Source of the DNA: Nonomuraea fuscirosea | Lineage (GTDB): Bacteria; Actinomycetota; Actinomycetes; Streptosporangiales; Streptosporangiaceae | Length of the DNA stretch: 64,000 bases | Assembly: GCF_003001935.1 (NCBI RefSeq) | Contig: NZ_PVNG01000003.1 | Location: forward strand, 186,001-250,000 | Direction of reading: 5' to 3' | Part shown: in pieces, positions 1-64,000 of the stretch | Numbering within the stretch: the first letter of the stretch is position 1 | Layout: each line of letters starts with the position of its first letter | Position numbers and translations under genes: made by a program | The notes under the pieces: model-generated | What the model saw: the letters and a program-made list of their open reading frames with translations, nothing else | Told to the model about the DNA's origin: nothing | Databases searched by the model: none

Positions 1-632
1 ATCATGTCGCCGCCCAGCGTGCGCAGCATGCGGATCTCGGCGGGCGTCTCGTACGTGGGGCCGCGGAAGGCGACGTAGACGCCCTCGGCGAGGGTCGGGT
101 CGATCTCGCGGACGAGGGCGCGCAGGCGGCGCGAGTAGACCTCGGTGAGGTCGATGAACGTGGTGCCGGTGATCGGGTTGGCCCCGGTCAGGTTGATGTG
201 GTCGCTGATCAGGACCGGGTCGCCGACGTTCTGGGTCTCGGGGCGCAGCCCGCCGGCCGCGTTGGTGAGCACCAGCGTGCGTACGCCGGCCGCCGCCGCC
301 GTGCGGACGCCGTGCACGACCGCGTCCACCCCGAGCCCGGACGGCGACTCGTACAGGTGGGTGCGCCCGAGGAAGATCAGCGCGTGCCGGCCCGCGGCGG
401 TGCGGACGACACGGATCTTGCCCCCGTGACCGGCCACGGCGGGGGCACGGAAGCCGGGCAGGTCGGTGAACGGGATCTCGCGCACCGTCTCACCGATCGC
501 GTCGGCGGCGGGCACCCACCCCGAGCCCATGACGAAGGCGACGTCGAAGGCGGCGTCGGAGAGGTCGAGGCCGGCCGCGGCACGCAGCGCCGCGGCGGCC
601 TCACCGGCCAGGGTGTACGGGTCTTTGCTCAC
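1..632 (-). CDS. purine-nucleoside phosphorylase (3' end cut by window)
   Basis: Enzyme that phosphorolyses purine nucleosides to the free base and ribose-1-phosphate in cytosolic purine salvage. About 210 residues are visible, and the C-terminus lies beyond the window start. The N-terminal part has the phosphate-binding segment GSGWVP near residue 36, the central TNAAGGL segment near residue 117 and GPTYETPAEIRML near residue 197. These are hallmarks of the trimeric (class II, PNP/MTAP-type) family. The GTG start at 632 is preceded by GAAGG and lies only 2 bases past the stop of the upstream M20 peptidase, so it is probably translationally coupled to it and transcribed from the Lrp-peptidase operon. 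Identification is secure; substrate preference (inosine, guanosine) is from family knowledge. Confidence 0.93.
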   Translation of the reverse strand, partial: MSKDPYTLAGEAAAALRAAAGLDLSDAAFDVAFVMGSGWVPAADAIGETVREIPFTDLPGFRAPAVAGHGGKIRVVRTAAGRHALIFLGRTHLYESPSGLGVDAVVHGVRTAAAAGVRTLVLTNAAGGLRPETQNVGDPVLISDHINLTGANPITGTTFIDLTEVYSRRLRALVREIDPTLAEGVYVAFRGPTYETPAEIRMLRTLGGDM

Positions 633-634
633 CT

Positions 635-1939
635 TCAGTAGTTTAGGAGCAGCCTGTCCAGGACCCGCACCCCGAACTGCAGGGCGTCCACCGGCACGCG
701 CTCGTCCACGCCGTGGAACATGGAGGCGAAGTCCATGTCGGCGGGCAGCCGCAGCGGCACGAAGCCGAACCCGCGCACGCCCAGGTCGGCGAAGAAGGTC
801 TTGTTGTCGGTGCCGCCGGACATGCAGTAGGGGATGGCGCGGGCGGCCGGGTCCTCGGCCTTGAGCGCCGCGATCATCGACTCCACGAGCGCGCCGTCGA
901 ACGTGGTCTCCAGCGCGATGTCGTGGTGGACGAACTCGCGCCGCACCTTCGGCCCGAGCAGCCCGTCGATCGTCTTGAAGAACTCCTCCTCGAAGCCCGG
1001 CAGGAAGCGCCCGTCGACCACGGCCGTGGCCTGGCCGGGGATGACGTTGGACTTGTAGCCGGCGCCGAGCTGGGTCGGGTTGGTGGTGTTGCGCAGCGTC
1101 GCGCCGACGAACCGCACCAGCGGCCCGATCTGGTCCAGGATCGGCTGGGGGTCGTTCTCGTCGAACGGGACGCCGAAGGCGTCGGCGACCTCGGTGAGGA
1201 AGCGGCGCACGGTCGGCGTGTACGTCAGCGGCCAGTCGTGCCCGCCGATCCTGGCCACGGCCCTGGCCACCTCGGTGACGGCGTTGTCGTCGTTGAGCAT
1301 CGAGCCGTGGCCCGCGGTGCCGTCGGCGACCAGCTTCATCCAGGCCAGGCCCTTCTGGGCGGTCTCGATCAGGTAGAGCCGCAGCGACGGGTCCACCTCC
1401 AGCGAGTAGCCGCCGACCTCGCTGATCGACTCGGTGACGCCCTCGAACAGGCCGGGGTGGTTGGCCGTGAGGTATTTGGCGCCGTAGACGCCGCCGGCCT
1501 CCTCGTCGGCCAGCCAGGCGAAGACCATGTCGCGCCGCGGCCTGAGCCCTTCGCGCTTGAAGCGGCGCAGCACGGCCAGCATCATCGCGTCCATGTCCTT
1601 CATGTCCACGGCGCCGCGGCCCCAGATGTAGCCGTCGCGCACCTCGCCCGCGAACGGGTCCACCGACCAGTCGGCGGCGTTGGCCGGGACGACGTCGAGG
1701 TGGCCGTGGACGAGCAGGGCGGGCAGCGACGGGTCGGTGCCCTCGACGCGGGTGATCACGTTGCCGCGGCCCGGCTCGCTCTCGATGTAGGTGGACTCGA
1801 TGCCGACCTCGGCCAGCCTGGCCATGACGACCTCGGCCGCGGCCCGTTCGCCGGGGCCGCTGCCGTCGCCGTAGTTGCTGCTGTCGGCCCGGATCAGCTC
1901 GACGCAGAGGTCGGCGACTTCGAGTTCGGCGGGTGTCAT
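635..1939 (-). CDS. M20 family metallopeptidase / deacylase
   Basis: Predicted 434-residue cytosolic zinc hydrolase of the M20/M28 superfamily (ArgE/DapE/carboxypeptidase G2 type) that cleaves amide bonds of small peptides or N-acyl amino acids. HGHLDVVPA supplies the first metal ligands. It is followed by the GRGAVDMKD segment with the bridging Asp and by ADEEAGG with the catalytic Glu pair. An HGSM motif in the lid domain and the SGGTDN segment near the C-terminus complete the pattern. The ATG at 1939 overlaps the stop of the upstream Lrp-type regulator by 4 bases (ATGA), so the two are coupled. The exact substrate cannot be read from sequence; a dipeptide or acyl amino acid linked to the Lrp effector is plausible. 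Confidence 0.9.
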   Translation of the reverse strand: MTPAELEVADLCVELIRADSSNYGDGSGPGERAAAEVVMARLAEVGIESTYIESEPGRGNVITRVEGTDPSLPALLVHGHLDVVPANAADWSVDPFAGEVRDGYIWGRGAVDMKDMDAMMLAVLRRFKREGLRPRRDMVFAWLADEEAGGVYGAKYLTANHPGLFEGVTESISEVGGYSLEVDPSLRLYLIETAQKGLAWMKLVADGTAGHGSMLNDDNAVTEVARAVARIGGHDWPLTYTPTVRRFLTEVADAFGVPFDENDPQPILDQIGPLVRFVGATLRNTTNPTQLGAGYKSNVIPGQATAVVDGRFLPGFEEEFFKTIDGLLGPKVRREFVHHDIALETTFDGALVESMIAALKAEDPAARAIPYCMSGGTDNKTFFADLGVRGFGFVPLRLPADMDFASMFHGVDERVPVDALQFGVRVLDRLLLNY

Positions 1940-2961
1940 GGTGTTGCCTCCCAATGGTGATCCAGCGTGAGCAGTCCGGACTTGTGCAGGTGGCCGCGCT
2001 TGTGCGCGCGGGTGATGAGGGTGAGGTCGACGTCGGTGATCTCGTCGTGCCGGCCGACGACGCCGGTCATGAAACGGTAGAGGGCCGCCTCGTGGGCCGC
2101 CACGACCTGCACGATCAGGGAATGCGTGCCCGTCGTGGCGGCACAGTAACGGACGTCGGGATGCGCCGCCAGCCGCTGACCGACCAGGTCGAGGCCGTGG
2201 GGGCGCACCTTGAGCCAGAGCATGGCCTCGACCTCCAGGCCGAGCAGGGCGGGCTCGACCTCGGCGCGCGGCAGCAGCAGCCGCCGCTCGATCAGCGAGG
2301 TGACCCGGCGGCGCGCGGTGGGCACGGAGATGTCGAGCCGCTCGGCGACGGCGGTGAAGGCGATCCGGCCGTCGGCGGCGAGGAGGTCGGCGATCTCCTG
2401 CTCCAGCGGCGACAGGCCCTCTTCGTCCCGCTGCTCCAGAGGTGACGGGCCGGTCTCGCCGGGCAGCCGGTCGGGGTGCGGGGCCGGCCGCAGCTCGGCC
2501 ACCTCGCGCTCGGTCAGGAAGGGCGCGTGCCACTCGGCGACGGTTCTGAACGTGTGCAGGACGACCTGGGTCTGGGTCTGCAGGACGCCGTCGATCTCCG
2601 ACACCTGTGCCGACAGGATGCGGTGCAGGGCCTCGCGGGAGGGGGAGACCAGCTCGCAGCCGAGGTCGGCGGCCCCGGTCAGGGAGTAGACCGAGCGCGT
2701 GTCGCGGCGCTCGGCCAGCGCCTTGGCCACCTGCGTGGCGGTGCCGGGCCGCACCTGGACGTGCAGGTGCACGGGGCGGCCGTGGCCGGTGCGCAGGTCG
2801 TCGTAGATGGCCGTGACACGGACGAAGCCCTCGGCGATGAGCCGCTGCAGCCGCCGGGCGACCGTGCGCTCGTGCTCGCCCACGGCCCGGCCGATCTCCC
2901 CCCACGAGGCTCGGGGGCTGACTTGCAGCGCGGCCACGAGCCGGCGGTCGAGAACGTCCAC
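1936..2961 (-). CDS. Lrp/AsnC-family regulator with two tandem Lrp units
   Basis: Transcription factor of 341 residues, twice the usual Lrp length of about 150. It has two helix-turn-helix regions: residues about 5-50 (LDRRLVAALQVSPRASWGEI onward) and residues about 185-235 (PLEQEIADLLAADGRIAFTA onward). Each is followed by an AsnC ligand-binding ferredoxin-like domain. The architecture suggests a protein that acts as a covalent dimer. I chose the GTG at 2961 because AGGA lies 10 bases upstream and the helix-turn-helix starts right after it; an ATG at 3006 would add 15 atypical residues. It overlaps the M20 peptidase start and faces the MHS transporter, so it probably controls both in response to an amino acid or peptide. 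That regulatory role is inferred. Confidence 0.88.
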   Translation of the reverse strand: MDVLDRRLVAALQVSPRASWGEIGRAVGEHERTVARRLQRLIAEGFVRVTAIYDDLRTGHGRPVHLHVQVRPGTATQVAKALAERRDTRSVYSLTGAADLGCELVSPSREALHRILSAQVSEIDGVLQTQTQVVLHTFRTVAEWHAPFLTEREVAELRPAPHPDRLPGETGPSPLEQRDEEGLSPLEQEIADLLAADGRIAFTAVAERLDISVPTARRRVTSLIERRLLLPRAEVEPALLGLEVEAMLWLKVRPHGLDLVGQRLAAHPDVRYCAATTGTHSLIVQVVAAHEAALYRFMTGVVGRHDEITDVDLTLITRAHKRGHLHKSGLLTLDHHWEATP

Positions 2962-3072
2962 GGTTGCCCGTTCCTGTGTCGGGATTGTAAAAATCGGCTT
3001 AAACATTTGACTGTTTCGGTCGTCCGAATGCAGAGTAAGCCATTACCGCACTTGTCAGCAAAGGAGCCCTTC
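2962..3072. promoter_or_regulatory. divergent promoter region lrp-like / MHS transporter
   Basis: Non-coding 111 bp between divergent genes. It is AT-richer than its surroundings and carries a TTGACT hexamer at 3007-3012 on the plus strand that could be the -35 element of the transporter promoter; the matching -10 is weak. An AAAGGAG ribosome-binding site at 3060-3066 fixes the GTG start of the transporter. Confidence 0.4.
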
Positions 3073-4377
3073 GTGGCGACTTCCCCCGTGGCGCACTCCC
3101 CACTCGGCATCCCCAAGAGCCGCGTCCGGCAGCTCATGGCGGCCAGCATCGGCAACGTCGTCGAATGGTACGACTGGTACGCGTACACCTTCCTCGCCGT
3201 CTACTTCTCCGACCAGGTCTTCCCCAAGGCATCGGACAACAGCCTCGTCCCGCTGCTCAGCTCGTTCGCCGTGTTCGCGGTGGGCTTCTTCATGCGCCCC
3301 CTGGGCGGCCTGCTGGTCGGCGCGTTCGCCGACCGGTACGGCCGCAAGTCGGCCATGACGTTCACCATCGTGCTGATGGGCGCGGGTTCCCTGCTGGTCG
3401 GCCTGACCCCCACCTACGCGGCCGTCGGCCTGCTGGCGCCGGTCATCCTCACCCTCGCCCGGCTCATCCAGGGCCTGTCGGTGGGCGGTGAGTTCGCCGC
3501 CGCGACCACGTTCCTGGTGGAGTCGGCCCCGCCCGGCCGGCGCGGACTGTTCTCGAGCTTCCAGTACGTGAGCACCACCATCGGCCAGCTCATCGCCTCA
3601 GGACTGGCCGCGTTGCTGGCCACGAACCTGATCGAGGCCGACATGGACTCCTGGGGCTGGCGCGTGCCGTTCGTCGTGGGCGCGGTGCTGAGCCTGGTGG
3701 GCCTGTGGATCCGCAAGGGCGCCGACGAGACCTCGGCGGTGGCGGAGGAGATCCGGCGCGGCGAGGCCACCCGGCCCAAGCTGTTCGAGTTCCTGCGGCT
3801 GCACCCGAGGTCGGCGGCGACGATCGTGGGCATCACGATCGCCGGCACGGTGGCGTACTACACCTGGACCAGCTTCCTGCCCACGTACGCGCAGATCACG
3901 GTGGGCTTCGACAAGGCCGAGTCGCTCCAGATCGGCACGATCTCGCTGGTCTTCTTCATGATCCTGCAGCCGCTGCTGGGCATGCTGTCGGACCGGATCG
4001 GGCGCAAGCCGATGCTGATCACCTTCGGGTTCGGCTTCCTCGTCCTGCCCGTGCCGCTGCTCGGCCTGCTCACCGACGCCTACTGGAGCCTGCTGGTCGT
4101 GCAGCTCGTCGGCATGGTCTTCCTCGGCTGCTTCACCGCGATCTCGGCCGCGGTCAACTCCGAGCTCTTCCCGACGCGGGTGCGGGCGGCGGGCGCCGGG
4201 TTCCCTTACTCGCTGACCGTCGCGCTCTTCGGCGGCACCGCGCCGCTGATCGGCACGGCGCTGCAGGAGGCGGACAACCCGGGCCTCTTCCCGTGGTACA
4301 TGTCGGCGCTGGCGCTCATCTCGACGCTGGTCTACATCTTCGTGCTCAGGGAGACGAAGGACGAGCCGCTCCGCTAG
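3073..4377 (+). CDS. MFS transporter, metabolite:H+ symporter (MHS) family
   Basis: Integral membrane proton symporter of 434 residues with about 12 predicted membrane segments. The N-terminal NVVEWYDWYAYTFLAVYF segment in helix 1, the loop DRYGRKSAM between helices 2 and 3, its pseudo-repeat DRIGRKPML in the second half, and LIQGLSVGGEF in helix 4 are typical of the MHS subfamily (alpha-ketoglutarate, proline/betaine, citrate and dicarboxylate carriers). The GTG start at 3073 has AAAGGAG 6 bases upstream; an upstream ATG at 3028 lacks a comparable site. It is divergent from the tandem Lrp regulator and M20 peptidase, so uptake of an amino acid or related organic acid under Lrp control is the likely role. 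The substrate is unknown. Confidence 0.9.
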   Translation: MATSPVAHSPLGIPKSRVRQLMAASIGNVVEWYDWYAYTFLAVYFSDQVFPKASDNSLVPLLSSFAVFAVGFFMRPLGGLLVGAFADRYGRKSAMTFTIVLMGAGSLLVGLTPTYAAVGLLAPVILTLARLIQGLSVGGEFAAATTFLVESAPPGRRGLFSSFQYVSTTIGQLIASGLAALLATNLIEADMDSWGWRVPFVVGAVLSLVGLWIRKGADETSAVAEEIRRGEATRPKLFEFLRLHPRSAATIVGITIAGTVAYYTWTSFLPTYAQITVGFDKAESLQIGTISLVFFMILQPLLGMLSDRIGRKPMLITFGFGFLVLPVPLLGLLTDAYWSLLVVQLVGMVFLGCFTAISAAVNSELFPTRVRAAGAGFPYSLTVALFGGTAPLIGTALQEADNPGLFPWYMSALALISTLVYIFVLRETKDEPLR

Positions 4378-4380
4378 CCG

Positions 4381-4830
4381 TCAGCCGAACGAGGTGCAGG
4401 GGCGCTCCCGCAGCTCCTTGACGTAGTCGTCGGGGGCGCCCGCCCGCTCGGCCGCCTCGGCCAGGCTGCCCAGGTAGCGGGCCGAGGGCAGGCCGCCCTC
4501 GTAGCCGTCGAGCACGTAGAACCAGGCCACGACCTCGCCGTCGAGCGTCTGCACCCGCAGCCGGACCTTGTGGTAGGCGCCGCGCACCGCGCCCTCCCAC
4601 TGGTCGAGCGAGTGCTCCTCCCAGTCGGGCACGTCGTAGAGGACCACGAAGACGTGCTCGTCGGGGTCTTCGACGATCGTGGCGACCGCGCCCTCCCACT
4701 TGAGGTCCATGCCTCCGAAGGTCAGCCGCCAGCCCGGCAGCCAGCCCACACCGCGGATCGGCGAGTGCGGGGCACGCATGGCCATCTGCTCGGGGTCCAT
4801 GTTGCTGCCATAGGAGGCGTATACAGGCAC
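4381..4830 (-). CDS. gamma-glutamylcyclotransferase-like protein
   Basis: Small cytosolic protein of 149 residues of the GGCT/AIG2-like fold. The start VPVYASYGSNMDP holds the diagnostic YGSN loop that binds the gamma-glutamyl substrate. PGWRLTFGG and the acidic Glu in VLYDVPDWEEHSLDQWEG follow the order seen in cyclotransferases that release 5-oxoproline from gamma-glutamyl amines. I chose the GTG at 4830 because the YGSN loop sits at residues 6-9 in homologous proteins; an in-frame ATG at 4920 adds 30 unlikely residues. It is convergent with the MHS transporter (3 bp apart) and divergent from the quinone reductase gene. The fold is well supported; the natural substrate is not evident. Confidence 0.82.
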   Translation of the reverse strand: MPVYASYGSNMDPEQMAMRAPHSPIRGVGWLPGWRLTFGGMDLKWEGAVATIVEDPDEHVFVVLYDVPDWEEHSLDQWEGAVRGAYHKVRLRVQTLDGEVVAWFYVLDGYEGGLPSARYLGSLAEAAERAGAPDDYVKELRERPCTSFG

Positions 4831-4900
4831 AGCGGCAAGACTAGCGCCTGAGACCGCGCCCCGTTCGTCAGCAGCTCGGGGCATGCGGGACAATGGTGGT

Positions 4901-6289
4901 GTGACGAGGATCGTGATCATCGGCGGCGGACCAGGCGGCTACGAGGCGGCGCTGGTGGCCGCCCAACTAGGCGCGCAAGTCACGATGGTCGAGCAGGACG
5001 GCCCCGGCGGGGCCTGCGTGCTCACCGACTGCGTGCCGTCCAAGACACTGATCGCGACCTCCGTCCGCAAGCAGGCCCTGCTCGACGCCCCCTCGCTGGG
5101 GGTGGCCTTCTCCGGTGGCCTCGACGGCGACGCCGGGGTGGCGCAGGTCGACCTGCCGCTGGTCAACAAGCGCGTCAAGGAGCTGGCCCAGGCGCAGTCG
5201 GCCGACATCGCGACCCGGGTCGAGGCCGAGGGCGTCGAGATCGTCAAGGAGCGCGGCCGGCTGGTCGATCCGCAGGTGGTCAGGGCCGGCGACCGGACGA
5301 TCAGGGCCGACGTCGTGCTGGTGGCCACGGGGGCGACGCCGCGGGTGCTGCCGGGGGCCGAGCCCGACGGCGAGCGCATCCTCAACTGGCGTCAGCTCTA
5401 TGACCTCGAAGAGCTGCCCGAGCACCTGATCGTGGTCGGCTCCGGGGTGACCGGGGCCGAGTTCGCCGGGGCCTACCGTTCGCTCGGGGCGGAGGTCACG
5501 CTGGTCTCCAGCCGCGACCGGATGATGCCCAACGAGGACGCCGACGGCGCCGAGGTGCTCGAAGAGGTCTACCGGCGCCGCGGCATGAACGTCATGGGCC
5601 GCTCCAGGGCCGCCTCCGTCAAGCGCACCCACGACGGCGTGGTGGTGACGCTGGAGGACGGGCGCACCGCCGAGGGGTCGCACGCGCTGATGACCGTCGG
5701 CATGATCCCCAACACCTCCGGCATCGGGCTGGAGGAGGCGGGCGTGCAGCTCGACCGGGGCGGGTTCGTCAAGGTCGACAAGGTCTCCCGCACGTCGGCT
5801 CCCGGCGTCTACGCGGCCGGCGACTGCACCGGCGTGCTGATGCTGGCCTCCGTCGCCGCCATGCAGGGCCGGATCGCGGTGTGGCACGCGCTGGGCGAGG
5901 CGGTGCAGCCGCTGCGGCTGGCCACCGTGGCCTCCAACATCTTCACCGACCCCGAGATCGCGGCCGTGGGCGTGGCGCAGCGTGCCATCGAGGCGGGCGA
6001 GATCGAGGCCAACGTGGTCAAGCTGCCGCTGGCCACCAACGCGCGGGCGAAGATGCAGGGCTTCAACGACGGCTTCGTGAAGCTGTTCTGCCGCCCGCAC
6101 ACCGGGATCGTGCTGGGCGGCGTGGTCGTCGCGCCGCGGGCCTCCGAGTTGATCCTGGCGGTGTCGGTGGCGGTGCAGCAGCGGCTGACCGTCGACCAGC
6201 TGGCCCACACGTTCGCGGTCTACCCGTCGCTGTCGGGGTCGGTGACCGAGGCGGCCAGGCGGCTGATGCAGCCGGGGGTCAACATCTAG
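4901..6289 (+). CDS. lpdA: NAD(P)H-quinone dehydrogenase, LpdA-like flavoprotein disulfide reductase family
   Basis: Flavoprotein of 462 residues with an N-terminal FAD dinucleotide fold (IVIIGGGPGGYEA), a central NAD(P) fold (IVVGSGVTGAEFA), the second FAD motif YAAGDCTG and a C-terminal dimerisation domain. It matches the LpdA group described in mycobacteria, which reduces quinones rather than lipoamide. The redox-cysteine position reads GGACVLTDC with both Cys (39 and 44). However, the C-terminal catalytic His-Pro-Thr segment of true dihydrolipoamide dehydrogenases is replaced by AVYPSLSGSVTEA, so lipoamide activity is unlikely. The GTG at 4901 sets the first strand; an ATG at 4883 is an alternative. 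A strong intrinsic terminator follows the gene. Confidence 0.87.
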   Translation: MTRIVIIGGGPGGYEAALVAAQLGAQVTMVEQDGPGGACVLTDCVPSKTLIATSVRKQALLDAPSLGVAFSGGLDGDAGVAQVDLPLVNKRVKELAQAQSADIATRVEAEGVEIVKERGRLVDPQVVRAGDRTIRADVVLVATGATPRVLPGAEPDGERILNWRQLYDLEELPEHLIVVGSGVTGAEFAGAYRSLGAEVTLVSSRDRMMPNEDADGAEVLEEVYRRRGMNVMGRSRAASVKRTHDGVVVTLEDGRTAEGSHALMTVGMIPNTSGIGLEEAGVQLDRGGFVKVDKVSRTSAPGVYAAGDCTGVLMLASVAAMQGRIAVWHALGEAVQPLRLATVASNIFTDPEIAAVGVAQRAIEAGEIEANVVKLPLATNARAKMQGFNDGFVKLFCRPHTGIVLGGVVVAPRASELILAVSVAVQQRLTVDQLAHTFAVYPSLSGSVTEAARRLMQPGVNI

Positions 6290-6306
6290 GAGTCTTCTGC
6301 GAAGCA

Positions 6307-6334
6307 GGGCGCGCGGTGGTCCGCGCGCCCTTTT
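6307..6334 (+). terminator. Rho-independent terminator after lpdA
   Basis: A perfect 10-bp stem, GGGCGCGCGG with CCGCGCGCCC, has a TGGT loop and is followed by TTTT. It begins 17 bases past the quinone reductase stop codon and separates that gene from the sugar locus. Confidence 0.9.
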
Positions 6335-6359
6335 CTGTGCCTCTGACCGTTGACCTTTG

Positions 6360-6375
6360 TTGGTATGGACACCAA
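6360..6375. promoter_or_regulatory. ROK-type operator upstream of the GH31 sugar operon
   Basis: Inverted repeat TTGGT-N6-ACCAA, within the longer match GTTGGTAT-N4-ACCAAAC. It lies 39 bp before the GH31 start. The same 15 conserved positions occur at 50477-50492 beside the ROK regulator gene, which suggests that regulator or a paralogue binds here. Seen directly; the regulator assignment is inference. Confidence 0.6.
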
Positions 6376-6414
6376 ACTAAGTCACGAGTTGGCGCAGCGT
6401 TCGAAGGAGCTTCC

Positions 6415-8700
6415 ATGCCCTATCGCCCTCCCCTGGTCGCGCACGAGTACTTCGTCGCGGACCCGCCGGAGTTGCCGGTCCGCGTACGAGGCGAGGGCGG
6501 CCTGTCGGCGCTCACCGCCGCCGAGCTGGTCGCGGCCGACGGCGCCGAGGTGCTGCTCAAGGCGGTCACCTCGGCGGAGGAGACGCTGATCGTCCAGGTG
6601 GGCGCGGCGGGCGAGGGCGTGATCAGGGTGCGGCTGTCGGAGGACGCCACCGCCCGGCCGCGCTCGGAGCGCGCCATCGCGCTGGTGAGGCCGGGCACGT
6701 ACGCGGGGGCACGGGTCGTGGCGGAGCCGGGCGCGCCGATCGTGGTGGACGCCGGGTCGCTGCGGGCCGAGATCACCCTGTCGCCGTGGCACCTGCGCTT
6801 CACCGACGCGGGCGGGGCGACGCTGGTCGAGCAGGACCGGGGGCACACCGACATCAGCGGGCGCCTGCGTACGCTGCCGTTCGGCCGCAGCGCCTCGGGA
6901 GGCGCGCCCGTCGCGTACCACGAGAGCTTCGCCGCCGCGCCCGACGAGGCGTTCTCCGGCTTCGGCGAGTCGTTCACCCGGCTGGACAAGCGCGGTCAGC
7001 GGCCGCTCATGTGGAACTTCGACGCCTTCGGGGCCGAGTCGCAGCGCGCCTACAAGAACATCCCCCTGTACGTGTCCAGCCGGGGCTACGGCGTGCTGGT
7101 CGACAGCGGCGCGCCGCTGGAGTTCGACGTTTGCCAGTCCACGCACAGCGTGGTGCAGATCCTGGTGCCCGACGACGTCATGGACTACTACGTGATGGCA
7201 GGGCCCGCTCCGTCGGAGGTGCTGGACCGCTACGACCGGCTGACCGGCCGGCCCTCGCTGCCGCCGAAGTGGGCGTTCGGCACCTGGATCTCCTCGGGGT
7301 TCTGCGTGGACAGCCGGGAGCGGGTGCTGGCCAGGGCGCGCACGATCAGGGAGCGCGGCATCCCGTGCGACGTGCTGCACCTGGACACCTACTGGCAGAG
7401 CGACGGGCACTGGTCGGACATGCGCTGGGATCCGGTGAACTTCCCCGACCCGGAGGGCATGCTGGCCGAGCTGGCGGAGATGGGGTTCAAGGTCTGCCTA
7501 TGGATGAATCCCTATATTTCGCACCTTAGCCCGGCGTTTCGGGAGGCCGCCGACGCCGGATACCTGCTGCGCGACCCCCAGGGCGAGGCGTACGTCGCCG
7601 ACTGCTGGCACGGCTCCTTCCCCGCCTGCGGCATCGTGGACTTCACCCACCCGGGGGCGGTCGAGTGGTTCAAGGGCCTGCTGCGCCCGCTGCTGCGCCA
7701 GGGCGTGGCCGCCTTCAAGACCGACTTCGCCGAGGGCGTGCCGGCCGACGCGGTGGCCGCCAACGGCATGAGCGGCACCGACCTGCACAACGTCTACACC
7801 CTGCTGTTCAACGACGCCGTCGTGGACGTCACCCGCGAGGTCAACGGGCACGAGCTGGTGTGGGCGCGCTCGTCGTACCTGGGCGGGCAGCGCCACAGCG
7901 CCCAGTGGGGCGGCGACACCTACACCAGCTACGCCGCCATGGGCAGCACGATCAGGGGCGGCCTCGCGCACGGCCTGTCCGGCGTCCCGTTCTGGAGCCA
8001 CGACGCGGGCGGCTTCACCGGCCGCCCCGCCGACGACCTGTACGTGCGCTGGACCCAGTTCGGCGCGCTCTCCCCGCTGCTGCGCCTGCACGGCACCACG
8101 ACCCGCGAGCCGTGGGAGTTCCCCGAGGTCGAGGAGCAGGCGGTCGCGGCGCTGAAGCTGCGCTACCGGCTGATGCCCTACCTGTACTCGGCCGCAGTCG
8201 AGGCCGCGCGCACCGGCGCGCCGATGATGCGGGCGCTGTGCGTGGACCATCCGGACGATCCGGTCGCCTGGCAGGCCGACCTGCAGTACCTGCTCGGGCA
8301 CGACCTGCTGGTGGCCCCCATGACCGGGCCCGAAGGCGTCAGGCAGGTGTACCTGCCGCGCGGCCGGTGGGTGGACTACTGGACCGGCGAGGTGCTGGAC
8401 GGCGCCCGTTACGTCCGGGTGGCCAAGCCGCTCGGCCAGATCCCCCTCTTCGCCCGGTACGGCGCGCTCATTCCCGTACAGGAGCAGCGGGACACCGTGG
8501 ACGTGCCGGCCGAGATCGCACTCGTCGCCTTCGGCTCCGGCGGCGGGAGCGCCGAGATCCACGACGCCGACGGCGTGACGGTCGCCGTCGCCACCAGGGA
8601 CGGCGACGTGCTGCGTGTCGCCGTCACCGGCCCGAAGCGCGTCACCGGTGTCGAGCTCGTCCCGGTGCCCGGAGCTCCCGCGCGGGCCGTCATCTCGTAA
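6415..8700 (+). CDS. GH31 alpha-xylosidase (YicI-like)
   Basis: Intracellular glycoside hydrolase of 761 residues with no signal peptide. An N-terminal beta-sandwich (about 1-240) precedes the GH31 barrel and C-terminal beta-domains. The nucleophile is Asp437 in FKTDFAEG, and the acid/base is Asp501 in AQWGGDTYTSY. FKTDF followed by an acidic residue and the GTWISSGFCV segment resemble YicI-type alpha-xylosidases that remove xylose from isoprimeverose and xyloglucan oligosaccharides. The ATG at 6415 is preceded by GAAGGAGC. It is the first gene of an apparent operon with a sugar ABC importer and a GH3 enzyme. With the nearby GH74 gene this fits xyloglucan use; alpha-glucosidase activity is the main alternative. 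Confidence 0.88.
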   Translation: MPYRPPLVAHEYFVADPPELPVRVRGEGGLSALTAAELVAADGAEVLLKAVTSAEETLIVQVGAAGEGVIRVRLSEDATARPRSERAIALVRPGTYAGARVVAEPGAPIVVDAGSLRAEITLSPWHLRFTDAGGATLVEQDRGHTDISGRLRTLPFGRSASGGAPVAYHESFAAAPDEAFSGFGESFTRLDKRGQRPLMWNFDAFGAESQRAYKNIPLYVSSRGYGVLVDSGAPLEFDVCQSTHSVVQILVPDDVMDYYVMAGPAPSEVLDRYDRLTGRPSLPPKWAFGTWISSGFCVDSRERVLARARTIRERGIPCDVLHLDTYWQSDGHWSDMRWDPVNFPDPEGMLAELAEMGFKVCLWMNPYISHLSPAFREAADAGYLLRDPQGEAYVADCWHGSFPACGIVDFTHPGAVEWFKGLLRPLLRQGVAAFKTDFAEGVPADAVAANGMSGTDLHNVYTLLFNDAVVDVTREVNGHELVWARSSYLGGQRHSAQWGGDTYTSYAAMGSTIRGGLAHGLSGVPFWSHDAGGFTGRPADDLYVRWTQFGALSPLLRLHGTTTREPWEFPEVEEQAVAALKLRYRLMPYLYSAAVEAARTGAPMMRALCVDHPDDPVAWQADLQYLLGHDLLVAPMTGPEGVRQVYLPRGRWVDYWTGEVLDGARYVRVAKPLGQIPLFARYGALIPVQEQRDTVDVPAEIALVAFGSGGGSAEIHDADGVTVAVATRDGDVLRVAVTGPKRVTGVELVPVPGAPARAVIS

Positions 8701-8717
8701 CACCCCCTGGAGGGATC

Positions 8718-10025
8718 ATGGTCAAGTCAACAGGCGCGGCGGTGCTGGTCGCCGCCGTGCTCGCCCTGTCGGCCTGCGGCTCGGGCGGCGGTTCCGCGAG
8801 CCCGAGCCCCGGCGGAACCGAGCCGCGCGTGCTCAAGCTCTGGCACTACGAGACGGCCGACAGCGCCATGGGCAAGGCGTGGGCCGAGGCGATCAAGAAG
8901 TTCGAGGCGTCGCACCCGAACGTGACCGTCGCGTTCGAGGAGAAGGGCTTCGAGCAGATCCAGAAGACGGCCGCCATGGTGCTCAACTCGGACGAGGCGC
9001 CCGACATCATGGAGTACAACAAGGGCAACGCCACCTCCGGCCTGCTGTCCAAGCAGGGCCTGCTCGCGGACCTGAGTGAGGAGGCCACCAAGCGGGGCTG
9101 GGACAAGCTGCTGCCGGGTGGCCTGCAGACCACCGCGAAGTACGACGACCGGGGCGTGATGGGCTCCGGCAAGTGGTACGGCGTGCCCAACTACGGCGAG
9201 TTCGTGATGGTCTATTACAACAAGGACCTCTTCGACAAGCACCAGGTCAAGGTCCCGGCCTCGTACGAGGAGTTCACCGCCGCGCTGGACACCTTCGTCA
9301 AGGCCGGCGTGACCCCCATCTCCAACGCCGGCGCCGAATACCCGGCGCAGCAGATCTTCTACCAGCTCGCGCTCACCAAGGCGCAGAAGCCGTGGCTGGA
9401 CGCCTTCCAGTCCTACAAGGGCAAGGTCGACTTCCACGGCCCCGAGTTCACCTACGGCGCCGACACGTTCGCCGACTGGGTGAAGAAGGGCTACATCCCG
9501 AAGAACTCCTCCGGCGTCAAGGCCGAGGACATGGGCGTGGCGTTCATGAACGGCAAGTTCCCCGTCATGATCAGCGGCAGCTGGTGGTACGGCCGTTTCG
9601 CCTCGGAGATCAAGGACTTCGAGTGGGGTCACTTCCTGTTCCCCGGCGCCACCATGTCGCCCGGGTCGAGCGGCAACCTCTGGGTCGTCCCCGAGAAGTC
9701 GGAGAACAAGGACCTGGCCTACGACTTCATCGACATCACGATGAGCAAGGACATCCAGAACCTGCTCGGCAACTCCGGCGGCGTCCCCGTCGCCGCCGAC
9801 GCCGCCGCGATCACCGACGCCAAGAGCAAGGAGCTCATCGAGTCCTTCAACAAGCTGACCGCCGCCGACGGCCTGGCCTTCTACCCCGACTGGCCCGCGC
9901 CCGGCTACTACGACGTGATGGTGGCCGGGGTCCAGGAGCTCATCAACGGCAGCAAGACCTCGGCCGAGGTGCTGGACGAGCTGGCCAAGCCGTACGAGGA
10001 CAACCTCGCCGACATTGGCAACTAG
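8718..10025 (+). CDS. sugar ABC transporter substrate-binding lipoprotein
   Basis: Extracellular solute-binding protein of 435 residues in the CUT1 (family 1) group. The signal sequence ends in the lipobox LSAC with Cys20 as the lipidation site, so the mature protein is anchored outside the membrane. The mature part starts VLKLWHYETADSAMGKAW and contains MEYNKGN and GSWWYGRF segments typical of oligosaccharide binders. GGAGGG lies 3-8 bases before the ATG at 8718. It follows the GH31 gene by 17 bases and is followed directly by two permease genes. Ligand identity is unknown; xylo- or xyloglucan oligosaccharides are likely from context. No ATPase gene is present, as is usual where a shared MsiK-type ATPase serves several importers. 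Confidence 0.9.
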   Translation: MVKSTGAAVLVAAVLALSACGSGGGSASPSPGGTEPRVLKLWHYETADSAMGKAWAEAIKKFEASHPNVTVAFEEKGFEQIQKTAAMVLNSDEAPDIMEYNKGNATSGLLSKQGLLADLSEEATKRGWDKLLPGGLQTTAKYDDRGVMGSGKWYGVPNYGEFVMVYYNKDLFDKHQVKVPASYEEFTAALDTFVKAGVTPISNAGAEYPAQQIFYQLALTKAQKPWLDAFQSYKGKVDFHGPEFTYGADTFADWVKKGYIPKNSSGVKAEDMGVAFMNGKFPVMISGSWWYGRFASEIKDFEWGHFLFPGATMSPGSSGNLWVVPEKSENKDLAYDFIDITMSKDIQNLLGNSGGVPVAADAAAITDAKSKELIESFNKLTAADGLAFYPDWPAPGYYDVMVAGVQELINGSKTSAEVLDELAKPYEDNLADIGN

Positions 10026-10889
10026 ATGAGGGCTCGCACGAGGGGGTACTGGCTCTACCTGGTCCCCAGCCTGCTGCTGTTCCTGGCCGTCATCGTGGTG
10101 CCGTTCCTGATGAACGTCGGCGCGAGCTTCACCCGCTGGTCGGGGGTGGGCACGCCACGCTGGATCGGGCTGGGCAACTACGCCAGGCTGCTGGAGGACG
10201 AACGGTTCTGGGAGTCGTTCCAGCACAACGTGGGGCTGATCGTGGCCATGGCCGTGGTGCCGACCGCGATCGGGCTCGTGCTGGCGGCGGCCCTGTTCGA
10301 CTACATCGGCAAGCGCTTCGGGGCGCGCACGGCCTCCGCGCTGCGCGCGACGTACTACCTGCCGCAGGTGCTGCCGGTGGCGGTGGCGGGCGTGGTGTGG
10401 GGCTGGATGCTGCACCCGTCGTACGGCGCCGTCAACCAGATCTTCGGCCTGGATCTCGACTGGCTCGGCGACCCCGATCTGGCGCTGGCCACGGTCATGG
10501 CGGTCATGGTCTGGTTCCAGCTCGGCTACCCGGTCGTGATCTTCATGGCCGGGCTGCAGCGGGTGGACCCGGCCTACTACGAGGCGGCCGAGATCGACGG
10601 GGCCTCGTGGTGGCGCAAGTTCTGGCACATCACGATCCCGCAGATCCGGCCGGAGATCTTCGTGGTGCTGCTGACGTGCACGATCGCCGCGCTGAAGGTG
10701 TTCGGGCCGATCTTCGTGCTGACGCGCGGCGGGCCGGGGAACGCGACGATGGTGCCGTCGTACTTCTCGTACCTGAACTTCTTCCAGAAGGCCAACGTCG
10801 GGTACGGCTCGGCCATCGCCACCGTCCTGGCGCTGATCATCATCGTGGTGACGTTCCTGTTCCTGCGCGTGCAGGAGCGTGACGCATGA
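10026..10889 (+). CDS. sugar ABC transporter permease (MalF-like)
   Basis: Inner membrane permease of 287 residues with six predicted helices. The start codon touches the stop of the binding-protein gene. It carries the EAA loop EAAEIDGASWWRKFWHITIP that docks the ATPase. The first helix WLYLVPSLLLFLAVIVVPFL is typical of the CUT1 MalF/UgpA side. It partners with the permease encoded next and the lipoprotein upstream to import an oligosaccharide. Its stop overlaps the next start by 4 bases (ATGA). Confidence 0.92.
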   Translation: MRARTRGYWLYLVPSLLLFLAVIVVPFLMNVGASFTRWSGVGTPRWIGLGNYARLLEDERFWESFQHNVGLIVAMAVVPTAIGLVLAAALFDYIGKRFGARTASALRATYYLPQVLPVAVAGVVWGWMLHPSYGAVNQIFGLDLDWLGDPDLALATVMAVMVWFQLGYPVVIFMAGLQRVDPAYYEAAEIDGASWWRKFWHITIPQIRPEIFVVLLTCTIAALKVFGPIFVLTRGGPGNATMVPSYFSYLNFFQKANVGYGSAIATVLALIIIVVTFLFLRVQERDA

Positions 10890-11707
10890 GGGGCCCGGGA
10901 CGCTGGGCGGTGCTGTTCGCGCTGGTCGTGCTGGCCGTGGTGATGATCTTCCCGTTCGTCATCGTGGCGATGAACGCGGTCAAGTCGCCGGCCGAGTACA
11001 GCTCGAACGGCCCGCTGAGCCTGCCCGAGGGGCTCTACCTCCAGGGGATCGTGGACTTCTGGAACCGGGTGGAGTTCGGCGTCAAGCTCTGGAACAGCCT
11101 CGTCATCAGCGCCTCGGTGTCGGTGCTGGCGGTGGTGCTGTCCGTGCTCAACGCGTACGCGCTGGGCATCGGCCGGGTGAAGGGCCGGCTGTGGATCCTG
11201 GTGCTGTTCCTGGTGGCCAACACGCTGCCGCAGGAGGCGCTGGCCTATCCGCTGTACTACCTGGCCAAGGCCGCCGGCCTGTACGACACCCGGCTCGCGG
11301 TGATCATCGTCATGACCGCGATCCAGGCGGCGTTCGGCACGTATCTGCTGAGCGCGGTGCTGGGCCAGTTCCCGAAGGAGATCCTGGAGGCCGCCTCGAT
11401 CGACGGCGCGGGGCGGCTGCGCTCGTTGCTGCGGATCGTGGTGCCGATCAGCCGGCCCACGCTCAGCGTGCTGCTGATCTTCTTCTTCATCTGGACCTGG
11501 AACGAGTTCTTCCTGCCGCTGATCTTCCTGATCTCGAACGACACCCAGACGGTGCCCGTCGCGCTCGGTGTCCTGCAAGGCCAGAGGTACATGGACGCGA
11601 CCATGTCCAGCGCCTCGGCCCTGCTCGGCATCGTCCCGGCGGTCGCCTTCTTCCTGATCTTCCAGCGCACGCTGACCCGAGGTGTGACGGTCGGCGCCAT
11701 CAAGTGA
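10886..11707 (+). CDS. sugar ABC transporter permease (MalG-like)
   Basis: Second permease, 273 residues, six predicted helices, with the EAA loop EAASIDGAGRLRSLLRIVVP. It belongs to the MalG/LacG side of CUT1 importers. Translation is coupled to the preceding permease through the ATGA overlap. The stop is 16 bases before the GH3 start, so the four genes and the GH3 gene look like one transcription unit starting at the GH31 promoter. Confidence 0.92.
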   Translation: MRGPGRWAVLFALVVLAVVMIFPFVIVAMNAVKSPAEYSSNGPLSLPEGLYLQGIVDFWNRVEFGVKLWNSLVISASVSVLAVVLSVLNAYALGIGRVKGRLWILVLFLVANTLPQEALAYPLYYLAKAAGLYDTRLAVIIVMTAIQAAFGTYLLSAVLGQFPKEILEAASIDGAGRLRSLLRIVVPISRPTLSVLLIFFFIWTWNEFFLPLIFLISNDTQTVPVALGVLQGQRYMDATMSSASALLGIVPAVAFFLIFQRTLTRGVTVGAIK

Positions 11708-11723
11708 CGGAGAATCCCTCAAG

Positions 11724-14630
11724 ATGCGAAAAGTCCCGTTATTAGCGGTTGTTTCGTTGGCTGCGGCGTTATGCGGCGCGCCCGCCGCCCAGGCCGACCA
11801 GGTCGCTCAGGCCGCCCGGGCCGCTCAGGCATACCCCTTCCAGAACCCGGCCCTGCCGCTCGACCAGCGCGTCACCGACCTGCTCGGCCGGCTCACCCTC
11901 GACGAGAAGCTGAGCCTGCTGCACCAGTCGCAGCCGGCGATCCCGCGCCTCGGCATCGCCTACCACAAGAACGGCACCGAGGCGCTGCACGGCGTCGCCT
12001 GGTCCAACCACCGCGACGACAACTGGAACCAGAAGTTCGCCGCCGGCACCGTCTTCCCGCAGCCGGTCGGGCTGGCCAGCACCTGGGACCCGGTGCTGAT
12101 CAGGAAGGTCGGCTCAGCGGTGGGCGACGAGACGCGCGGCTACAACGCCGTCGATCCCGTCCTGTGGGGCCTGCAGGTGTGGGCGCCGGTGGTCGACCTG
12201 CTGCGCGACCCGCGCGCGGGTCGCAACGAGGAGGGGTACTCCGAGGATCCGCTGCTCACGGGGGCCATCTCGACCGCGTACGGCAAGGGGCTGCAGGGTG
12301 ACGACCCCTTCTACCTGAAGACCGCGCCCGTGCTGAAGCACTACCTGGCCTACAACAACGAGACCGACCGCAGCCTCACCTCCTCCAACCTGACGCCCAA
12401 GCTCAAGCACGAGTACTACGAGCCGGCCTTCAAGGCGGCCATCTCGGCCGACGCCGCGACCGGAGTGATGGCGTCGTACAACCTGGTCAACGGGCGGCCC
12501 AACCACGTCAACCCGGACCTGAACGACGTGGTCAGGACCTGGACCGACCGGACGCTCTACAACCCGAGCGACGCCTGGGGCCCGCACGCGCTCACCGACC
12601 TGGAGCGCTACTACGACGACAAGCCCGAGGCGTTCGCCGCGGTGCTGAAGGCCGGGCTGGACAGCTTCACGATCGACGGCAGCGACCTCGGGCCGATGCT
12701 GACCAACCTCAAGGCCGCGCTCGACCAGGGCCGCATCACCGTGGCCGACGTGGACAAGTCGGTACGCCACGTGCTGTCCATCCGGACCCGGCTGGGCCAC
12801 TTCGATCCGGACGGCGGGCCGTACGCGCGGATCACGGCGGACGTGATCGGCAGCGCGGCGAACAAGCGGCTCAACCGGGAGACCGCCGGCAAGGCGGCTG
12901 TGCTGCTGAAGAACTCCGGCGTGCTGCCCCTCGGCAAGCCCAAGTCGGCCGCCGTGGTGGGGCCGCTGGCGGACCGGCTGTACCGGGACTGGTACTCGGG
13001 GCAGCTGCCGTACCAGGTGACGCCGCTCGACGGGATCGAGGAGCGGGTCGGCTCCGTCACCACCGGCGAGGGCCTGGAGCGCGTCGCGCTCAGGCACCTC
13101 GACTCCGGCAAGTACGTCACCGCGACCGGCACCGGGCCCGACGACAACGCCGGGCTGATCGACACCGCGCCGGGCGCGGCGTCGCAGTGGGACCTCACCG
13201 ACTGGACCGGCGGCGTCTCCACACTGCGCAACGCGGGCAACGGCCGGCTGCTGGGCGGCGACTGGCGCTCGCTCGACACCGACGACGCCGAACCCGACGG
13301 CTGGTACGTCTCCCAGCAGTTCGCGCTGGAGAAGCAGCCCGACGGCAGCCACCTCATCCGCTACGCCGGATACGAGACGGTCGAGAGCTGGTTCGGCCTG
13401 CCCGACGCGTACGTGGGCGTCACCGACGGCGCGCTCGCCCTGGTGCCGAAGGCGCAGGCGGCGAAGTTCGCCAAGGAGGTCGTCTCCGACGGCATCGCCG
13501 CGGCCGCCGCGCGCGCCGCCGAGGCCGAGGTCGCGGTGGTCGTGGCGGGCAGCCATCCCTTCGTCGCGGGCCGCGAGTTCCACGACCGCGACGACCTGCG
13601 GCTCGGCGCCGGACAGCTCCGGCTGATCGAGGCCGTGCGCAAGGCCAACCCGCGCACCGTGGTCGTCCTGGAGACGAGCTATCCGGTCGTCGTGGACGCC
13701 CCGACCCTGCTGTGGACCACGCACGCGGGCGCGGAGACCGGGCACGCCGTCGCCGACGTGCTCTTCGGCGACGTCAACCCCGGCGGCCGGCTCACCCAGA
13801 CCTGGCCCGCGGCCGGCGCGCTGCCGAGCCTGCTGGACTACGACCTGGTCAAGACCGGGATGACGTACCTGTACGGCGAGGACAAGCCGCTCTACGCCTT
13901 CGGCCACGGCCTGAGCTACACCTCCTTCGGTTACCAGGGCCTGCGCGCGCACGGCGACCAGGTGAGCGTCAAGGTCACCAACACCGGCAGGGTGAAGGGC
14001 GACGAGGTGGTCCAGCTCTACACCCACCAGCGCGACTCCCGCTTCGCGCAGCCGGTCAAGCGGCTGCGCGGCTTCCAGCGGATCACGCTCGCCCCGGGCG
14101 AGACGCGGACGGTCACCTTCCCGCTCAAGCGGTCGGACCTGGCCGTCTGGGATCACACCCGGGGCAGGTGGCTGGTCGAGGACGCCACCCACGACGTCCT
14201 CGTCGGCTCCGCCTCCGACCGGATCCGTCAACGCACCACGCTGCGCGTGCCCGGCGAGACCGTCCCCGTGCGCGACCTGACCAGGACGACGCGGGCGATG
14301 GACTTCGACGACTACGCGGGGGTCGCCTTCGCCGACGAGAGCAAGGCGCGGGGCGAGGTGGTCGAGGGCTCGGCCGGTGACTGGGTGGCGTACACCGGCG
14401 CTTCGTGGGGCTCGCGCCTGACGGCCGCGGTGGCCTCGGTGGGCGGCGGCTCGTTCGAGGTGCGCCGCGGCTCGCCGACCGGCGCGCTGCTGGCGACCGT
14501 GCCGGTGCCCGCCACGGGAGGGATCTACACGTACGGGACGGCGAGCGCTTCGGTGCGGGCCGGCACCGGGAGCGTCTACCTGGTGTTCAAGGGCGATCTG
14601 CGGATCAGGGACTTCGCACTCGCCCGATGA
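11724..14630 (+). CDS. secreted GH3 glycosidase with inserted beta-trefoil-like domain and CBM6-like tail
   Basis: Secreted enzyme of 968 residues with a cleavable signal peptide (about 1-24, ending AQA/AQAD). The GH3 N-terminal barrel (about 35-350) has the nucleophile Asp283 in NPSDAWGP and the substrate loop KHYLAYNNETDR. Within the C-terminal alpha/beta domain sits an insert of about 125 residues (450-575) with repeated RHLDSGKYVTA and NAGNGRLLGGD units that look like a beta-trefoil/fascin-type sugar-binding fold. A fibronectin III-like domain follows (about 746-845), then a CBM6-like domain (about 856-968, SPTGALLATVPVPATGG). Substrate is a beta-glucoside or beta-xyloside. The signal-peptide region holds three rare TTA leucine codons, suggesting bldA-dependent expression. 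A paralogue with the same plan but no signal peptide lies at 51.9 kb. Confidence 0.86.
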   Translation: MRKVPLLAVVSLAAALCGAPAAQADQVAQAARAAQAYPFQNPALPLDQRVTDLLGRLTLDEKLSLLHQSQPAIPRLGIAYHKNGTEALHGVAWSNHRDDNWNQKFAAGTVFPQPVGLASTWDPVLIRKVGSAVGDETRGYNAVDPVLWGLQVWAPVVDLLRDPRAGRNEEGYSEDPLLTGAISTAYGKGLQGDDPFYLKTAPVLKHYLAYNNETDRSLTSSNLTPKLKHEYYEPAFKAAISADAATGVMASYNLVNGRPNHVNPDLNDVVRTWTDRTLYNPSDAWGPHALTDLERYYDDKPEAFAAVLKAGLDSFTIDGSDLGPMLTNLKAALDQGRITVADVDKSVRHVLSIRTRLGHFDPDGGPYARITADVIGSAANKRLNRETAGKAAVLLKNSGVLPLGKPKSAAVVGPLADRLYRDWYSGQLPYQVTPLDGIEERVGSVTTGEGLERVALRHLDSGKYVTATGTGPDDNAGLIDTAPGAASQWDLTDWTGGVSTLRNAGNGRLLGGDWRSLDTDDAEPDGWYVSQQFALEKQPDGSHLIRYAGYETVESWFGLPDAYVGVTDGALALVPKAQAAKFAKEVVSDGIAAAAARAAEAEVAVVVAGSHPFVAGREFHDRDDLRLGAGQLRLIEAVRKANPRTVVVLETSYPVVVDAPTLLWTTHAGAETGHAVADVLFGDVNPGGRLTQTWPAAGALPSLLDYDLVKTGMTYLYGEDKPLYAFGHGLSYTSFGYQGLRAHGDQVSVKVTNTGRVKGDEVVQLYTHQRDSRFAQPVKRLRGFQRITLAPGETRTVTFPLKRSDLAVWDHTRGRWLVEDATHDVLVGSASDRIRQRTTLRVPGETVPVRDLTRTTRAMDFDDYAGVAFADESKARGEVVEGSAGDWVAYTGASWGSRLTAAVASVGGGSFEVRRGSPTGALLATVPVPATGGIYTYGTASASVRAGTGSVYLVFKGDLRIRDFALAR

Positions 14631-14721
14631 GGACATGCGCCTGTTGAGGACACGCGCCCGATGAGGACTCCGGCGGGCGGCCGCGAGCATGGTCGTGGCC
14701 GCCCGGCGGGCTTGCCTTCCA

Positions 14722-14766
14722 TTGGATAGTCGTGTTATCTATTGCTTGGATAACACGACTATCCAA
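14722..14766. promoter_or_regulatory. perfect 18-bp inverted repeat upstream of DoxX gene
   Basis: TTGGATAGTCGTGTTATC at 14722-14739 is repeated in exact inverted orientation at 14749-14766, with a 9-base spacer that itself ends in another TTGG half. The right arm runs up to the AAGGGG ribosome-binding site. It may act as a regulator binding site or as an RNA hairpin that masks the ribosome-binding site. A TTGGATA half-site also occurs (minus strand, 16114-16120) upstream of the convergent SDR gene. Confidence 0.65.
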
Positions 14767-14778
14767 AAGGGGTGTCTC

Positions 14779-15270
14779 ATGACCGTGATCGTTCTGCTGG
14801 TCGCCACGCTGGCGTTCCGGCTGCTGGGAGTGCTGGGTGTGGGCCGGTTCGGCACGTGGCGGGTGAGCGCGGCCCATGGCCTGGCCGTCATGCTGGTCAT
14901 GACCGCCAGCGCCCACTTCGTCCCGGCCGGCGTGACCTTCATGCCCAACTACGCCGACATGCTGGCCATGGTGCCGCCGTTCGTGCCGTTCCCCGGCTTC
15001 ATGGTGTACCTGAGCGGCGTGCTGGAGCTGGCCGGGGCGGCCGGGCTGGTGCTCGGGCGCACCCGTAAGGCCGCCGGGATCTGCCTGGCGCTGCTGTTCC
15101 TGGCGCTGCTGCCGGCGAACGTGCACGCCGCCGAGGCCGACCTCGTGGTCTCCTCGCCGCTCTGGCAGCGCATCCCCGAGCAGGCGCTGTACATCGCGAT
15201 CGCCCTGTGGGCGGCGCTTCCGTTCACCGCCCGCTCGGAGGCCGCGCCCGTGGAGCGGGTGAGTGCCTGA
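14779..15270 (+). CDS. DoxX family membrane protein
   Basis: Small integral membrane protein of 163 residues with four predicted helices (about 1-20, 37-60, 75-97, 100-118) in the DoxX/DoxD-like fold. HGLAVMLVMTASAHF and the LSGVLELAGAAGLVLG segment are characteristic. Actinobacterial DoxX proteins are linked to redox balance and detoxification, but the molecular role is not defined. The ATG at 14779 has AAAAGGGG about 7 bases upstream; the longer frame from 14689 would translate through the inverted repeat and is rejected. It is convergent with an SDR gene, and shared half-sites hint at common control. Confidence 0.82.
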   Translation: MTVIVLLVATLAFRLLGVLGVGRFGTWRVSAAHGLAVMLVMTASAHFVPAGVTFMPNYADMLAMVPPFVPFPGFMVYLSGVLELAGAAGLVLGRTRKAAGICLALLFLALLPANVHAAEADLVVSSPLWQRIPEQALYIAIALWAALPFTARSEAAPVERVSA

Positions 15271-15310
15271 CGGGCCGTCCGGCCGCCGAGGACGGGAGTG
15301 GGTGAGCTGC

Positions 15311-16081
15311 CTAGCGGACCGTCCAGCCGCCGTCGATGACCAGCGTGTGTCCCGTGATCAGCGACGCCGCGGGGGAGGCGAGGAAGAGCACCGCCCCCGC
15401 GACGTCCATGGGCTCGCCGATGCGGTGCAGCGCCGCGATCCGCTCGATCACGTCGGCCTCGAACGCCGGGTCCGACAGGGCGGGCGCGGTGCCGGGGGTG
15501 CGGATGAACGTGGGGGCGACGTTGTTGACCGTGACGCCGTGCGGGCCCCATTCGACGGCCAGGCAGCGGGTCAGGTGGGCGATGGCCGCCTTCGTCATGC
15601 AATAGACGGACTCGCCGGGCAGGGCCACCTCGCCGGCCTGTGACCCGACGTTCACGATCCGCCCGTACCCCTGCTCGATCATCACCCGGCCGGCCGCCTG
15701 GCTGGCCAGGAACGTGCCCTTCAGGTTGACCCGTACCGTCCGGTCGAAGTCGTCCTCCGTCACGTCCTCGGCCGGGTTGCCCGGGGCGATGCCGGCGTTG
15801 TTGACCAGGATGTCGATCCGGCCGAACCGCTCCACCACCGCGCGCACCGATTCCGCGATCTGGGCGGGCGCGGTCATGTCCATCTGCAGCGGCAGCGCGG
15901 CCCGGCCCAGCCCGCGGACCTCGTCGGTCAGCCCGCCGTCGGCCCCGGCGTCCCGGAAGCCGAGCGCGACGTCGGCGCCGGCGTTCGCCAGGGCCAGCGA
16001 GATCGCCCGGCCGAGACCCCGTGCCGCGCCCGTGACCAGCGCGATCTTTCCGTCCACGCGGTAGTCGGGAAACGTCGTCAT
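15311..16081 (-). CDS. SDR family oxidoreductase (FabG-like)
   Basis: Classical short-chain dehydrogenase of 256 residues, cytosolic and NAD(P)H-dependent. The cofactor loop reads VTGAARGLGRAI, the NNAG motif follows strand 4 (LVNNAGIAP), and the catalytic set is Ser in VGSQAG, Tyr and Lys in VYCMTKAA. The C-terminal DGGWTVR is typical. The substrate is probably a hydroxy- or keto-compound but cannot be named. I chose the ATG at 16081 since the first strand KIALVTG follows closely; the longer frame to 16453 reads through the GH74 promoter region. It converges on the DoxX gene with 40 bp between, and the intergene repeats part of its own 3' end weakly. Confidence 0.9.
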   Translation of the reverse strand: MTTFPDYRVDGKIALVTGAARGLGRAISLALANAGADVALGFRDAGADGGLTDEVRGLGRAALPLQMDMTAPAQIAESVRAVVERFGRIDILVNNAGIAPGNPAEDVTEDDFDRTVRVNLKGTFLASQAAGRVMIEQGYGRIVNVGSQAGEVALPGESVYCMTKAAIAHLTRCLAVEWGPHGVTVNNVAPTFIRTPGTAPALSDPAFEADVIERIAALHRIGEPMDVAGAVLFLASPAASLITGHTLVIDGGWTVR

Positions 16082-16274
16082 GCGTGCCTCCTTGGCGGCA
16101 TTAATTCGTTGTCTATCCAAACTATTGACCGTGGGTGCGCGTGTGTGTGAGCCTGCTGATGAGCTCATGCGCGAAGGCGCGGCGACGGTCAGGGTCCTGC
16201 ACTCTGCTCGTGCATGGCGGTCGTCTGACGCCTTGGGGACGCCTGCCGGCGTGCCCGGAAAGGAAGAGCCGCGC

Positions 16275-18926
16275 ATGCGAAGAAGATTATTCGTCATGCT
16301 CACGACCGTCGCCGTGCTGATCGCGGCGGCGATCGTCCGGATGTCGCCGGTCTCGGCGGTCGCCTCGGATCCGTACGCGTACCAGAACGTCAGGATCGAC
16401 GGCGGGGGCTTCGTGCCCGGCATCGTCTTCAACCCGTCCGAGCGGAACCTCATCTACGCCCGCACCGACATCGGCGGCGCGTACCGGTGGAACCAGTCCA
16501 CCAAGTCCTGGACCCCGCTGCTCGACTGGGCCGGCTGGGACAAGTGGGGCTACAACGGGGTGATCAGCCTGGCCACCGACCCCGTGCAGACCAACCGGGT
16601 GTACGCGGCCGTCGGCATGTACACCAACAGCTGGGACCCGAACAACGGCGCCGTCCTGCGCTCCACGGACAAGGGCGACACCTGGCAGGTCACGCCGCTG
16701 CCGTTCAAGCTGGGCGGCAACATGCCCGGCCGCGGCATGGGCGAGGCGCTGTCGGTCGACCCGAACGACAACCGGATCCTCTATCTCGGCGCTCCCAACG
16801 GCAACGGCCTGTGGCGCAGCACCGACTACGGCGCGACCTGGTCGAAGGTGACCGGTTTCCCGAACGCGGGCAACTACGCGCAGGACCCCGGCGACCCCAA
16901 CGGTTACCTGAGCCACCGTCCCGGCGTGGTCTGGGTGACCTACGACAAGCGTTCGTCCAGCCCGGGCGGCGCCACCAGGACCATCTACGTGGGCGTCGCC
17001 GACAAGGACAACACCGTCTACCGCACCACCGACGGCGGCAGCACCTGGTCGCGGCTGGCCGGCCAGCCCACCGGGTACATCGCGCACAAAGGCGTGCTCG
17101 ACACCGTGAACGGCTACCTCTACCTCGCCACCAGCGACACCGGCGGCCCGTACGACGGAGCCAAGGGCGACGTGTGGCGCTACGCCACCGCCACCGGCAC
17201 CTGGACCCAGATCAGCCCCGTCCCCTCCTCCAGCGCCGACGACTACTTCGGCTACAGCGGCCTGACCGTCGACCGCCGGAATCCGGGCACGATCATGGTG
17301 GCCACGCAGATCTCCTGGTGGCCCGACGTGATCTTCTTCCGCTCGACGGACTCCGGCGCCACCTGGACCCGGGTGTGGGACTGGACGTCGTACCCGAGCC
17401 GCAGTTTCCGCTACACGATGAACATCTCCGAGAACCCCTGGCTCACGTTCGGCGCCAACCCGCAGCCGCCTGAGGTCGCCCCCAAGCTCGGCTGGATGAC
17501 CGAGTCGCTGGAGATCGACCCGTTCGACTCCGACAGGATGATGTACGGCACCGGCGCCACCATCTACGGCACCGAGAACCTCACCCGGTGGGACGCCGGC
17601 TCCCAGTTCACGATCAGGCCGATGGCCAAGGGGCTGGAGGAGACGGCGGTGCTCGACCTCATCAGCCCGCCCAGCGGCGCGCCCCTGGTCAGCGGGCTCG
17701 GCGACATCGGCGGGTTCCGGCACACGAACCTGGACGCCGTACCGCCGATGATGTTCACCGCGCCGGTCTTCACCTCCACCACCAGCCTCGACTACGCGGA
17801 GAAGGCGCCCTCGATCATGGTCAGGGCGGGCAACTTCACCGACGCCGACCGCCCGAACGACAGCCACGTGGCCTTCTCCACCGACGGCGGCGCCACCTGG
17901 TTCCAGGGCACCGAGCCCGGCGGCGTCAACGAGGGCGGCACGGTCGCCGCCGCGGCCGACGGCTCCCGCTTCGTCTGGGCGCCCAAGGGTGTGACTCCCG
18001 TCCACTCGGTCGGCTACGGCAACTCCTGGCAGCAGGCTTCCGGCCTGCCGACGGAGGCCGTGCTGGAGTCGGACCGGGTCAACCCGCGCAAGTTCTACGG
18101 GCTCGGCGGCGGACGCCTGCACCTCAGCACCGACGGCGGCGCCACCTTCACCGCCACCGCCGCCACCGGGCTGCCCGCGAGCGGCAAGGTCAAGGCCGTG
18201 GCCGGCGTCGAGGGTGACGTGTGGGTGGCGGGCGAGGGCGGCATCTGGCACTCGACCGACAGCGGCGCCTCCTTCGCCAAGCTGTCCGGCGTCACGAACG
18301 CGGTCAACGTCGGCTTCGGCAAGGCCGCGCCCGGCGCGACGTACCCGGCCGTGTACGCGGTGGCCACCATCGACGGCGTCACCGGCCTGTACCGGTCGGA
18401 CACCGGCGGGTCGGCGTGGGTGCGCATCAACGACGACCAGCACCAGTGGGGCAACATGGGGGAGGCGCTGACGGGGGATCCGCGCGTGTACGGGCGCGTC
18501 TACCTGGGCACCAACGGGCGCGGCATCATCTACGGCGACCGCACGGGCCCGCCGGTGACCGTCACCCCCACACCGACCGTCACCCCCACGGTCACCCCGA
18601 CCGTCACTCCCACGACCGGTACCGGCTGCACGGCCACCTACCAGCCCGGCAACTCCTGGCCCGGTGGCTTCCAGGCGAACGTCACCGTCAGCAACACCGG
18701 CGCCGCGCCGATCACCGGCTGGCGGGTGACCTGGACCTGGCCGGGAGACCAGAAGATCACCAACCTCTGGGGCGGCACCCCGGCCCAGACGGGCACGAGC
18801 GTCACGGTGACGAACGCCGGCTACAACGGCGACGTCGCGGCCGGGGCGACGACGTCGTTCGGCCTCAACGGCTCCCACACCGGCACCAACTCCCCACCCA
18901 CCACCCTCACCTGCACCCCGACGTGA
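16275..18926 (+). CDS. secreted GH74 xyloglucanase with C-terminal CBM2
   Basis: Secreted endo-xyloglucanase of 883 residues. A signal peptide of about 30 residues is followed by a two-lobe beta-propeller GH74 domain (about 35-760). The two family catalytic aspartates are recognisable as Asp65 in RTDIGGAYRW and Asp477 in GLGDIGGF. Asp-box repeats such as STDYGATW, TTDGGSTW and STDSGATW recur at least six times. A linker of TPTVTPTVTP repeats leads to a CBM2 cellulose-binding module at the C-terminus (GCTATYQPGNSWPGGFQ to the end). The ATG at 16275 has AAAGGAAGAG upstream. A rare TTA codon at residue 5 suggests bldA dependence. Together with the GH31 and ABC genes this implies attack on plant-wall xyloglucan. 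Confidence 0.93.
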   Translation: MRRRLFVMLTTVAVLIAAAIVRMSPVSAVASDPYAYQNVRIDGGGFVPGIVFNPSERNLIYARTDIGGAYRWNQSTKSWTPLLDWAGWDKWGYNGVISLATDPVQTNRVYAAVGMYTNSWDPNNGAVLRSTDKGDTWQVTPLPFKLGGNMPGRGMGEALSVDPNDNRILYLGAPNGNGLWRSTDYGATWSKVTGFPNAGNYAQDPGDPNGYLSHRPGVVWVTYDKRSSSPGGATRTIYVGVADKDNTVYRTTDGGSTWSRLAGQPTGYIAHKGVLDTVNGYLYLATSDTGGPYDGAKGDVWRYATATGTWTQISPVPSSSADDYFGYSGLTVDRRNPGTIMVATQISWWPDVIFFRSTDSGATWTRVWDWTSYPSRSFRYTMNISENPWLTFGANPQPPEVAPKLGWMTESLEIDPFDSDRMMYGTGATIYGTENLTRWDAGSQFTIRPMAKGLEETAVLDLISPPSGAPLVSGLGDIGGFRHTNLDAVPPMMFTAPVFTSTTSLDYAEKAPSIMVRAGNFTDADRPNDSHVAFSTDGGATWFQGTEPGGVNEGGTVAAAADGSRFVWAPKGVTPVHSVGYGNSWQQASGLPTEAVLESDRVNPRKFYGLGGGRLHLSTDGGATFTATAATGLPASGKVKAVAGVEGDVWVAGEGGIWHSTDSGASFAKLSGVTNAVNVGFGKAAPGATYPAVYAVATIDGVTGLYRSDTGGSAWVRINDDQHQWGNMGEALTGDPRVYGRVYLGTNGRGIIYGDRTGPPVTVTPTPTVTPTVTPTVTPTTGTGCTATYQPGNSWPGGFQANVTVSNTGAAPITGWRVTWTWPGDQKITNLWGGTPAQTGTSVTVTNAGYNGDVAAGATTSFGLNGSHTGTNSPPTTLTCTPT

Positions 18927-18942
18927 CGGCCTGAAACGACCG

Positions 18943-18975
18943 GGGACCGCACGGGACTCACCCCCGTGCGGTCCC
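18943..18975. terminator. terminator hairpin after GH74 gene
   Basis: A 13-bp perfect stem, GGGACCGCACGGG with CCCGTGCGGTCCC, encloses a 7-base loop and starts 16 bases after the GH74 stop. There is no T-tract, which is common for actinobacterial terminators. Confidence 0.75.
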
Positions 18976-19058
18976 GCCGTCCGTGCTGATGAGGTCTTGA
19001 CAGGGGCGGCGGGCGGGCGAAGCGTGGCGCTCACACGCCTCATCCGAGGGGGCCCGCC

Positions 19059-20171
19059 ATGGCCGTACACGAGATCCGCATCGACCCCGACCTCCCTCTC
19101 CGCGACGAGCCCGGCACCGGCCACAACCGCTGGCATCCGGACATCCCGCCCATCGTCCGCTGCGAGCCGGGCGACGAGGTGATCCTGGAGACCAGGGACG
19201 CCTTCGACGGCCAGATGGGCCCCGAGGCCACGCTGAAGACCGTCGAAGCACCTGACCTGGACGTCGTGCACCCGCTCACCGGCCCCGTCCATGTGGAGGG
19301 GGCGCGGCCGGGGGATCTGCTGGAGGTGGAGATCCTGGAGGTCGCGCCGGACCGCTACGGCTACACCGTCCAGGTTCCCGGTTTCGGGTTCCTGCGTGAC
19401 GTCTTCCCCGAGCCGTTCATGGTGCGCTGGGAGCTCGACGACGGGTGGGCGGTCTCGGCCGACCTGCCCGGGGTGCGGATCCCGGCGGCGCCGTTCATGG
19501 GCACGATCGGGCTGTCGCCCGGACGCGAGTCGCTGGCCAGGACCACGGCCAGGGAGCAGGCGGCGCTGGCGCGCGGCGGGTTCGTGCTGCCGCCCTCGCC
19601 GGACGGCGCCGTCCCGGCCGACGCCGTCGGAGCCGCGGGGCTGCGTACCATCCCGCCCAGGGAGCAGGGCGGCAACGTGGACATCAAGCAGCTCGGCGCG
19701 GGCACGCGGCTGTACCTGCCGGTGGACGCGCCTGGCGCGCTGTTCTCGGCCGGGGACGCGCACTTCGCGCAGGGGGACTGCGAGGCGTGCGGCACGGCGA
19801 TCGAGATGCGGGCGACGCTGCGGGTGCGGTTCACCGTGCACGAGGGGCAGGCGGCGGAGAAGGGGATCAGGGGGCCGAGGTTCGCCCGGTCGGATTACTG
19901 GGTGGCGCCGGCGTACGCGGCGCCGCGCCGGTTCTACGCCACCACCGGCATGTCGGTGAGCGGGGACGGGGAGGTGTCGGCCGAGGACGCGACGCTGGCG
20001 GCCAGGAACGCGCTGCTGGAGATGATCGACCACCTGGGGGAGCGGGGGTGGAGCGCGCAGCAGGCGTACGCGATCTGCAGCGTGGCGGTGGACCTCAAGG
20101 TGAGCCAGCTCGTGGACGTGCCCAGCTTCCTGGTGTCGGCGTTCCTCCCGGAGGACGTCTTCACCGACTAG
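19059..20171 (+). CDS. acetamidase/formamidase family protein
   Basis: Cytosolic amidohydrolase-like protein of 370 residues of the FmdA/AmdA family, which release ammonia from formamide or acetamide. Family segments are seen in order: an N-terminal RIDPDLPLRDEPGTGHNRWHP, CEPGDEVILETRDAFDGQ, VHPLTGPVHVEGARPGDLLE, the GGNVDIKQL segment and HFAQGDCEACGTAIEM near the centre. GAGGGGG lies about 7 bases before the ATG. The gene stands alone: it is preceded by the GH74 terminator and converges on the LAL regulator with only 9 bp between the two stops. A role in amide nitrogen recovery is likely; a link to the RiPP cluster is not supported. Confidence 0.88.
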   Translation: MAVHEIRIDPDLPLRDEPGTGHNRWHPDIPPIVRCEPGDEVILETRDAFDGQMGPEATLKTVEAPDLDVVHPLTGPVHVEGARPGDLLEVEILEVAPDRYGYTVQVPGFGFLRDVFPEPFMVRWELDDGWAVSADLPGVRIPAAPFMGTIGLSPGRESLARTTAREQAALARGGFVLPPSPDGAVPADAVGAAGLRTIPPREQGGNVDIKQLGAGTRLYLPVDAPGALFSAGDAHFAQGDCEACGTAIEMRATLRVRFTVHEGQAAEKGIRGPRFARSDYWVAPAYAAPRRFYATTGMSVSGDGEVSAEDATLAARNALLEMIDHLGERGWSAQQAYAICSVAVDLKVSQLVDVPSFLVSAFLPEDVFTD

Positions 20172-20180
20172 CGCGGGCGG

Positions 20181-23054
20181 TCAGAGGTCTTCCAGCAACG
20201 CGGCGGGCGTCGGCTCGTCCGCCCGTTCACCCACCGGCTCGTCCGCGTGCCCATTCGACTCGGGCGCGTCGTGGTCGGACAGGCCGGTGAGGATGACGGC
20301 GAGCTCGGCCCGCGTGTGGATGCCCAGCTTGCGGTAGATCCGCGCCAGATGGGTGTCCACGGTGCGCTTGCTGATCGACAGGACGGTGGCCACCTCCAGA
20401 TTGCTCATCCCGCGCAGCACCAGGTCGGTGACCCGGCGTTCACCCACGGTCAGCGGATGGCCGTCCTGGCCGTTGGCGGACGGCGCGGCGGGGCGGCGCG
20501 GCGCGGTGGCGGTCCGGTGCTTGTCGGCGAGCGCGGCCAGCCGGACGGCGCCGCAGTCGGCGGCCAGCCGCAGCGCCATGGCCAGCGTCTCGTGCGCCTT
20601 GCCGGTGTCGCCCGCCTGGCGTTGCGCGATGCCGAGGCGGAGCATCGCCCTGGCCTGTTCGAGCCGGGCGCCCCGGTGGGCCAGCAGGTCCACCGCCTCG
20701 TGCAGCATGTCGAGCCGGGTGGCGCCCTCGTGGGCGACGCTGCCCGCGCTGAGCGCGCGGGCGATCGTGGTGGGAGCGCCCCACGCCCGGGCCAGCTCCA
20801 GCTCGCGCTCGGCCACCATGCGGGCGGCCGAGCGTTCGCCGGACAGGGTGTAGGCCAGGATCGTGTTGGTGCCCCAGGGTACGCAGGCCGGGTTGGTGAT
20901 GCCGGCGGCGGTCAGGCGGCGTCCGCACTCCAGCAGGGTCAGCAGCCCGTCGCGGGGCCGGCCGTGGGAGAGGTGCACGCGTCCCAGCGCGTCCAGGACG
21001 TGGCCGGAGATCAGCGGGTGCCAGTCGCCGTACGTCCTGACCGTGCCGAGCGCGGTCTCCGCGGCCTCCAGCTCGCCCCGCTCGACCAGGATCCTGGCGG
21101 CGCAGGCGGTGGCGGCGGCGTGGAAGCCCTCGGCCTGGACCTCGCGGGCGCTGGCGATGGCGTCGTTGGCGTCGCGCAGCGCCGCGTCCAGGCTGCCGAG
21201 CTGGTAACGCACCTCGGCCCTGGCTAACAGTGCCAGGGCCAGCCTGGTGCTGGAGCCTTCGTCCCTGGTCTCGCTGACCAGCCGTTCGGACCAGTAGGAG
21301 GCCTCGTCGAGGCGGTCGCCCCACACGAGGGGCAGCACCGCGGTCACCGGGACCGCGCCCTGGCCGTCCATGCAGCGGCGGGTCTGGGCGAGCATGCGCG
21401 GCAGATTGCGGCCGCGCGCGCCGGTGGCCAGGGCGAGCGCGCTGAGGAACTCCCTGGCGGCGGGGGTGAGCAGCGTGCCGAACGAACGGCCCAGCCGCCG
21501 TACCCCGATCTGTCCCGCCGAGCGGCCCCACAGCAGTGCCTGGGCGGCGAACAGCAGGGCCAGGTCGGCGCCGGCGAACTGCGGCGTCGCGGCGGCGGTG
21601 GTCGCCGCCTCGGCCAGCACCTCGCCGGCCTCCGCGGAGTTCACGGTGACCAGGAGGTCGGCGAACGGGGTCATCGACATCAGCGCCTGCGGCGCCCGCT
21701 TGACCCGGCCGTAGACCGTGCGCAGGTGCCGCAGGCAGGCGGGCAGGTCGCGGTGCTTCTCGACGGCGCCCAGCTCGGCGGTGACCTCCAGCACGGTGTC
21801 GCGGTCGTCGGTCTCGGCCAGGGCGCGGTGCAGGTAGCCGGTCGCGTCCTGCCAGGCGTGGTTGCCGCCGGCCTCCTCCGCGGCCTCGCGCAGCACGGTC
21901 ACGGTCAGCGGGTCGCCGGTCGGGCCGGCCGACATCAGGTGCCTGGCCGAGCTGCTCAGCGGCGCGCCGAGCCGGTGCAGCAGCGCCGCGGTACGGCGGT
22001 GCAGCCGGTCGCGCTCGTCGGGGTCCATGCCGGCCAGCACCGCCTGCTGCACGCCCGGATGCGGGAACCGGCCGGGCGGCGAGCCCGTGATCAGCCCGAG
22101 GGCGCGCAGCCGGGCCGCGGCCACCCGCGCCGCGTCCTGACCGTGCCCGGCGAGCATGGCGGCCAGCTCCAGGCCGTCGTCGGGCGCCACCACGGCCAGG
22201 GCGCGGAGCAGGTCCACGCCGGCCGCGTCGGCGCCGGAGTCGCTGTCGGTCAGCCAGCCGAGCGCGGTCTCCGTCATCGCCGCCGCCCCCGCCTCCAGCA
22301 CCCGGGGCAGCTCGTCGCGGGTCGCGCTCACGCCGGTCCTGGCCAGCCGGGTGGCCAGCTCGTGCAGCAGCGCGGGGTTGCCCCGGGTGAGCTGGTGGCA
22401 GGCGAGTGCCACCTCGGCGTCGACCTGCTGCTCGGCGGTGCCGAGCTGGCAGGCGAGCAGCCGCCGCGCGGCCAGGTGGGGCAGCGGCGCGGGCCGCAGC
22501 AGCCGCATGTACGGCAGCGCCGCCAGGTCCCTGGCGAGGTCGTTCCCCCCGGACTCGCCGGGGTCGGCACTGGTGAGGATCATCGCGATGGGCAGGCCGT
22601 CGAGCCGCCTGGCGATGTAGGAGCACCATTCTGAGGACTGCTGATCGGCATGGTGCACGTCGTCGACGGCGATGATCAGCGGCTGGTCGCCGGTGAAGCT
22701 GCGGGTGGCGCGGTAGAGCCCGTGCAGCACGTCGGGGGTGACGGCGTCCTTCCGCTCCTCGTCCAGCGTCAGGCCGGTGGGCGGCGCGCGGCCGGCCGCC
22801 ATGAGCGGCTCGAACAGCTGCCGGATGACGCCGAAGGGGTGCTCGCGCTCGGCGGGGTGGCCGCGCGCCATGAGCAGCACCGCGCCCGTCTCGGCCAGGG
22901 TCGACAGCGCCGCGTTGAGCAGCGTGGTGCGGCCCATCCCGCGTGCGCCCTGGATCAGCAGCACGGACGGACTCGACCCGCGAATCCTGGACAGCACTTC
23001 CCGTACAGCGGCTAGTTCTACGTCACGGTGTAGCAGCGTCTGCCCGGAAGACAT
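20181..23054 (-). CDS. LAL-type LuxR regulator (cluster regulator candidate)
   Basis: Large ATP-binding LuxR-family (LAL/MalT-like) transcriptional regulator of 957 residues. An N-terminal AAA/NACHT-like ATPase holds Walker A GARGMGRTT with Arg42 where Lys is expected, and Walker B LIIAVDDVHHAD. A long helical repeat region follows (about 300-840). The C-terminal LuxR helix-turn-helix spans about 865-925 and begins LTVGERRVTDLVLRGMSNLE. It faces the YcaO fusion gene across 316 bp. This position, and the type, make it the likely pathway-specific activator of the TOMM cluster. The replaced Walker A lysine suggests weak or altered nucleotide use. The 3' end nearly touches the amidase gene from the other strand. 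Confidence 0.88.
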   Translation of the reverse strand: MSSGQTLLHRDVELAAVREVLSRIRGSSPSVLLIQGARGMGRTTLLNAALSTLAETGAVLLMARGHPAEREHPFGVIRQLFEPLMAAGRAPPTGLTLDEERKDAVTPDVLHGLYRATRSFTGDQPLIIAVDDVHHADQQSSEWCSYIARRLDGLPIAMILTSADPGESGGNDLARDLAALPYMRLLRPAPLPHLAARRLLACQLGTAEQQVDAEVALACHQLTRGNPALLHELATRLARTGVSATRDELPRVLEAGAAAMTETALGWLTDSDSGADAAGVDLLRALAVVAPDDGLELAAMLAGHGQDAARVAAARLRALGLITGSPPGRFPHPGVQQAVLAGMDPDERDRLHRRTAALLHRLGAPLSSSARHLMSAGPTGDPLTVTVLREAAEEAGGNHAWQDATGYLHRALAETDDRDTVLEVTAELGAVEKHRDLPACLRHLRTVYGRVKRAPQALMSMTPFADLLVTVNSAEAGEVLAEAATTAAATPQFAGADLALLFAAQALLWGRSAGQIGVRRLGRSFGTLLTPAAREFLSALALATGARGRNLPRMLAQTRRCMDGQGAVPVTAVLPLVWGDRLDEASYWSERLVSETRDEGSSTRLALALLARAEVRYQLGSLDAALRDANDAIASAREVQAEGFHAAATACAARILVERGELEAAETALGTVRTYGDWHPLISGHVLDALGRVHLSHGRPRDGLLTLLECGRRLTAAGITNPACVPWGTNTILAYTLSGERSAARMVAERELELARAWGAPTTIARALSAGSVAHEGATRLDMLHEAVDLLAHRGARLEQARAMLRLGIAQRQAGDTGKAHETLAMALRLAADCGAVRLAALADKHRTATAPRRPAAPSANGQDGHPLTVGERRVTDLVLRGMSNLEVATVLSISKRTVDTHLARIYRKLGIHTRAELAVILTGLSDHDAPESNGHADEPVGERADEPTPAALLEDL

Positions 23055-23370
23055 CGCTACTCCAAAAGCTTGGCCCCCTGGACTGTCACAAGGATCATCC
23101 CGCCATGGACAGGTCGCCTGTCAATAGCTGACGGACAAATCGGACAATTATGACGACACGTTGTCAGATCTCACATCGGCCCCGCGACCGGGTGAATGCG
23201 CATTCCCGGCCCCTCGTATACGTATTCCACCGCCACCGTACGGCTGAATGCGTACGCCGGAATTACGTCTTTACACGGCAGCGGGCCCGATGCAACTCTG
23301 CGATCAAAAGAAAGCACGAATGACAGCGGCAATGACAGCAGCAAGATTGGGACCCAATACGGGGAGCGCC
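23055..23370. promoter_or_regulatory. divergent control region LAL regulator / YcaO operon
   Basis: Non-coding 316 bp, AT-richer than its neighbours. It holds a perfect palindrome GAATGCGCATTC (23194-23205), then CGTATACGTATTCC (23215-23228), a CGTACGG element, and TACGCATTC on the minus strand (23246-23254). A similar block occurs upstream of the precursor gene at 36196-36240. The YcaO ribosome-binding site GGGGAG is at 23361-23366. No convincing -35/-10 pair or small gene was found in the rest. Confidence 0.55.
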
Positions 23371-25668
23371 ATGGACCGCCCACGTCTCAAGGCACACTTC
23401 ACCGCTCAGGTGATCGACGGGTCGAAAGTTTTCCTGCTGGCCGACGGCCAGCACTATCGAGTGCAGGCCGCGGGGGCCGGCAGGCTCCTGCCCTATTTGG
23501 ACGGGCGGCACACGGTCGCCGAGATCGCCGCGACGCTCAGCGGCGAGCTGCCGCTCACCCAGACGCTCACCGCCCTGCGCAAGTTCGCCGCGTTCGGAGT
23601 GCTCGCCGAGGGGCGGCCGGACTGGCCGGAGGGCACGCTGGCCTTCTGGGACGCGCAGGGCGTCGATCCGGTCCGGGCGCACGCCGCGCTGGAACGCGCC
23701 GAATTCACCGTGGTCGCCTGCGGGGACGCCGACGCCGGGCCGGTCGAGGCCGTGCTGCGCAAGCACGGGCTGCGCATCCGTACGAGGACCGTCGAGGACG
23801 AGGCCGCGGGCCCGCAGGGCGAGCTTTCGGTCGTCGTCACCGGCGACTACCTCGATCCCGCGCTGGAGCGGCTCAACGCCGCCTACCTGGCCGCCGAGCA
23901 CCCGTGGGCGCTGGTCAAGCCGTCCGGGATCACGCTGTGGGTGGGCCCGGTGCTGCGGCCTGGCCGTACCGGCTGCTGGGCCTGCCTGGCGCAGCGGCTG
24001 GCCGGGAACCGGCAGGTAGAGCGGTATCTGGCGGGCAAGCGCGGAGGCGGCATGCCCTACCATCCGGCCCGCGAGTCCGTGCCCGCCGGCCCCTCGGTCG
24101 CGGGCGGGCTGCTGGCGGTGGAGCTGGCCAGGATCGCGGTCGCCCGCGACGGCGGCACGAACCCGCCCGCCCGCCTCGAAGGCAGCATGACCACGGTCGA
24201 CCTGCGCTCGCTGGCCACCATGGAGCACACCGTCATCCGGCTGCCGCAGTGCCGGGCCTGCGGGGATCCGGCGCTGATCAGCGAGCGCAGCCCCAAGGTG
24301 ATGCTGTCGGCGCGCGACGCCAGGCACGTCACCGACGGCGGCTACCGGATCGAGCCGCCCGCGCGCACGTACGCGAGGCTGGAGAAGCACATCAGCCCGC
24401 TCATCGGCGCGGTGACCAGGTTGCACACGTTCGCCGAAGAGGACAACGGCGTCACCTACAGCTTCACCGCCGGCCACAACTTCGCCATGATCGGCGACAA
24501 CATGGACCTGCTGCGGCGCAACCTGCGCGGGCAGAGCGGCGGCAAGGGCCGCACCGAGGTCCAGGCCAGGGTGAGCGCCCTGTGCGAGGCCATCGAGCGC
24601 TACTCCGGCGTGTGGCGCGGCGAGGAGCCGGTGACCGAGGCCGCCTACGCCGACCTCGACCCGGCCGTGGCCGTGCATCCGGAGAGCCTGCTGCACTTCT
24701 CCGACGGCCAGTACGCCGGCCGCGAGGAGTGGAACAAGGACCCCGCGCACCGCCTGCACCTGGTGCCCGAGCGCTTCCGCACCGACCTGCCCGTCGACTG
24801 GTCGCCGGCCTGGTCGCTGACCGAGGGGCGCGAGCGGCTGGTGCCCTCGGGCTACGCCTGGTACGGCCACCCCGACCTGGAGCGGCACTTCTACTGCGTG
24901 GGCGACTCCAACGGCAACGCCTCGGGCAACTCCGTCGAGGAGGCCGTGCTGCAGGGCTTCTGCGAGCTGGTGGAGCGGGACGCGGTGGCGCTGTGGTGGT
25001 ACAACCGGGCCAGGCGGCCGGCCTTCGACCTCGACTCGCTGCGCGACCCGTACGTGGACACCGTGCGCGAGTTCTACCAGGGCATGGACCGCGACATCTG
25101 GCTGCTCGACATCACCACCGACCTCGGCATCCCGGCGTTCGTGGGGGTGTCGCACCGCAAGGGGCATCCGGTCGAGGACGTCATCGTCGGCTTCGGCGCG
25201 CACCTGGACCCGCGCATCGCCGCCATCAGGACGCTGACCGAGGTCAACCAGTTCCTGCCCTCGGTGGAACGGCGGGACGAGCAGGGCAACACCCTCTACC
25301 TGGACGACGACGTGGCCACGCTCGCCTGGTGGAAGGAGACCAGACTGGCCGAGCAGCCGTGGCTGGTGCCCGACCCCGCGCAGAGCCCGCGCACGCTCGG
25401 CGACTACGCGCTCTCGGGCGGCGAGGACCTGGCCGCGGACGTCGAGACGTGCGTGAACAGGGCCGCCGCGGCCGGGGTCGAGGTCGTGGTGCTCGACCAG
25501 AGCCGGCCCGACCTGGAGCTGAGCGTCGTCCGGGTGATCGCGCCCGGCATGCGCCACTTCTGGCGGCGGCTCGGCCCCGGCCGGCTCTACGACGTGCCGG
25601 TCTCGCTCGGCTGGATCCCGCGGCCGAAGGCGGAGGACGAGCTCAACCCCGTCAGCGTCTTCTTCTGA
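23371..25668 (+). CDS. TOMM cyclodehydratase: leader-binding E1-like domain fused to YcaO
   Basis: Central maturation enzyme of the cluster, 765 residues. The N-terminal half (about 1-330) is an ocin-ThiF/E1-like leader-peptide-binding unit with two CxxC pairs (GCWAC and QCRAC) for a structural zinc. The C-terminal half (about 370-765) is a YcaO domain with ATP-binding segments SALCEAIERYSG and TLTEVNQFLPS. Such C-D fusions use ATP to cyclise Cys/Ser/Thr side chains onto the backbone, forming azolines. The extreme C-terminus is LNPVSVFF, a degenerate form of the PxPxP tail. The ATG at 23371 follows GGGGAG with 4 bases spacing; the upstream in-frame ATGs lack a ribosome-binding site. The expected substrate is the poly-Cys precursor at 36.4 kb. 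Confidence 0.92.
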   Translation: MDRPRLKAHFTAQVIDGSKVFLLADGQHYRVQAAGAGRLLPYLDGRHTVAEIAATLSGELPLTQTLTALRKFAAFGVLAEGRPDWPEGTLAFWDAQGVDPVRAHAALERAEFTVVACGDADAGPVEAVLRKHGLRIRTRTVEDEAAGPQGELSVVVTGDYLDPALERLNAAYLAAEHPWALVKPSGITLWVGPVLRPGRTGCWACLAQRLAGNRQVERYLAGKRGGGMPYHPARESVPAGPSVAGGLLAVELARIAVARDGGTNPPARLEGSMTTVDLRSLATMEHTVIRLPQCRACGDPALISERSPKVMLSARDARHVTDGGYRIEPPARTYARLEKHISPLIGAVTRLHTFAEEDNGVTYSFTAGHNFAMIGDNMDLLRRNLRGQSGGKGRTEVQARVSALCEAIERYSGVWRGEEPVTEAAYADLDPAVAVHPESLLHFSDGQYAGREEWNKDPAHRLHLVPERFRTDLPVDWSPAWSLTEGRERLVPSGYAWYGHPDLERHFYCVGDSNGNASGNSVEEAVLQGFCELVERDAVALWWYNRARRPAFDLDSLRDPYVDTVREFYQGMDRDIWLLDITTDLGIPAFVGVSHRKGHPVEDVIVGFGAHLDPRIAAIRTLTEVNQFLPSVERRDEQGNTLYLDDDVATLAWWKETRLAEQPWLVPDPAQSPRTLGDYALSGGEDLAADVETCVNRAAAAGVEVVVLDQSRPDLELSVVRVIAPGMRHFWRRLGPGRLYDVPVSLGWIPRPKAEDELNPVSVFF

Positions 25669-25709
25669 CGGTCCCGGGGGCCGTGCGGTGAACGAGAGAG
25701 GAACCCGGC

Positions 25710-27035
25710 GTGAGTGAGACGAAACGGCGGCTGCGGCGTGAGGCGAGTCTGACCGAGGCGGACGGCGAGGTGCGCATCTCCTCGCCCGCCGGTTCGCTGG
25801 GGCTGCGCAACCCGCCGGAACAGCTGGTGGCCGCCCTGCGCGTGCTGGCGGCCGGCGATGTGACGGAGACGGCGCTGGCGGCCACGGTGGGCGAGGCCGG
25901 GCTGCTGCGCTGGAACCTGCTGCTGCGCCGCCTGGCCAAGGGCGGCCTGCTGGAGTACGGCACGCCCCTGGCCCGGCTGCGCCCGATCGGCGCCGGCCCG
26001 GTCGAGCCGGGCCCGCTGCCCGCCGCCGGCGCGCGGATCAGGTTGTCCAGGTTCGCCGTGGTGACGGCGGAGGACGGCGTGCTGAGCGTGCGCGGCCCGC
26101 GCAGCCCCGCCGTGGTGGAGCTGGCGCCGGAGGCGGCCGGTCTGCTGGGCCGGCTGGCCGACTGGACCACCCCGGCAGAGCTGGGCGCCGACGAGGTGCT
26201 GCGCTTCCTGGCCGCCGCCGGGGCGCTGGCCGCCGACACCGAGGACGGTGACCTGACGCTGGCCCAGTGGCAGCCCCGTGACCTGTGGCTGCACGCGCAC
26301 AGCAGGGGGTCGCGGATCGCCGGCCGTTACGGCGGGACGTACCCGTTCAAGGAACGTTTCGAGCCCCTGCCCGAGACCCCCGCCCCCTTCGGCGGCAAGC
26401 GGATCGAGCTGACCGCCCCCGACCTGGAGGCGCCGGGGCCGGGCCTGACCGAGACGCTGGAGCGCCGCCGCTCCGTACGCGAGCACGACCAGGACGCCCC
26501 GATCACCCTCGACCAGCTCGGCGAGCTGCTCTACCGGTCGATGCGGCAGCGGGCGGCCTTCGACTCGCCGGACGGCCAGCGGCTGGCCGACCGGCCCTAT
26601 CCCTCGGGCGGGTCGGTGCACGAGCTGGAGGTCTACCCCCTGGTCGTCTCCTGCCAGGGCCTCGATCCCGGGCTGTGGCACTACGACACCGCCGGGCACG
26701 CGCTGGAGCTGGTGTCGGAGCCGTCCCCGGCGATGCAGGCGCTGGTGCAGCGGGCCAGGGCGGCGGCGCTGCTCGCGCAGGACCCGCAGGTGCTGCTGAT
26801 CGTCACCGCCCGCTTCGGCCGGGTGATGTGGAAGTACGAGACGATCGCGTACTCGCTGGTGCTCAAGCACGTCGGCGTGCTCTACCAGACGATCTACCTG
26901 GTCGGCACCGCGATGAACCTGGCCGTGTGCGGGCTCGGCGGCGGCGACGCCGACGACTTCGCGCTCGCCAGCGGCCTCGACTACCTGAGCGAGGGCAGCG
27001 TGGGCGAGCTGGTCCTCGGCAGCAGGCGGGGATAG
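25710..27035 (+). CDS. SagB/ThcOx-family FMN dehydrogenase (azoline to azole)
   Basis: Protein of 441 residues. The C-terminal nitroreductase-fold domain (about 235-441) contains the FMN-binding ERRRSVREHD segment, LGELLYRS and the PSGGSVHELEVYPLV signature of SagB-type oxidases. These oxidise thiazolines/oxazolines to thiazoles/oxazoles. The N-terminal 230 residues form an extra module with weak helical character that may dock onto the cyclodehydratase. The GTG start follows AGAGAGGAA. It lies 41 bases after the YcaO gene and 4 bases before the HlyD gene, so they form one operon. With this enzyme present, the product should contain aromatic azoles rather than azolines. Confidence 0.9.
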   Translation: MSETKRRLRREASLTEADGEVRISSPAGSLGLRNPPEQLVAALRVLAAGDVTETALAATVGEAGLLRWNLLLRRLAKGGLLEYGTPLARLRPIGAGPVEPGPLPAAGARIRLSRFAVVTAEDGVLSVRGPRSPAVVELAPEAAGLLGRLADWTTPAELGADEVLRFLAAAGALAADTEDGDLTLAQWQPRDLWLHAHSRGSRIAGRYGGTYPFKERFEPLPETPAPFGGKRIELTAPDLEAPGPGLTETLERRRSVREHDQDAPITLDQLGELLYRSMRQRAAFDSPDGQRLADRPYPSGGSVHELEVYPLVVSCQGLDPGLWHYDTAGHALELVSEPSPAMQALVQRARAAALLAQDPQVLLIVTARFGRVMWKYETIAYSLVLKHVGVLYQTIYLVGTAMNLAVCGLGGGDADDFALASGLDYLSEGSVGELVLGSRRG

Positions 27036-27039
27036 GGCG

Positions 27040-27852
27040 ATGAAGTTCCGGTTCAAGGCGCTGCAGCGGATGCGCGAGCCCGACGAGCTCGACTCGCCGA
27101 CGCTGCTGGCCTCGCCGCGCGGCTGGATCGCCACGTTCGTGGTGCTGATCATCGTGGCGGCGGCGTCCGTCTGGTTCTTCGCAGGGCGGCTGCCGGTGAC
27201 GGTGCCCGCGGCGGGGCTGCTCACCCATCCCGCGGGCACCGCCCGGCTGCAGAGCCCGTACGGCGGCACGGTCCGCTCGATGCTGGTCCGCCCCGACGAG
27301 GCCGTGCAGAGGGGCCAGGAGGTGGCCGTGATCACCGTGGACAGCGGGCGGGACCGGACGGTGCACAGCCCGTTCACCGGCCGGGTGGTCGCCTTCTCCG
27401 CGGTGGACGGGCACGTGGTCGGCCAGGGGGAGGAGCTGCTGCTCATCGAGCGCACGGACACCCCCGACGACCGGCTGGTGGCGATGCTGTTCGTGCCGGT
27501 GGACCGGGCGATGGGCGTGGTGCCGGGCAAACCCGTGGACCTGTCGGTCTCCTCGGCCCCGCCGGGCGCGTTCGGGCTGCTGCGCGGCCGGGTGCACTCC
27601 GTCAGCTCCTATCCGGTCATGCTGGAGCACGCGGCCGACCTGGTGGGCGGCCTGGAGGCGGCCCGCGGTTACCTCAAGGGCGTCCCGGCCAGGCTCGTCA
27701 TCGTCGACCTCGAACGCGACCCCGCCACGCCGTCCGGCTACGCCTGGTCCACCCAGAACGGGCCGCCGGCCCGCCTGCAGTCGCAGGTGTCGGTGGCCGG
27801 CGCGATCGGCCTGGGCAGCCAGACTCTGTTCGACCTGCTGCTCGGACGCTGA
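27040..27852 (+). CDS. NHLP-system HlyD-like secretion protein
   Basis: Membrane fusion-type protein of 270 residues with a single N-terminal transmembrane helix (about 31-50, WIATFVVLIIVAAASVWFF) and an extracytoplasmic biotinyl-lipoyl-like barrel-sandwich (AGLLTHPAGTARLQSPYGGT; later VHSPFTGRVVAF). It matches the HlyD component that accompanies NHLP bacteriocin exporters. In a Gram-positive bacterium it probably shapes the exporter exit rather than spanning a periplasm. It lies between the dehydrogenase and the peptidase-containing ABC transporter, 10 bases before the latter. Confidence 0.85.
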   Translation: MKFRFKALQRMREPDELDSPTLLASPRGWIATFVVLIIVAAASVWFFAGRLPVTVPAAGLLTHPAGTARLQSPYGGTVRSMLVRPDEAVQRGQEVAVITVDSGRDRTVHSPFTGRVVAFSAVDGHVVGQGEELLLIERTDTPDDRLVAMLFVPVDRAMGVVPGKPVDLSVSSAPPGAFGLLRGRVHSVSSYPVMLEHAADLVGGLEAARGYLKGVPARLVIVDLERDPATPSGYAWSTQNGPPARLQSQVSVAGAIGLGSQTLFDLLLGR

Positions 27853-27862
27853 AGGGGGAGAT

Positions 27863-30118
27863 GTGACGACCACGAGCGCTCCCGCGCAGGCGAGCCCGCC
27901 GGCCCCGCCACCGTCACCGCCACGACCTGCCAGGCGGTGGCGGTGGCGGCGGCGCACGCCGACGGTGATCCAGATGGAGGCGGTGGAGTGCGGGGCCGCC
28001 TCGCTGGCGATGATCCTCGCGTACTACGGCAAGTTCGTCCCCCTGGAGGAGCTCCGCTCGGCCTGCGGCGTCTCCCGTGACGGCGCCAAGGCCTCCAGTG
28101 TGATCGCCGCCGCCCGCCGCTACGGGCTGATCGCCAGGGGCTTCCAGATGGAGGCGGAGGACCTGCGCTCCCTGACCGGGCCGGCCATCGTGTTCTGGGC
28201 GTTCCAGCACTTCATGGTCCTCGAAGGGGTGCGCAGCCGGTTCGGCAGGAAGGCCGTGGCGGTCAACGACCCGGCCGGCGGCCCGCGCATGATCGACTGG
28301 GACGACTTCGACTCGGGCTTCACCGGCGTGGTGCTGACCTTCGAGCCGGGGCCCGGCTTCCGGCCCGGCGGGCGGCCCACCCGGGTCGGGCAGGCGCTGC
28401 TGACCCGCCGCATGCCGTCGGGGCGGGCGCTGCCGCTGGTGCTGCTGGCCAGCCTGCTGCTGGTCGTCCCCGGCATCATCGGGCCCGCGTTCAGCCGGGT
28501 GTTCATCGACCGGGTGCTGACCGGGCGCGACCCCGGTTACCTGCTGCCGCTGCTGTTCGGCGTCGGGTTCACGGCTCTCGCGGTGTTCGTGCTGACCTCG
28601 GTGCAGCGGCACTACCTGCTGCGCATGGAGATCAGGCTCGGGCTGGTCAGCTCGGCCCGCTTCTTCCGGCACCTGCTGCGACTACCCGTGGAGTTCTACC
28701 TCCAGCGCCGGCCCGCCGAGGTGGCCAAGCGGGTGCAGGCCAACGACACCGTCGCCGAGATCCTCTCCCGCGACCTGGCCATCACCCTGGTCAACCTGGT
28801 CCTGGTGCTGTTCTACGGCATCGTCCTGATCCGCTACGACCTGCTGCTCGGCCTGGTCGGGGTGGGCATGGCGCTGGTCAACATCCTGGTGCTGCGGCAG
28901 GTGTCCAGGGCGCGCACGGACGCCGTGGCCGCGCTCCGCGCCGACCTGGGCAACCTCACCTCGACCACGTTCAACACCCTGCAGCTCATCGAGACCGTCA
29001 AGGCCACCGGCGCGGAGCCCGCCGCGTTCCAGCGCTGGTCGGGCTTCCTGGCCAAGGCGGTCACCGCCAAACAGCGGCTGGGCGTGGCCACGGCCACGCT
29101 GACCGTCGTGCCGCCGCTGCTGGCCGGGGTCAACAGCGGGCTCATCCTGCTGATCGGCGGTCTGCGGGTGGTGGACGGCGTGATCAGCGTGGGCATGCTG
29201 GTGGCCTTCCAGACCCTGCTCACCTCGCTGTCCAGGCCGGTCACCCAGCTCACGAACCTGGGCGGGCAGCTCCAGGACATCTCCGCCGACGTCTGCCGCC
29301 TGTACGACGTCGAGAAGTACCCCGTGGCCACCACCTTCGAGCGGCGCGAGCCCGTACGGGAGCGGGAGGAGGGCCGCCTGGACGGGCGGCTGGAGTTCGA
29401 CCGGGTGACGTTCGGCTACAACGCGCTGGCCACGCCCGTGATCAAGGACCTGTCGTTCACGCTGGTGCCGGGACGCAGGGTGGCGATCGTCGGCAACTCC
29501 GGCAGCGGCAAGTCGACCGCGGGCAAGCTGGCCGCGGGCCTCTACGTGCCGACCTCCGGCCGGGTGCTGCTCGACGGCCTGCCCAGGGAGGAGCTGCCCA
29601 GGGAGGTGGTGGCCGCGTCGGTCGCGTACGTGGACCAGGACATCACCCTGTTCGAGGGCACCGTGCGCGACAACCTCACCCTGTGGAGCGACGACGTGCC
29701 GGACGAGGTGGCCGTCTCCGCGCTGCGTGACGCCGCCCTGTTCGACCTGATCGCCACCAGGCCGGGCGGTCTCAACAGCGGCGTGCTGGAGGGCGGGCGC
29801 AACTTCAGCGGCGGCCAGCGGCAGCGGCTGGAGCTGGCCAGGGCCCTGTCGCTGCGGCCGACCCTGCTGATCCTGGACGAGGCGACCAGCGCGCTGGACC
29901 CGGAAACGGAGCGGACCATCGCCGACCACCTGCGCAGACGCGGCTGCGGCTGCCTCATCATCGCCCACCGGTTGTCCACCGTGCGCGACGCCGACGAGAT
30001 CATCGTCCTCGACCGGGGCGAGGTGGTCGAGCGCGGCCGGCACGCCGAGCTGCTGGCGTTGGACGGGCACTACGCGGAGCTGCTCAGGAGCTCGCGCAGG
30101 AACGGGGAGGCGGGATGA
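27863..30118 (+). CDS. NHLP-type peptidase-containing ABC exporter (PCAT)
   Basis: Exporter of 751 residues that should both cut off the leader and move the mature peptide out of the cell. The N-terminal C39 cysteine protease domain has Cys43 in VECGAASLAM, His116 in FQHFMVLEG and Asp136 in VNDPAGG, so the catalytic triad is intact. Six transmembrane helices follow (about 190-480), then the ATPase domain with Walker A GNSGSGKST, signature FSGGQRQRLELARAL and Walker B LLILDEATS. C39 proteases cut after GG/GA-type sites, which matches the IAAG end of the precursor leader. The GTG start follows GAAGGGGGAG. Its stop overlaps the next ABC gene by 4 bases. Confidence 0.93.
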   Translation: MTTTSAPAQASPPAPPPSPPRPARRWRWRRRTPTVIQMEAVECGAASLAMILAYYGKFVPLEELRSACGVSRDGAKASSVIAAARRYGLIARGFQMEAEDLRSLTGPAIVFWAFQHFMVLEGVRSRFGRKAVAVNDPAGGPRMIDWDDFDSGFTGVVLTFEPGPGFRPGGRPTRVGQALLTRRMPSGRALPLVLLASLLLVVPGIIGPAFSRVFIDRVLTGRDPGYLLPLLFGVGFTALAVFVLTSVQRHYLLRMEIRLGLVSSARFFRHLLRLPVEFYLQRRPAEVAKRVQANDTVAEILSRDLAITLVNLVLVLFYGIVLIRYDLLLGLVGVGMALVNILVLRQVSRARTDAVAALRADLGNLTSTTFNTLQLIETVKATGAEPAAFQRWSGFLAKAVTAKQRLGVATATLTVVPPLLAGVNSGLILLIGGLRVVDGVISVGMLVAFQTLLTSLSRPVTQLTNLGGQLQDISADVCRLYDVEKYPVATTFERREPVREREEGRLDGRLEFDRVTFGYNALATPVIKDLSFTLVPGRRVAIVGNSGSGKSTAGKLAAGLYVPTSGRVLLDGLPREELPREVVAASVAYVDQDITLFEGTVRDNLTLWSDDVPDEVAVSALRDAALFDLIATRPGGLNSGVLEGGRNFSGGQRQRLELARALSLRPTLLILDEATSALDPETERTIADHLRRRGCGCLIIAHRLSTVRDADEIIVLDRGEVVERGRHAELLALDGHYAELLRSSRRNGEAG

Positions 30119-33048
30119 CGACGCCGCTGCTCTCGTCGTTCTCGCCGTTCTTCACCGACGCGGCCACCCCGGTGGACTACTCCGCCGACAACCTCTTCGT
30201 CGTGTCGGGCGTGCGCGAGGTGCTGCTGGTCGAGCGGGGCGAGGTCGACCTGTTCGCCGTGCGCCTGGACAACGGGCGTCCCGTGGGCCGCTGGAACTAC
30301 CTGTGCCGGGTCCGCGAGGGCACCCTGCTGCCCGGCGCGCCGCGCGGCCCGCGGCACGGCATCGTGGGCCGTCCCGTGCCCGGCTCGGTCGTCTCGCGCG
30401 TCCCGCTGGCCAGGCTGCGCGAGCTGGCCGGCACCGGGCGCTCGGCCACCATGTCCACCGCCGACTACGGGCTGGCCGTCAAGCAGCTCGTCCGCGGCCT
30501 GGAGGCGGGCATGGTGTCGCTGGCCACGGCGCTGCGCGACGGGCTGCCGCCGCGCGAGTTCGTCCCCCTGGCCTCCGACACGGTCACCGTGCTCGGTCAG
30601 CACCGCGCGGCCAGGTCGGTGGACGGCGTGCGCTGGCTCAGCGTCGAGGAGGGCGCGGTCGAGATGCCCGACGGCGTGGCCGGCGTGCTGACCGCGGGCG
30701 CCGAGCTGTCGGTGACCGAACGGGACTGGGTGGTCGCCACCACCCCCACCCGGCTGCGCTCGAAGTCCACCTGGCAGCTGCTGGCGGACGAGACGCTCTG
30801 GAGCCGCTGGGTCGAGCACGCCATCCGCTTCCTCTACACCGTGGACCGCCGGGTCGAACGGCAGCGGGCCCGCGAGCTGCGCTCGCTGGAGCGCAGGAAG
30901 GAGCAGGAGTCGGCCACCACCGTGGCGGCCCGGCGCAGCTTCGACACGCTCGTGCGCGACACCGAGGCCAAGGTGCGCCTGGCCGACGTCACCGCCGACC
31001 CGCCGGCCCTGGCCGCGGCCCGGCTGGTGGCCTCGCACGGCGGCTTCACCGTCACCGCGCCGCCGCCGGGGAGCAACAGGGAGGTCGATCCGCTGCAAGC
31101 GATCGCCCTGGCCTCGGGGGTGCGGACCAGATCCGTCCGGCTCGACGACGGCTGGTGGAAACGGGACATCGGCCCCATGGTGGGCTACCTGCGCGACGAC
31201 GAGACGCCCGTGGCGCTGCTGCCGATCGGCTCGCGGTACGTGCTCGCCCAGCCGGGCCAGAGCCGGGTCACCCCCGTCACCAGGGCGGTGGCGGCCACGC
31301 TGTCCAACAAGGCCGAGGTGCTCTACGAGCCGCTGCCGCGCGAAGTGCGCACGGTGGCCGGGCTGCTGCGCTTCGGGCTGGCGCGCAACGGCCACGACCT
31401 GTGGGTGCTCGCCTCGCTCGGCACGATCGTGGCCGTCATCGGCCTGCTCGTGCCCGCGATGACCGGGCTGGTGCTGGGCACGTTCGTGGCGCGGGCCGAG
31501 CGCGACCTCATCGTGCAGGGCGCCGCGCTGGTGATCGGCGGCGCCTTCGTGGCCGGCGCGCTGTCGATCGTCCAGAACGTGGCGGCGCTGCGCATCGAGG
31601 GCCGCGCGTCCGCGCGGGTGCAGGCCGGCGCGTGGACCCGGCTGCTGTCGTTACCCGTCACCTTCTTCGGCCGGTACTCCACCGGCGAGCTGGGCACGAC
31701 CGTGCTGGGCGTGAGCGCGGCCCAGGAACTGCTCTCCGGCGTGATGACCACGGCCACGCTCGGCCTGTTCGGCGGCCTGGCCAACCTCGCCCTCGTCTAC
31801 GTCTACGACGTCCGCCTCGCGCTGCTCGCGACCCTGCTGGTGCTGGCCGGCGTGCTGGTGTGCGCGGTGGCCGGCTTCTTCGAGGTACGCCTCCAGCGCC
31901 GCCTGTACGAGCAGGAGCAGCGGCTGTCGTCCCGGGTGTTCCAGCTCCTGTCGGCGGTGCCCAAGCTGCGTGTGGCCGCCGCCGAGGACCAGGCGTTCGC
32001 CGTGTGGACCCGCGACTTCACCAGGACCAGAGCCACCTCGGCCAAGGCCAGGCGGTTGCAGAACCTGGTCACCACGTTCAACGCGGGCTTCCCGCTCGTC
32101 TGCTCGTGCGTGATCTTCGCCGTGGCGGCCGGGCCGATGCGCGGGGAGCTGCCGATCGCCGCGTTCCTCGCCTTCTTCACCGCCTTCAGCCTGCTCATCG
32201 CCTCGGTGCTGCAGTTCACCGGCGCGGCCATCACCGCCATGAGCATCGTGCCGATGCTGGAGAAGCTGGCGCCCGTCCTGGAGGTCGAGCCCGAGGACGA
32301 CGCGGGCAAGGCCGACCCCGGCGACCTGTCGGGCCGCATCACGTTGTCCAAAGTCTCCTTCCGCTACGGCGCGGACGGCCCCAGGGCGCTGAGCGAGATC
32401 GACCTGTCGATCGAGCCGGGCGAGTTCGTCGCGATCGTGGGGCCGACCGGCAGCGGCAAGTCCACGGTCCTGCGCCTGCTGCTCGGCTTCGAGCAGCCCG
32501 ACTCGGGCAGCGTCATGTACGACGGCCAGGACCTGGGCGAGCTCGACCTCGGCGCGGTGCGCCGGCAGTGCGGGGTGGTGCTGCAGAACGGCGCCCTGCT
32601 GGCCGGCGACATCAGGCAGAACATCGTCGGCAGCACCAGCCACACCATCGACGACGCCTGGGAGGCCGCCGCGATGGCCGGCATCGACGGCGACATCACC
32701 GCCATGCCGATGGGCATGCACACCGTCCTGTCCGAGGGCACCCACACGCTCTCCGGCGGGCAGCGGCAGCGCATCATGATCGCCAGGGCGCTGGTCTCAC
32801 GCCCGCGCATCGTCTTCTTCGACGAGGCCACCAGCGCCCTGGACAACCCGGCGCAGAACGTCATCGCCGAGAGCACCCGCAGGCTGAACGCCACCCGCGT
32901 CGTCATCGCCCACCGGCTGTCCACCATCAGGGACGCCGACAAGATCCTCGTGCTCGACGGCGGGCGCGTCGTCCAGCAGGGCACCTATGACGAGCTGCTG
33001 GGCGACGAGCAGGGCCTGTTCGCCCGCCTGGCCCGGCGGCAGATCTGA
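30115..33048 (+). CDS. NHLP-type ABC exporter, second subunit (permease/ATPase)
   Basis: Protein of 977 residues matching the second ABC subunit of NHLP bacteriocin systems. The first 420 residues are a poorly defined cytosolic module without a peptidase triad. Then come six membrane helices (about 435-720) and an ATPase with Walker A GPTGSGKST, signature LSGGQRQRIMIARAL and Walker B IVFFDEATSALD. It probably forms a heterodimer with the peptidase-containing exporter, with which it is translationally coupled (ATGA). A TTA codon at residue 513 (31651-31653) may tie its translation to bldA. A small hairpin follows the stop. Confidence 0.9.
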   Translation: MTTPLLSSFSPFFTDAATPVDYSADNLFVVSGVREVLLVERGEVDLFAVRLDNGRPVGRWNYLCRVREGTLLPGAPRGPRHGIVGRPVPGSVVSRVPLARLRELAGTGRSATMSTADYGLAVKQLVRGLEAGMVSLATALRDGLPPREFVPLASDTVTVLGQHRAARSVDGVRWLSVEEGAVEMPDGVAGVLTAGAELSVTERDWVVATTPTRLRSKSTWQLLADETLWSRWVEHAIRFLYTVDRRVERQRARELRSLERRKEQESATTVAARRSFDTLVRDTEAKVRLADVTADPPALAAARLVASHGGFTVTAPPPGSNREVDPLQAIALASGVRTRSVRLDDGWWKRDIGPMVGYLRDDETPVALLPIGSRYVLAQPGQSRVTPVTRAVAATLSNKAEVLYEPLPREVRTVAGLLRFGLARNGHDLWVLASLGTIVAVIGLLVPAMTGLVLGTFVARAERDLIVQGAALVIGGAFVAGALSIVQNVAALRIEGRASARVQAGAWTRLLSLPVTFFGRYSTGELGTTVLGVSAAQELLSGVMTTATLGLFGGLANLALVYVYDVRLALLATLLVLAGVLVCAVAGFFEVRLQRRLYEQEQRLSSRVFQLLSAVPKLRVAAAEDQAFAVWTRDFTRTRATSAKARRLQNLVTTFNAGFPLVCSCVIFAVAAGPMRGELPIAAFLAFFTAFSLLIASVLQFTGAAITAMSIVPMLEKLAPVLEVEPEDDAGKADPGDLSGRITLSKVSFRYGADGPRALSEIDLSIEPGEFVAIVGPTGSGKSTVLRLLLGFEQPDSGSVMYDGQDLGELDLGAVRRQCGVVLQNGALLAGDIRQNIVGSTSHTIDDAWEAAAMAGIDGDITAMPMGMHTVLSEGTHTLSGGQRQRIMIARALVSRPRIVFFDEATSALDNPAQNVIAESTRRLNATRVVIAHRLSTIRDADKILVLDGGRVVQQGTYDELLGDEQGLFARLARRQI

Positions 33049-33058
33049 CGGCCCGCGT

Positions 33059-33089
33059 GAACGGCGAAATGGACGGCCGGTCGCCGTTC
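33059..33089 (+). terminator. hairpin after NHLP exporter operon
   Basis: Inverted repeat GAACGGCGA (33059-33067) and TCGCCGTTC (33081-33089), 11 bases after the exporter stop, with no T-tract. Possible end of the YcaO-exporter transcript. Confidence 0.45.
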
Positions 33090-33214
33090 CTGCGAGGTGA
33101 TGAGGTCGAGTTGCGGCGCTGCGACGTGGAAGGATGTCACGATAGTGCCGACCGGAGCTCTGCCCGCTCCCCGACGATCCCGAGGGCAGGGTCTCCCAGG
33201 AAGGTAGGCGACTG

Positions 33215-33559
33215 ATGGACTTCGTGCTGCTGATCCACGGCGACGAGATGCTCTGGGACGCCTTCAGCGAGAGCGAACGCACGCGCATGGCCGAGGCGCA
33301 CCGCCAGTTCGGCAGGGCGATGGTGATGGCGGGCGTCAAGGTCAAATACGGCGCGGGGCTGACCAGGTCCCGCGAGGGCAAGCTGGTCAGGCCGGACGGG
33401 CCGGCCGTGGCCGGGCCCTACGCGGTCGGGCGCGAGCAGATCGGCGGCATCTGGATCATCGAGGTCAAGTCGGCGGAGGAGGCCGAGGCGTGGGCGCGCA
33501 AGATGCCGTACGCGCCCGGCGACATCGTCGAGGTCCGCCCCTGCGACCCGACCGCCTGA
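33215..33559 (+). CDS. YCII-related domain protein
   Basis: Small cytosolic protein of 114 residues with the YCII/dimeric alpha-beta barrel-like fold. The N-terminal strand MDFVLLIHGDE, the GLTRSREGKLVRPDGPAVAGPY segment (split by a few loops) and the GGIWIIEVKSAEEAEAWAR helix are typical of the 'YciI family/DGPF' group often located near ECF sigma factors and accessory metabolic genes. AGGAAGG lies 10 bases before the ATG. It sits inside the RiPP cluster between the exporter and the methyltransferase operon, but no function in maturation can be assigned. Confidence 0.78.
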   Translation: MDFVLLIHGDEMLWDAFSESERTRMAEAHRQFGRAMVMAGVKVKYGAGLTRSREGKLVRPDGPAVAGPYAVGREQIGGIWIIEVKSAEEAEAWARKMPYAPGDIVEVRPCDPTA

Positions 33560-33640
33560 CGAGCCTGGGGTCGTCCTGAGCGTCGTTCCGAGTGGGTGGC
33601 CGGGGGTTGTGCCGAGCGGGGCCGTCCTGGGCGGCCTGGG

Positions 33641-33673
33641 GCCGTCCGGAGCCCTCTCGGTGCTCCGGACGGC
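33641..33673. terminator. bidirectional terminator hairpin
   Basis: Perfect 12-bp stem GCCGTCCGGAGC / GCTCCGGACGGC with a 9-base loop, between the stops of the convergent YCII gene and small membrane protein gene. No T-tract. The rest of this 134-bp gap holds nothing else recognisable. Confidence 0.7.
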
Positions 33674-33693
33674 GCCTCCCCGCCGATGGCCGC

Positions 33694-33879
33694 TCAGTAG
33701 CTGGGCCGGCGGCTGAGCACGATGCCCACGGCCAGGAAGAGCAGGCCGGCCACCCCGTACACGATGGCCAGGGACGTCGCGGGCGGCTGCTGGCTGGCGT
33801 TGACCACCGCCAGGCCGAGTCCGACGATCCCGCTGATGTAGCAGAAGATCGCCACGAAGATCTTCCAGAACGGACTCAT
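33694..33879 (-). CDS. small two-helix membrane protein
   Basis: Hypothetical protein of 61 residues with two predicted membrane helices (about 5-26 and 36-55) and a basic end RRPSY. Its ATG overlaps the methyltransferase stop codon, so it is translationally coupled as the last gene of the P450-methyltransferase unit. No family was recognised. Small membrane proteins at operon ends in peptide clusters are sometimes immunity proteins, which is an inference only. Confidence 0.72.
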   Translation of the reverse strand: MSPFWKIFVAIFCYISGIVGLGLAVVNASQQPPATSLAIVYGVAGLLFLAVGIVLSRRPSY

Positions 33880-34757
33880 TGCGCATTCCTCCAGAACCTT
33901 GCGGGTTTCTCCGGAACTGTCTCCGGTACTGAGGGGGCCGGGCCGCCGTGCGGCGCGGTCCCTGCGGCGGCGAAGCCGAGGAGCATGACCCAGGCGTCCG
34001 GGTCGGCCAGGAAGCGCCGCCAGCGGTCGGCCGCCAGGGCCAGCTCGCCCATCGAGAGCGCCCCCGAGGCCACCAGCGGCACCAGGCGCTCAGGCCCCAG
34101 GTGCGGGGCGAAGGCGGCCGTGGGATGGGTGTCGTTCGTGGCGGCGAACGGGCGCAGCACCACGTCGGTGAAGCCCTCCCGCCGCAGCAGCCGGGTGAGC
34201 TTCCTGCCGATCTGACGGTCCCCGCCGGCGCCGCGCTGCGCCTGGGCCATCGTGGCGTGCACGGAGGCCAGCTCGGGGTACATCGGATCGGCCAGGCCCC
34301 ACAGCATGCTGTCGACCTCGACGGCGACGAGGGTGCCGCCGGGCCGCAGCACCCGCATCGCCTCGGCCAGCATCGGAGCGGGGTCGGTGAGGTGCTGCAG
34401 TACGTACCGCAGCAGTACGCCGCCGACGCTTCCCGTACGTAGCGGCAGCCGGGCGCCGTCGGCGGCCACGAGCGGCGCGCCGCAGCCGCCCGCGTGGCGG
34501 AGCAGCCCCGCGTCCACGTCCAGCGCGATGACGTCCAGGCCCGGCTCGGCGGCGCGCAGCCTGCGGGTGACCGCGCCCGAGCCGGCGCCCAGCTCCAGCA
34601 GCGGCCCCGCGCGGGTCAGGCCGAGGTCGCGCATGATGCGCAGCTCCTCCTCGAAGGAGAGCGCCGCCTGCGCTTCGAGGCGGGCCAGCTCGCCGTCCAC
34701 GCCGCCCCAGGTGGTGTTGGCGACGTCGTACGAGCCCGCCGCGGCCGCCGCGCTCAC
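33876..34757 (-). CDS. class I SAM-dependent methyltransferase
   Basis: Cytosolic methyltransferase of 293 residues. The SAM-binding motif I reads LLELGAGSGAVTRRL (about residues 53-67), motif II has IALDVDAGLL, and VLLRYVLQHLTDPAPML plus LRPGGTLVAVEVDS give the later motifs of UbiE/COQ5-type enzymes. The GTG start overlaps the upstream P450 stop (GTGA), and its own stop overlaps the small membrane gene. Inside the TOMM cluster it is a candidate for methylating the N-terminus or C-terminus of the mature peptide, but small-molecule methylation is equally possible on sequence alone. Confidence 0.87.
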   Translation of the reverse strand: MSAAAAAGSYDVANTTWGGVDGELARLEAQAALSFEEELRIMRDLGLTRAGPLLELGAGSGAVTRRLRAAEPGLDVIALDVDAGLLRHAGGCGAPLVAADGARLPLRTGSVGGVLLRYVLQHLTDPAPMLAEAMRVLRPGGTLVAVEVDSMLWGLADPMYPELASVHATMAQAQRGAGGDRQIGRKLTRLLRREGFTDVVLRPFAATNDTHPTAAFAPHLGPERLVPLVASGALSMGELALAADRWRRFLADPDAWVMLLGFAAAGTAPHGGPAPSVPETVPEKPARFWRNAQ

Positions 34758-36160
34758 CGGGGCCTCGGAACCATCATCAGGCCGTGCCTGGGCCGCAGCG
34801 TGACCAGGGCCTCCGGCTCGACGGGGAATTCGGGGACCAGCTCCATGCGCAGGTCACGCAGCAGGACGGCGAGCACGAGCGTGGCCTCGACCAGGGCGAA
34901 GTGCCGTCCCAGGCAGATGCGCGGGCCGCCGCCGAAGGGCAGGTACTGGTGGCTGAGGTGCCGCGCCGCCGCCTCGGGGTCGAAGCGATCCGGCCGGTAG
35001 GCGGCGGGGTCGTCCCAGTAGCGCGGGTCGCGGTGCAGCACCCACGGGCTGACGCAGACCAGCGATCCGGCCGGGATGTCGTAGCCGTCGATCACGTCGG
35101 CCGCCACGCTGCGCCGCGAGATGAGCCAGACCGGCGGGTAGAGCCGCATCGCCTCCTGCACGGCCTGCCTGCACCTGCGCAGCGCCGGCAGGTCGGCGGC
35201 GGCCGGCGCCCGCCCGCCCAGCACCTCGTCGATCTCCGCGCGGACCGCGGCGGCCGCCTCGGGGTGGCGGTCGAGCAGGTAGAGCGTCCAGGTCAGGGAC
35301 TTGGCGGTGGTCTCGTGCCCGGCCATGACGATGGTCAGCACCTGATCCCGCAACTCCACGTCGGCCATGCCGCCCGGCCCGGTCACCGGACAGGTCCCGG
35401 GCGGGGCGTCGGTTTCGGTCCCGGGTCCGGCTCCGGGTGCGGTCTCGGGGCGGGGGTGGCCTTCGGCGAGCAGGGCGCTGAGCAGGTCGTCGCCCGCGCC
35501 GCCCGCGCGGCGGGCCGCGATGATCAGATGGGTCACCTGGTCGAGGAACGTCCGCGCCCGCTGGAAGCCCAGATAGCGCGCGGCCGTGTCGGCCGGATCG
35601 GGGTCGTCGCTGGGTACGTAGTGCCCGATGAACCGGTTGACCGCGTCCACCGCCCGGCCGAACCCCTCGCCCGCGCCGCCGATGTCGGTGCCGAGCATGG
35701 CCTTCACGATCACGGTCAGGGTGAGCGAGGTCAGGTCGTGGTCGACCCGTACCGACGCGGCGCCCCGCCACTGCGCCGCCAGGTGCTCCGCCGCCGCCAC
35801 GATGACCTGGTCGAACCGGTCGACCTCGGCGGGCCTGAAGGCCGGCGCGCACCTGCGCCGCTGCGCCGCCCACTCGGCGCCGTTGCTGGTCAGCAGGCCG
35901 TTGCCGAGCAGCGGGCGCAGCATGTCGTCGTCCGGCGTGCGGTCCTTGGTGTAGTTGGCGCCGTTCTCCTTGAGTACGTACCTGGCCAGATCCGGCCGGT
36001 TGAGCATGTAGACCGGCTCCCCGTCGGCGTCGTGGCGGGTGACGTCCCCGTGGGCCGCCATCGCGGTGACGAACTCCAGCGGCGCGTCCCGCATGGCTCT
36101 CAAGCTCTGGGTCCCCGCCGGTCCAGGCGGCACCCGGGGGGATACGTACGTCCCGGACAT
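34754..36160 (-). CDS. cytochrome P450 (canonical)
   Basis: Haem monooxygenase of 468 residues with no membrane anchor. The I-helix motif AGHETTAKSL, the ExxR of helix K (EAMRLYPPVW) and the haem-binding loop FGGGPRICLG with Cys416 are all intact, so normal oxygen activation is expected. It resembles CYP102/CYP4-like single-domain bacterial P450s. I chose the ATG at 36160 because GGGAG lies 5 bases upstream; the GTG at 36166 overlaps that site. It is divergent from the precursor gene across 239 bp and heads an operon with the methyltransferase and small membrane protein. Hydroxylation or oxidative tailoring of the azole peptide is the likely role. Redox partner genes are not seen nearby. Confidence 0.92.
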   Translation of the reverse strand: MSGTYVSPRVPPGPAGTQSLRAMRDAPLEFVTAMAAHGDVTRHDADGEPVYMLNRPDLARYVLKENGANYTKDRTPDDDMLRPLLGNGLLTSNGAEWAAQRRRCAPAFRPAEVDRFDQVIVAAAEHLAAQWRGAASVRVDHDLTSLTLTVIVKAMLGTDIGGAGEGFGRAVDAVNRFIGHYVPSDDPDPADTAARYLGFQRARTFLDQVTHLIIAARRAGGAGDDLLSALLAEGHPRPETAPGAGPGTETDAPPGTCPVTGPGGMADVELRDQVLTIVMAGHETTAKSLTWTLYLLDRHPEAAAAVRAEIDEVLGGRAPAAADLPALRRCRQAVQEAMRLYPPVWLISRRSVAADVIDGYDIPAGSLVCVSPWVLHRDPRYWDDPAAYRPDRFDPEAAARHLSHQYLPFGGGPRICLGRHFALVEATLVLAVLLRDLRMELVPEFPVEPEALVTLRPRHGLMMVPRPR

Positions 36161-36399
36161 GAGCACTCCCGATGGCTTACGTAAACGAATATTCGGATAC
36201 GCATTTCCGGCCGCTGAATACGTATATGTATTTCGTACGGTTCCGGTCCGCGCATTTGCAGCGTACCTTTCGAACTGGGGCCTCTCAATACTTAATCAAT
36301 GGCTCCCGAAATTAAGTCTGGGCACCCGGAAATAGGCGTGCAAGACTCCGTTCGAGACGGCGCACCGGCGCCGATGGGGAAAAGCTCCAGGAGGACGCA
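36161..36399. promoter_or_regulatory. divergent control region P450 / precursor peptide
   Basis: AT-rich non-coding stretch. The palindrome CGAATATTCG (36186-36195) is followed by GGATACGCATTTCCGG (36195-36210) and GAATACGTATA (36216-36226), then CGTACGG (36234-36240). TACGCATT, GCATT-YCCGG, TACGTAT and CGTACGG recur in the YcaO control region at 23190-23254 in similar order, suggesting common control by the LAL regulator. The precursor ribosome-binding site AGGAGG is at 36388-36393. Confidence 0.6.
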
Positions 36400-36774
36400 A
36401 TGGCCCTGAATCCCAGAGAGCGGACTGAATTCGTCAACGCCTACACGCGAGTACTGATCACCGCGTGGTCGAGCGAGGAGTTCTCGGCCAAGCTCGACAG
36501 CAACCCGCGTGAGGCGCTGGCGGAATCCGGCCTCGAGGTTCCCGCGGGCGCCCAGATCAACGTCGTGCGCAACGTTCCCGACAACGCCCACGACTCCAAC
36601 CTCGACGTCCAGGTCTCCCTGTGGGAGCGCGGGCTGGAGACGGGGACGTACGAGTTCCACATCCCCGAGACGCCGCAGATCGACATGGCCGAGCTGAGCG
36701 AGGGCGACCTCGACTCGATCGCGGCCGGCGTCGACATCAACTGCTGCTGCTGCCCGTGCTGCTGCTGCACCTGA
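36400..36774 (+). CDS. NHLP-leader TOMM precursor peptide with poly-cysteine core
   Basis: Ribosomal precursor of 124 residues. Residues 1-110 form a nitrile hydratase alpha-subunit-like leader (FVNAYTRVLITAWSSEEF and NPREALAESGLEVPAG are the recognisable parts). It ends in a C39 protease-type site, ELSEGDLDSIAAG, with cleavage expected after Gly110. The core is VDIN followed by CCCCPCCCCT: eight cysteines in two blocks of four around one proline, with a C-terminal Thr. With the YcaO fusion and SagB dehydrogenase, up to eight thiazoles and one (methyl)oxazole could form. Each Cys is TGC, giving two (TGC)4 runs around CCG. The ATG is 7 bases from AGGAGG. It is followed by an ABC exporter. I do not recognise a described product with this core. 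Confidence 0.93.
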   Translation: MALNPRERTEFVNAYTRVLITAWSSEEFSAKLDSNPREALAESGLEVPAGAQINVVRNVPDNAHDSNLDVQVSLWERGLETGTYEFHIPETPQIDMAELSEGDLDSIAAGVDINCCCCPCCCCT

Positions 36775-36822
36775 CCTGAGCCGCCACAGAGGTCTTCGCA
36801 CGCCCGAGAGGAAGAGGAGATC

Positions 36823-37764
36823 ATGTCCGACGATCAGGCGAACCCGATCCGGGTACGGGGGCTGCGCAAGCAGTACGGCTCCAGTCACACCCTGCGAGGT
36901 GTGGACCTGGACGTCCGGCCAGGAGAGGTGTTCGCCTTACTCGGCCCCAACGGCGCCGGCAAGACGACGACGGTCGAGATCCTCGAGGGCGTGCGCAGGC
37001 GTACAGGTGGAGAGGTCCAGGTCCTCGGCCGTGACCCGGCCGAGGACTCACCCCGGTGGCGCGCCAGGCTCGGCATCGTGCCGCAGACCACCGGCGCGTA
37101 CACCGACCTGACCGTACGCGAGGTGGTCGAGCACTTCGCCTCCTTCTACCCGGCGCCGCTGCCCGCCGATCAGGTGATCGGCATGGTGGGGCTGGGCAAG
37201 CAGGAACGCAAGCAGGCCCAGACGCTGTCGGGCGGCCAGCTGCGCCGCCTCGACGTGGCCGTGGGCGTCGTCGGCGACCCCGACCTGATCTTCCTGGACG
37301 AGCCCACCACCGGGCTCGACCCGGAGGCGCGGGCGGAGGCGTGGGACCTGGTGCGTTACTTCGCCGACCAGGGCAAGACGACCGTGCTGACCACCCACTA
37401 CCTCGACGAGGTGGAGGCGCTGGCGCAGCGGGCCGCCGTCATCGTCGCGGGCGCCATCGTGGAGACCGGCGCCGTCAGCGAGCTCGGCGGGCGGCGCGAG
37501 GTGCCCGCCACGGTCAGCTTCACCGCGACCGGCGGCCTGAGCGCGGCCGGCCTGCCGGAACTGCCTCCGGACACGACCGTGGACGCGCGTACGGACGACG
37601 TCATCACGCTGCGCACCCACGGGCCCACGCGGGCCCTGGCCGCGCTGCTGCCGTGGGCGGCCGAGGCCGGCGTCGGCGAGCTGCGGGACCTGCGGGTCCA
37701 CCGGCCCACGCTGGAGGACGTCTATCTCAAGCTGATCCGCGAGAACCAGGGGGAACTGTCATGA
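36823..37764 (+). CDS. ABC transporter ATPase (DrrA-like)
   Basis: ATP-binding subunit of 313 residues for an ABC-2 exporter. Walker A GPNGAGKTTT, Q-loop VPQTTGAYTDL, signature LSGGQLRRLDVA, Walker B LIFLDEPTTGLD and the H-loop TTHYLDE are present. A C-terminal extension of about 90 residues resembles DrrA/CcmA-type proteins that export antibiotics. A TTA codon at residue 39 (36937-36939) is rare for this genome. It lies 48 bases after the precursor and overlaps the permease start by 4 bases. Self-resistance to, or export of, the azole peptide is the likely job. Confidence 0.9.
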   Translation: MSDDQANPIRVRGLRKQYGSSHTLRGVDLDVRPGEVFALLGPNGAGKTTTVEILEGVRRRTGGEVQVLGRDPAEDSPRWRARLGIVPQTTGAYTDLTVREVVEHFASFYPAPLPADQVIGMVGLGKQERKQAQTLSGGQLRRLDVAVGVVGDPDLIFLDEPTTGLDPEARAEAWDLVRYFADQGKTTVLTTHYLDEVEALAQRAAVIVAGAIVETGAVSELGGRREVPATVSFTATGGLSAAGLPELPPDTTVDARTDDVITLRTHGPTRALAALLPWAAEAGVGELRDLRVHRPTLEDVYLKLIRENQGELS

Positions 37765-38615
37765 CCAGCTCGGACGCGGTGGTCGCGGGACAGAGCCGCG
37801 CGGTCGCGTACGGCGGGGGCTCGGGACTGTGGCGGGCGTCGGTCGCGCGCTCGTCGGTGGAGCTGAAGTCGTTCTTCCGCAACCGGCAGTCGCTGTTCTT
37901 CACGCTGCTGCTGCCGATCGTGCTGCTGCTGGTGCTCGGCTCGATCTTCTCCGGTACGGTCCCCGGCACCCACACCGACTTCAAGCAGATGTTCGTGGCC
38001 GGGATCATCGCCTGCGGCATCATGAGCGTCAGCTTCAACGGCCTGGCGATCAACATCGCGATCGAGCGGGACAACGGCATGATCCGCCGCCTGGCCTCCT
38101 CGCCGATGCCGAAGACCGCGTACTTCGTCGGCAAGATCGTCCGGGTGGTCGTGACCGGCGTCCTTGAGGCCGCGATCCTGCTGGTCGTCGGGGTGGCGCT
38201 GTTCCACCTGCCGATGCCGTCGGACCCCGGCCACTGGATCACGTTCTCGTGGGTGCTGCTGCTCGGCGCGGCGTCCTGCTCGCTGCTGGCGGTGGCGTTC
38301 AGCGCGGTCATCCCGAACGCCAGGTCGGCGGCGGCGATCGTGACGCTGCCGTTCCTGGTGCTGCAGTTCATCTCGGGGGTGTTCTTCCCCTACAGCGAGC
38401 TGCCCGCCTGGATGCAGACGATCGCGGCGTTCTTCCCGCTGAAGTGGATGACGCAGGGGCTGCGCTCGGTGTTCCTGCCCGCGGACTTCGCCGTGGTGGA
38501 GCCCGCCCACGCGTGGGAGCTGGGCAGGACCGCGGTCGTGCTGGGCTCGTGGTGCGCCGCGGCGCTGCTGCTGAGCCTGCTGACCTTCCGCTGGCGCGGC
38601 GCGAACGTCAGGTAG
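37761..38615 (+). CDS. ABC-2 family transporter permease (DrrB-like)
   Basis: Membrane subunit of 284 residues with six predicted helices, an N-terminal cytosolic elbow (SSVELKSFFRNRQSLFF) and the ABC-2 segment LPFLVLQFISGVFFPYSELP near residues 195-215. It pairs with the upstream ATPase (ATGA overlap). Its 3' end overlaps the convergent P450 gene by 8 bases. Likely exports the modified peptide or gives immunity. Confidence 0.9.
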   Translation: MTSSDAVVAGQSRAVAYGGGSGLWRASVARSSVELKSFFRNRQSLFFTLLLPIVLLLVLGSIFSGTVPGTHTDFKQMFVAGIIACGIMSVSFNGLAINIAIERDNGMIRRLASSPMPKTAYFVGKIVRVVVTGVLEAAILLVVGVALFHLPMPSDPGHWITFSWVLLLGAASCSLLAVAFSAVIPNARSAAAIVTLPFLVLQFISGVFFPYSELPAWMQTIAAFFPLKWMTQGLRSVFLPADFAVVEPAHAWELGRTAVVLGSWCAAALLLSLLTFRWRGANVR

Positions 38616-39795
38616 TGAGGGTGAAGCCGGTCAGCCGCCTCGGCACCATGCTCGGCGCCCACACGGGCGGGTCGCCGTCGGGACGCAGCTCCGGATACCT
38701 GCTCAGCAGGCCGCCGAGCAGCACCGCTCCGGCGTGCCTGACCAGCGGGGCGCCGAGGCAGAGATGGGTGCCCGCGCCGAAGGCGAGATGGGGGTTGGGC
38801 GAGCGCAGCACCATCAGCTCGTCGGGTCCGGCGAACACCGCCGGGTCGCGGTTGGCCGCTCCGACCAGGGCCAGCACCCTGGCCCCCGCCGGGATCACCC
38901 CGCCGTCCAGCCGTACCTCCTCGGTGGTCACCCTGGCCGTGAACGGGATCGGCGACTCCAGGCGCAGCAGCTCGTCCACGGCCGACATGGCCGCCTCGGG
39001 GCTCTCGCGTACCTGCTCGGCGGCGTCCTTCCTGGGCAGCAGCCAGTGCAGCGCGTTGCCCACCATCTCGGCCAGCGGCTTCCACCCGCCGACGACGGTG
39101 AGCGCGGCGATCCCGAGCATCTCCGCCCTGGTCAGCCGCTCGTCGGCGGCCAGCCTCCCGAACGGCGACCCACCCGCCGCTGTCCGGACGGCTTCGGCCG
39201 CCGCGTCGGCGCGGTCGCCGAGGAAGCGGGTCAGCTCGCCCATCGCGGCCCGGCCCGCCGCCGCGGCCTGCGGTCCCGCCAGCGGGTCGAGGTTGACCGA
39301 CACCCGCGCGGACAGCTCGGCGAAGGCGGCACGGTCGGCGGCCGGGAGCCCGAACAGCTCGGCCAGCACGCCGGTGGCCAGCGGCTCGCCGATGTCGGCC
39401 GTGGCCTCGATCCGCTCGCGCCCGGCCAGGGCGTCCAGCACGTGCTCGATCTCGGCGGCGATGCCGCCGGAGATCCCGCGGATCGCGGCCGGCCCCATCA
39501 GCAGCGCCCCGGGCGACCGTAAACGCTGGTGCTCGGGCGGGTCGGTGGTGAGCATCGACGGCGGCAGCTCGTCGTCCCTGACCCGCTCGCGCTGCCCCAG
39601 CGCCGCCGAGAAGCGCGGGTCGCGCAGCGCCAGCGCGCAGTCGGCGTGCGTGGTCAGCAGCCACATGCGCGAGGTGACGTCGAAGTGGACCGGATCGTGC
39701 TCGCGCAGCCACCGGTACGCCGGATACGGGTCCAGCCGCCCGCGAGGAGAGAACGGGTGGGCCAGGTGGGCGGGCAACGTACGGGGTGCCGTCAT
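38608..39795 (-). CDS. cytochrome P450 with non-canonical I-helix
   Basis: Bacterial class I P450 of 395 residues. The haem loop FGAGTHLCLG with Cys346 and helix-K motif DELLRLESPI are intact. However, the oxygen-activation motif of the I-helix, normally (A/G)Gx(D/E)T, reads VVGGWKPLAEM around Trp238, with no acid-alcohol pair. Such changes occur in P450s that catalyse unusual reactions or that accept carrier- or peptide-bound substrates. The start ATG at 39795 is divergent from the FAD oxidase gene with 51 bp between; GGAGATGCG is just upstream. It belongs to the cluster by position and is probably a tailoring enzyme for the azole peptide. Confidence 0.88.
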   Translation of the reverse strand: MTAPRTLPAHLAHPFSPRGRLDPYPAYRWLREHDPVHFDVTSRMWLLTTHADCALALRDPRFSAALGQRERVRDDELPPSMLTTDPPEHQRLRSPGALLMGPAAIRGISGGIAAEIEHVLDALAGRERIEATADIGEPLATGVLAELFGLPAADRAAFAELSARVSVNLDPLAGPQAAAAGRAAMGELTRFLGDRADAAAEAVRTAAGGSPFGRLAADERLTRAEMLGIAALTVVGGWKPLAEMVGNALHWLLPRKDAAEQVRESPEAAMSAVDELLRLESPIPFTARVTTEEVRLDGGVIPAGARVLALVGAANRDPAVFAGPDELMVLRSPNPHLAFGAGTHLCLGAPLVRHAGAVLLGGLLSRYPELRPDGDPPVWAPSMVPRRLTGFTLTT

Positions 39796-39846
39796 CGCAT
39801 CTCCTCGTGATCAAGCCGACGACAACCTACTACAGAGGAGCGGCCG

Positions 39847-41100
39847 GTGGCAGAGCTCGATGTGGTCGTGATCGGTGCGGGCGTCAGCGGCCTGGCCGCC
39901 GCCGCGAAGCTGGCGGGCGCCGGCCTCGCGGTCGAGGTGCTGGAGGCCAGGCAGCGGATCGGCGGCCGGATCCACACCGACGAGGAGTCGGGGCTGGAGC
40001 TCGGCGCGCAGGTCGTGCACGGCGACCGGAACCCGATCGGCGTGCTGCCAGGACTGCCCGCCCTGGTGCCGCTGCCCCGCTACGCCGCCAGGGTGCTGCT
40101 GGACGGCGCGCCGCACCCGCTGTCCGCACTGCGCCCGCCCCCGCCGCTGCTTGAGGAGCGGCTGGTGGCGGGTGCCACGTCGCGGCCTTCGGCAGGTGCG
40201 ACGGGGCGGCTTTCCGCGGGTGTGAGCGGGGACGTGCCGGTGGCGCAGTGGCTGAAGGAGCAGACGGCGGGCTCTCCCGCCGCGCTGGAGCCGGCCGCCG
40301 AGTGGTTCAGGCAGAACTGGGCCGCCGGTCCCGAGGCGCTGAGCGCGCTCGGCGTGGCCGTGGCCCGCCGCGCCGACGCCGTGGGACGAGGCGAGTTCGC
40401 CCTGCCCGGCGGCTTCGGCACACTGCCCGAGCGGCTGGCGGACGGCCTGCGGGTACGCCTCGGCGACCCGGTCGCCCGCCTGACCTGGTCGCCCGGCCGG
40501 GTACGCGCGGTCACCGCCGCCGGCCACGTCGCGGACGCGGTCGCGGCCGTGGTCACGGTGCCGCCGCCGGTCGTCGCCGACGGCAGGCTCGCGATCAACG
40601 ACCTGCCGGTACGCAAGCAGGCGGCGGCCCACGAGCTGCGTCCTGGCGACGCCTGGTGCGCCTTGGTCACCTACCCGGAGCCCGCACCCGAGTCCGTCGT
40701 GGTCTTCGACCCGGAAGGACGGCTCGGTTTCGTCACCGCCACGGCCGGACGCCGCGAGGTGGTGGTCATGGCGAAGGCCGAGGCGGCCGGCCGGGCCAGA
40801 GCAGCCTGGCGGGACAACGCTCTGCTGCGGCAGTTGGCCGGGGCGCTGCCCTGGACCAGGGGAGTGGAGCCGGAGTCGGCGCGGGTGGCCGACTGGGGGG
40901 CCGATCCGTGGGCGGGCGGCGCGTACACGTACCCGGGGGTGGGGGCGCTGTGGGCGCCCGCGGCCTGGGCCGAGCCGATGGGCGGGACGTTGTTCTTCGC
41001 CGGCGAGGCCACGACCGGCCTGGCCGGGCCGCCCATGGCGCACATGGCGATGGCCGGCGGGGAACGCGCGGCCACTGAGCTGATCGGAGCACTGAAGTGA
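39847..41100 (+). CDS. flavin-dependent amine oxidase family protein
   Basis: FAD protein of 417 residues. The N-terminal dinucleotide-binding fold reads VVIGAGVSGLAAAAKL and runs into EVLEARQRIGGRI, the standard start of monoamine oxidase/phytoene desaturase-like enzymes. The C-terminal FAD segment is LFFAGEATTGLAGP. GTG at 39847 is preceded by AGAGGAG. It is first of a tightly coupled set: FAD oxidase, Rieske protein, alpha/beta hydrolase and VOC protein, each overlapping the next. Possible roles are oxidation of an amine or alpha-carbon, or desaturation, in tailoring the RiPP; the substrate is not evident. Confidence 0.87.
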   Translation: MAELDVVVIGAGVSGLAAAAKLAGAGLAVEVLEARQRIGGRIHTDEESGLELGAQVVHGDRNPIGVLPGLPALVPLPRYAARVLLDGAPHPLSALRPPPPLLEERLVAGATSRPSAGATGRLSAGVSGDVPVAQWLKEQTAGSPAALEPAAEWFRQNWAAGPEALSALGVAVARRADAVGRGEFALPGGFGTLPERLADGLRVRLGDPVARLTWSPGRVRAVTAAGHVADAVAAVVTVPPPVVADGRLAINDLPVRKQAAAHELRPGDAWCALVTYPEPAPESVVVFDPEGRLGFVTATAGRREVVVMAKAEAAGRARAAWRDNALLRQLAGALPWTRGVEPESARVADWGADPWAGGAYTYPGVGALWAPAAWAEPMGGTLFFAGEATTGLAGPPMAHMAMAGGERAATELIGALK

Positions 41101-42032
41101 TCGGACAGACCACGGCAGAAGGCCCGCCGGGCGACGGAGACCTGCACGGCGGCTGGTTCCTGCTGGCGCTCGACGACGAACTCGCTCCCGGCCTCACACC
41201 GCTCAGGCTGGGCGGCGTGAACCTGATCGCGGTGCGCGACGACGACGGCGTCCGCGTGTTCGAGGCCACCTGCCCGCACCGGGGCGCCCATCTCGGCTAC
41301 GGCGGCAAGCTGGACAGGCAGTGCGTCGTCTGCCCCTTCCACGGCAAGCGGATCGCGCTCGGCGACCGGTCCCGCCGCTGGTCGGTGGGCGAGGTGCGGA
41401 CGCTGCACGCCGGGGCGGCGCTGTTCGCCCGGCTGTCCGGCGACCCGGGCGACGACCGGGGCTTCGAGCAGGCGATCAAACAGGCGGCGGAGGAGCTGAC
41501 GTTCGTCGCGGCGGTGAACCAGCGGGTCGCGGTCCCGGCCGAGTACGTGGTCGAGAACGCCTTCGACGCCGAGCACTTCAGCACCGTCCACCTGGTGCCG
41601 GCGGTGCGGGGCATGCGGGTCAGCATGGGGGAGCACGACGAGCTGGTCATCGAGGGGGAGTTCCGGACCAAGGCGCCGCCGTGGGAGAAGGAGCGGCGGC
41701 TGAACTTCGCCTCCCGGTTCGTGGCCCGCGCCTACAGCCCGCACCTGGTGCTGACCGAGCTGGGCACGGCGGCGGCGCCGTACACGATCATCACGGGAGC
41801 GGTGCCGGACGGGACGGGCAGCGTGGGGCGGGTGGTCATCGGCGTCCGGCCGGACCAGAAGGAGTCGCTGCCCGCGCTCGTGCACGGCGCCCGCTACGCC
41901 TTCGACCAGGACCGGGTGGTCTGGGACCACCTGGACGTGCGCGCGCCGCAGCGCTACGACGCGGCCGACACGTCCGTGATCGCCTTCCGCCGCTTCTGCG
42001 CCGGTTTCGCCCCGGCGGAGGTGACGTCGTGA
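41097..42032 (+). CDS. Rieske non-haem iron oxygenase
   Basis: Oxygenase alpha-subunit-like protein of 311 residues. The Rieske cluster ligands are Cys59 and His61 in CPHRG, and Cys79 and His82 in CPFHG. The mononuclear iron site is Asp157, His160 and His165 in NAFDAEHFSTVH. It is short compared with ring-hydroxylating dioxygenases (about 450) and closer in size to the PaO/KshA-like single-component group. GTG start overlaps the FAD oxidase stop (GTGA). Ferredoxin and reductase partners are not adjacent. Likely a hydroxylase or oxidative-cleavage step on the RiPP; unusual in TOMM clusters. Confidence 0.9.
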   Translation: MIGQTTAEGPPGDGDLHGGWFLLALDDELAPGLTPLRLGGVNLIAVRDDDGVRVFEATCPHRGAHLGYGGKLDRQCVVCPFHGKRIALGDRSRRWSVGEVRTLHAGAALFARLSGDPGDDRGFEQAIKQAAEELTFVAAVNQRVAVPAEYVVENAFDAEHFSTVHLVPAVRGMRVSMGEHDELVIEGEFRTKAPPWEKERRLNFASRFVARAYSPHLVLTELGTAAAPYTIITGAVPDGTGSVGRVVIGVRPDQKESLPALVHGARYAFDQDRVVWDHLDVRAPQRYDAADTSVIAFRRFCAGFAPAEVTS

Positions 42033-42829
42033 GCCTGCATGTGCGGACGCACGGGGACGGCCCCGCGGTGCTGTGGATCCACGGCTACACGATGGACTCC
42101 TCGGTCTGGGAGCCGCTGTGGGGGCTGCTGCCCGGCTGGCGGCACGTCGGCGTGGACCTGCCGGGCCACGGCCGGTCGCGGCCGCTGCGGCCGGGCACGT
42201 CGCTGCCCGCGCTGGCGGCGGAGCTGGCGGAGCTGGCCCGTGCGGAGCGGGCCACGCTGGTGGTGGCCGAGTCGATCGGCTCCATGATCGCCCTGCAACT
42301 GGTCATCGACCATCCCGGCGACGTGCGCGGGCTGGTCGTCGGCTCGCCGACCATCGCCGGCGCCCCCGCCGAGCCGGGCACCGCGGGGCGTTACCGCACG
42401 CTGGCCGGGCTGGCCAGGATGGGCGTGGACGGCGAGCGGCTGGCCGACGTGTGGATGGCGGCCCCGCCGGACATCTTCCGCGGCACCGAGCGCCATCCCG
42501 AGCTGCGCGCCAGGCTGCGCGCGATCGTGGCCAGGCACTCGTGGCGCGAGCTGCGCGACGGCTCCATGTACGGCCTGAGCAAGCACGTCCACACGGTGGA
42601 CGATCTGCGCGGCATCCGGGCGCGCACCCTGGTCGTGGTGGGCGTGGAGGACATGCCGGGCTTCCGGGCGAGCGCGGAGCTGCTGCGCGGCTCCGTTCCC
42701 GGTTGCGGCGTGATCACCGTGCCCGACGCCGGGCACCTGTGCATGATCGAACGCCCCGCCGTCGTGGCGCCCGTCATCGGCGGCCACCTGCGGGCGGCGA
42801 CGAGGGAGGTGCAGCATGCCGATTCATGA
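42029..42829 (+). CDS. alpha/beta hydrolase
   Basis: Cytosolic hydrolase of 266 residues. The oxyanion segment is IHGYTMDSSVW, the strand after it VGVDLPGHGRSRP, and the nucleophile elbow is VVAESIGSMIA. Its first glycine is replaced by Ala (AESIG instead of GxSxG). The Asp lies near VGVED and the His is in DAGHLCMIE. GTG start overlaps the Rieske stop by 3 bases, and the 3' end overlaps the VOC start by 14 bases. It may cleave an ester or amide during maturation, or remove a protecting group. Function beyond the fold is not readable. Confidence 0.85.
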   Translation: MSLHVRTHGDGPAVLWIHGYTMDSSVWEPLWGLLPGWRHVGVDLPGHGRSRPLRPGTSLPALAAELAELARAERATLVVAESIGSMIALQLVIDHPGDVRGLVVGSPTIAGAPAEPGTAGRYRTLAGLARMGVDGERLADVWMAAPPDIFRGTERHPELRARLRAIVARHSWRELRDGSMYGLSKHVHTVDDLRGIRARTLVVVGVEDMPGFRASAELLRGSVPGCGVITVPDAGHLCMIERPAVVAPVIGGHLRAATREVQHADS

Positions 42830-43448
42830 GCACTACCGGCCGGGCACGCCGTGCTGGGTGGACTACGGGGCGCTGGACCCGGCGGGCGCGCGGGCGTTCT
42901 ACGGGGAGCTGTTCGGCTGGACGTTCCGCGACGAGGGCGGTTACGCCTTCATCGAGCTCGGCGGCCGGGTGGTGGGCGGCTTCGGGCGGGTGCCTCCCGG
43001 GCTGCCGGCCTCGTGGAACACCTACCTGGCGACGCCGGACGCCCAGGCGGCGGCCACTGAGGTCAAGGAGAGGGGCGGGAGCGTGCTCCTCGGCCCGGTC
43101 CCCGCCGGCCGGGACGGGCGGCTGCTGTTCGCGCTGGACGCCTGCGGGGCGCCCTTCGGCCTGTGGGAGGGGCGCAGGCCGGCCGGGATCGTGCTGGTGG
43201 GCGAGCCGGGCACCTGGTGCGGCCACGAGCTGTGGACGTACGACGCGGCCTTCTACCCCGAGCTGCACGAGGCCGAGGTCATGCCGCCGCCGGAGGGGAT
43301 GAGCCCGTGCTGGGTGACGTTCTTCGCCACCGCCGGCCGCGCGGCGACGGCCGCGCGGGCCGTAGACCTGGGCGCCACGATCGTCTCGGGCCGCGACCAC
43401 GCGACGATCGTGCGCGACCCCTGGGGCGCGCTACTGGCGCTGGCGTGA
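42816..43448 (+). CDS. VOC (glyoxalase/bleomycin-resistance-like) family protein
   Basis: Two-module vicinal oxygen chelate protein of 210 residues. Module 1 begins PGTPCWVDYGALDPAGARAF with the FYGELFGW motif, and module 2 begins MSPCWVTFFATAG and ends VRDPWGALLALA. Metal-ligand residues are not clear, so it may bind ligand without catalysis, as in bleomycin-binding resistance proteins. That would suit a sequestering immunity protein for the peptide, but this is inference. It is the last of the coupled FAD oxidase-Rieske-hydrolase set, and its end overlaps an antisense small gene by 18 bases. Confidence 0.82.
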   Translation: MPIHEHYRPGTPCWVDYGALDPAGARAFYGELFGWTFRDEGGYAFIELGGRVVGGFGRVPPGLPASWNTYLATPDAQAAATEVKERGGSVLLGPVPAGRDGRLLFALDACGAPFGLWEGRRPAGIVLVGEPGTWCGHELWTYDAAFYPELHEAEVMPPPEGMSPCWVTFFATAGRAATAARAVDLGATIVSGRDHATIVRDPWGALLALA

Positions 43449-43592
43449 ACGAGCGGTGATGACGAAGAACGCTGCCACGAGGATGGCCCCGACGATGGCG
43501 ACCACCGAGCCCACCGTTTGCCCGATCAGGAAGGCCACGACGACCGCGGCCGCGTAGACCAGGGGGACGACCAGCCGGAGGTTCAATCCCAT
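43431..43592 (-). CDS. very small two-helix membrane protein
   Basis: Open frame of 53 residues starting MGLNLRLVVPLVYAAAVV, with a second hydrophobic stretch from about residue 28 to 44 and a basic tail RSRQRQ. The ATG at 43592 has AGGAG 5 bases upstream, a good ribosome-binding site. Two predicted helices. It converges on and overlaps the VOC gene end by 18 bases. The three 22-bp-period repeats at 43672-43728 lie upstream of it and of the divergent secreted protein. No family recognised. Confidence 0.68.
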   Translation of the reverse strand: MGLNLRLVVPLVYAAAVVVAFLIGQTVGSVVAIVGAILVAAFFVITARSRQRQ

Positions 43593-43671
43593 GAGCGCTC
43601 CTTAGAAGAGAGAACGGACCTCGATTCCAGCATCGGCTCGCCCAGCGCCCGAGGTCCAGCGGGACGGCCGT

Positions 43672-43728
43672 AATTACGCATCGGATCGCCGCGAATTACG
43701 CATCGCGGCATCTGGCCATACGCATCGG
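43672..43728. promoter_or_regulatory. three direct repeats, exact 22-bp period (operator array)
   Basis: The 9-mer TACGCATCG occurs at 43675, 43697 and 43719; the first two copies extend to AATTACGCATCG and the third has CATACGCATCG. The spacing is exactly 22 bp, two helical turns, so bound proteins would sit on one face of the DNA. SARP and OmpR-type winged-helix regulators bind such 11/22-bp direct repeats. The shared TACGCAT core also occurs in the YcaO and precursor control regions. The rest of 43593-43870 contains three CCGAAGC repeats (43811-43843) and nothing else recognisable. Confidence 0.7.
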
Positions 43729-43870
43729 ACCCCGCCACTACGTCGTCGGCGACAATCGCGGATGAGCGTCCGCGGCGACGTCCACGACAGCGCCGCTTGC
43801 AGCCGCCCACCCGAAGCGTCCACCGAAGCCCTCCACCCGAAGCCGTCCGCCCGACCATGGAGACGTCCTG

Positions 43871-44413
43871 ATGAAGTCACGCCTGTTGATCCCGCTGGCC
43901 TGCCTCCTGCTGCTGCTCGCCTCGACCCCCGCCTCGGCCGCCTCCTCCGCCGGTGAGCCCTTATCGCAGGCCGAGGCGATGCGCAGGCTCTCCTTCATGA
44001 TCGGCGCCTGGGCCGGAACCGGCTGGACCATCCTGCCCTCGGGCGCCCGCCAGGAGTTCCTCCAGACGGAGTGGATCCGCTACCAGGCGGGTGACCTGGT
44101 CATCTCCGTCGAGGGACAGGGGCGGGACAAGGCCGATCCGCGGACGATCGTGGACAGCGCGCTCGCCGTGATCAACTACAACGACGTCACGGGGAAGTAC
44201 CGCTGGGAGGCGTTCTCCCGGGGCTTCGTCACCACGGTCGAGCCGGTCGTCGGCGACCACCGGTTCGAGTGGAGCCTCCAGACGCCCACGTTCACCACCC
44301 GCTACACGCTGACGTTCACCGACACGGCCTGGCACGAGATCGGCGAGACCTCGGTCGACGGCGGGCAGAGCTGGCGGCAGAACTTCCAGATGGACCTGCG
44401 CCGGCTCTACTGA
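43871..44413 (+). CDS. secreted protein, DUF1579/lipocalin-like
   Basis: Protein of 180 residues with a signal peptide (LLIPLACLLLLLASTPASA, cleavage after ASA near residue 23), so it is exported by the Sec route. The mature part has the LSFMIGAWAGTGW start and alternating strands of a DUF1579-like calycin fold that could bind a small hydrophobic ligand. A rare TTA codon lies in EPLSQ near residue 31. It stands alone between the 22-bp repeat array and a hairpin. Its role is unknown; a link to the TOMM cluster rests only on position and the shared TACGCAT element. Confidence 0.75.
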   Translation: MKSRLLIPLACLLLLLASTPASAASSAGEPLSQAEAMRRLSFMIGAWAGTGWTILPSGARQEFLQTEWIRYQAGDLVISVEGQGRDKADPRTIVDSALAVINYNDVTGKYRWEAFSRGFVTTVEPVVGDHRFEWSLQTPTFTTRYTLTFTDTAWHEIGETSVDGGQSWRQNFQMDLRRLY

Positions 44414-44428
44414 GGCCGCAAAGCGGCC
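44414..44428 (+). terminator. short hairpin after secreted protein gene
   Basis: GGCCGC, AAA loop, GCGGCC directly after the stop codon. Short stem without T-tract; possible terminator. Confidence 0.5.
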
Positions 44429-44499
44429 GTCTGCTTACCCATGCCGAGAAAAGTTCGACTCTGAGTAATCGACATGTCTCAATCGGTAATCTGTTCGGC

Positions 44500-45122
44500 A
44501 TGTCGCCGACATTAGAACATGAGTACCTCATCGAACTCGTCCGTAACCGCCCATCCCTGGTCACAACCCTGCTGGCCGAAGTGGGCGTTGCGGTGCCGGC
44601 CTTCGACCGGGCCAGGCTGGGCACCGCCGACTTCACCAACTGCAGGCCCACCGAATACCGGGCGGACTCCGTTGTCCTCCTGGATCGAGAGGACAAACCG
44701 GTGCGAGCAGTGGTGCTGGAAGTCCAACGACGATACGACAAAAGGAAAACCTGGTCCTGGCCCGTCTATCTGAGCACCTTGCGGGCGATCGAGGAGTGCC
44801 CGGTGGTGCTTCTGGTCTTCTGTCAGGACGACAAGACCGCGGAGGACTGCTACCCAAGTTCGACGTCGCTCAGTTCGGCAAGGAGATCGGCATGGACGTG
44901 ACCATCGAAGACGCCATGGTCCACCCTTTCGTCCGCGAGCTTGTCGAATACGGCGAGGTGAAGGGTGAGGCCAAGGCTGTCCTCATGATCCTGGACGGGC
45001 GGAAAATCCAGGTCCCGTTCGAAGCGCGGCGTCGGATCCTCGCCTGCACGGACCAGGAAACTCTGAAGACCTGGATCGAAAGGGCGCTCGTCGCCACCAG
45101 TGTCGACGAACTGTTCGACTGA
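44500..45122 (+). pseudogene. broken Rpn/PD-(D/E)xK nuclease-like gene
   Basis: Two fragments of one gene in different frames. The N-terminal part (ATG 44500 to about 44850) encodes LEHEYLIELVRNRPSLVTTL and the nuclease-like core TEYRADSVVLL followed by VVLEVQRRYDK, ending in VLLVFCQDD. The C-terminal part (about 44850-45122, another frame) encodes GEVKGEAKAVLMILDGRK and ends KTWIERALVATSVDELFD. Intact relatives in actinobacteria, from general knowledge of the family, run to roughly 280-300 residues with a long middle region and the same GKAEGEA...VDDLFD tail. Here about 100 middle residues are missing and the frame is lost, so an internal deletion has inactivated it. A TTA codon occurs at residue 5. 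Confidence 0.72.
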
Positions 45123-45136
45123 CTCGCGGGCATAGG

Positions 45137-45166
45137 GCGGGTATGGCGACGTCTCGCCGTACCCGC
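45137..45166. terminator. bidirectional terminator hairpin next to ohrR-like gene
   Basis: GCGGGTATGGCGA (45137-45149) pairs with TCGCCGTACCCGC (45154-45166) with one G-T wobble and a 4-base loop. It touches the stop codon of the MarR gene and follows the broken nuclease gene. Confidence 0.65.
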
Positions 45167-45625
45167 TCACCTGTCGTCGGGGCTGTGGGCCGCCTTGATC
45201 ACGCGGGTCAGCGCGGCGTGCAGGTCCTGCAGTTCTTCGAGGTCCATGCCGAGGCGGGAGACGATGGCCGGCGGGATCTTCTCGGCCTGCGCCCGCAGCT
45301 CGCGCCCGGCCGGGGTGAGGGTCACGACGAGGGAGCGCTCGTCGTGGCTGTTGCGCTCGCGGTTGACGTAACCGAGCGCCTGGAGGCGTTTGAGCAGCGG
45401 GGACATGGTGCCGGGGTCGAGCTGGAGCAACTCGCCCAGCTCTTTGACCGAGAGCGGCTCGTGCTGCCAGAGCGCGAGCATCGCCAGGTATTGCGGGTGG
45501 GTCAGGCCCATGGGCTGCAGCAGCGGCCGGTAGAGCGCGATCACGCTGCGGGAGGCGATGCTGAGGGCGAAGCACACCTGCCGGTCCAGCGCGAGGAGAT
45601 CTGTCGTCTCCGTCACAGGCTCCAT
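45167..45625 (-). CDS. ohrR: MarR family regulator, OhrR-like
   Basis: Winged-helix repressor of 152 residues. The N-terminal QVCFALSIASRS carries Cys18 at the place of the peroxide-sensing cysteine of OhrR proteins. LTHPQYLAMLALWQHEPLSVKELGE leads into the recognition helix LDPGTMSPLLKRLQALGYV and the wing ERNSHDERSLVVTLT. OhrR senses organic hydroperoxides and normally represses ohr. Here no ohr gene is adjacent; the divergent neighbour is a small membrane protein, and a dyad operator lies between. The ATG at 45625 has GGAGG upstream. Confidence 0.87.
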   Translation of the reverse strand: MEPVTETTDLLALDRQVCFALSIASRSVIALYRPLLQPMGLTHPQYLAMLALWQHEPLSVKELGELLQLDPGTMSPLLKRLQALGYVNRERNSHDERSLVVTLTPAGRELRAQAEKIPPAIVSRLGMDLEELQDLHAALTRVIKAAHSPDDR

Positions 45626-45659
45626 GCGATGGCACCTCCGGGGGCATCTGGTAAATTAC

Positions 45660-45686
45660 TTTGTGTACTAACTAATAGTCCACAAA
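45660..45686. promoter_or_regulatory. OhrR-type operator dyad
   Basis: TTTGTGTACTA-N5-TAGTCCACAAA, an inverted repeat with 10 of 11 matching pairs, in the 102-bp gap between the OhrR-like gene and the small membrane protein. AT-rich palindromes of this size are typical OhrR/MarR sites, so autoregulation is likely. Confidence 0.65.
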
Positions 45687-45727
45687 CAGTCTGTACGCAA
45701 ACCTTCGGCCCCTGAAGGGACGTCCCC

Positions 45728-45907
45728 GTGTTTCACCGCAAGTCGATCGAGGAACGCATCGCCGAACGCCAGGCCAAGCTCCCTCCGCTGAAGGAGGGCA
45801 AGCACTTCGAGCACGGCCCGGCCAAGTTCGTGTTCGTCTCGTTGCTGGTGATCGTGGTGCTGGTCCACTTCGGCGGCCTTGCGCTCGTGATGCACTTCTA
45901 CTCCTGA
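45728..45907 (+). CDS. small single-pass membrane protein
   Basis: Open frame of 59 residues starting with GTG at 45728, with GAAGGGA about 8 bases upstream. A charged N-terminus (MFHRKSIEERIAERQAKLPP) precedes one hydrophobic helix (about 35-56, FVFVSLLVIVVLVHFGGLAL). It is divergent from the OhrR-like regulator and shares its operator, so it may be induced by organic peroxide. No family recognised. Confidence 0.68.
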   Translation: MFHRKSIEERIAERQAKLPPLKEGKHFEHGPAKFVFVSLLVIVVLVHFGGLALVMHFYS

Positions 45908-45936
45908 GCGCGGCCGATCCCGGACGGCGGGAGCGG

Positions 45937-46788
45937 TCAGTGCCCTTGGACGTGCGGGAAGACCTGGCTGAAGTCGCGGGCGGCGAGCCGGTCCCGGCGG
46001 ATGCCGAAGATCAGGATGCCGCCGTCCCCGAACATCATCCCATTGTCCTCGTCGAGCTGGAGCAGGGTGACCCACTGGGCGGCCTCCGCCGCGAAGCCGG
46101 GATCCTTCGGGGTCAGCCCCCCGACCCTGTACGCGGCCGCGACCTCGATCGGCGCCTGCAGGGCGTCGGAGTAGCCGCCGACCTGGTGAACCCGGTCACC
46201 TCCCGTGCCGGCGAACTCCGCGAGCAGGTCGCCGAACGGCTCCCCGGATTCCTCCCCCGCTTCCTCCTCCTCCAGATCCTCGTCCGGTTCCTCCTCCACG
46301 GGACGGTCCCAGAACTCCTGCCCCAGATTGACCAGTTCGTCATGGCTCCGCGTCGGCCAGGTGGCCACGGTCCGGGCGGCGAGCGGGGCCTCGGGGAACA
46401 CCCGCGCGTCTCCGCTGACGGGCACGTCGCGCTCAGGCACCCGGACGGCGCCGGGAGGCAGCAGGATCACCCGCGCGGCCGCGTTGTCCCAGGTGCTGAA
46501 GAACAGCAGCGCGCCCTCGGCGGGCAGGTCGACGTCCGTCTCGTACGCCGCGAACGCCGCGCAGTCCAGCTCGGCGAGGAACTGCATCGCCCTGCCCTCG
46601 TCCGCGCCCGGCCACGGCACCCCCTCGGGCAGCCGGGGCAGGCCGCCCAGCCGGCCGACCACGGTCTCGCCCTCCTCGGCCCTCGACAGCCGCACGGCCG
46701 GACGAGCCAGGGCGATGAACGGCGCGGCGAGCTCCTCGGGTAACAGCTCTCGGACGTACCCGGCGAAGTCCTGCATCCAGTCATCCAT
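45937..46788 (-). CDS. DUF1963 (YwqG-like) protein
   Basis: Cytosolic protein of 283 residues of the YwqG/DUF1963 family. Recognisable parts are the N-terminal segment VGRLGGLPRLPEGVPWP, the AMQFLAELDC strand, LLFFSTWDN, and the C-terminal LLQLDEDNGMMFGDGGILIF. An acidic stretch EEEPDEDLEEEEAGEESGE lies near residue 165-185. The biochemical function of the family is unknown. It stands alone, 30 bp from the end of the small membrane protein gene and 54 bp from the sugar permease gene. Confidence 0.82.
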   Translation of the reverse strand: MDDWMQDFAGYVRELLPEELAAPFIALARPAVRLSRAEEGETVVGRLGGLPRLPEGVPWPGADEGRAMQFLAELDCAAFAAYETDVDLPAEGALLFFSTWDNAAARVILLPPGAVRVPERDVPVSGDARVFPEAPLAARTVATWPTRSHDELVNLGQEFWDRPVEEEPDEDLEEEEAGEESGEPFGDLLAEFAGTGGDRVHQVGGYSDALQAPIEVAAAYRVGGLTPKDPGFAAEAAQWVTLLQLDEDNGMMFGDGGILIFGIRRDRLAARDFSQVFPHVQGH

Positions 46789-46842
46789 GCGCTCATCCTG
46801 CCCAGATCCGCTCTCGTACGGAACAGCCGGCGGACGCGGCGT

Positions 46843-47766
46843 TCACCCCTTGACGGCGCCCACGATCACGCCCTTGGTGAAGTGACGTTGCACGAACGGA
46901 TAGATGATCAGAGCCGGGATGACCGCGACCACCACGATGGCCATCTTGATCGCCAGGGTCGGCGGGGCGTCGCCGGTCACGCCGGCCGTGGCCGCGGGCA
47001 GCGGGTTGGAGTCGACCACGTACTGCCGCAGGATCAGGGCGAGCGGCCACTTCCTGGTGTCGTCGATGTAGAGCATCGCGTTGAACCACGCGTTCCAGTA
47101 CCCGACCGCGTAGAACATCGCCACCACGGCCGTCACCGCCTTCGACATGGGCAGCACGATCCGGAACAGGATCCGGAACTCCCCGGCCCCGTCGATGCGC
47201 GCGCTGTCCAGGATCTCCCCGGGGATGCTCATGAAGAACGAGCGCAGCACCACCACGTTGAACGCCGACACGGCCGTCGGCAGGATCAGCGACCAGTAAC
47301 TGTCCTTCAGCCCCAGCCCGCTCACCATCAGGTACACGGGGATGATGCCGGGGATGAAGACGAACATCAGCAGCACGCAGAACAGCAGCGGCCGGTGCAG
47401 GAACGAGCCGGGCCGCGACAGCGAGTACGCGCCGAGGATGCTCACCCCGGCGCTGACCAGCGTCCCGGCCACGGTCACGCCGGTGCTGACCATGACCGCG
47501 TGACTGACCACCGTGTCGGAGAAGATCTGCCGGTAGGCCTCGAACGTGATCCCGTCGGGCATCAGCACGAGCCCGCCCGCCCTGGTCACCGTGGCGGTGG
47601 AGCTCAGGCTGGTCAGCACGATCGTGTAGAGCGGGCCCAGCACGGCCACGACGATGATGGTCACCAGCGTGCCCTTGCCGACTTGGCCGACCGGCGACGG
47701 ACGCTCCTCCCAGGGCGCCAGCCCGGCCGGCCGGCGGGTGCGGGGCCTGCTCGTCAGTGCCGTCAT
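46843..47766 (-). CDS. carbohydrate ABC transporter permease (LplC-like)
   Basis: Membrane permease of 307 residues with six predicted helices and the EAA loop DSARIDGAGEFRILFRIVLP. The C-terminal PFVQRHFTKGVIVGAVKG ending is diagnostic for LplC/YtcP-type CUT1 permeases. It is translated after the partner permease through an ATGA overlap. It imports an oligosaccharide together with the lipoprotein at 48794-50434. No ATPase gene is present. Confidence 0.92.
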   Translation of the reverse strand: MTALTSRPRTRRPAGLAPWEERPSPVGQVGKGTLVTIIVVAVLGPLYTIVLTSLSSTATVTRAGGLVLMPDGITFEAYRQIFSDTVVSHAVMVSTGVTVAGTLVSAGVSILGAYSLSRPGSFLHRPLLFCVLLMFVFIPGIIPVYLMVSGLGLKDSYWSLILPTAVSAFNVVVLRSFFMSIPGEILDSARIDGAGEFRILFRIVLPMSKAVTAVVAMFYAVGYWNAWFNAMLYIDDTRKWPLALILRQYVVDSNPLPAATAGVTGDAPPTLAIKMAIVVVAVIPALIIYPFVQRHFTKGVIVGAVKG

Positions 47767-48740
47767 GATTTCGAATACACCCCTCGCTCGCCGAACGCGT
47801 GCGCCACCCGGTTGGCCGCCACGATGAGCAGCAGCCCCACCAGGCCCTTGAACAGCCCGGCCGCGGCCCCGTAGCCGAGGTCGCCGGTCCGGATCCCCGA
47901 CCAGTACACGAACGTGTCGAACACCTCGGACGCCTCGCTGCCCACGGCGCTGCGCTGCAGCATGAACTGCTCGAACCCGACGTTCAGCGCGTCGCCCAGC
48001 CGCAGGATCAGCAGCAGCACGATCACCGGGCGCAGGCCGGGCAGCGTGATGTGCCACATGCGCCGCCAGCGGCGGGCCCCGTCCACGGCGGCGGCCTCGT
48101 ACAGGTTGGGGTCGATGGTGCTGAGCGCGGCCAGGAAGATGATCGCGCCCCAGCCGGCGTCCTTCCAGATGGTCTGGGAGGTGATCAGCAGGATGAACGT
48201 GTCGGAGTTCGTCATCCAGTCCACGGCCTCGCGGCCGTTCTCCCGCAGGATCTGCGCCAGCAGGCCCGCTCCGCCGAACATCTGCTGGAAGATGGCCACG
48301 ACCAGCACCCAGGAGAAGAAGAACGGCATGTAGACCACGCCCTGCACGAACGCCCGCAGCTTCGCCGAGGCGAGGCTGTTGAGCAGCAGCGCCAGCATGA
48401 TCGGCAGCGGGAAGTAGAAGACGAGCTGGAAGGCGGTGATCGACAGGGTGTTGGTGATCGCGCGCAGGAACTGCGGGTCCTCGAAGAGCAGCGCGAAGTT
48501 CGTGAAGCCGATGACCGGGCTGCCGAGGATGCCGTCGGTGTACGGGTTGTAGTCCTGGAAGGCGATCACGTTGCCGAGCGCGGGGAGCCACCAGAAGGCG
48601 AGCACCACGAGCAGCATCGGCAGGTTCATCACCAGCAGCGGCCAGTCCCTGCGCAGTTTGACCCGCCACGTGGGCCTGGGCGGCGGGGGAGCGGGGCGCG
48701 TGCCGCTCGGGGCGGGCCGCCGGGTCGTCACCGTGCCCAT
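47763..48740 (-). CDS. carbohydrate ABC transporter permease (LplB-like)
   Basis: Permease of 325 residues with six predicted helices and EAA loop EAAAVDGARRWRRMWHITLP. VIAFQDYNPYTDGILGS and NTLSITAFQLVFYFPLPI are typical of LplB/polygalacturonan-type permeases. The ATG at 48740 lies 53 bases after the binding-protein stop. It partners with the permease encoded next. Confidence 0.92.
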   Translation of the reverse strand: MGTVTTRRPAPSGTRPAPPPPRPTWRVKLRRDWPLLVMNLPMLLVVLAFWWLPALGNVIAFQDYNPYTDGILGSPVIGFTNFALLFEDPQFLRAITNTLSITAFQLVFYFPLPIMLALLLNSLASAKLRAFVQGVVYMPFFFSWVLVVAIFQQMFGGAGLLAQILRENGREAVDWMTNSDTFILLITSQTIWKDAGWGAIIFLAALSTIDPNLYEAAAVDGARRWRRMWHITLPGLRPVIVLLLILRLGDALNVGFEQFMLQRSAVGSEASEVFDTFVYWSGIRTGDLGYGAAAGLFKGLVGLLLIVAANRVAHAFGERGVYSKS

Positions 48741-48793
48741 GGCGGCGCCGTCCTGGAGACGTGCTGCGGCGTCGTCGCGTACGTCACGGGGAC

Positions 48794-50434
48794 TCACAGC
48801 CGCCCGTTGTCGCGGGCGACCTTCATGTAGAACTCGCGCGCCTCGTTGCCGCCGCCGTCCTGCCACTCCTTGAGGATCTTGGGCCACTCGGAGACGGGCC
48901 GCTTGCCGCGGTAGATCTCCTGCAGCTTGTCCTCGGTCGGGACCGTCAGCCCGGCCATCTTGGACGGGCGTTCCACCCGGATGCCGACGAACGGGTCGTT
49001 CTCCAGGATCGCCGCCGCCTTGGTCGACCAGTCCCACAGGCCCTGGACCAGGCCCTCGTACTGGCTCATCGCGTTGGCGTTGGGGCGGCCCGACAGGAAC
49101 AGGTACGTGGGCGCGACCTCCTTGCGCCCGAGCGCGGTCTGCTTCACCTTGCCGCCCTCGACCGTGTAGTGCTTGCCCTCGACGCCGTTGGTGACCAGCT
49201 CGTACTCCTGGGTGCCGAACGGCCCCGACGCCCAGTTCGACAGGGCGAGCAGCTCGCGGGTGCGGGCGTCGCCGAGGCCCTTCTTGATGAAGACGAACAT
49301 GCTGGCGGGCTCGTTGCGCCACATGATCGGCTTGCCGCCCGCGTGCGCCGGATAGGGATCGACGATCATCTGCCTGAAGTCGGGGTTGTCGGCGCCGAAG
49401 CGGCCCATGTTCTCGTGCCAGGAGCCGAGGCCGTCCCGGTAGACGATCATCTCGCCGTTGCCGAAGATGGCCTTGTTGTCGGCGTCCTTGTTGGCCACCA
49501 CGTCCGGATGGATGTAGCCGGCCTCGAACAGCTTGGTCGCGAACTCGATGGCGGCGGCCCACTCGGGGGTCTCGTACTTGTACTCGAGCGTGCCGTCGCT
49601 CTTCTTGCGCCACTCGCGCGGCGCGCCGAAGGCCCGCTGGAGCTCCTGGTCCATGCCGCCGCCGTAGGCCCAGCGCTTCTTCCTCGGGTCGGTGAGCTCC
49701 TTGCCGAGCGTGACGAGGTCGTCAGCGCTCCTGGGATGCTCCAGGCCGAGCTCGCGCAGGATGTCGTCGCGGACGAACGTGGCGAAGGGGAACGGGTCGT
49801 TCTGCCACGGGATGCCCTGGAGCACGCCGCCGAAGACGCCGTACTGCCAGGCGGCGGTGTCGTAGTTGGCCAGCAGCGGGAACTCCTTGGCCTTGTCCCC
49901 GGCCAGATAGGGGGACAGGTCGGCGAAGAGCTTGTTGGCGGCCTCGGTGAAGTGGCCGATCTTGATCAGCTCCCACTCGGGGATCATCACCATCTCCGGC
50001 ACGTCGCCGCTGGCCAGGACGGTGCTGAGCTTCTGCCCGTAGGTGTTGCCGTCGGAGATGTTGAAGCGGACCGTGCCGCCGAGCCGCTCGTTGACGGTGT
50101 CGTAGTAGGAGTTGTTGCCGAGCCCCGGCGGCACCGTGCCCCACAGCGGCGTCATCGCGGTCACCTCCTTGCCGCTGGTGAGCGGCTTGGTGGTGACGGC
50201 CCGCACCATCTCGGCGGGGCGGGTCAGGAAGCCGGGCTGGACGAACTCGCTGCCCGGCAGGTCCGGCTTGAGCCCGGGGATCTCGAACGGCGTCCTCGTG
50301 GGCACCAGGCTCTTGAGCTTGTCGGCCGCCACGGCCGTGCCCTTAGACACTTCCTTCTTCTCGGCGCAGCCCGCCACGAGGACGCTCGCGCCTACCAGGC
50401 CGAGAAAGCCCCGGCGGGTTGTTGAGTTCTGCAT
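48794..50434 (-). CDS. TAT-exported sugar-binding lipoprotein (LipO-like)
   Basis: Extracellular solute-binding protein of 546 residues. The signal TTRRGFLGLVGASVLVAGC has a twin-arginine pair (7-8) and a lipobox with Cys23, so it is exported folded by the TAT route and lipidated. The mature part carries VYRDGLGSWHENMGRFG and ALSNWASGPFGTQEYEL segments typical of the large LipO group. It heads the permease operon on the minus strand. The ROK-type dyad at 50477-50492 lies 43 bp upstream of its start. Confidence 0.9.
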   Translation of the reverse strand: MQNSTTRRGFLGLVGASVLVAGCAEKKEVSKGTAVAADKLKSLVPTRTPFEIPGLKPDLPGSEFVQPGFLTRPAEMVRAVTTKPLTSGKEVTAMTPLWGTVPPGLGNNSYYDTVNERLGGTVRFNISDGNTYGQKLSTVLASGDVPEMVMIPEWELIKIGHFTEAANKLFADLSPYLAGDKAKEFPLLANYDTAAWQYGVFGGVLQGIPWQNDPFPFATFVRDDILRELGLEHPRSADDLVTLGKELTDPRKKRWAYGGGMDQELQRAFGAPREWRKKSDGTLEYKYETPEWAAAIEFATKLFEAGYIHPDVVANKDADNKAIFGNGEMIVYRDGLGSWHENMGRFGADNPDFRQMIVDPYPAHAGGKPIMWRNEPASMFVFIKKGLGDARTRELLALSNWASGPFGTQEYELVTNGVEGKHYTVEGGKVKQTALGRKEVAPTYLFLSGRPNANAMSQYEGLVQGLWDWSTKAAAILENDPFVGIRVERPSKMAGLTVPTEDKLQEIYRGKRPVSEWPKILKEWQDGGGNEAREFYMKVARDNGRL

Positions 50435-50476
50435 GGCTCTGCCCCTGTCCCTGTCGGGATGGCCGCTCTAAATTAG

Positions 50477-50492
50477 TTGGTATTCCGACCAA
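50477..50492. promoter_or_regulatory. ROK-type operator between sugar-binding and ROK genes
   Basis: TTGGT-N6-ACCAA within GTTGGTAT-N4-ACCAAAC, identical at all 15 conserved positions to the dyad before the GH31 operon at 6.36 kb. Placed to control both divergent genes. Confidence 0.65.
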
Positions 50493-50562
50493 ACAAATTA
50501 GTAGACTGGGACCGCACCCACAAGTGAGCACGATGGTCACAGGTTGGTGAAGGGAGCCGGCG

Positions 50563-50604
50563 ATGCGGCATGCTGGGGTCACCTCCTGGCGGGAACGGGG
50601 CTGA
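50563..50604 (+). other. possible 13-residue leader ORF before ROK gene
   Basis: ATG at 50563 with AGGGAG 8 bases upstream encodes MRHAGVTSWRERG and stops at 50602-50604, one base before the proposed TTG start of the ROK gene. The good ribosome-binding site serves this frame better than any ROK start, so translational coupling is possible. No homologue recognised. Confidence 0.35.
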
Positions 50605-50605
50605 T

Positions 50606-51817
50606 TTGATCACTTCTACGACCGGGCCTCAGCCGGCCGACTTCGCCGACGTACGGGCCACCAACCTCGCGGTCGTGCTGCGCTTCGTCCGCGAGCACGC
50701 GCCCTGCTCGCGCGCCGACATCGCGGCCTCCACCGGGCTGAACAAGGCGACGGTGTCGAGCCTGGTCGCGGACCTCATCGATCGCCGGCTCGTCCGCGAG
50801 ACCGGGCTGACGGAGAACCGCGTCGGCCGGCCGGCCACGATGCTCGTCCTCGACGGCTCGCCCTACGCGGCCATCGGCGTCGAGATCAACGTCGACACCG
50901 TGTCGGCCGTGGCCGTCGACCTGGCCGGCGAGCGGCTGCTGACCTGGCGGCGCTCGTTCTCGGCCGGCGACTCGGTCAACCAGGGTGTGGCGGCCGTCGG
51001 GGCGGTCGTCAGGCGCGTGGTCGGGCGCATGGCCAAGGAGGAGCGCCAGGTGCTCGGCCTGGCCGTGGCCGTTCCCGGGCTGGTCGACGTGCAGGGCACC
51101 GTACGCATCGCGCCCGGCCTCGGCTGGCGCGACGCCGACCTCGGCGGCGACCTGGCCAAGGCGCTGCGCGACCCCGGCTTCCCCATCCAGGTCGACAACG
51201 ACGCCAACCTCGCGGCCCTGGCCGAGCAGCGCTTCGGCGCCCACGCCGGCGCCTCCGACCTGGTCTACCTCACCGGCGAGCTCGGCGTCGGCGCGGGCGT
51301 CATCCTCGACGGGCGGCTGCGCAAGGGCGGGCGCGGCTTCAGCGGCGAGATCGGCCACGTCCAGCTCGACCCCGAAGGCCCCCGCTGCCACTGCGGCCGG
51401 CGCGGCTGCCTGGAGGCCATGGCCGGGATCGGCGCCGTGCTGCGCAGGGACCCGTCGCCGGCCGAGACCCAGGTCGAGATCGAGGAGGTCGTGCGCCTGG
51501 CCCGCGCGGGCGACGCCGGCACCCTGGCCACGCTCGACTCCGTCGGCCGCCATCTGGGCCAGGGCGTGTCTCTGCTGGCCAGCCTGCTCAATCCCGAAGT
51601 GGTGATTCTCGGCGGCTACTACGTGCCGCTGGCGCCGTGGCTGCTGCCCGCCGTCCACGACGAGCTGGCCGGCCGGGTCGTCGCCGAGGAGGCCGGCGGG
51701 TGCCAGGTCGTGGCCTCGACGCTGGGGCACGACGCGGCGGCGCTCGGGGGCGCGGCCCGCGTGCTCGACTCCGTCGATTCGGGAAGATTGCCCGGGGGAT
51801 TGTCGCGAATCCCTTGA
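50606..51817 (+). CDS. ROK family transcriptional regulator
   Basis: Repressor of 403 residues from the TTG at 50606 (an ATG at 50570 would add 12). The N-terminal winged helix-turn-helix spans about 20-75 (SRADIAASTGLNKATVSSLV). The ROK sugar-kinase-like domain follows, with LAVAVPGLVD, the DNDANLAALAEQRFG motif, GVGAGVILDG and the zinc-binding CHCGRRGCLEA with Cys-x-Cys and Cys. It is of the XylR/NagC-like group that senses a sugar and represses uptake genes. It is divergent from the sugar-binding lipoprotein gene, and the dyad between them is its likely operator. Confidence 0.88.
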   Translation: MITSTTGPQPADFADVRATNLAVVLRFVREHAPCSRADIAASTGLNKATVSSLVADLIDRRLVRETGLTENRVGRPATMLVLDGSPYAAIGVEINVDTVSAVAVDLAGERLLTWRRSFSAGDSVNQGVAAVGAVVRRVVGRMAKEERQVLGLAVAVPGLVDVQGTVRIAPGLGWRDADLGGDLAKALRDPGFPIQVDNDANLAALAEQRFGAHAGASDLVYLTGELGVGAGVILDGRLRKGGRGFSGEIGHVQLDPEGPRCHCGRRGCLEAMAGIGAVLRRDPSPAETQVEIEEVVRLARAGDAGTLATLDSVGRHLGQGVSLLASLLNPEVVILGGYYVPLAPWLLPAVHDELAGRVVAEEAGGCQVVASTLGHDAAALGGAARVLDSVDSGRLPGGLSRIP

Positions 51818-51887
51818 CCTTGGTCACGGCGGCGTGCACCCTTCAGTCAACCCACCGAAATGCCCGCGTAACTTCCCCAGGCCGGTC

Positions 51888-51903
51888 GTCGAAGCGCTTC
51901 GAC
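51888..51903. promoter_or_regulatory. LacI-type operator before GH3 gene
   Basis: Perfect 16-bp palindrome GTCGAAGCGCTTCGAC, 18 bp before the GH3 start. The central GCGC with flanking dyad is the usual form of LacI-family sites, and a LacI-family gene follows the GH3 gene. Confidence 0.7.
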
Positions 51904-51921
51904 ACTCTCAGAGGGATGATC

Positions 51922-54702
51922 ATGCAACAACCCCCCTTCCGTGACCCGGCGGTACCCCTTCCCGACCGGATCGACGACGTCCTGCGCAGGCTGACCCTTG
52001 AGGAGAAGGTGGGCCTGCTGCACCAGTACCAGGCGCCGGTGGAGCGGCTGGGCATCGGCGCGTTCCGCACGGGCACCGAGGCGCTGCACGGCCTGGCCTG
52101 GCTGGGCCCCGCCACCGTGTTCCCGCAGGCCGTCGGCCTGGCCTCCACCTGGGACCGCGACCTGGTCCGCCGGGTCGGCGAGGCGACGGGAAACGAGGTG
52201 CTCGCCTTCCACCACAAGGACCCCGCGGGCGCCGGGCTCAACGTGTGGGCGCCCGTGGTCAACCCGCTGCGCGACCCCCGGTGGGGGCGGAACGAGGAGG
52301 GCTACTCGGAGGATCCGTGGCTGACCTCCGTGCTGGCCGCCGCGTACGCGCGGGGGCTCTGCGGGCTCGACAGGCATCGTGGGAGCGCTCCCGCAATCCT
52401 CAGGACGGCCCCCACGCTCAAGCACTTCCTCGGCTACAACAACGAGACCGACCGGTGCACGACCTCCAGCAACCTGCCGCCGCGGGTGCTGCACGAGTAC
52501 GAGCTGCCCGCCTTCCGCGCGCCCATCGAGGAGGGCGTGGCGGTGGCCGTGATGCCGTCGTACAACCTGGTCAACGGGCGGCCCGCGCACCTCAGCCCGC
52601 TGATCGGGCAGGTGCTGCGGGCCTGGGCGCCGGACGACCTGCTGGTGGTCAGCGACGCGTACGCGCCGGGCAACCTCATCGCGCCGCAGGCTTACCACGA
52701 CACGCTGCCCGAGGCGTACGCGCACGCGGTCAAGGCCGGGCTCGACAGCTTCACCCAGGACGACGACCGCGCCGAGGCCACGCTCGGCCACCTGCGCGCG
52801 GCCCTGGCCCAGGGGCTGCTGGCCGAGGCGGACGTGGACGCGGCCGTGCGGCACGCGCTGTCGATCCGGTTCCGGCTGGGCGAGTTCGACCCGGCGACGC
52901 CGTACGACGACGTCAACGACAACGTGGTCAACTGCCCCGAGCACCAGGCGCTGGCCAGGGAGGCGGCGCGGCGCTCGTTCGTGCTGCTGGCGAACGACGG
53001 GCTGCTGCCGCTGCGCGACGTGACCAGGATCGCCGTGATCGGCCAGCTCGGCGACGCGCTCATGGAGGACTGGTACAGCGGCACCCTGCCCTACGCCGTC
53101 ACCGCCCGCGCCGGGCTGGCCGAGCGGTGCGAGACCGTGTTCTGCGAGGCCGTGGACCGGGTGACGCTGACCGCCGAGTCCGGCCCCATCGCCGCCGACC
53201 CGGCCGGCGGGCCGCTCGGCGTGGGCGAGCGGGCCGGGCTGTTCGACCTGTTCGACTGGGGCGGCGGCGCGTACGCGCTGCGCTCGGTCACCACCGGCCG
53301 GTTCGTGTCCGTGGACGGCGTGACGCTGGTGAACGACCAGCCGGGCCCGAACGGGTGGGAGGTGCGCCAGACGTTCCGGATGGAGGAGCGCCCGCGCGGC
53401 ACGCTCGCCCTGCGCCACATCTCGACCGGCTGCTACGTCGGCGCCGCGGACGACGGCGTGCTGTGCCTGGTGGACGACGCCGACCAGGCCGTCTGGCTGG
53501 CCATGGACGTGGTCAGGAGCGGCACCGAGGAGGCCGCCAGGCTGGCCGGTCAGGCGGACGTCGCGGTCGTGGTGGCCGGCGATCATCCGCTGGTCAACGG
53601 GCGCGAGACCGAGGACCGCATGACGCTGGCCCTGGCGCCCGCCCAGGACGCCGTGGTGCGGGCCGTGCGCGCGGCGAACCCGCGTACCGTGCTGGTCCTC
53701 ACCAGCGGCTACCCGCTCACCTGGACCGCGCGCGACCTGCCCGCGGTGCTGTGGTCGGCGCACGGCGGCCAGGAGTACGGCCACGCCCTGGCCGAGGTGC
53801 TGTTCGGCGACGCCGACCCGGAGGGCCGGCTGACCCAGACCTGGTACCGCTCGGAGCAGGAGCTGCCCGACCTGCTCGACTACGACATCATCGCCTCCGA
53901 CGCCACCTACCAGTACTTCCGCGGCGTCCCCCTGCACCCGTTCGGCCACGGCCTGAGCTACACCACCTTCGACTACGCCGGCCTGCGCGTCCGCCTGGCC
54001 GACGACGTCCTGGAGGCCGAGGCCACGGTGACGAACACGGGCGCGCGGCCCGGCGTCGAGGTCGTGCAGTTCTACACCCACCAGCAGCGCTCCCGCGTCA
54101 AGCAGCCGCTGCGCCGCCTGCGCGGGTTCGAGAAGGTGCGCCTTGAGCCGGGCGAGAGCCGGACGGTGACGCTCCGGCTGCCCGTCGCCGAGCTGGCCTT
54201 CTGGGACGTCACCAGGAGCAGGTTCGTCGTGGAGCACGCGCCGCACCAGCTCATGGTCGGCCGCAGCGCCACCGACCTGCGCCTGAGCGCCCGCTTCGAG
54301 GTCGCGGGCGAGAGCGTCCCGCCCCAGCGGGGGCCGCTGCGCGCGTCCTGCCACGACGAGTACGACGCGATCACCTTCGTGGACGAGACCAGGGTGGACG
54401 GCGACGCCGTGCGCTCGGACGCGGAGGGCGCCTGGATCCTGTTCCGGCAGGTGGACCTGACCGGCCGGACGCGCTGCGTGGCGCGGGCGGGCAGCACCGA
54501 GGGCGGCGTGATCACCCTGCGCCGCGGCGACCCTCTCTACGGGCCGCCGCTGGCCACGTTCCCGGTGCCCAGGACCGCCCGGTACGGCTATCACTCCGTC
54601 GAGGCCTGGCTCGAAGACGCCGGCGGGGTGCAGGATCTCTACGTGGTCTTCGAGAACGAGGGCGTGACGCTGGCCGGGATCGACTTCGGAGCCGGGGCTT
54701 GA
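51922..54702 (+). CDS. intracellular GH3 glycosidase with inserted beta-trefoil-like domain
   Basis: Enzyme of 926 residues without a signal peptide. The GH3 barrel has the nucleophile Asp245 in VVSDAYAPG and the loop KHFLGYNNETDR. An insert at about 412-523 (HISTGCYVGAADDG and SVTTGRFVSVDG units) looks like the beta-trefoil insert of the secreted paralogue at 11724. A fibronectin III-like domain (about 696-796) and a CBM6-like C-terminal domain follow. The ATG at 51922 has GAGGG 6 bases upstream; ATG 51916 is an alternative. It likely cleaves the oligosaccharide brought in by the adjacent importer. The stop overlaps the LacI start, and the palindrome upstream is its probable operator. Confidence 0.88.
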   Translation: MQQPPFRDPAVPLPDRIDDVLRRLTLEEKVGLLHQYQAPVERLGIGAFRTGTEALHGLAWLGPATVFPQAVGLASTWDRDLVRRVGEATGNEVLAFHHKDPAGAGLNVWAPVVNPLRDPRWGRNEEGYSEDPWLTSVLAAAYARGLCGLDRHRGSAPAILRTAPTLKHFLGYNNETDRCTTSSNLPPRVLHEYELPAFRAPIEEGVAVAVMPSYNLVNGRPAHLSPLIGQVLRAWAPDDLLVVSDAYAPGNLIAPQAYHDTLPEAYAHAVKAGLDSFTQDDDRAEATLGHLRAALAQGLLAEADVDAAVRHALSIRFRLGEFDPATPYDDVNDNVVNCPEHQALAREAARRSFVLLANDGLLPLRDVTRIAVIGQLGDALMEDWYSGTLPYAVTARAGLAERCETVFCEAVDRVTLTAESGPIAADPAGGPLGVGERAGLFDLFDWGGGAYALRSVTTGRFVSVDGVTLVNDQPGPNGWEVRQTFRMEERPRGTLALRHISTGCYVGAADDGVLCLVDDADQAVWLAMDVVRSGTEEAARLAGQADVAVVVAGDHPLVNGRETEDRMTLALAPAQDAVVRAVRAANPRTVLVLTSGYPLTWTARDLPAVLWSAHGGQEYGHALAEVLFGDADPEGRLTQTWYRSEQELPDLLDYDIIASDATYQYFRGVPLHPFGHGLSYTTFDYAGLRVRLADDVLEAEATVTNTGARPGVEVVQFYTHQQRSRVKQPLRRLRGFEKVRLEPGESRTVTLRLPVAELAFWDVTRSRFVVEHAPHQLMVGRSATDLRLSARFEVAGESVPPQRGPLRASCHDEYDAITFVDETRVDGDAVRSDAEGAWILFRQVDLTGRTRCVARAGSTEGGVITLRRGDPLYGPPLATFPVPRTARYGYHSVEAWLEDAGGVQDLYVVFENEGVTLAGIDFGAGA

Positions 54703-55703
54703 GCGGCCGCACGGTGACGATCGCGCAGGTCGCCAAGCACGCGGGGGTGGCCGTCAGCACGGTGTCGTACGTGCTCAGCGGCAAGCGGACGATCTCGGCC
54801 GACACCAGGCGGCGGGTGCTCGACAGCATCAGCGCGCTCGGCTACCACCCCAACGCCGGCGCCCGCGCGCTGGCCAGCAAGCGCTCCAACGTGATCGCGC
54901 TGGTGCTGCCGCTGCGCGCGGGCATGCACGTGCCCGTGCTGATGCGCTTCGCCAGCGCCGTCGTGACGGCCGCGCGCCGGTTCGACCACGACGTGCTGCT
55001 GCTGACCGCCGACGAAGGTCCGGAGGGCATCCGGCGGGTGGCGGCCAGCGCGCTCGTGGACGCGCTGGTGCTCATGGACGTGGAGCTGGACGACCGCCGG
55101 GTGCCGCTGCTGCGCGAGCTGGCCGAGCCGAGCGTGCTCATCGGCTTCCCCGCCGAGCCGGCCGGGCTCACCTGCGTGGACCTCGACTTCGCCGCGGCGG
55201 GGGCGCGCTGCGTGGAGCACCTGGCCGAGCGCGGGCACGAGGAGATCGCCCTGCTCGGAGCGCCGTCGGTGGTCTACGACCGGGGCACCGGCTTCGCCAC
55301 CCGGACGCGCGAGGGCTTCGCCCGGGCGCTGGACGCCCACGGGCTCAAGGGCGTGACGCTGCCCTGCGAGGAGACGTTCGACGAGGTGTACGAGACCGTC
55401 CGCGACCTGCTCCTCGACCGTCCCGGCCTGTCCGGTCTCGTCGTGCACAACGAGGCGGCGGTGAGCCACGTGCTGGCGGCGCTGCGCCAGCTCGACCGGC
55501 GGGTGCCGCACGACGTGGCCGTGGTGGCGATCTGTCCCGACGACGTCGCCGAACGGGCCGGGCCGCCGCTCACCTCGGTGCTGATCCCGGCCGAGGAGGT
55601 GGGCAGGGAGGCGGTCCGCCTGGTCATGGACAAGCTGGAGGGCCGTGCGGTGCCCGAGTCGACCCTGCTGACGCCGCTGCTCGCCGTCCGCGCCAGCACC
55701 TGA
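54699..55703 (+). CDS. LacI family transcriptional regulator
   Basis: Repressor of 334 residues. The N-terminal helix-turn-helix reads VTIAQVAKHAGVAVSTVSYV, followed by the hinge helix NAGARALASKRS, and a periplasmic-binding-protein-like sugar domain (VIALVLPLRAGMHVPV onward). The TTG start at 54699 overlaps the GH3 stop (TTGA) with GGAG 7 bases upstream. It probably binds the 16-bp palindrome before the GH3 gene and responds to a di- or oligosaccharide. Confidence 0.9.
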   Translation: MSGRTVTIAQVAKHAGVAVSTVSYVLSGKRTISADTRRRVLDSISALGYHPNAGARALASKRSNVIALVLPLRAGMHVPVLMRFASAVVTAARRFDHDVLLLTADEGPEGIRRVAASALVDALVLMDVELDDRRVPLLRELAEPSVLIGFPAEPAGLTCVDLDFAAAGARCVEHLAERGHEEIALLGAPSVVYDRGTGFATRTREGFARALDAHGLKGVTLPCEETFDEVYETVRDLLLDRPGLSGLVVHNEAAVSHVLAALRQLDRRVPHDVAVVAICPDDVAERAGPPLTSVLIPAEEVGREAVRLVMDKLEGRAVPESTLLTPLLAVRAST

Positions 55704-55746
55704 CCCGTCCCGGGCCCGCTGCGGCAAACACCCTCTCGCCCCAAAA

Positions 55747-55781
55747 GTACGGAAGGTAATCGTCCGTACGCTCAGCGTACG
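55747..55781. promoter_or_regulatory. dyads upstream of gas vesicle operon
   Basis: Two overlapping inverted repeats: GTACGGA (55747) with TCCGTAC (55763), and CGTACGC-TCA-GCGTACG (55765-55781). They lie about 75-105 bp before gvpA and may be regulator sites. The rest of the 150-bp gap shows no clear promoter elements. Confidence 0.45.
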
Positions 55782-55853
55782 TCAAATCTGCCTGGTTTGT
55801 GGTTCCCTGTCGTATTTCACGGGCAGGCTGGCGGAGGCGAGGGGGAGATTCAT

Positions 55854-56321
55854 ATGAGTACGTCTGTGCAACCGGCGTCAGCCGGCGCGGGGGGCGGCGG
55901 CGGACCGTCAGGCCTCGCCGACGTGATCGACACGATCCTCGACAAGGGCCTCGTGATCGACGCCTACGTCAGGGTGTCGCTCGTCGGCATCGAGATCCTG
56001 ACGATCGACGCCCGCGTCGTCGTGGCCAGCGTCGACACCTACCTGCGCTTCGCCGAGGCCGCTAACCGGCTCGACATGACCAAGAGCGAGAAGGGCCTGC
56101 CCGACGTCATCGCGGACGCCAAGGGCGTGCCGAGCCAGGACAAGGCCAAGGACATGATCCAGGGCGTCGTGGAGGAGGCCGGCGACTCGCTCGGCGAGCT
56201 CACCGGCAAGCAGCGCGATCCCGCGGCCGAGGCGGCCGAGTCCGAGACCGAGGTCGAGGTGGACCGCGCACACCAGGGCCCGCCGAAGAGGAAGTTCCGG
56301 CCCAAGCGAGAGGAAGGCTGA
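55854..56321 (+). CDS. gvpA: gas vesicle structural protein GvpA/GvpJ family
   Basis: Gas vesicle wall protein of 155 residues. The conserved core (about 20-80) reads [20 protein letters not shown] then [20 protein letters not shown] and [13 protein letters not shown], the strand-helix-strand pattern that builds the gas-filled ribbed shell. The charged C-terminal tail of about 75 residues (ending [11 protein letters not shown]) is longer than cyanobacterial GvpA, as is usual in actinobacteria. GGGGGAG lies 7 bases before the ATG at 55854. It is first gene of the operon. Confidence 0.9.
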
Positions 56322-56326
56322 GCGCC

Positions 56327-57130
56327 ATGGGACGTCCGACGAAGGTCTCCGGAGCCTCCGCGCCCGACCAGGCCGCCGCCCAGAGCCAGACCCTCGGCTC
56401 GTACGTGTACGGCATCGTCCGCGCGAACGCGAAACTGCCCTCCGGCCAGCGCGGACTGGGCGACCCCGCGGGCGAGGTCAGGCTGATCCAGCAGGGCGAG
56501 ATCGCGGCTTTGGTCAGCGACGTCCGGCTGGACGAGCCGCTCGGCCGGCCCGACGACTTCTACGCGCACGAGAGGCTGCTGGACGCGCTGGCGGCCAAGG
56601 GCCCCGTGCTGCCGTTCCGCTTCGGCGCCGTCCTGGCCAGCGCCGACGCCGTCGAGGAGGAGCTGCTCGGGCCGCACCACGACGACTTCCTCGGCGCGCT
56701 CAACGAGGTCGAGGGTCACGCCGAGTACGTCGTCAAGGGCCGCTACGACGAGGGGACCGTGCTGACCGAGATCCTCGCCGAGAGCCCGGAGGCGCAGGCG
56801 CTGCGCGAGGCCATCCGCGGCAAGCCGGAGGACGCGACCAGGAACGAGCGGATCAGGCTCGGCGAGATCATCAACGCCTCGATCGAGGCCAAGCGCGAGA
56901 TGGACACCAACCTGCTCGCCGACGCCCTGACCGGCCTGTTCACCCAGGCGGTCATCCGCGACCCCTCGCACGAACAGGACGCCGTGCACCTGGCCCTGCT
57001 GAGCAGGACCGACGAGCAGGAACGACTGGAGCAGGCGCTGCGGGAATTCGGCCAGCGCTGGGAGGGCCGGGTCACCCTGCGGCTGCTCGGCCCCATGGCG
57101 CCCTACGACTTCGTCGTCGCGCAGGCGTGA
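56327..57130 (+). CDS. gvpF: gas vesicle protein GvpL/GvpF
   Basis: Accessory gas vesicle protein of 267 residues with the GvpF/L fold: YVYGIVRANAKL at the start, VLPFRFGAVLASADAVEEEL in the middle and RLLGPMAPYDFVVAQ at the end. GvpF/L family members bind GvpA and help nucleate the vesicle. It starts 5 bases after gvpA. Confidence 0.88.
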   Translation: MGRPTKVSGASAPDQAAAQSQTLGSYVYGIVRANAKLPSGQRGLGDPAGEVRLIQQGEIAALVSDVRLDEPLGRPDDFYAHERLLDALAAKGPVLPFRFGAVLASADAVEEELLGPHHDDFLGALNEVEGHAEYVVKGRYDEGTVLTEILAESPEAQALREAIRGKPEDATRNERIRLGEIINASIEAKREMDTNLLADALTGLFTQAVIRDPSHEQDAVHLALLSRTDEQERLEQALREFGQRWEGRVTLRLLGPMAPYDFVVAQA

Positions 57131-57142
57131 GGAGCATGAGCG

Positions 57143-57370
57143 ATGGGCCTGATAAGCGGCATCTTCACCTGGCCGCTGACACTGCCGGTCCGGGGACTGA
57201 TCCGGCTCGCGGAGCTCATTCAGGAGCAGGTCGAACGGGAGACGCGCAACCCCGCGACCGTGCGCAGGAAGCTGGAGGAGATCGAGGCGATGCGCGCCGC
57301 CGGCGAGATCTCCGAGGAGGACGAGCGCCAGGCGATCGAGCAGGTGCTGCGCATGGCGACCCGGAGGTGA
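57143..57370 (+). CDS. gvpG: gas vesicle protein GvpG
   Basis: Small accessory protein of 75 residues. GLISGIFTWPLTLPVRGLIRL, followed by a long charged helix (EEIEAMRAAGEISEEDERQA), is the standard GvpG pattern. It lies 12 bases after gvpF and 4 bases before gvpO. Confidence 0.9.
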   Translation: MGLISGIFTWPLTLPVRGLIRLAELIQEQVERETRNPATVRRKLEEIEAMRAAGEISEEDERQAIEQVLRMATRR

Positions 57371-57374
57371 AGCG

Positions 57375-57818
57375 ATGACGATCAGGCGTCCCGCCGCGGA
57401 GCAGCCGCGCGTACGCCGCCGGTTCCGCACGGATGCCCCGTCCCGGTCGCAGGACCAGCCGTCCGAGCAGCCACCTGGCCGGCCGTCTGGGCGACCGCCT
57501 GAGCAGCCGTCCGAACGATCGCCGGAGCCGGAACGGGGGCGGCCCGGGGGTGGGCTGACCGCCGTGACGGCCGGCGGCGTCGGCCAGCGCCAGATCGCCG
57601 AGCTGACCACGAAGCACGTCGAGGGCGTCACCTCGGTCGCGCCCGCCGACGGCGGCTGGGTGATCGACGTCGAGGTGGTCGAGGACCGCCGGATCCCCTC
57701 GTCGGGCGACATCCTCGCCCTCTACCAGGTGCAGATCGACAAGGAGGGCAGCCTGTTGTCCTATCGCAGGATCCGGAGATACAAGCGGTCCAACGCCGAG
57801 TACAGCGAGGCGTACTGA
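57375..57818 (+). CDS. gvpO: gas vesicle protein GvpO
   Basis: Accessory protein of 147 residues. The first 60 residues are a disordered, Pro/Arg/Ser/Glu-rich tail with imperfect PSEQPPGRPSGRPPEQPSE repeats. The C-terminal domain (about 70-147) has GGWVIDVEVVEDRRIPSSGD and LLSYRRIRRYKR, diagnostic for GvpO of actinobacteria and haloarchaea. It starts 4 bases after gvpG. Confidence 0.88.
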   Translation: MTIRRPAAEQPRVRRRFRTDAPSRSQDQPSEQPPGRPSGRPPEQPSERSPEPERGRPGGGLTAVTAGGVGQRQIAELTTKHVEGVTSVAPADGGWVIDVEVVEDRRIPSSGDILALYQVQIDKEGSLLSYRRIRRYKRSNAEYSEAY

Positions 57819-57819
57819 C

Positions 57820-58164
57820 ATGGACAGAGCATCGTCGTCCGGCGCCGTGGCCCGGCCCGCGTACGGCTCGATGGGGTCAGGCGGCGGCCGTGAGCCCGCC
57901 AACCTCGGCGACATTTTGGAGCGGGTGCTCGACCGGGGAGTGGTGATCGCCGGGGACATCCGGGTGAACCTGCTCGACATCGAGCTGCTCACGATCAAGC
58001 TGCGGCTGCTGATCGCCTCGGTGGACACCGCCAAGGAGCTGGGCATCGACTGGTGGAAGCACGACCCGTTCCTGTCGGGGCGGGACCGTCAGCTGGTGGA
58101 GGAGAACCGCCGCCTGCGCCGCCGCGTGGCCGCACTCGAACGCCCGGGAGACCTCGATGACTGA
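57820..58164 (+). CDS. gvpJ: gas vesicle protein GvpJ (GvpA-like)
   Basis: GvpA-family minor wall protein of 114 residues: LGDILERVLDRGVVIAGDI and LLDIELLTIKLRLLIASV form the conserved core, with a Gly/Ser-rich N-terminus and a charged coiled tail (LVEENRRLRRRVAALE). Starts 1 base after gvpO and overlaps gvpL by 8 bases. Confidence 0.85.
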   Translation: MDRASSSGAVARPAYGSMGSGGGREPANLGDILERVLDRGVVIAGDIRVNLLDIELLTIKLRLLIASVDTAKELGIDWWKHDPFLSGRDRQLVEENRRLRRRVAALERPGDLDD

Positions 58165-59008
58165 TGCGGGCTCGGGCTCGGGCGAGGGCTTCGCGGAGGG
58201 CGAGGGCTTCGCGGTAGGCGGGAACTTCGCGGAGGGAGAGGGCTTCGCGGCGGGTGAGGGCGAGGGGACCTATCTCTACGCGGTGGCCCGCGACCCGCTG
58301 CCCGCTCCGGCCGGCGTGGCGGGCGCCCCCGTGCGCACGATCGCCCACGCCGGCCTGGTGGCCTATGTGAGCACGGTGCCGCTGGAGCGGTTCGGGGAGG
58401 AGCCGCTGCGCCGGTTGCTGGAGGACATGGACTGGCTGGCGGAGACCGCCCGCGCCCACCACCTCGTGGTCGACACCGTGGCGGCGCTCACGACGACCGC
58501 GCCGGTCCGGCTCGTCACCGTGTACGCGGACGACGCCCAGGTCGCCGACCTGCTGGAACGGCGGGAGAACGACTTCCTGCGCCTGCTGGAGCACGTCACC
58601 GGCCGCAGGGAGTGGGGCGTCAAGGCGTACGCCGTCCAGCCCGCCGAGCAGGAGCACCCGCAGCAGAGCGCCGAGGCGCACGCCGGGCGGCCCGGCACCG
58701 CGTACCTGCAACGCCGCCGGACCAGCCTGCGCGGGCGGGAGCAGGCGCGCAGGCAGGCGCTCCAGCGGGCCGACCACATCCACCGCGCGCTGGCCGCCGT
58801 CGCCGCCGCCGGGCTGCGGCACCGCGCCCAGGACCCGCGCCTGTCCGGCCGGGACGCCCCGATGCTGCTGAACGGCGCGTACCTGGTGGACCAGGAGCGC
58901 GACGCCGAGTTCGCCGACCTGGTCGCCACCTTCGGCGGGGACGGCGTGGAGCTCAGGATGACCGGACCGTGGGCGCCGTACTCGTTCACGGTCATGGAGG
59001 CGACATGA
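58157..59008 (+). CDS. gvpL: second GvpL/GvpF-family gas vesicle protein with Gly/Phe/Glu repeat head
   Basis: GvpF/L-type protein of 283 residues. The first 36 residues are an imperfect repeat of GEGFAEGEGFA units, probably disordered. The domain then begins YLYAVARDPLPAP and ends MTGPWAPYSFTVME. Overlaps gvpJ by 8 bases. The four-fold RTGAGACGGG repeat begins at its stop codon. Confidence 0.85.
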   Translation: MTDAGSGSGEGFAEGEGFAVGGNFAEGEGFAAGEGEGTYLYAVARDPLPAPAGVAGAPVRTIAHAGLVAYVSTVPLERFGEEPLRRLLEDMDWLAETARAHHLVVDTVAALTTTAPVRLVTVYADDAQVADLLERRENDFLRLLEHVTGRREWGVKAYAVQPAEQEHPQQSAEAHAGRPGTAYLQRRRTSLRGREQARRQALQRADHIHRALAAVAAAGLRHRAQDPRLSGRDAPMLLNGAYLVDQERDAEFADLVATFGGDGVELRMTGPWAPYSFTVMEAT

Positions 59009-59101
59009 GACGGGCCAGGACCGGGACATGAGACGGGTCAGGGTGCGGACGTGAGACGGGCGGTCATGACGGCGGCGTGCGGGGAGGCGACGTGAGACGG
59101 G
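59005..59101 (+). repeat. four-fold repeated start region with chained mini-ORFs
   Basis: (A/G)TGAGACGGG occurs at 59005, 59028, 59051 and 59092. The first three open tiny frames (8, 8 and 14 residues: MRRARTGT, MRRVRVRT, MRRAVMTAACGEAT). Each ends in a TGA that overlaps the next start, so the chain runs from the gvpL stop to the start of the next gvp gene. It looks like tandem duplication of a start region. Confidence 0.75.
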
Positions 59102-59286
59102 ACGTGGTGGCGGAGGAGCGGCTGCCGCCGGAGCGCGTGGCGCTCGTGGACCTGCTGGACCGGCTGCTGGCCGGCGGCGTCGTGCTGACCGGCGACCTGG
59201 TGCTGTCCATCGCCGACATCGACCTCGTCCACATTTCGCTGCGCGCCCTGATCGCGTCCGTGGACGAGCTCGAAGGGAGCTGGTGA
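59092..59286 (+). CDS. gas vesicle GvpJ/GvpS-like small protein
   Basis: GvpA-family minor protein of 64 residues starting MRRDVVAEERLPPER. The core ALVDLLDRLLAGGVVLTGDL and LSIADIDLVHISLRALIASV matches GvpJ/M/S proteins. GTG at 59092 has GGGGAGG 5 bases upstream. It is the last copy in the repeated-start chain. Its stop is 6 bases before gvpK. Confidence 0.83.
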   Translation: MRRDVVAEERLPPERVALVDLLDRLLAGGVVLTGDLVLSIADIDLVHISLRALIASVDELEGSW

Positions 59287-59292
59287 GCGGCC

Positions 59293-59577
59293 GTGGAGAC
59301 GCCCCGCTGGCGCGTCGCCGCCGACCCTGAGACGGTCGAGCGCGACCTGAGCCGCCTCGTCCTCACCCTGGTCGAGCTGGTACGCCAGCTCGTGGAGCGC
59401 CAGTGCGTCCGCCGCATGGAGCAGGGCAGCCTGACGGACGAGCAGATCGAGGTGCTCGGCGTCACCCTGATGCGCCTGGAAGAGGCGATGACGGACCTCT
59501 GCGCCCGCTTCGAGCTCACCCCGCAGGACCTCAACCTCGACCTCGGCCCCCTCGGTACGCTCCTGCCCGCGGACTGA
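59293..59577 (+). CDS. gvpK: gas vesicle protein GvpK
   Basis: Accessory protein of 94 residues. VERDLSRLVLTLVELVRQLV, RRMEQGSLTDEQIEVLG and DLNLDLGPLGTLL are the GvpK signature. GTG start, last gene of the gas vesicle operon. The ECF sigma gene starts 44 bp later, with no terminator seen. Confidence 0.9.
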   Translation: METPRWRVAADPETVERDLSRLVLTLVELVRQLVERQCVRRMEQGSLTDEQIEVLGVTLMRLEEAMTDLCARFELTPQDLNLDLGPLGTLLPAD

Positions 59578-59621
59578 TCCCGTCCCGCGTGAACCCTGTC
59601 GCCCGCTCCGGGTGAAGGAAG

Positions 59622-60251
59622 GTGACAGGAACCGAGGAACGGAGTTCGAGCTTGACGCCGGACACAGAGCTGAGCGACGCGGAGGTGATCAGGCGTGCCA
59701 GGAGCGATCCCGGGTTCTTCTCGACGTTGTTCGACCGGCACGCCCCCGCCCTGCACCAGTACGTGACGCGGCGGCTGGGCGACTCGCTGGCCGACGACGT
59801 GGTGGCGGAGACGTTCCTGGCCGCGTTCCGCCGGCTCGCGCACTACGACACCGCCCACCGCGACGCCCGCCCCTGGCTGTACGGCATCGCCGCCAACATC
59901 GTCGGCAAGCACCGGCGGGCCGAGGTCAGGGCGTACCGCGCGCTGGCCAGGACCGGCGTGGACGAGGTCGCCGAGAGCTACGCCGACCGGGTGGAGGCCC
60001 GGGTGTCGGCGGGCGGCGCGCAGCGGGAGCTGGCGAGCGCGCTGGCCGCGCTGTCGCCGCGGGACCGCGAGGTGCTGCTGATGGTCGCCTGGGCCGACTT
60101 CAGCTACGAGGAGGTGGCCGGCGCGCTGGGGATCCCGGTCGGCACCGTACGTTCACGCCTGCACCGAGCCAGGAAGAAGACCAGGGCGGCGCTGGGCGGC
60201 GTCGACCCGAGCGCCGTCGTGACGGAGGAGGAGCCCGGCCGTGGACGATGA
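59622..60251 (+). CDS. ECF RNA polymerase sigma factor
   Basis: Sigma factor of 209 residues. Region 2 (about 35-100) includes FSTLFDRHAPALHQYVTRRL, DDVVAETFLAAFRRL and RPWLYGIAANIVGKHRR. Region 4 (about 140-195) includes LSPRDREVLLMVAWADFSYE and GIPVGTVRSRLHRARKK. Such sigma factors activate small regulons after release from a partner. GTG at 59622 with GAAGG upstream. It overlaps the following CU044_5270-family gene by 11 bases, so the two are coupled. Confidence 0.87.
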   Translation: MTGTEERSSSLTPDTELSDAEVIRRARSDPGFFSTLFDRHAPALHQYVTRRLGDSLADDVVAETFLAAFRRLAHYDTAHRDARPWLYGIAANIVGKHRRAEVRAYRALARTGVDEVAESYADRVEARVSAGGAQRELASALAALSPRDREVLLMVAWADFSYEEVAGALGIPVGTVRSRLHRARKKTRAALGGVDPSAVVTEEEPGRGR

Positions 60252-61230
60252 CCTGAAGCTGCTGAAGAGACTGCGCGCCGACGCCCCTGAGCCGACCGGT
60301 GAGCGCCTGGACGCGCTGCGCGCCCGATCCCTCGATCGGCGCCGCGCGCCCAGGAGAGCGCGCAGGTCGTGGCTGGCGCCGTCCGCGCTGGTGCTCGCCA
60401 CGGCCGCCGCCGCGGGGATCGTGGTGCTCAACCGGGTCGACCAGCCACCCGCGCCGCGGATCGCCACCACGCAGGTGACGACGACGCCGATCGGCGAGCC
60501 GCGGGTCGTGCTGCTGCGGGCCGCCTCGGTGGCCGAGCGGCGCGAGCCGGCCGCCACACCGAGGGACGACCAGTGGCTGTACCGGCGGGCCGTGGTCAGG
60601 CAGCCCGGCGACACCGAGCGCGACACGCAGGAGTACTGGACCCGCTACGACGGCGGGCAGCAGGCCACCCGGCACAACCACGGCCCGCTCGACCTGCGCA
60701 CGATCGAGCCGGATCCGGACGACGACGACCTGTCGCCCAAGCAGTACGCGGCCAGGCTGGCGGCCCTGCCCACCGATCCGGTCAAGCTGCTGGCCCACGT
60801 CAAGGGCGACGCGCACTGGCGGACCAAGCCCGTGCGGGAGGCCGGGCAGGAGCCGCCGGACGCGCGGGCGTTCCGGGTGCTCACGCTCTACCTCGGGCAG
60901 CCGGCCGCCGTGACTCCCGAACTGGCCGCGGCCATCTTCCGGGCGCTGGCCAGGATCCCCGGCGTGCGGATCGACCAGGGCGTGCCGGACGCGATGGGGC
61001 GCCCGGGCCTCGGCCTGGCCTACGACCCCGGTCAGCGCCGCGCCGACGGCCGCCTCGTCGAACGGTCGTACACCGTGCTCGATTCCGAGACCTTCCAGTA
61101 TCTCGGCAGGCGGGTGGAGAACCTGGAGGACGACGTCATCCACGGCTCTCTGGTCGCCGCCAAGGGCACGTTCTACGCGACCGCCGAACTCACCACCGGA
61201 GTCGTGAACAAACCCGGCCAACTCCCCTGA
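60241..61230 (+). CDS. CU044_5270 family membrane protein
   Basis: Protein of 329 residues with a cytosolic basic N-terminus, one predicted helix (about 45-62, LAPSALVLATAAAAGIVVL) and a large outer domain with TQEYWTRYDGGQQATRH and DVIHGSLVAAKGTFYATAEL. This family commonly sits directly after an ECF sigma factor and is suspected to modulate it. It lacks the zinc-anti-sigma HxxxCxxC motif. Overlaps the sigma gene. Confidence 0.82.
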   Translation: MDDDLKLLKRLRADAPEPTGERLDALRARSLDRRRAPRRARRSWLAPSALVLATAAAAGIVVLNRVDQPPAPRIATTQVTTTPIGEPRVVLLRAASVAERREPAATPRDDQWLYRRAVVRQPGDTERDTQEYWTRYDGGQQATRHNHGPLDLRTIEPDPDDDDLSPKQYAARLAALPTDPVKLLAHVKGDAHWRTKPVREAGQEPPDARAFRVLTLYLGQPAAVTPELAAAIFRALARIPGVRIDQGVPDAMGRPGLGLAYDPGQRRADGRLVERSYTVLDSETFQYLGRRVENLEDDVIHGSLVAAKGTFYATAELTTGVVNKPGQLP

Positions 61231-61275
61231 ACCCGGAGAGCTGCCCCGGCAGGCCCCCCGCCTAGCATCGGATGA

Positions 61276-62190
61276 ATGGAGGCGGACGGGCAGGCCGGGG
61301 CGCGCGGGTTCGAGGCTCGGGAGTTCGAGGTCCGGGAGTTCGAGGCGCAGCGGGCGCGGCTCTTCGGGCTGGCCTACCGGCTGCTCGGGTCGGCCGCCGA
61401 GGCCGAGGACATGGTCCAGGAGACCTACCTGCGCTGGCGGAACGCGGGACCGGTCGAGCTGCCGGCCGCCTGGCTGGCCAGGGTCGTCACCAACCTCTGC
61501 CTCACCCGGCTCGCCTCGGCCCGCGTACGGCGCGAGAGCTACGCGGGTCCCTGGCTGCCCGAGCCCGTCTACACCGGCGACGGCGCCCTCGGCCCGCTGG
61601 AGACGGTCGAGCAGCGCGAGTCCGTGTCCATGGGCCTGCTCGTCCTGCTGGAACGGCTCAACCCGATGGAACGGGCGGTGTTCGTGCTGCGGGAGGCGTT
61701 CGGGTACGGGCACGCGGAGGTCGCCGGGATCCTCGGCATCGAGGAGGCGCACTCACGCCAGCTGCACCGGCGCGCCCGCGCGCACGTCGGGCAGCCGCGC
61801 AAACGCTTCGACGGCGACCGCGGGCAGCATCTGCGGATCGTCAGGAGCTTCTTCGCCGCGACCGTGAACGGCGACGTCGAGGCCCTGGAACGGATGCTCG
61901 CCGACGACGTGGCGGCCTGGGCGGACGGAGGCGGCGGCACCGCCGCGCGCCGGCCCGTGCGCGGCCGGGCGAGGGTGGCCCGTTACCTGAGCGGCCTCAG
62001 CAGGCGCCCGGAGGCCGGCTACGTGACGTCCGCCTTCGCGGAGATCAACGGCGAGCCGGCGGTGCTCATCCGCGAGCCCGGCGGGCTGCTCGCGATCGTG
62101 GCCGTGGAGATCGCGGACGGGCGGGTCGTTGCCGTCCGCACGATCGTGAACCCGGCCAAGCTCGCCTACGCCGCCGCCCAGCTCATGTGA
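61276..62190 (+). CDS. ECF41-type sigma factor with SnoaL-like tail
   Basis: Sigma factor of 304 residues. Region 2 and 4 parts are RARLFGLAYRLLGSAAEAED, WLPEPVYTG and LNPMERAVFVLREAFGYGHA. The C-terminal 110 residues form a SnoaL-like domain (RSFFAATVNGDVEALERML, with ADGGGG) that in the ECF41 group acts as a built-in anti-sigma/regulatory part. The N-terminus has the repeat EAREFEVREFEAQ. ECF41 genes usually adjoin an oxidoreductase or decarboxylase target, and here an FAD oxidoreductase follows. Confidence 0.88.
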   Translation: MEADGQAGARGFEAREFEVREFEAQRARLFGLAYRLLGSAAEAEDMVQETYLRWRNAGPVELPAAWLARVVTNLCLTRLASARVRRESYAGPWLPEPVYTGDGALGPLETVEQRESVSMGLLVLLERLNPMERAVFVLREAFGYGHAEVAGILGIEEAHSRQLHRRARAHVGQPRKRFDGDRGQHLRIVRSFFAATVNGDVEALERMLADDVAAWADGGGGTAARRPVRGRARVARYLSGLSRRPEAGYVTSAFAEINGEPAVLIREPGGLLAIVAVEIADGRVVAVRTIVNPAKLAYAAAQLM

Positions 62191-62266
62191 CCGACGTCAT
62201 GGGCCGGGGCTGTCACGGACGGGTCGCGTGTCCGGTTCAAGTGGGGACTTCGACACGGGAGGAACC

Positions 62267-63352
62267 ATGAAGGACCGCATCGTGGTGCTGGGCGCCGGAT
62301 ACGCGGGGCTGGCGGCGGCCAAGCGCGCCGCCCGCCGGCTGCGCCGCACCGGAGCGCGGGTGACGCTGGTCAACGCGACGGACCGGTTCGTCGAGCGGGT
62401 ACGCCTGCACCAGCTCGCGGCCGGGCAGCGGTTGCCCGATCTGCCGCTGGCCGGGCTGCTTTCGGGGACCGGGATCGAGCTGGTGGTGGCCAGGGTCGTC
62501 GGGATCGATCCGGTGGCGAGGACGGTCGGCCTGGACGCGCCGCCGTACACGGTGGGCTACGACCTGCTGGTCTACGCCCTCGGCAGCGGCTCGGACGTGG
62601 CAGCCGTGCCGGGGGCGCGCGAGCACGCGTACCCGCTGGCCACCGGCGACGAGGCGGCGCTGCTGCGGGCCCGCCTCGCCTCGGAGAAGGGGCCGGTCAC
62701 GGTGGTCGGCGGCGGCCTGACCGGCATCGAGGCGGCGGCGGAGTTCGCCGCCGCGGGCCTGCGCGCCGAGCTGCTGTCCGCCGGCCTGGTCGGGCCCGGG
62801 CTGTCCGCCCGCGGTCGCCGCCACGTGCACCGGGCCCTGGCCCGCATGGGCGTCTCCGTACGCGAGCACACGCGGGTCACCGGCGTCGGCCCCGAGAGCG
62901 TGCTACTGGCCGACGGGGACGAACTACGCGCGGGAACCGTGGTGTGGGCGGCCGGCTTCCGCGTCCCCGCCCTGGCCTCCGCCGCCGGCCTGGCCACGGA
63001 CGAGCACGGCCGCATGCTGGTGGACCGCACCCTGCGGTCGGTCTCGCACCCGGACGTCTTCGGCATCGGCGACGCGGCCGCCGCCGGCCACGCGACCAGG
63101 ATGGCCTGCCAGACGGGGCTGCCCATGGGCGTCTGCACGGGCCGGGGGGTCGCCGACCTGCTGACCGGCCGCGAACCACGCCCGGCCAGATTCCGCTACG
63201 TCTGGCAGAACATCAGTCTGGGCCGCCACGACGGCGTCACCCAGTTCACGAGAGCGGACGACAGCCCGGTGGACGCCATCATGACGGGCGCCGCCTCCGC
63301 CGCCTTCAAGGAAACCATCACGCGAGGCACCGTCTGGACCATCCGCCACTGA
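62267..63352 (+). CDS. NAD(P)/FAD-dependent oxidoreductase (NDH-2-like)
   Basis: Flavoprotein of 361 residues with an FAD fold IVVLGAGYAGLAAAKRA, a NAD(P) fold VTVVGGGLTGIEAAAEFA, and DVFGIGDAAAAG near the C-terminus. It resembles type II NADH dehydrogenases and related soluble reductases. GGGAGGAA lies 5 bases before the ATG at 62267. It is the likely target of the ECF41 sigma factor upstream, from known family context. Confidence 0.87.
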   Translation: MKDRIVVLGAGYAGLAAAKRAARRLRRTGARVTLVNATDRFVERVRLHQLAAGQRLPDLPLAGLLSGTGIELVVARVVGIDPVARTVGLDAPPYTVGYDLLVYALGSGSDVAAVPGAREHAYPLATGDEAALLRARLASEKGPVTVVGGGLTGIEAAAEFAAAGLRAELLSAGLVGPGLSARGRRHVHRALARMGVSVREHTRVTGVGPESVLLADGDELRAGTVVWAAGFRVPALASAAGLATDEHGRMLVDRTLRSVSHPDVFGIGDAAAAGHATRMACQTGLPMGVCTGRGVADLLTGREPRPARFRYVWQNISLGRHDGVTQFTRADDSPVDAIMTGAASAAFKETITRGTVWTIRH

Positions 63353-63389
63353 CTCCGCCCTCACCCGGCCCAGCCGGTCGCCGCCGGGC

Positions 63390-63454
63390 CTAGCCGTCCT
63401 TCAGCAGGTGCCATGGACGGAGGGCTGTCGTGGCGGGCGGGTCGCCGCCGGGCC
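63390..63454 (-). pseudogene. duplicated Nudix 3'-end remnant
   Basis: On the minus strand this encodes GGDPPATTALRPWHLLKDG then stop (TAG at 63390-63392). It closely resembles the C-terminus of the Nudix gene that ends at 63511, GDPPATPITLPWHLLNDDHA. About 60 bases are duplicated 120 bases downstream of the intact end. The rest of the 158-bp gap shows nothing else. Confidence 0.6.
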
Positions 63455-63510
63455 TGGGCGCATCCTGAGGTATGCATCGTCCGGCCTGGCCACGTTCTGG
63501 CCATGCACTG

Positions 63511-64000
63511 TCAGGCGTGATCGTCGTTCAGGAGGTGCCACGGCAGGGTGATCGGTGTGGCGGGCGGGTCGCCGGCGACGATGCGGCGTACCAGCGGGCC
63601 CAGACCCGCCGGCACGACCTGCTCGTCGCCGGGAGCCGGCCCGGACAGCTCGCCCAGGGTCCACCAGTGGAAGCGGTCGGTCGACTCGCGTTCCTCCTGG
63701 TCCATGCCTGAGGTGTCCACGTCCAGCTCGTCCACGCGGAGGGCGAAGAAGGAGTCGCGGGAGAAGAACCGCCGGCCGCCGGTGGTCCACGGGCCCTCGC
63801 TGGTCGCCACCACCGGCCCGAGCGCGTCGGGGGAGACGACGTGTCCCAGTTCCTCCCGCAGCTCCCTGGCGGCGGCCTGCCGCGCGCTCTCCCCGGGATC
63901 GAGGCCCCCGCCCGGCGTGAACCACGCGTACGGCGGATCCTCCACCTGCAGCAGCCGGCCCCGGTAGAGCAGCAGCCGATCGGCGCGGTCGATCAGCAGC
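63511..64000 (-). CDS. Nudix hydrolase (5' end cut by window)
   Basis: Nucleoside-diphosphate-X pyrophosphohydrolase-like protein; 163 residues visible, N-terminus beyond the window. The Nudix box GGLDPGESARQAAARELREE matches GX5EX7REUXEEXGU completely. The first visible residues LLIDRADRLLLYRG are the standard opening strand, so the true start lies past 64000. ARELREELGHVV gives the metal-binding glutamates. C-terminal tail GDPPATPITLPWHLLNDDHA. Substrate unknown. Confidence 0.88.
   Translation of the reverse strand, partial: LLIDRADRLLLYRGRLLQVEDPPYAWFTPGGGLDPGESARQAAARELREELGHVVSPDALGPVVATSEGPWTTGGRRFFSRDSFFALRVDELDVDTSGMDQEERESTDRFHWWTLGELSGPAPGDEQVVPAGLGPLVRRIVAGDPPATPITLPWHLLNDDHA

Follow-up and report, generated by a model that had tools for sequence, protein, structure and literature searches.

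A candidate azole-peptide proteusin precursor with a proline-split polycysteine core in Nonomuraea fuscirosea and its relatives

Background

MprC, a YcaO enzyme with a LynD-like recognition domain, heterocyclises residues behind a proteusin-type leader with a preference for thiazole, and experiments with MprE7/MprC showed that the L(X)4L motif and the first helix of the leader are used (passages of PMC12455567). The same passages report that MprC installed two to six rings, and those on carnazolamide report eight azoles among 20 candidate residues for CcaB/CcaC (PMC10676384).

Here we analysed a window of 64,000 nucleotides from Nonomuraea fuscirosea (contig NZ_PVNG01000003.1, positions 186,001 to 250,000; coordinates below are those of the window unless another locus or contig is named), which contains a small gene with eight cysteines in its tail. 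Comparison of sequences makes it probable that this gene encodes the precursor of an azole-containing proteusin, whose tail a YcaO enzyme and a SagB-type oxidase are predicted to turn into two stiff blocks, each of thiazoles joined directly to one another, with a proline as the hinge between them.

Results

The precursor gene and its leader

Translation confirmed the reading frame and the CCCC-P-CCCC-T core given in the first-pass annotation of the window. The frame of 375 bases starts with ATG, ends with TGA, has AGGAGG immediately 5' of it, and is translated as MALNP...DLDSIAAGVDINCCCCPCCCCT, the C-terminus being IAAG-VDIN-CCCC-P-CCCC-T (Table 1). The GC contents of its three codon positions (0.60/0.46/0.92) are typical of the coding genes of the window. 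Of the 873 stop-to-stop frames in the window with 30 amino acids or more, it is the sole carrier of runs of four cysteines, and it matched the family profile with an E value of 1e-73, the next best value being 1.2; in the whole genome, protein search and family profile each found one match. The stretch between the cut site and the first cysteine is 3 to 12 residues long among the relatives, indicating a weak constraint, and also varies in sequence. The 14-residue core proposed earlier is thus correct as a sequence, but its VDIN part may lie outside the functional product.

As a single sequence, the leader scored just below the cut-off of TIGR03793 in NCBIfam (45.7 against 50.9 bits) and was also below that of PF02979. 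A profile made from 50 relatives matched the solved proteusin precursor 8tb1 with an E value of 3.6e-6, in an alignment that includes the segment ELS-x-x-DL, and it also matched nitrile hydratases, the best of them at 1e-6. In an AlphaFold model of the precursor, for which the confidence was only fair (pLDDT 71.6), the predicted leader fold could be overlaid on 8tb1 with 1.6 Å over 44 columns and a weak Foldseek E value of 0.18, and the Foldseek search with this model gave no match below E 0.001. The profile matches and the overlay bear out the proposal of a nitrile-hydratase-like leader; judged by its profile, the leader is a member of the nitrile-hydratase-like clan, as is expected of a proteusin.

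An L(X)4L motif was present ahead of the cut site in all 138 precursors compared, and both L99 and L104 are invariant in the 50 aligned precursors; only the first leucine is a test of conservation, since the second is required by the pattern with which the cut site was defined. When the last 26 amino acids of the leader were compared with solved structures, where the PatE peptide was hoped for, no match was found. In the 50 aligned precursors G110 is invariant and A108 and A109 are kept in at least 90%, and the cluster includes an NHLM exporter with a C39 domain, in agreement with the C39-type cut site IAAG suggested before.

The gene cluster

The YcaO protein matched LynD (4v1t) over residues 46-804 with an E value of 4.5e-185, and contains SxxxExxE and ExxxQGxxExxER, which we take to be YcaO motifs. 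Its gene lies 10.7 kb upstream of the precursor gene and that of the SagB-type oxidase, whose family uses FMN as a cofactor, 9.4 kb upstream. The cyclodehydratase and the dehydrogenase that had been read from the letters alone are therefore both present, and they are LynD-like and CyaGox-like by sequence. The C39 domain of NHLM exporter 1 has ECG, HFMV and NDP, presumably the motifs of the catalytic triad, and by the TIGR03794, TIGR03796 and TIGR03797 matches of Table 1 the cluster has the NHLM exporter set with a C39 peptidase that is expected of proteusins. A gene for a YCII protein is located downstream of NHLM exporter 2 on the same strand as YcaO; in two other loci (L010 and L011, 6514-7037), two tandem YCII-domain genes end the exporter operon.

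Both P450s keep the cysteine motif for haem binding, and the Rieske-type oxygenase showed a remote match to SxtT (E 5e-6). At 23 of the 26 YcaO loci (L036-L061), a relative of the LuxR/MalT-type protein lies no more than 1.5 kb from YcaO, and this protein is possibly the regulator of the cluster. A predicted small membrane protein of 61 amino acids (33694-33879, minus strand) adjoins the methyltransferase gene; the plus-strand frame antisense to it (33701-33838), which was matched in 14 of the 26 loci, is probably its shadow. An apparent minus-strand gene of 287 amino acids (41954-42817, 26 of the 26 loci), which looked like a new conserved enzyme, was rejected, as a shadow of the plus-strand alpha/beta hydrolase gene, on the basis of the GC content of codon positions.

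The Pfam scan of 34 neighbouring frames found neither TfuA, as expected of a thioamitide cluster, nor a DUF4135 dehydratase, as expected of a dehydrazole cluster, nor PatA/PatG-type subtilisin proteases, as expected of a cyanobactin cluster, and no S8 protease or radical SAM enzyme. Elsewhere in the same genome (G000), a separate multi-YcaO locus of about 42 kb (contig C16:36926-78821) accounts for five of the eight YcaO matches.

Table 1. Features of the window; fractions give the number of loci, among 26, in which a relative was found near the precursor gene
Feature	Position	Strand	Remarks
Large LuxR/MalT-type regulator adjoining the YcaO gene	20181..23054	-	PF00196, PF13191; possible cluster regulator
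YcaO cyclodehydratase fused to leader-recognition domain, 806 aa	23248..25668	+	TIGR03604, TIGR03882, PF02624
SagB-type thiazoline oxidase	25710..27035	+	TIGR03605 E 8e-49; CyaGox 5lq4 E 8e-63
NHLM-type HlyD secretion protein	27040..27852	+	TIGR03794 E 9e-40, below cut-off
NHLM ABC exporter 1 with C39 peptidase domain	27863..30118	+	TIGR03796 above cut-off; PF03412
NHLM ABC exporter 2	30115..33048	+	TIGR03797 above cut-off
SAM-dependent methyltransferase	33876..34757	-	PF08241; 25/26
Cytochrome P450 a	34754..36166	-	PF00067; haem motif FGGGPRICLG; 24/26
Precursor peptide gene	36400..36774	+	124 aa; nitrile-hydratase-like leader 1-110, core 111-124 VDINCCCCPCCCCT
L(X)4L leader motif L99-L104, LSEGDL	36694..36711	+	Predicted docking strand for YcaO recognition domain
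AAG cut site A108-A109-G110	36721..36729	+	Predicted C39 cleavage after G110
Putative ring-forming box CCCC-P-CCCC-T	36742..36771	+	Residues 115-124; from core counts
DrrA-type ABC ATPase	36823..37764	+	TIGR01188 E 5e-66, below cut-off; predicted export/self-resistance; 25/26
DrrB/SagH-like ABC-2 permease	37755..38615 (start provisional)	+	PF01061; 25/26
Cytochrome P450 b	38608..39795	-	Haem motif FGAGTHLCLG; 25/26
FAD-dependent amine oxidase-fold oxidoreductase	39847..41100	+	PF01593 E 2e-41; 25/26
Rieske-type oxygenase	41097..42032	+	PF00355, 2Fe-2S motif; 26/26
Alpha/beta hydrolase	42029..42829	+	PF12697 E 1e-18; found by conservation; 26/26

Relatives and their loci

The protein search of leader and core that had been proposed as a check listed at least 120 relatives: we used the best 120 of 191 matches to the single sequence and the best 120 of 419 matches to the profile, and both searches together, with the query added and one fragment removed, yielded 138 sequences that have a core. 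Because these proteins are the best-ranked of the 191 and 419 matches, distant cores are under-sampled. The organisms among the matches listed belong to Nonomuraea, Microbispora, Sphaerisporangium, Streptosporangium, Streptomyces, Kitasatospora, Yinghuangia, Planomonospora and Nakamurella, and many of the other relatives listed are metagenome proteins. Pfam accession PF27793 is precomputed on many of the relatives among the matches listed, and was not reported for the precursor of the window in the protein-family scan.

A scan of named genomes gave 26 precursor loci, and a close YcaO homologue was found in all of these genomes (46-88% identity, E 1.1e-222 or better), with SagB beside it in each case. 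In 25 genomes YcaO is on the contig of the precursor, at a distance of 8.3-22.6 kb (median 12.7 kb); in the remaining one (L024), the two are on separate contigs, YcaO at 1.4 kb and the precursor at 9.8 kb from the end of the respective contig. Four of the 26 YcaO matches carry a TGA, at match residue 1, 1, 6 or 27, before the conserved part. The neighbour counts of Table 1, to which a glyoxalase-like protein (14 loci) and the YCII protein (six loci) should be added, refer to flanks of at most 10 kb, with genes further off counted as missing, and YcaO is outside most of these flanks. The order of the two halves of the cluster differs between loci, which indicates that the association of precursor and YcaO was kept through rearrangement.

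In a sample of the phylum, 10 of 296 genomes, including our own, had a match at E 0.001. Seven of these matches were short and weak, covered residues of about 16-64 only, and are probably nitrile hydratases; the strong ones were from our own genome, from G230 (E 5e-30, with a tail free of cysteine) and from G215 (tail CCCCCPCCSCT). The distant precursor of G215 (L080, contig C116, around position 1200) has a leader without the usual cut site, and a YcaO match lies alongside it at the start of the contig. In a sample of the family, five of 150 genomes, again including our own, had a match at E 1e-20, and the five genomes of the same genus listed in this sample had none. Since the matches of G332, G334 and G418 look identical to named loci in sequence or position, these samples are not independent of the set of 26 loci. 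The precursors form a real, patchily distributed and apparently uncharacterised sub-family of the azole-containing proteusins.

Residues of the core

After exclusion of P0083, a fragment that lacks the core, and P0002, which is the query read on the reverse strand, we counted the residues at the seven positions flanking the proline, -3 to -1 and +1 to +4, in the 84 distinct cores (588 cells). Cysteine was found in 517 cells, serine in 52, threonine in 17, and tyrosine and alanine in one each, so that serine or threonine occupies 69 of the 71 cells without cysteine. The tyrosine derives from a core with a shorter run of cysteines, and the alanine is at position +4 of one core. Cysteine is invariant at -2 and +1, and serine and threonine occur at five of the seven positions, often at -1, +2 and +3; some of those at -1 could be insertions, not substitutions. 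In 73 of the 84 cores the proline is followed by exactly five residues, and in these the cells from +1 to +4 contain 258 Cys, 29 Ser, 4 Thr and 1 Ala; the other 11 cores depart from this length. Position +5 is threonine in 68 cores and serine in five, and nine other cores end at +4.

Using Fitch parsimony on a leader tree of the 138 sequences, we obtained 27 losses of cysteine, 25 of which were to serine (20) or threonine (5). The binomial probability of this result is 5e-12 against 2/7, the one-step codon expectation for serine, which ignores transition bias, and the tree was built from short leaders; a change from cysteine to threonine requires two base changes. When position +4 was left out because it mixes substitutions with the end residues of shorter cores, 20 of 21 losses were to serine or threonine (P 2e-10).

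Nine further copies of the core were also found. The eight with the proline inside the run hold 49 Cys, 6 Ser and 1 Ala, with serine once and alanine once directly after the proline, and the ninth ends in PCCCCCC. Exceptions to the usual tail include an L030 copy with serine directly after the proline and the precursor of G454, which ends in PCCCA. Locus L035 contains four precursor-like frames with differing tails, one ending in PCCCCCC, with no split by proline, and one in CCCCCPACSSCTV; two end in glycine.

Discussion

Ring formation and its alternatives

The property common to cysteine, serine and threonine is that they can be cyclised by YcaO enzymes, and the exchange of cysteine for the other two is poorly tolerated where it serves as a metal ligand or in disulfides or thioethers. 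That the losses of cysteine went mostly to these other azole-forming residues is therefore in keeping with ring formation and speaks against a metal-binding role. An unmodified, metallothionein-like peptide would agree with eight cysteines in ten residues, but it is extremely improbable given the 69 of 71 cells above, where retained thiol ligands would be expected, the long NHLP leader, in which a cut site and the L(X)4L motif are present, and the genetic linkage with YcaO and SagB. The first-pass annotation had set this reading aside from the gene context; the core residues are the more direct evidence against it. A partly cyclised product deserves more weight, although we regard it as unlikely; here only part of the cysteines would end up as thiazoles, the others being left as thiols, thiazolines or disulfides, with copper, zinc or iron possibly bound. 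The core positions are not equivalent, with cysteine invariant at -2 and +1 and often replaced at -1, +2 and +3; on the other hand, replacement at five of the seven positions is what is expected if these residues form rings, and serine is a poor replacement for a thiol ligand. Partial cyclisation has parallels in the two to six rings of MprC, the eight azoles among 20 candidates of carnazolamide and the single free cysteine among the nine of Lap-1, as given in passages of the respective papers (PMC12455567, PMC10676384, PMC9576775), and in view of the first two of these it is not certain that eight or nine adjacent residues would all be converted.

The distance of about 11 kb between precursor and YcaO, with other genes in between, counts against the azole-forming proteusin reading. 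As some of these genes are on the minus strand, the YcaO operon might serve another precursor, the cysteine-rich frame being an independent neighbour. This is very unlikely, because no other frame of the window matched the family profile (a search for the precursor's own family only) and because the linkage was kept in 25 of the 26 genomes despite changes of gene order, as also in L081, where a stretch of about 15 kb holds YcaO and the precursor in a different order again. Some YcaO proteins make thioamides together with TfuA (abstract of PMC8120280), and the enzyme of the window might do so instead of forming azoles. We give this hardly any credence in view of the lack of a TfuA match among the 34 neighbouring frames in the Pfam scan, the fused LynD-like recognition domain, the azoline oxidase, and the exchange among cysteine, serine and threonine in the core.

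A proposed pathway and product

By analogy with MprE7/MprC and PatE/LynD, the folded leader of the azole-peptide precursor would dock on the recognition domain of YcaO through L(X)4L. The ATP-using YcaO would then cyclise each cysteine, and probably the final threonine, onto the preceding carbonyl, and SagB would oxidise the rings to eight thiazoles and possibly a terminal methyloxazole. The two P450s, the Rieske oxygenase, the flavin oxidase, the methyltransferase and the hydrolase, to judge from their conservation, may decorate or trim the chain, and the C39 domain of the NHLM exporter would cut after AAG before the product leaves the cell. DrrAB could be a second exporter or provide self-protection.

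The ring-forming core of the first-pass annotation is thus supported, whereas its maximum of eight thiazoles has to be raised to nine rings, since the C-terminal threonine is also conserved; the product itself is a prediction. Judging from the genes, additional oxidation or methylation of the product is probable, and the predicted rigid chain of linked thiazole rings would likely be a new natural product. In its most specific form, proline-hinged oligothiazole rods with eight thiazoles and a terminal methyloxazole, oxidised by the two P450s and the Rieske enzyme and without a characterised counterpart, the proposal is tentative, and we hold it somewhat more doubtful than probable. Thiazole-rich peptides include compounds that bind DNA, the ribosome or metals, which makes an activity of the product plausible; that it is used as an antibiotic or a metal-active small molecule is a guess.

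If the proposal is true, a single small gene specifies a rigid aromatic backbone that is close to a homopolymer, and the cluster bears on how far YcaO runs along neighbouring residues and on the action of P450 and Rieske enzymes on polyazoles. These points are directly testable, as the cluster is carried by Streptomyces, Kitasatospora, Microbispora and Nonomuraea strains, and several of these strains have culture-collection numbers.

Comparison with known systems

The string CCCCPCCCC did not occur in the literature searched, in which, in line with the first-pass annotation, we found no characterised product with a CCCCPCCCCT core; nor was a polycysteine group of proteusins described in the titles and abstract openings of the matches listed or in the passages available. 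Neither the leader nor the number of rings is new alone, since azole proteusins, cytolysins, Lap-1 and marthiapeptide are already known. What appears to be new is the combination of an NHLP leader, a near-homopolymeric cysteine core, a proline hinge kept across genera, and conserved oxygenases.

According to passages of the respective papers, nostatin A (PMC11583998) and MprE/MprC (PMC12455567) have a nitrile-hydratase-like leader, an azoline-forming YcaO and an oxidase, as here, and the relatives of nostatin A also keep an invariant central proline (Pro-Ser-Cys). The nostatin A core has 30 residues with mixed Ser/Thr/Cys and is accompanied by LanM-like and radical SAM enzymes (PMC11583998). 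In contrast, the core in the window consists almost entirely of cysteine, and it is accompanied by P450s, a Rieske oxygenase, a flavin oxidase and a hydrolase. Carnazolamide and the dehydrazoles, as described in passages of PMC10676384, share with our locus the NHLP leader, the cysteine-rich tail, YcaO with a dehydrogenase, and a methyltransferase. They differ in the DUF4135 dehydratase, the S8 protease and the radical SAM enzyme, which are absent from the 34 frames scanned here. The cyanobactin enzymes LynD and CyaGox are the closest solved cyclodehydratase and oxidase by sequence, and the L(X)4L motif is common to both systems. Cyanobactins are macrocycles. Their short unfolded leaders and PatA/PatG proteases, in the passages on them, contrast with the NHLP leader and C39 exporter of our cluster.

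To our knowledge, streptolysin S-type cytolysins and Lap-1 have different leaders and no tailoring oxygenases. The long run of ring-forming residues is a point of likeness: passages of PMC4603692 give at least 10 potentially heterocyclised residues for the cytolysin cores, and those of PMC9576775 give eight thiazol(in)es, with one of nine cysteines free, for Lap-1 of Enterococcus caccae. The leader family and the NHLM exporter genes are the same as in the NHLP family as first described (PMC2887384), in the passages of which we did not find the actinobacterial polycysteine group. Marthiapeptide A, a polythiazole cyclopeptide, has several thiazoles in one peptide, as predicted here, but it is cyclic and is treated under non-ribosomal peptides in the passages of PMC9867215, whereas the peptide of the present locus is ribosomal.
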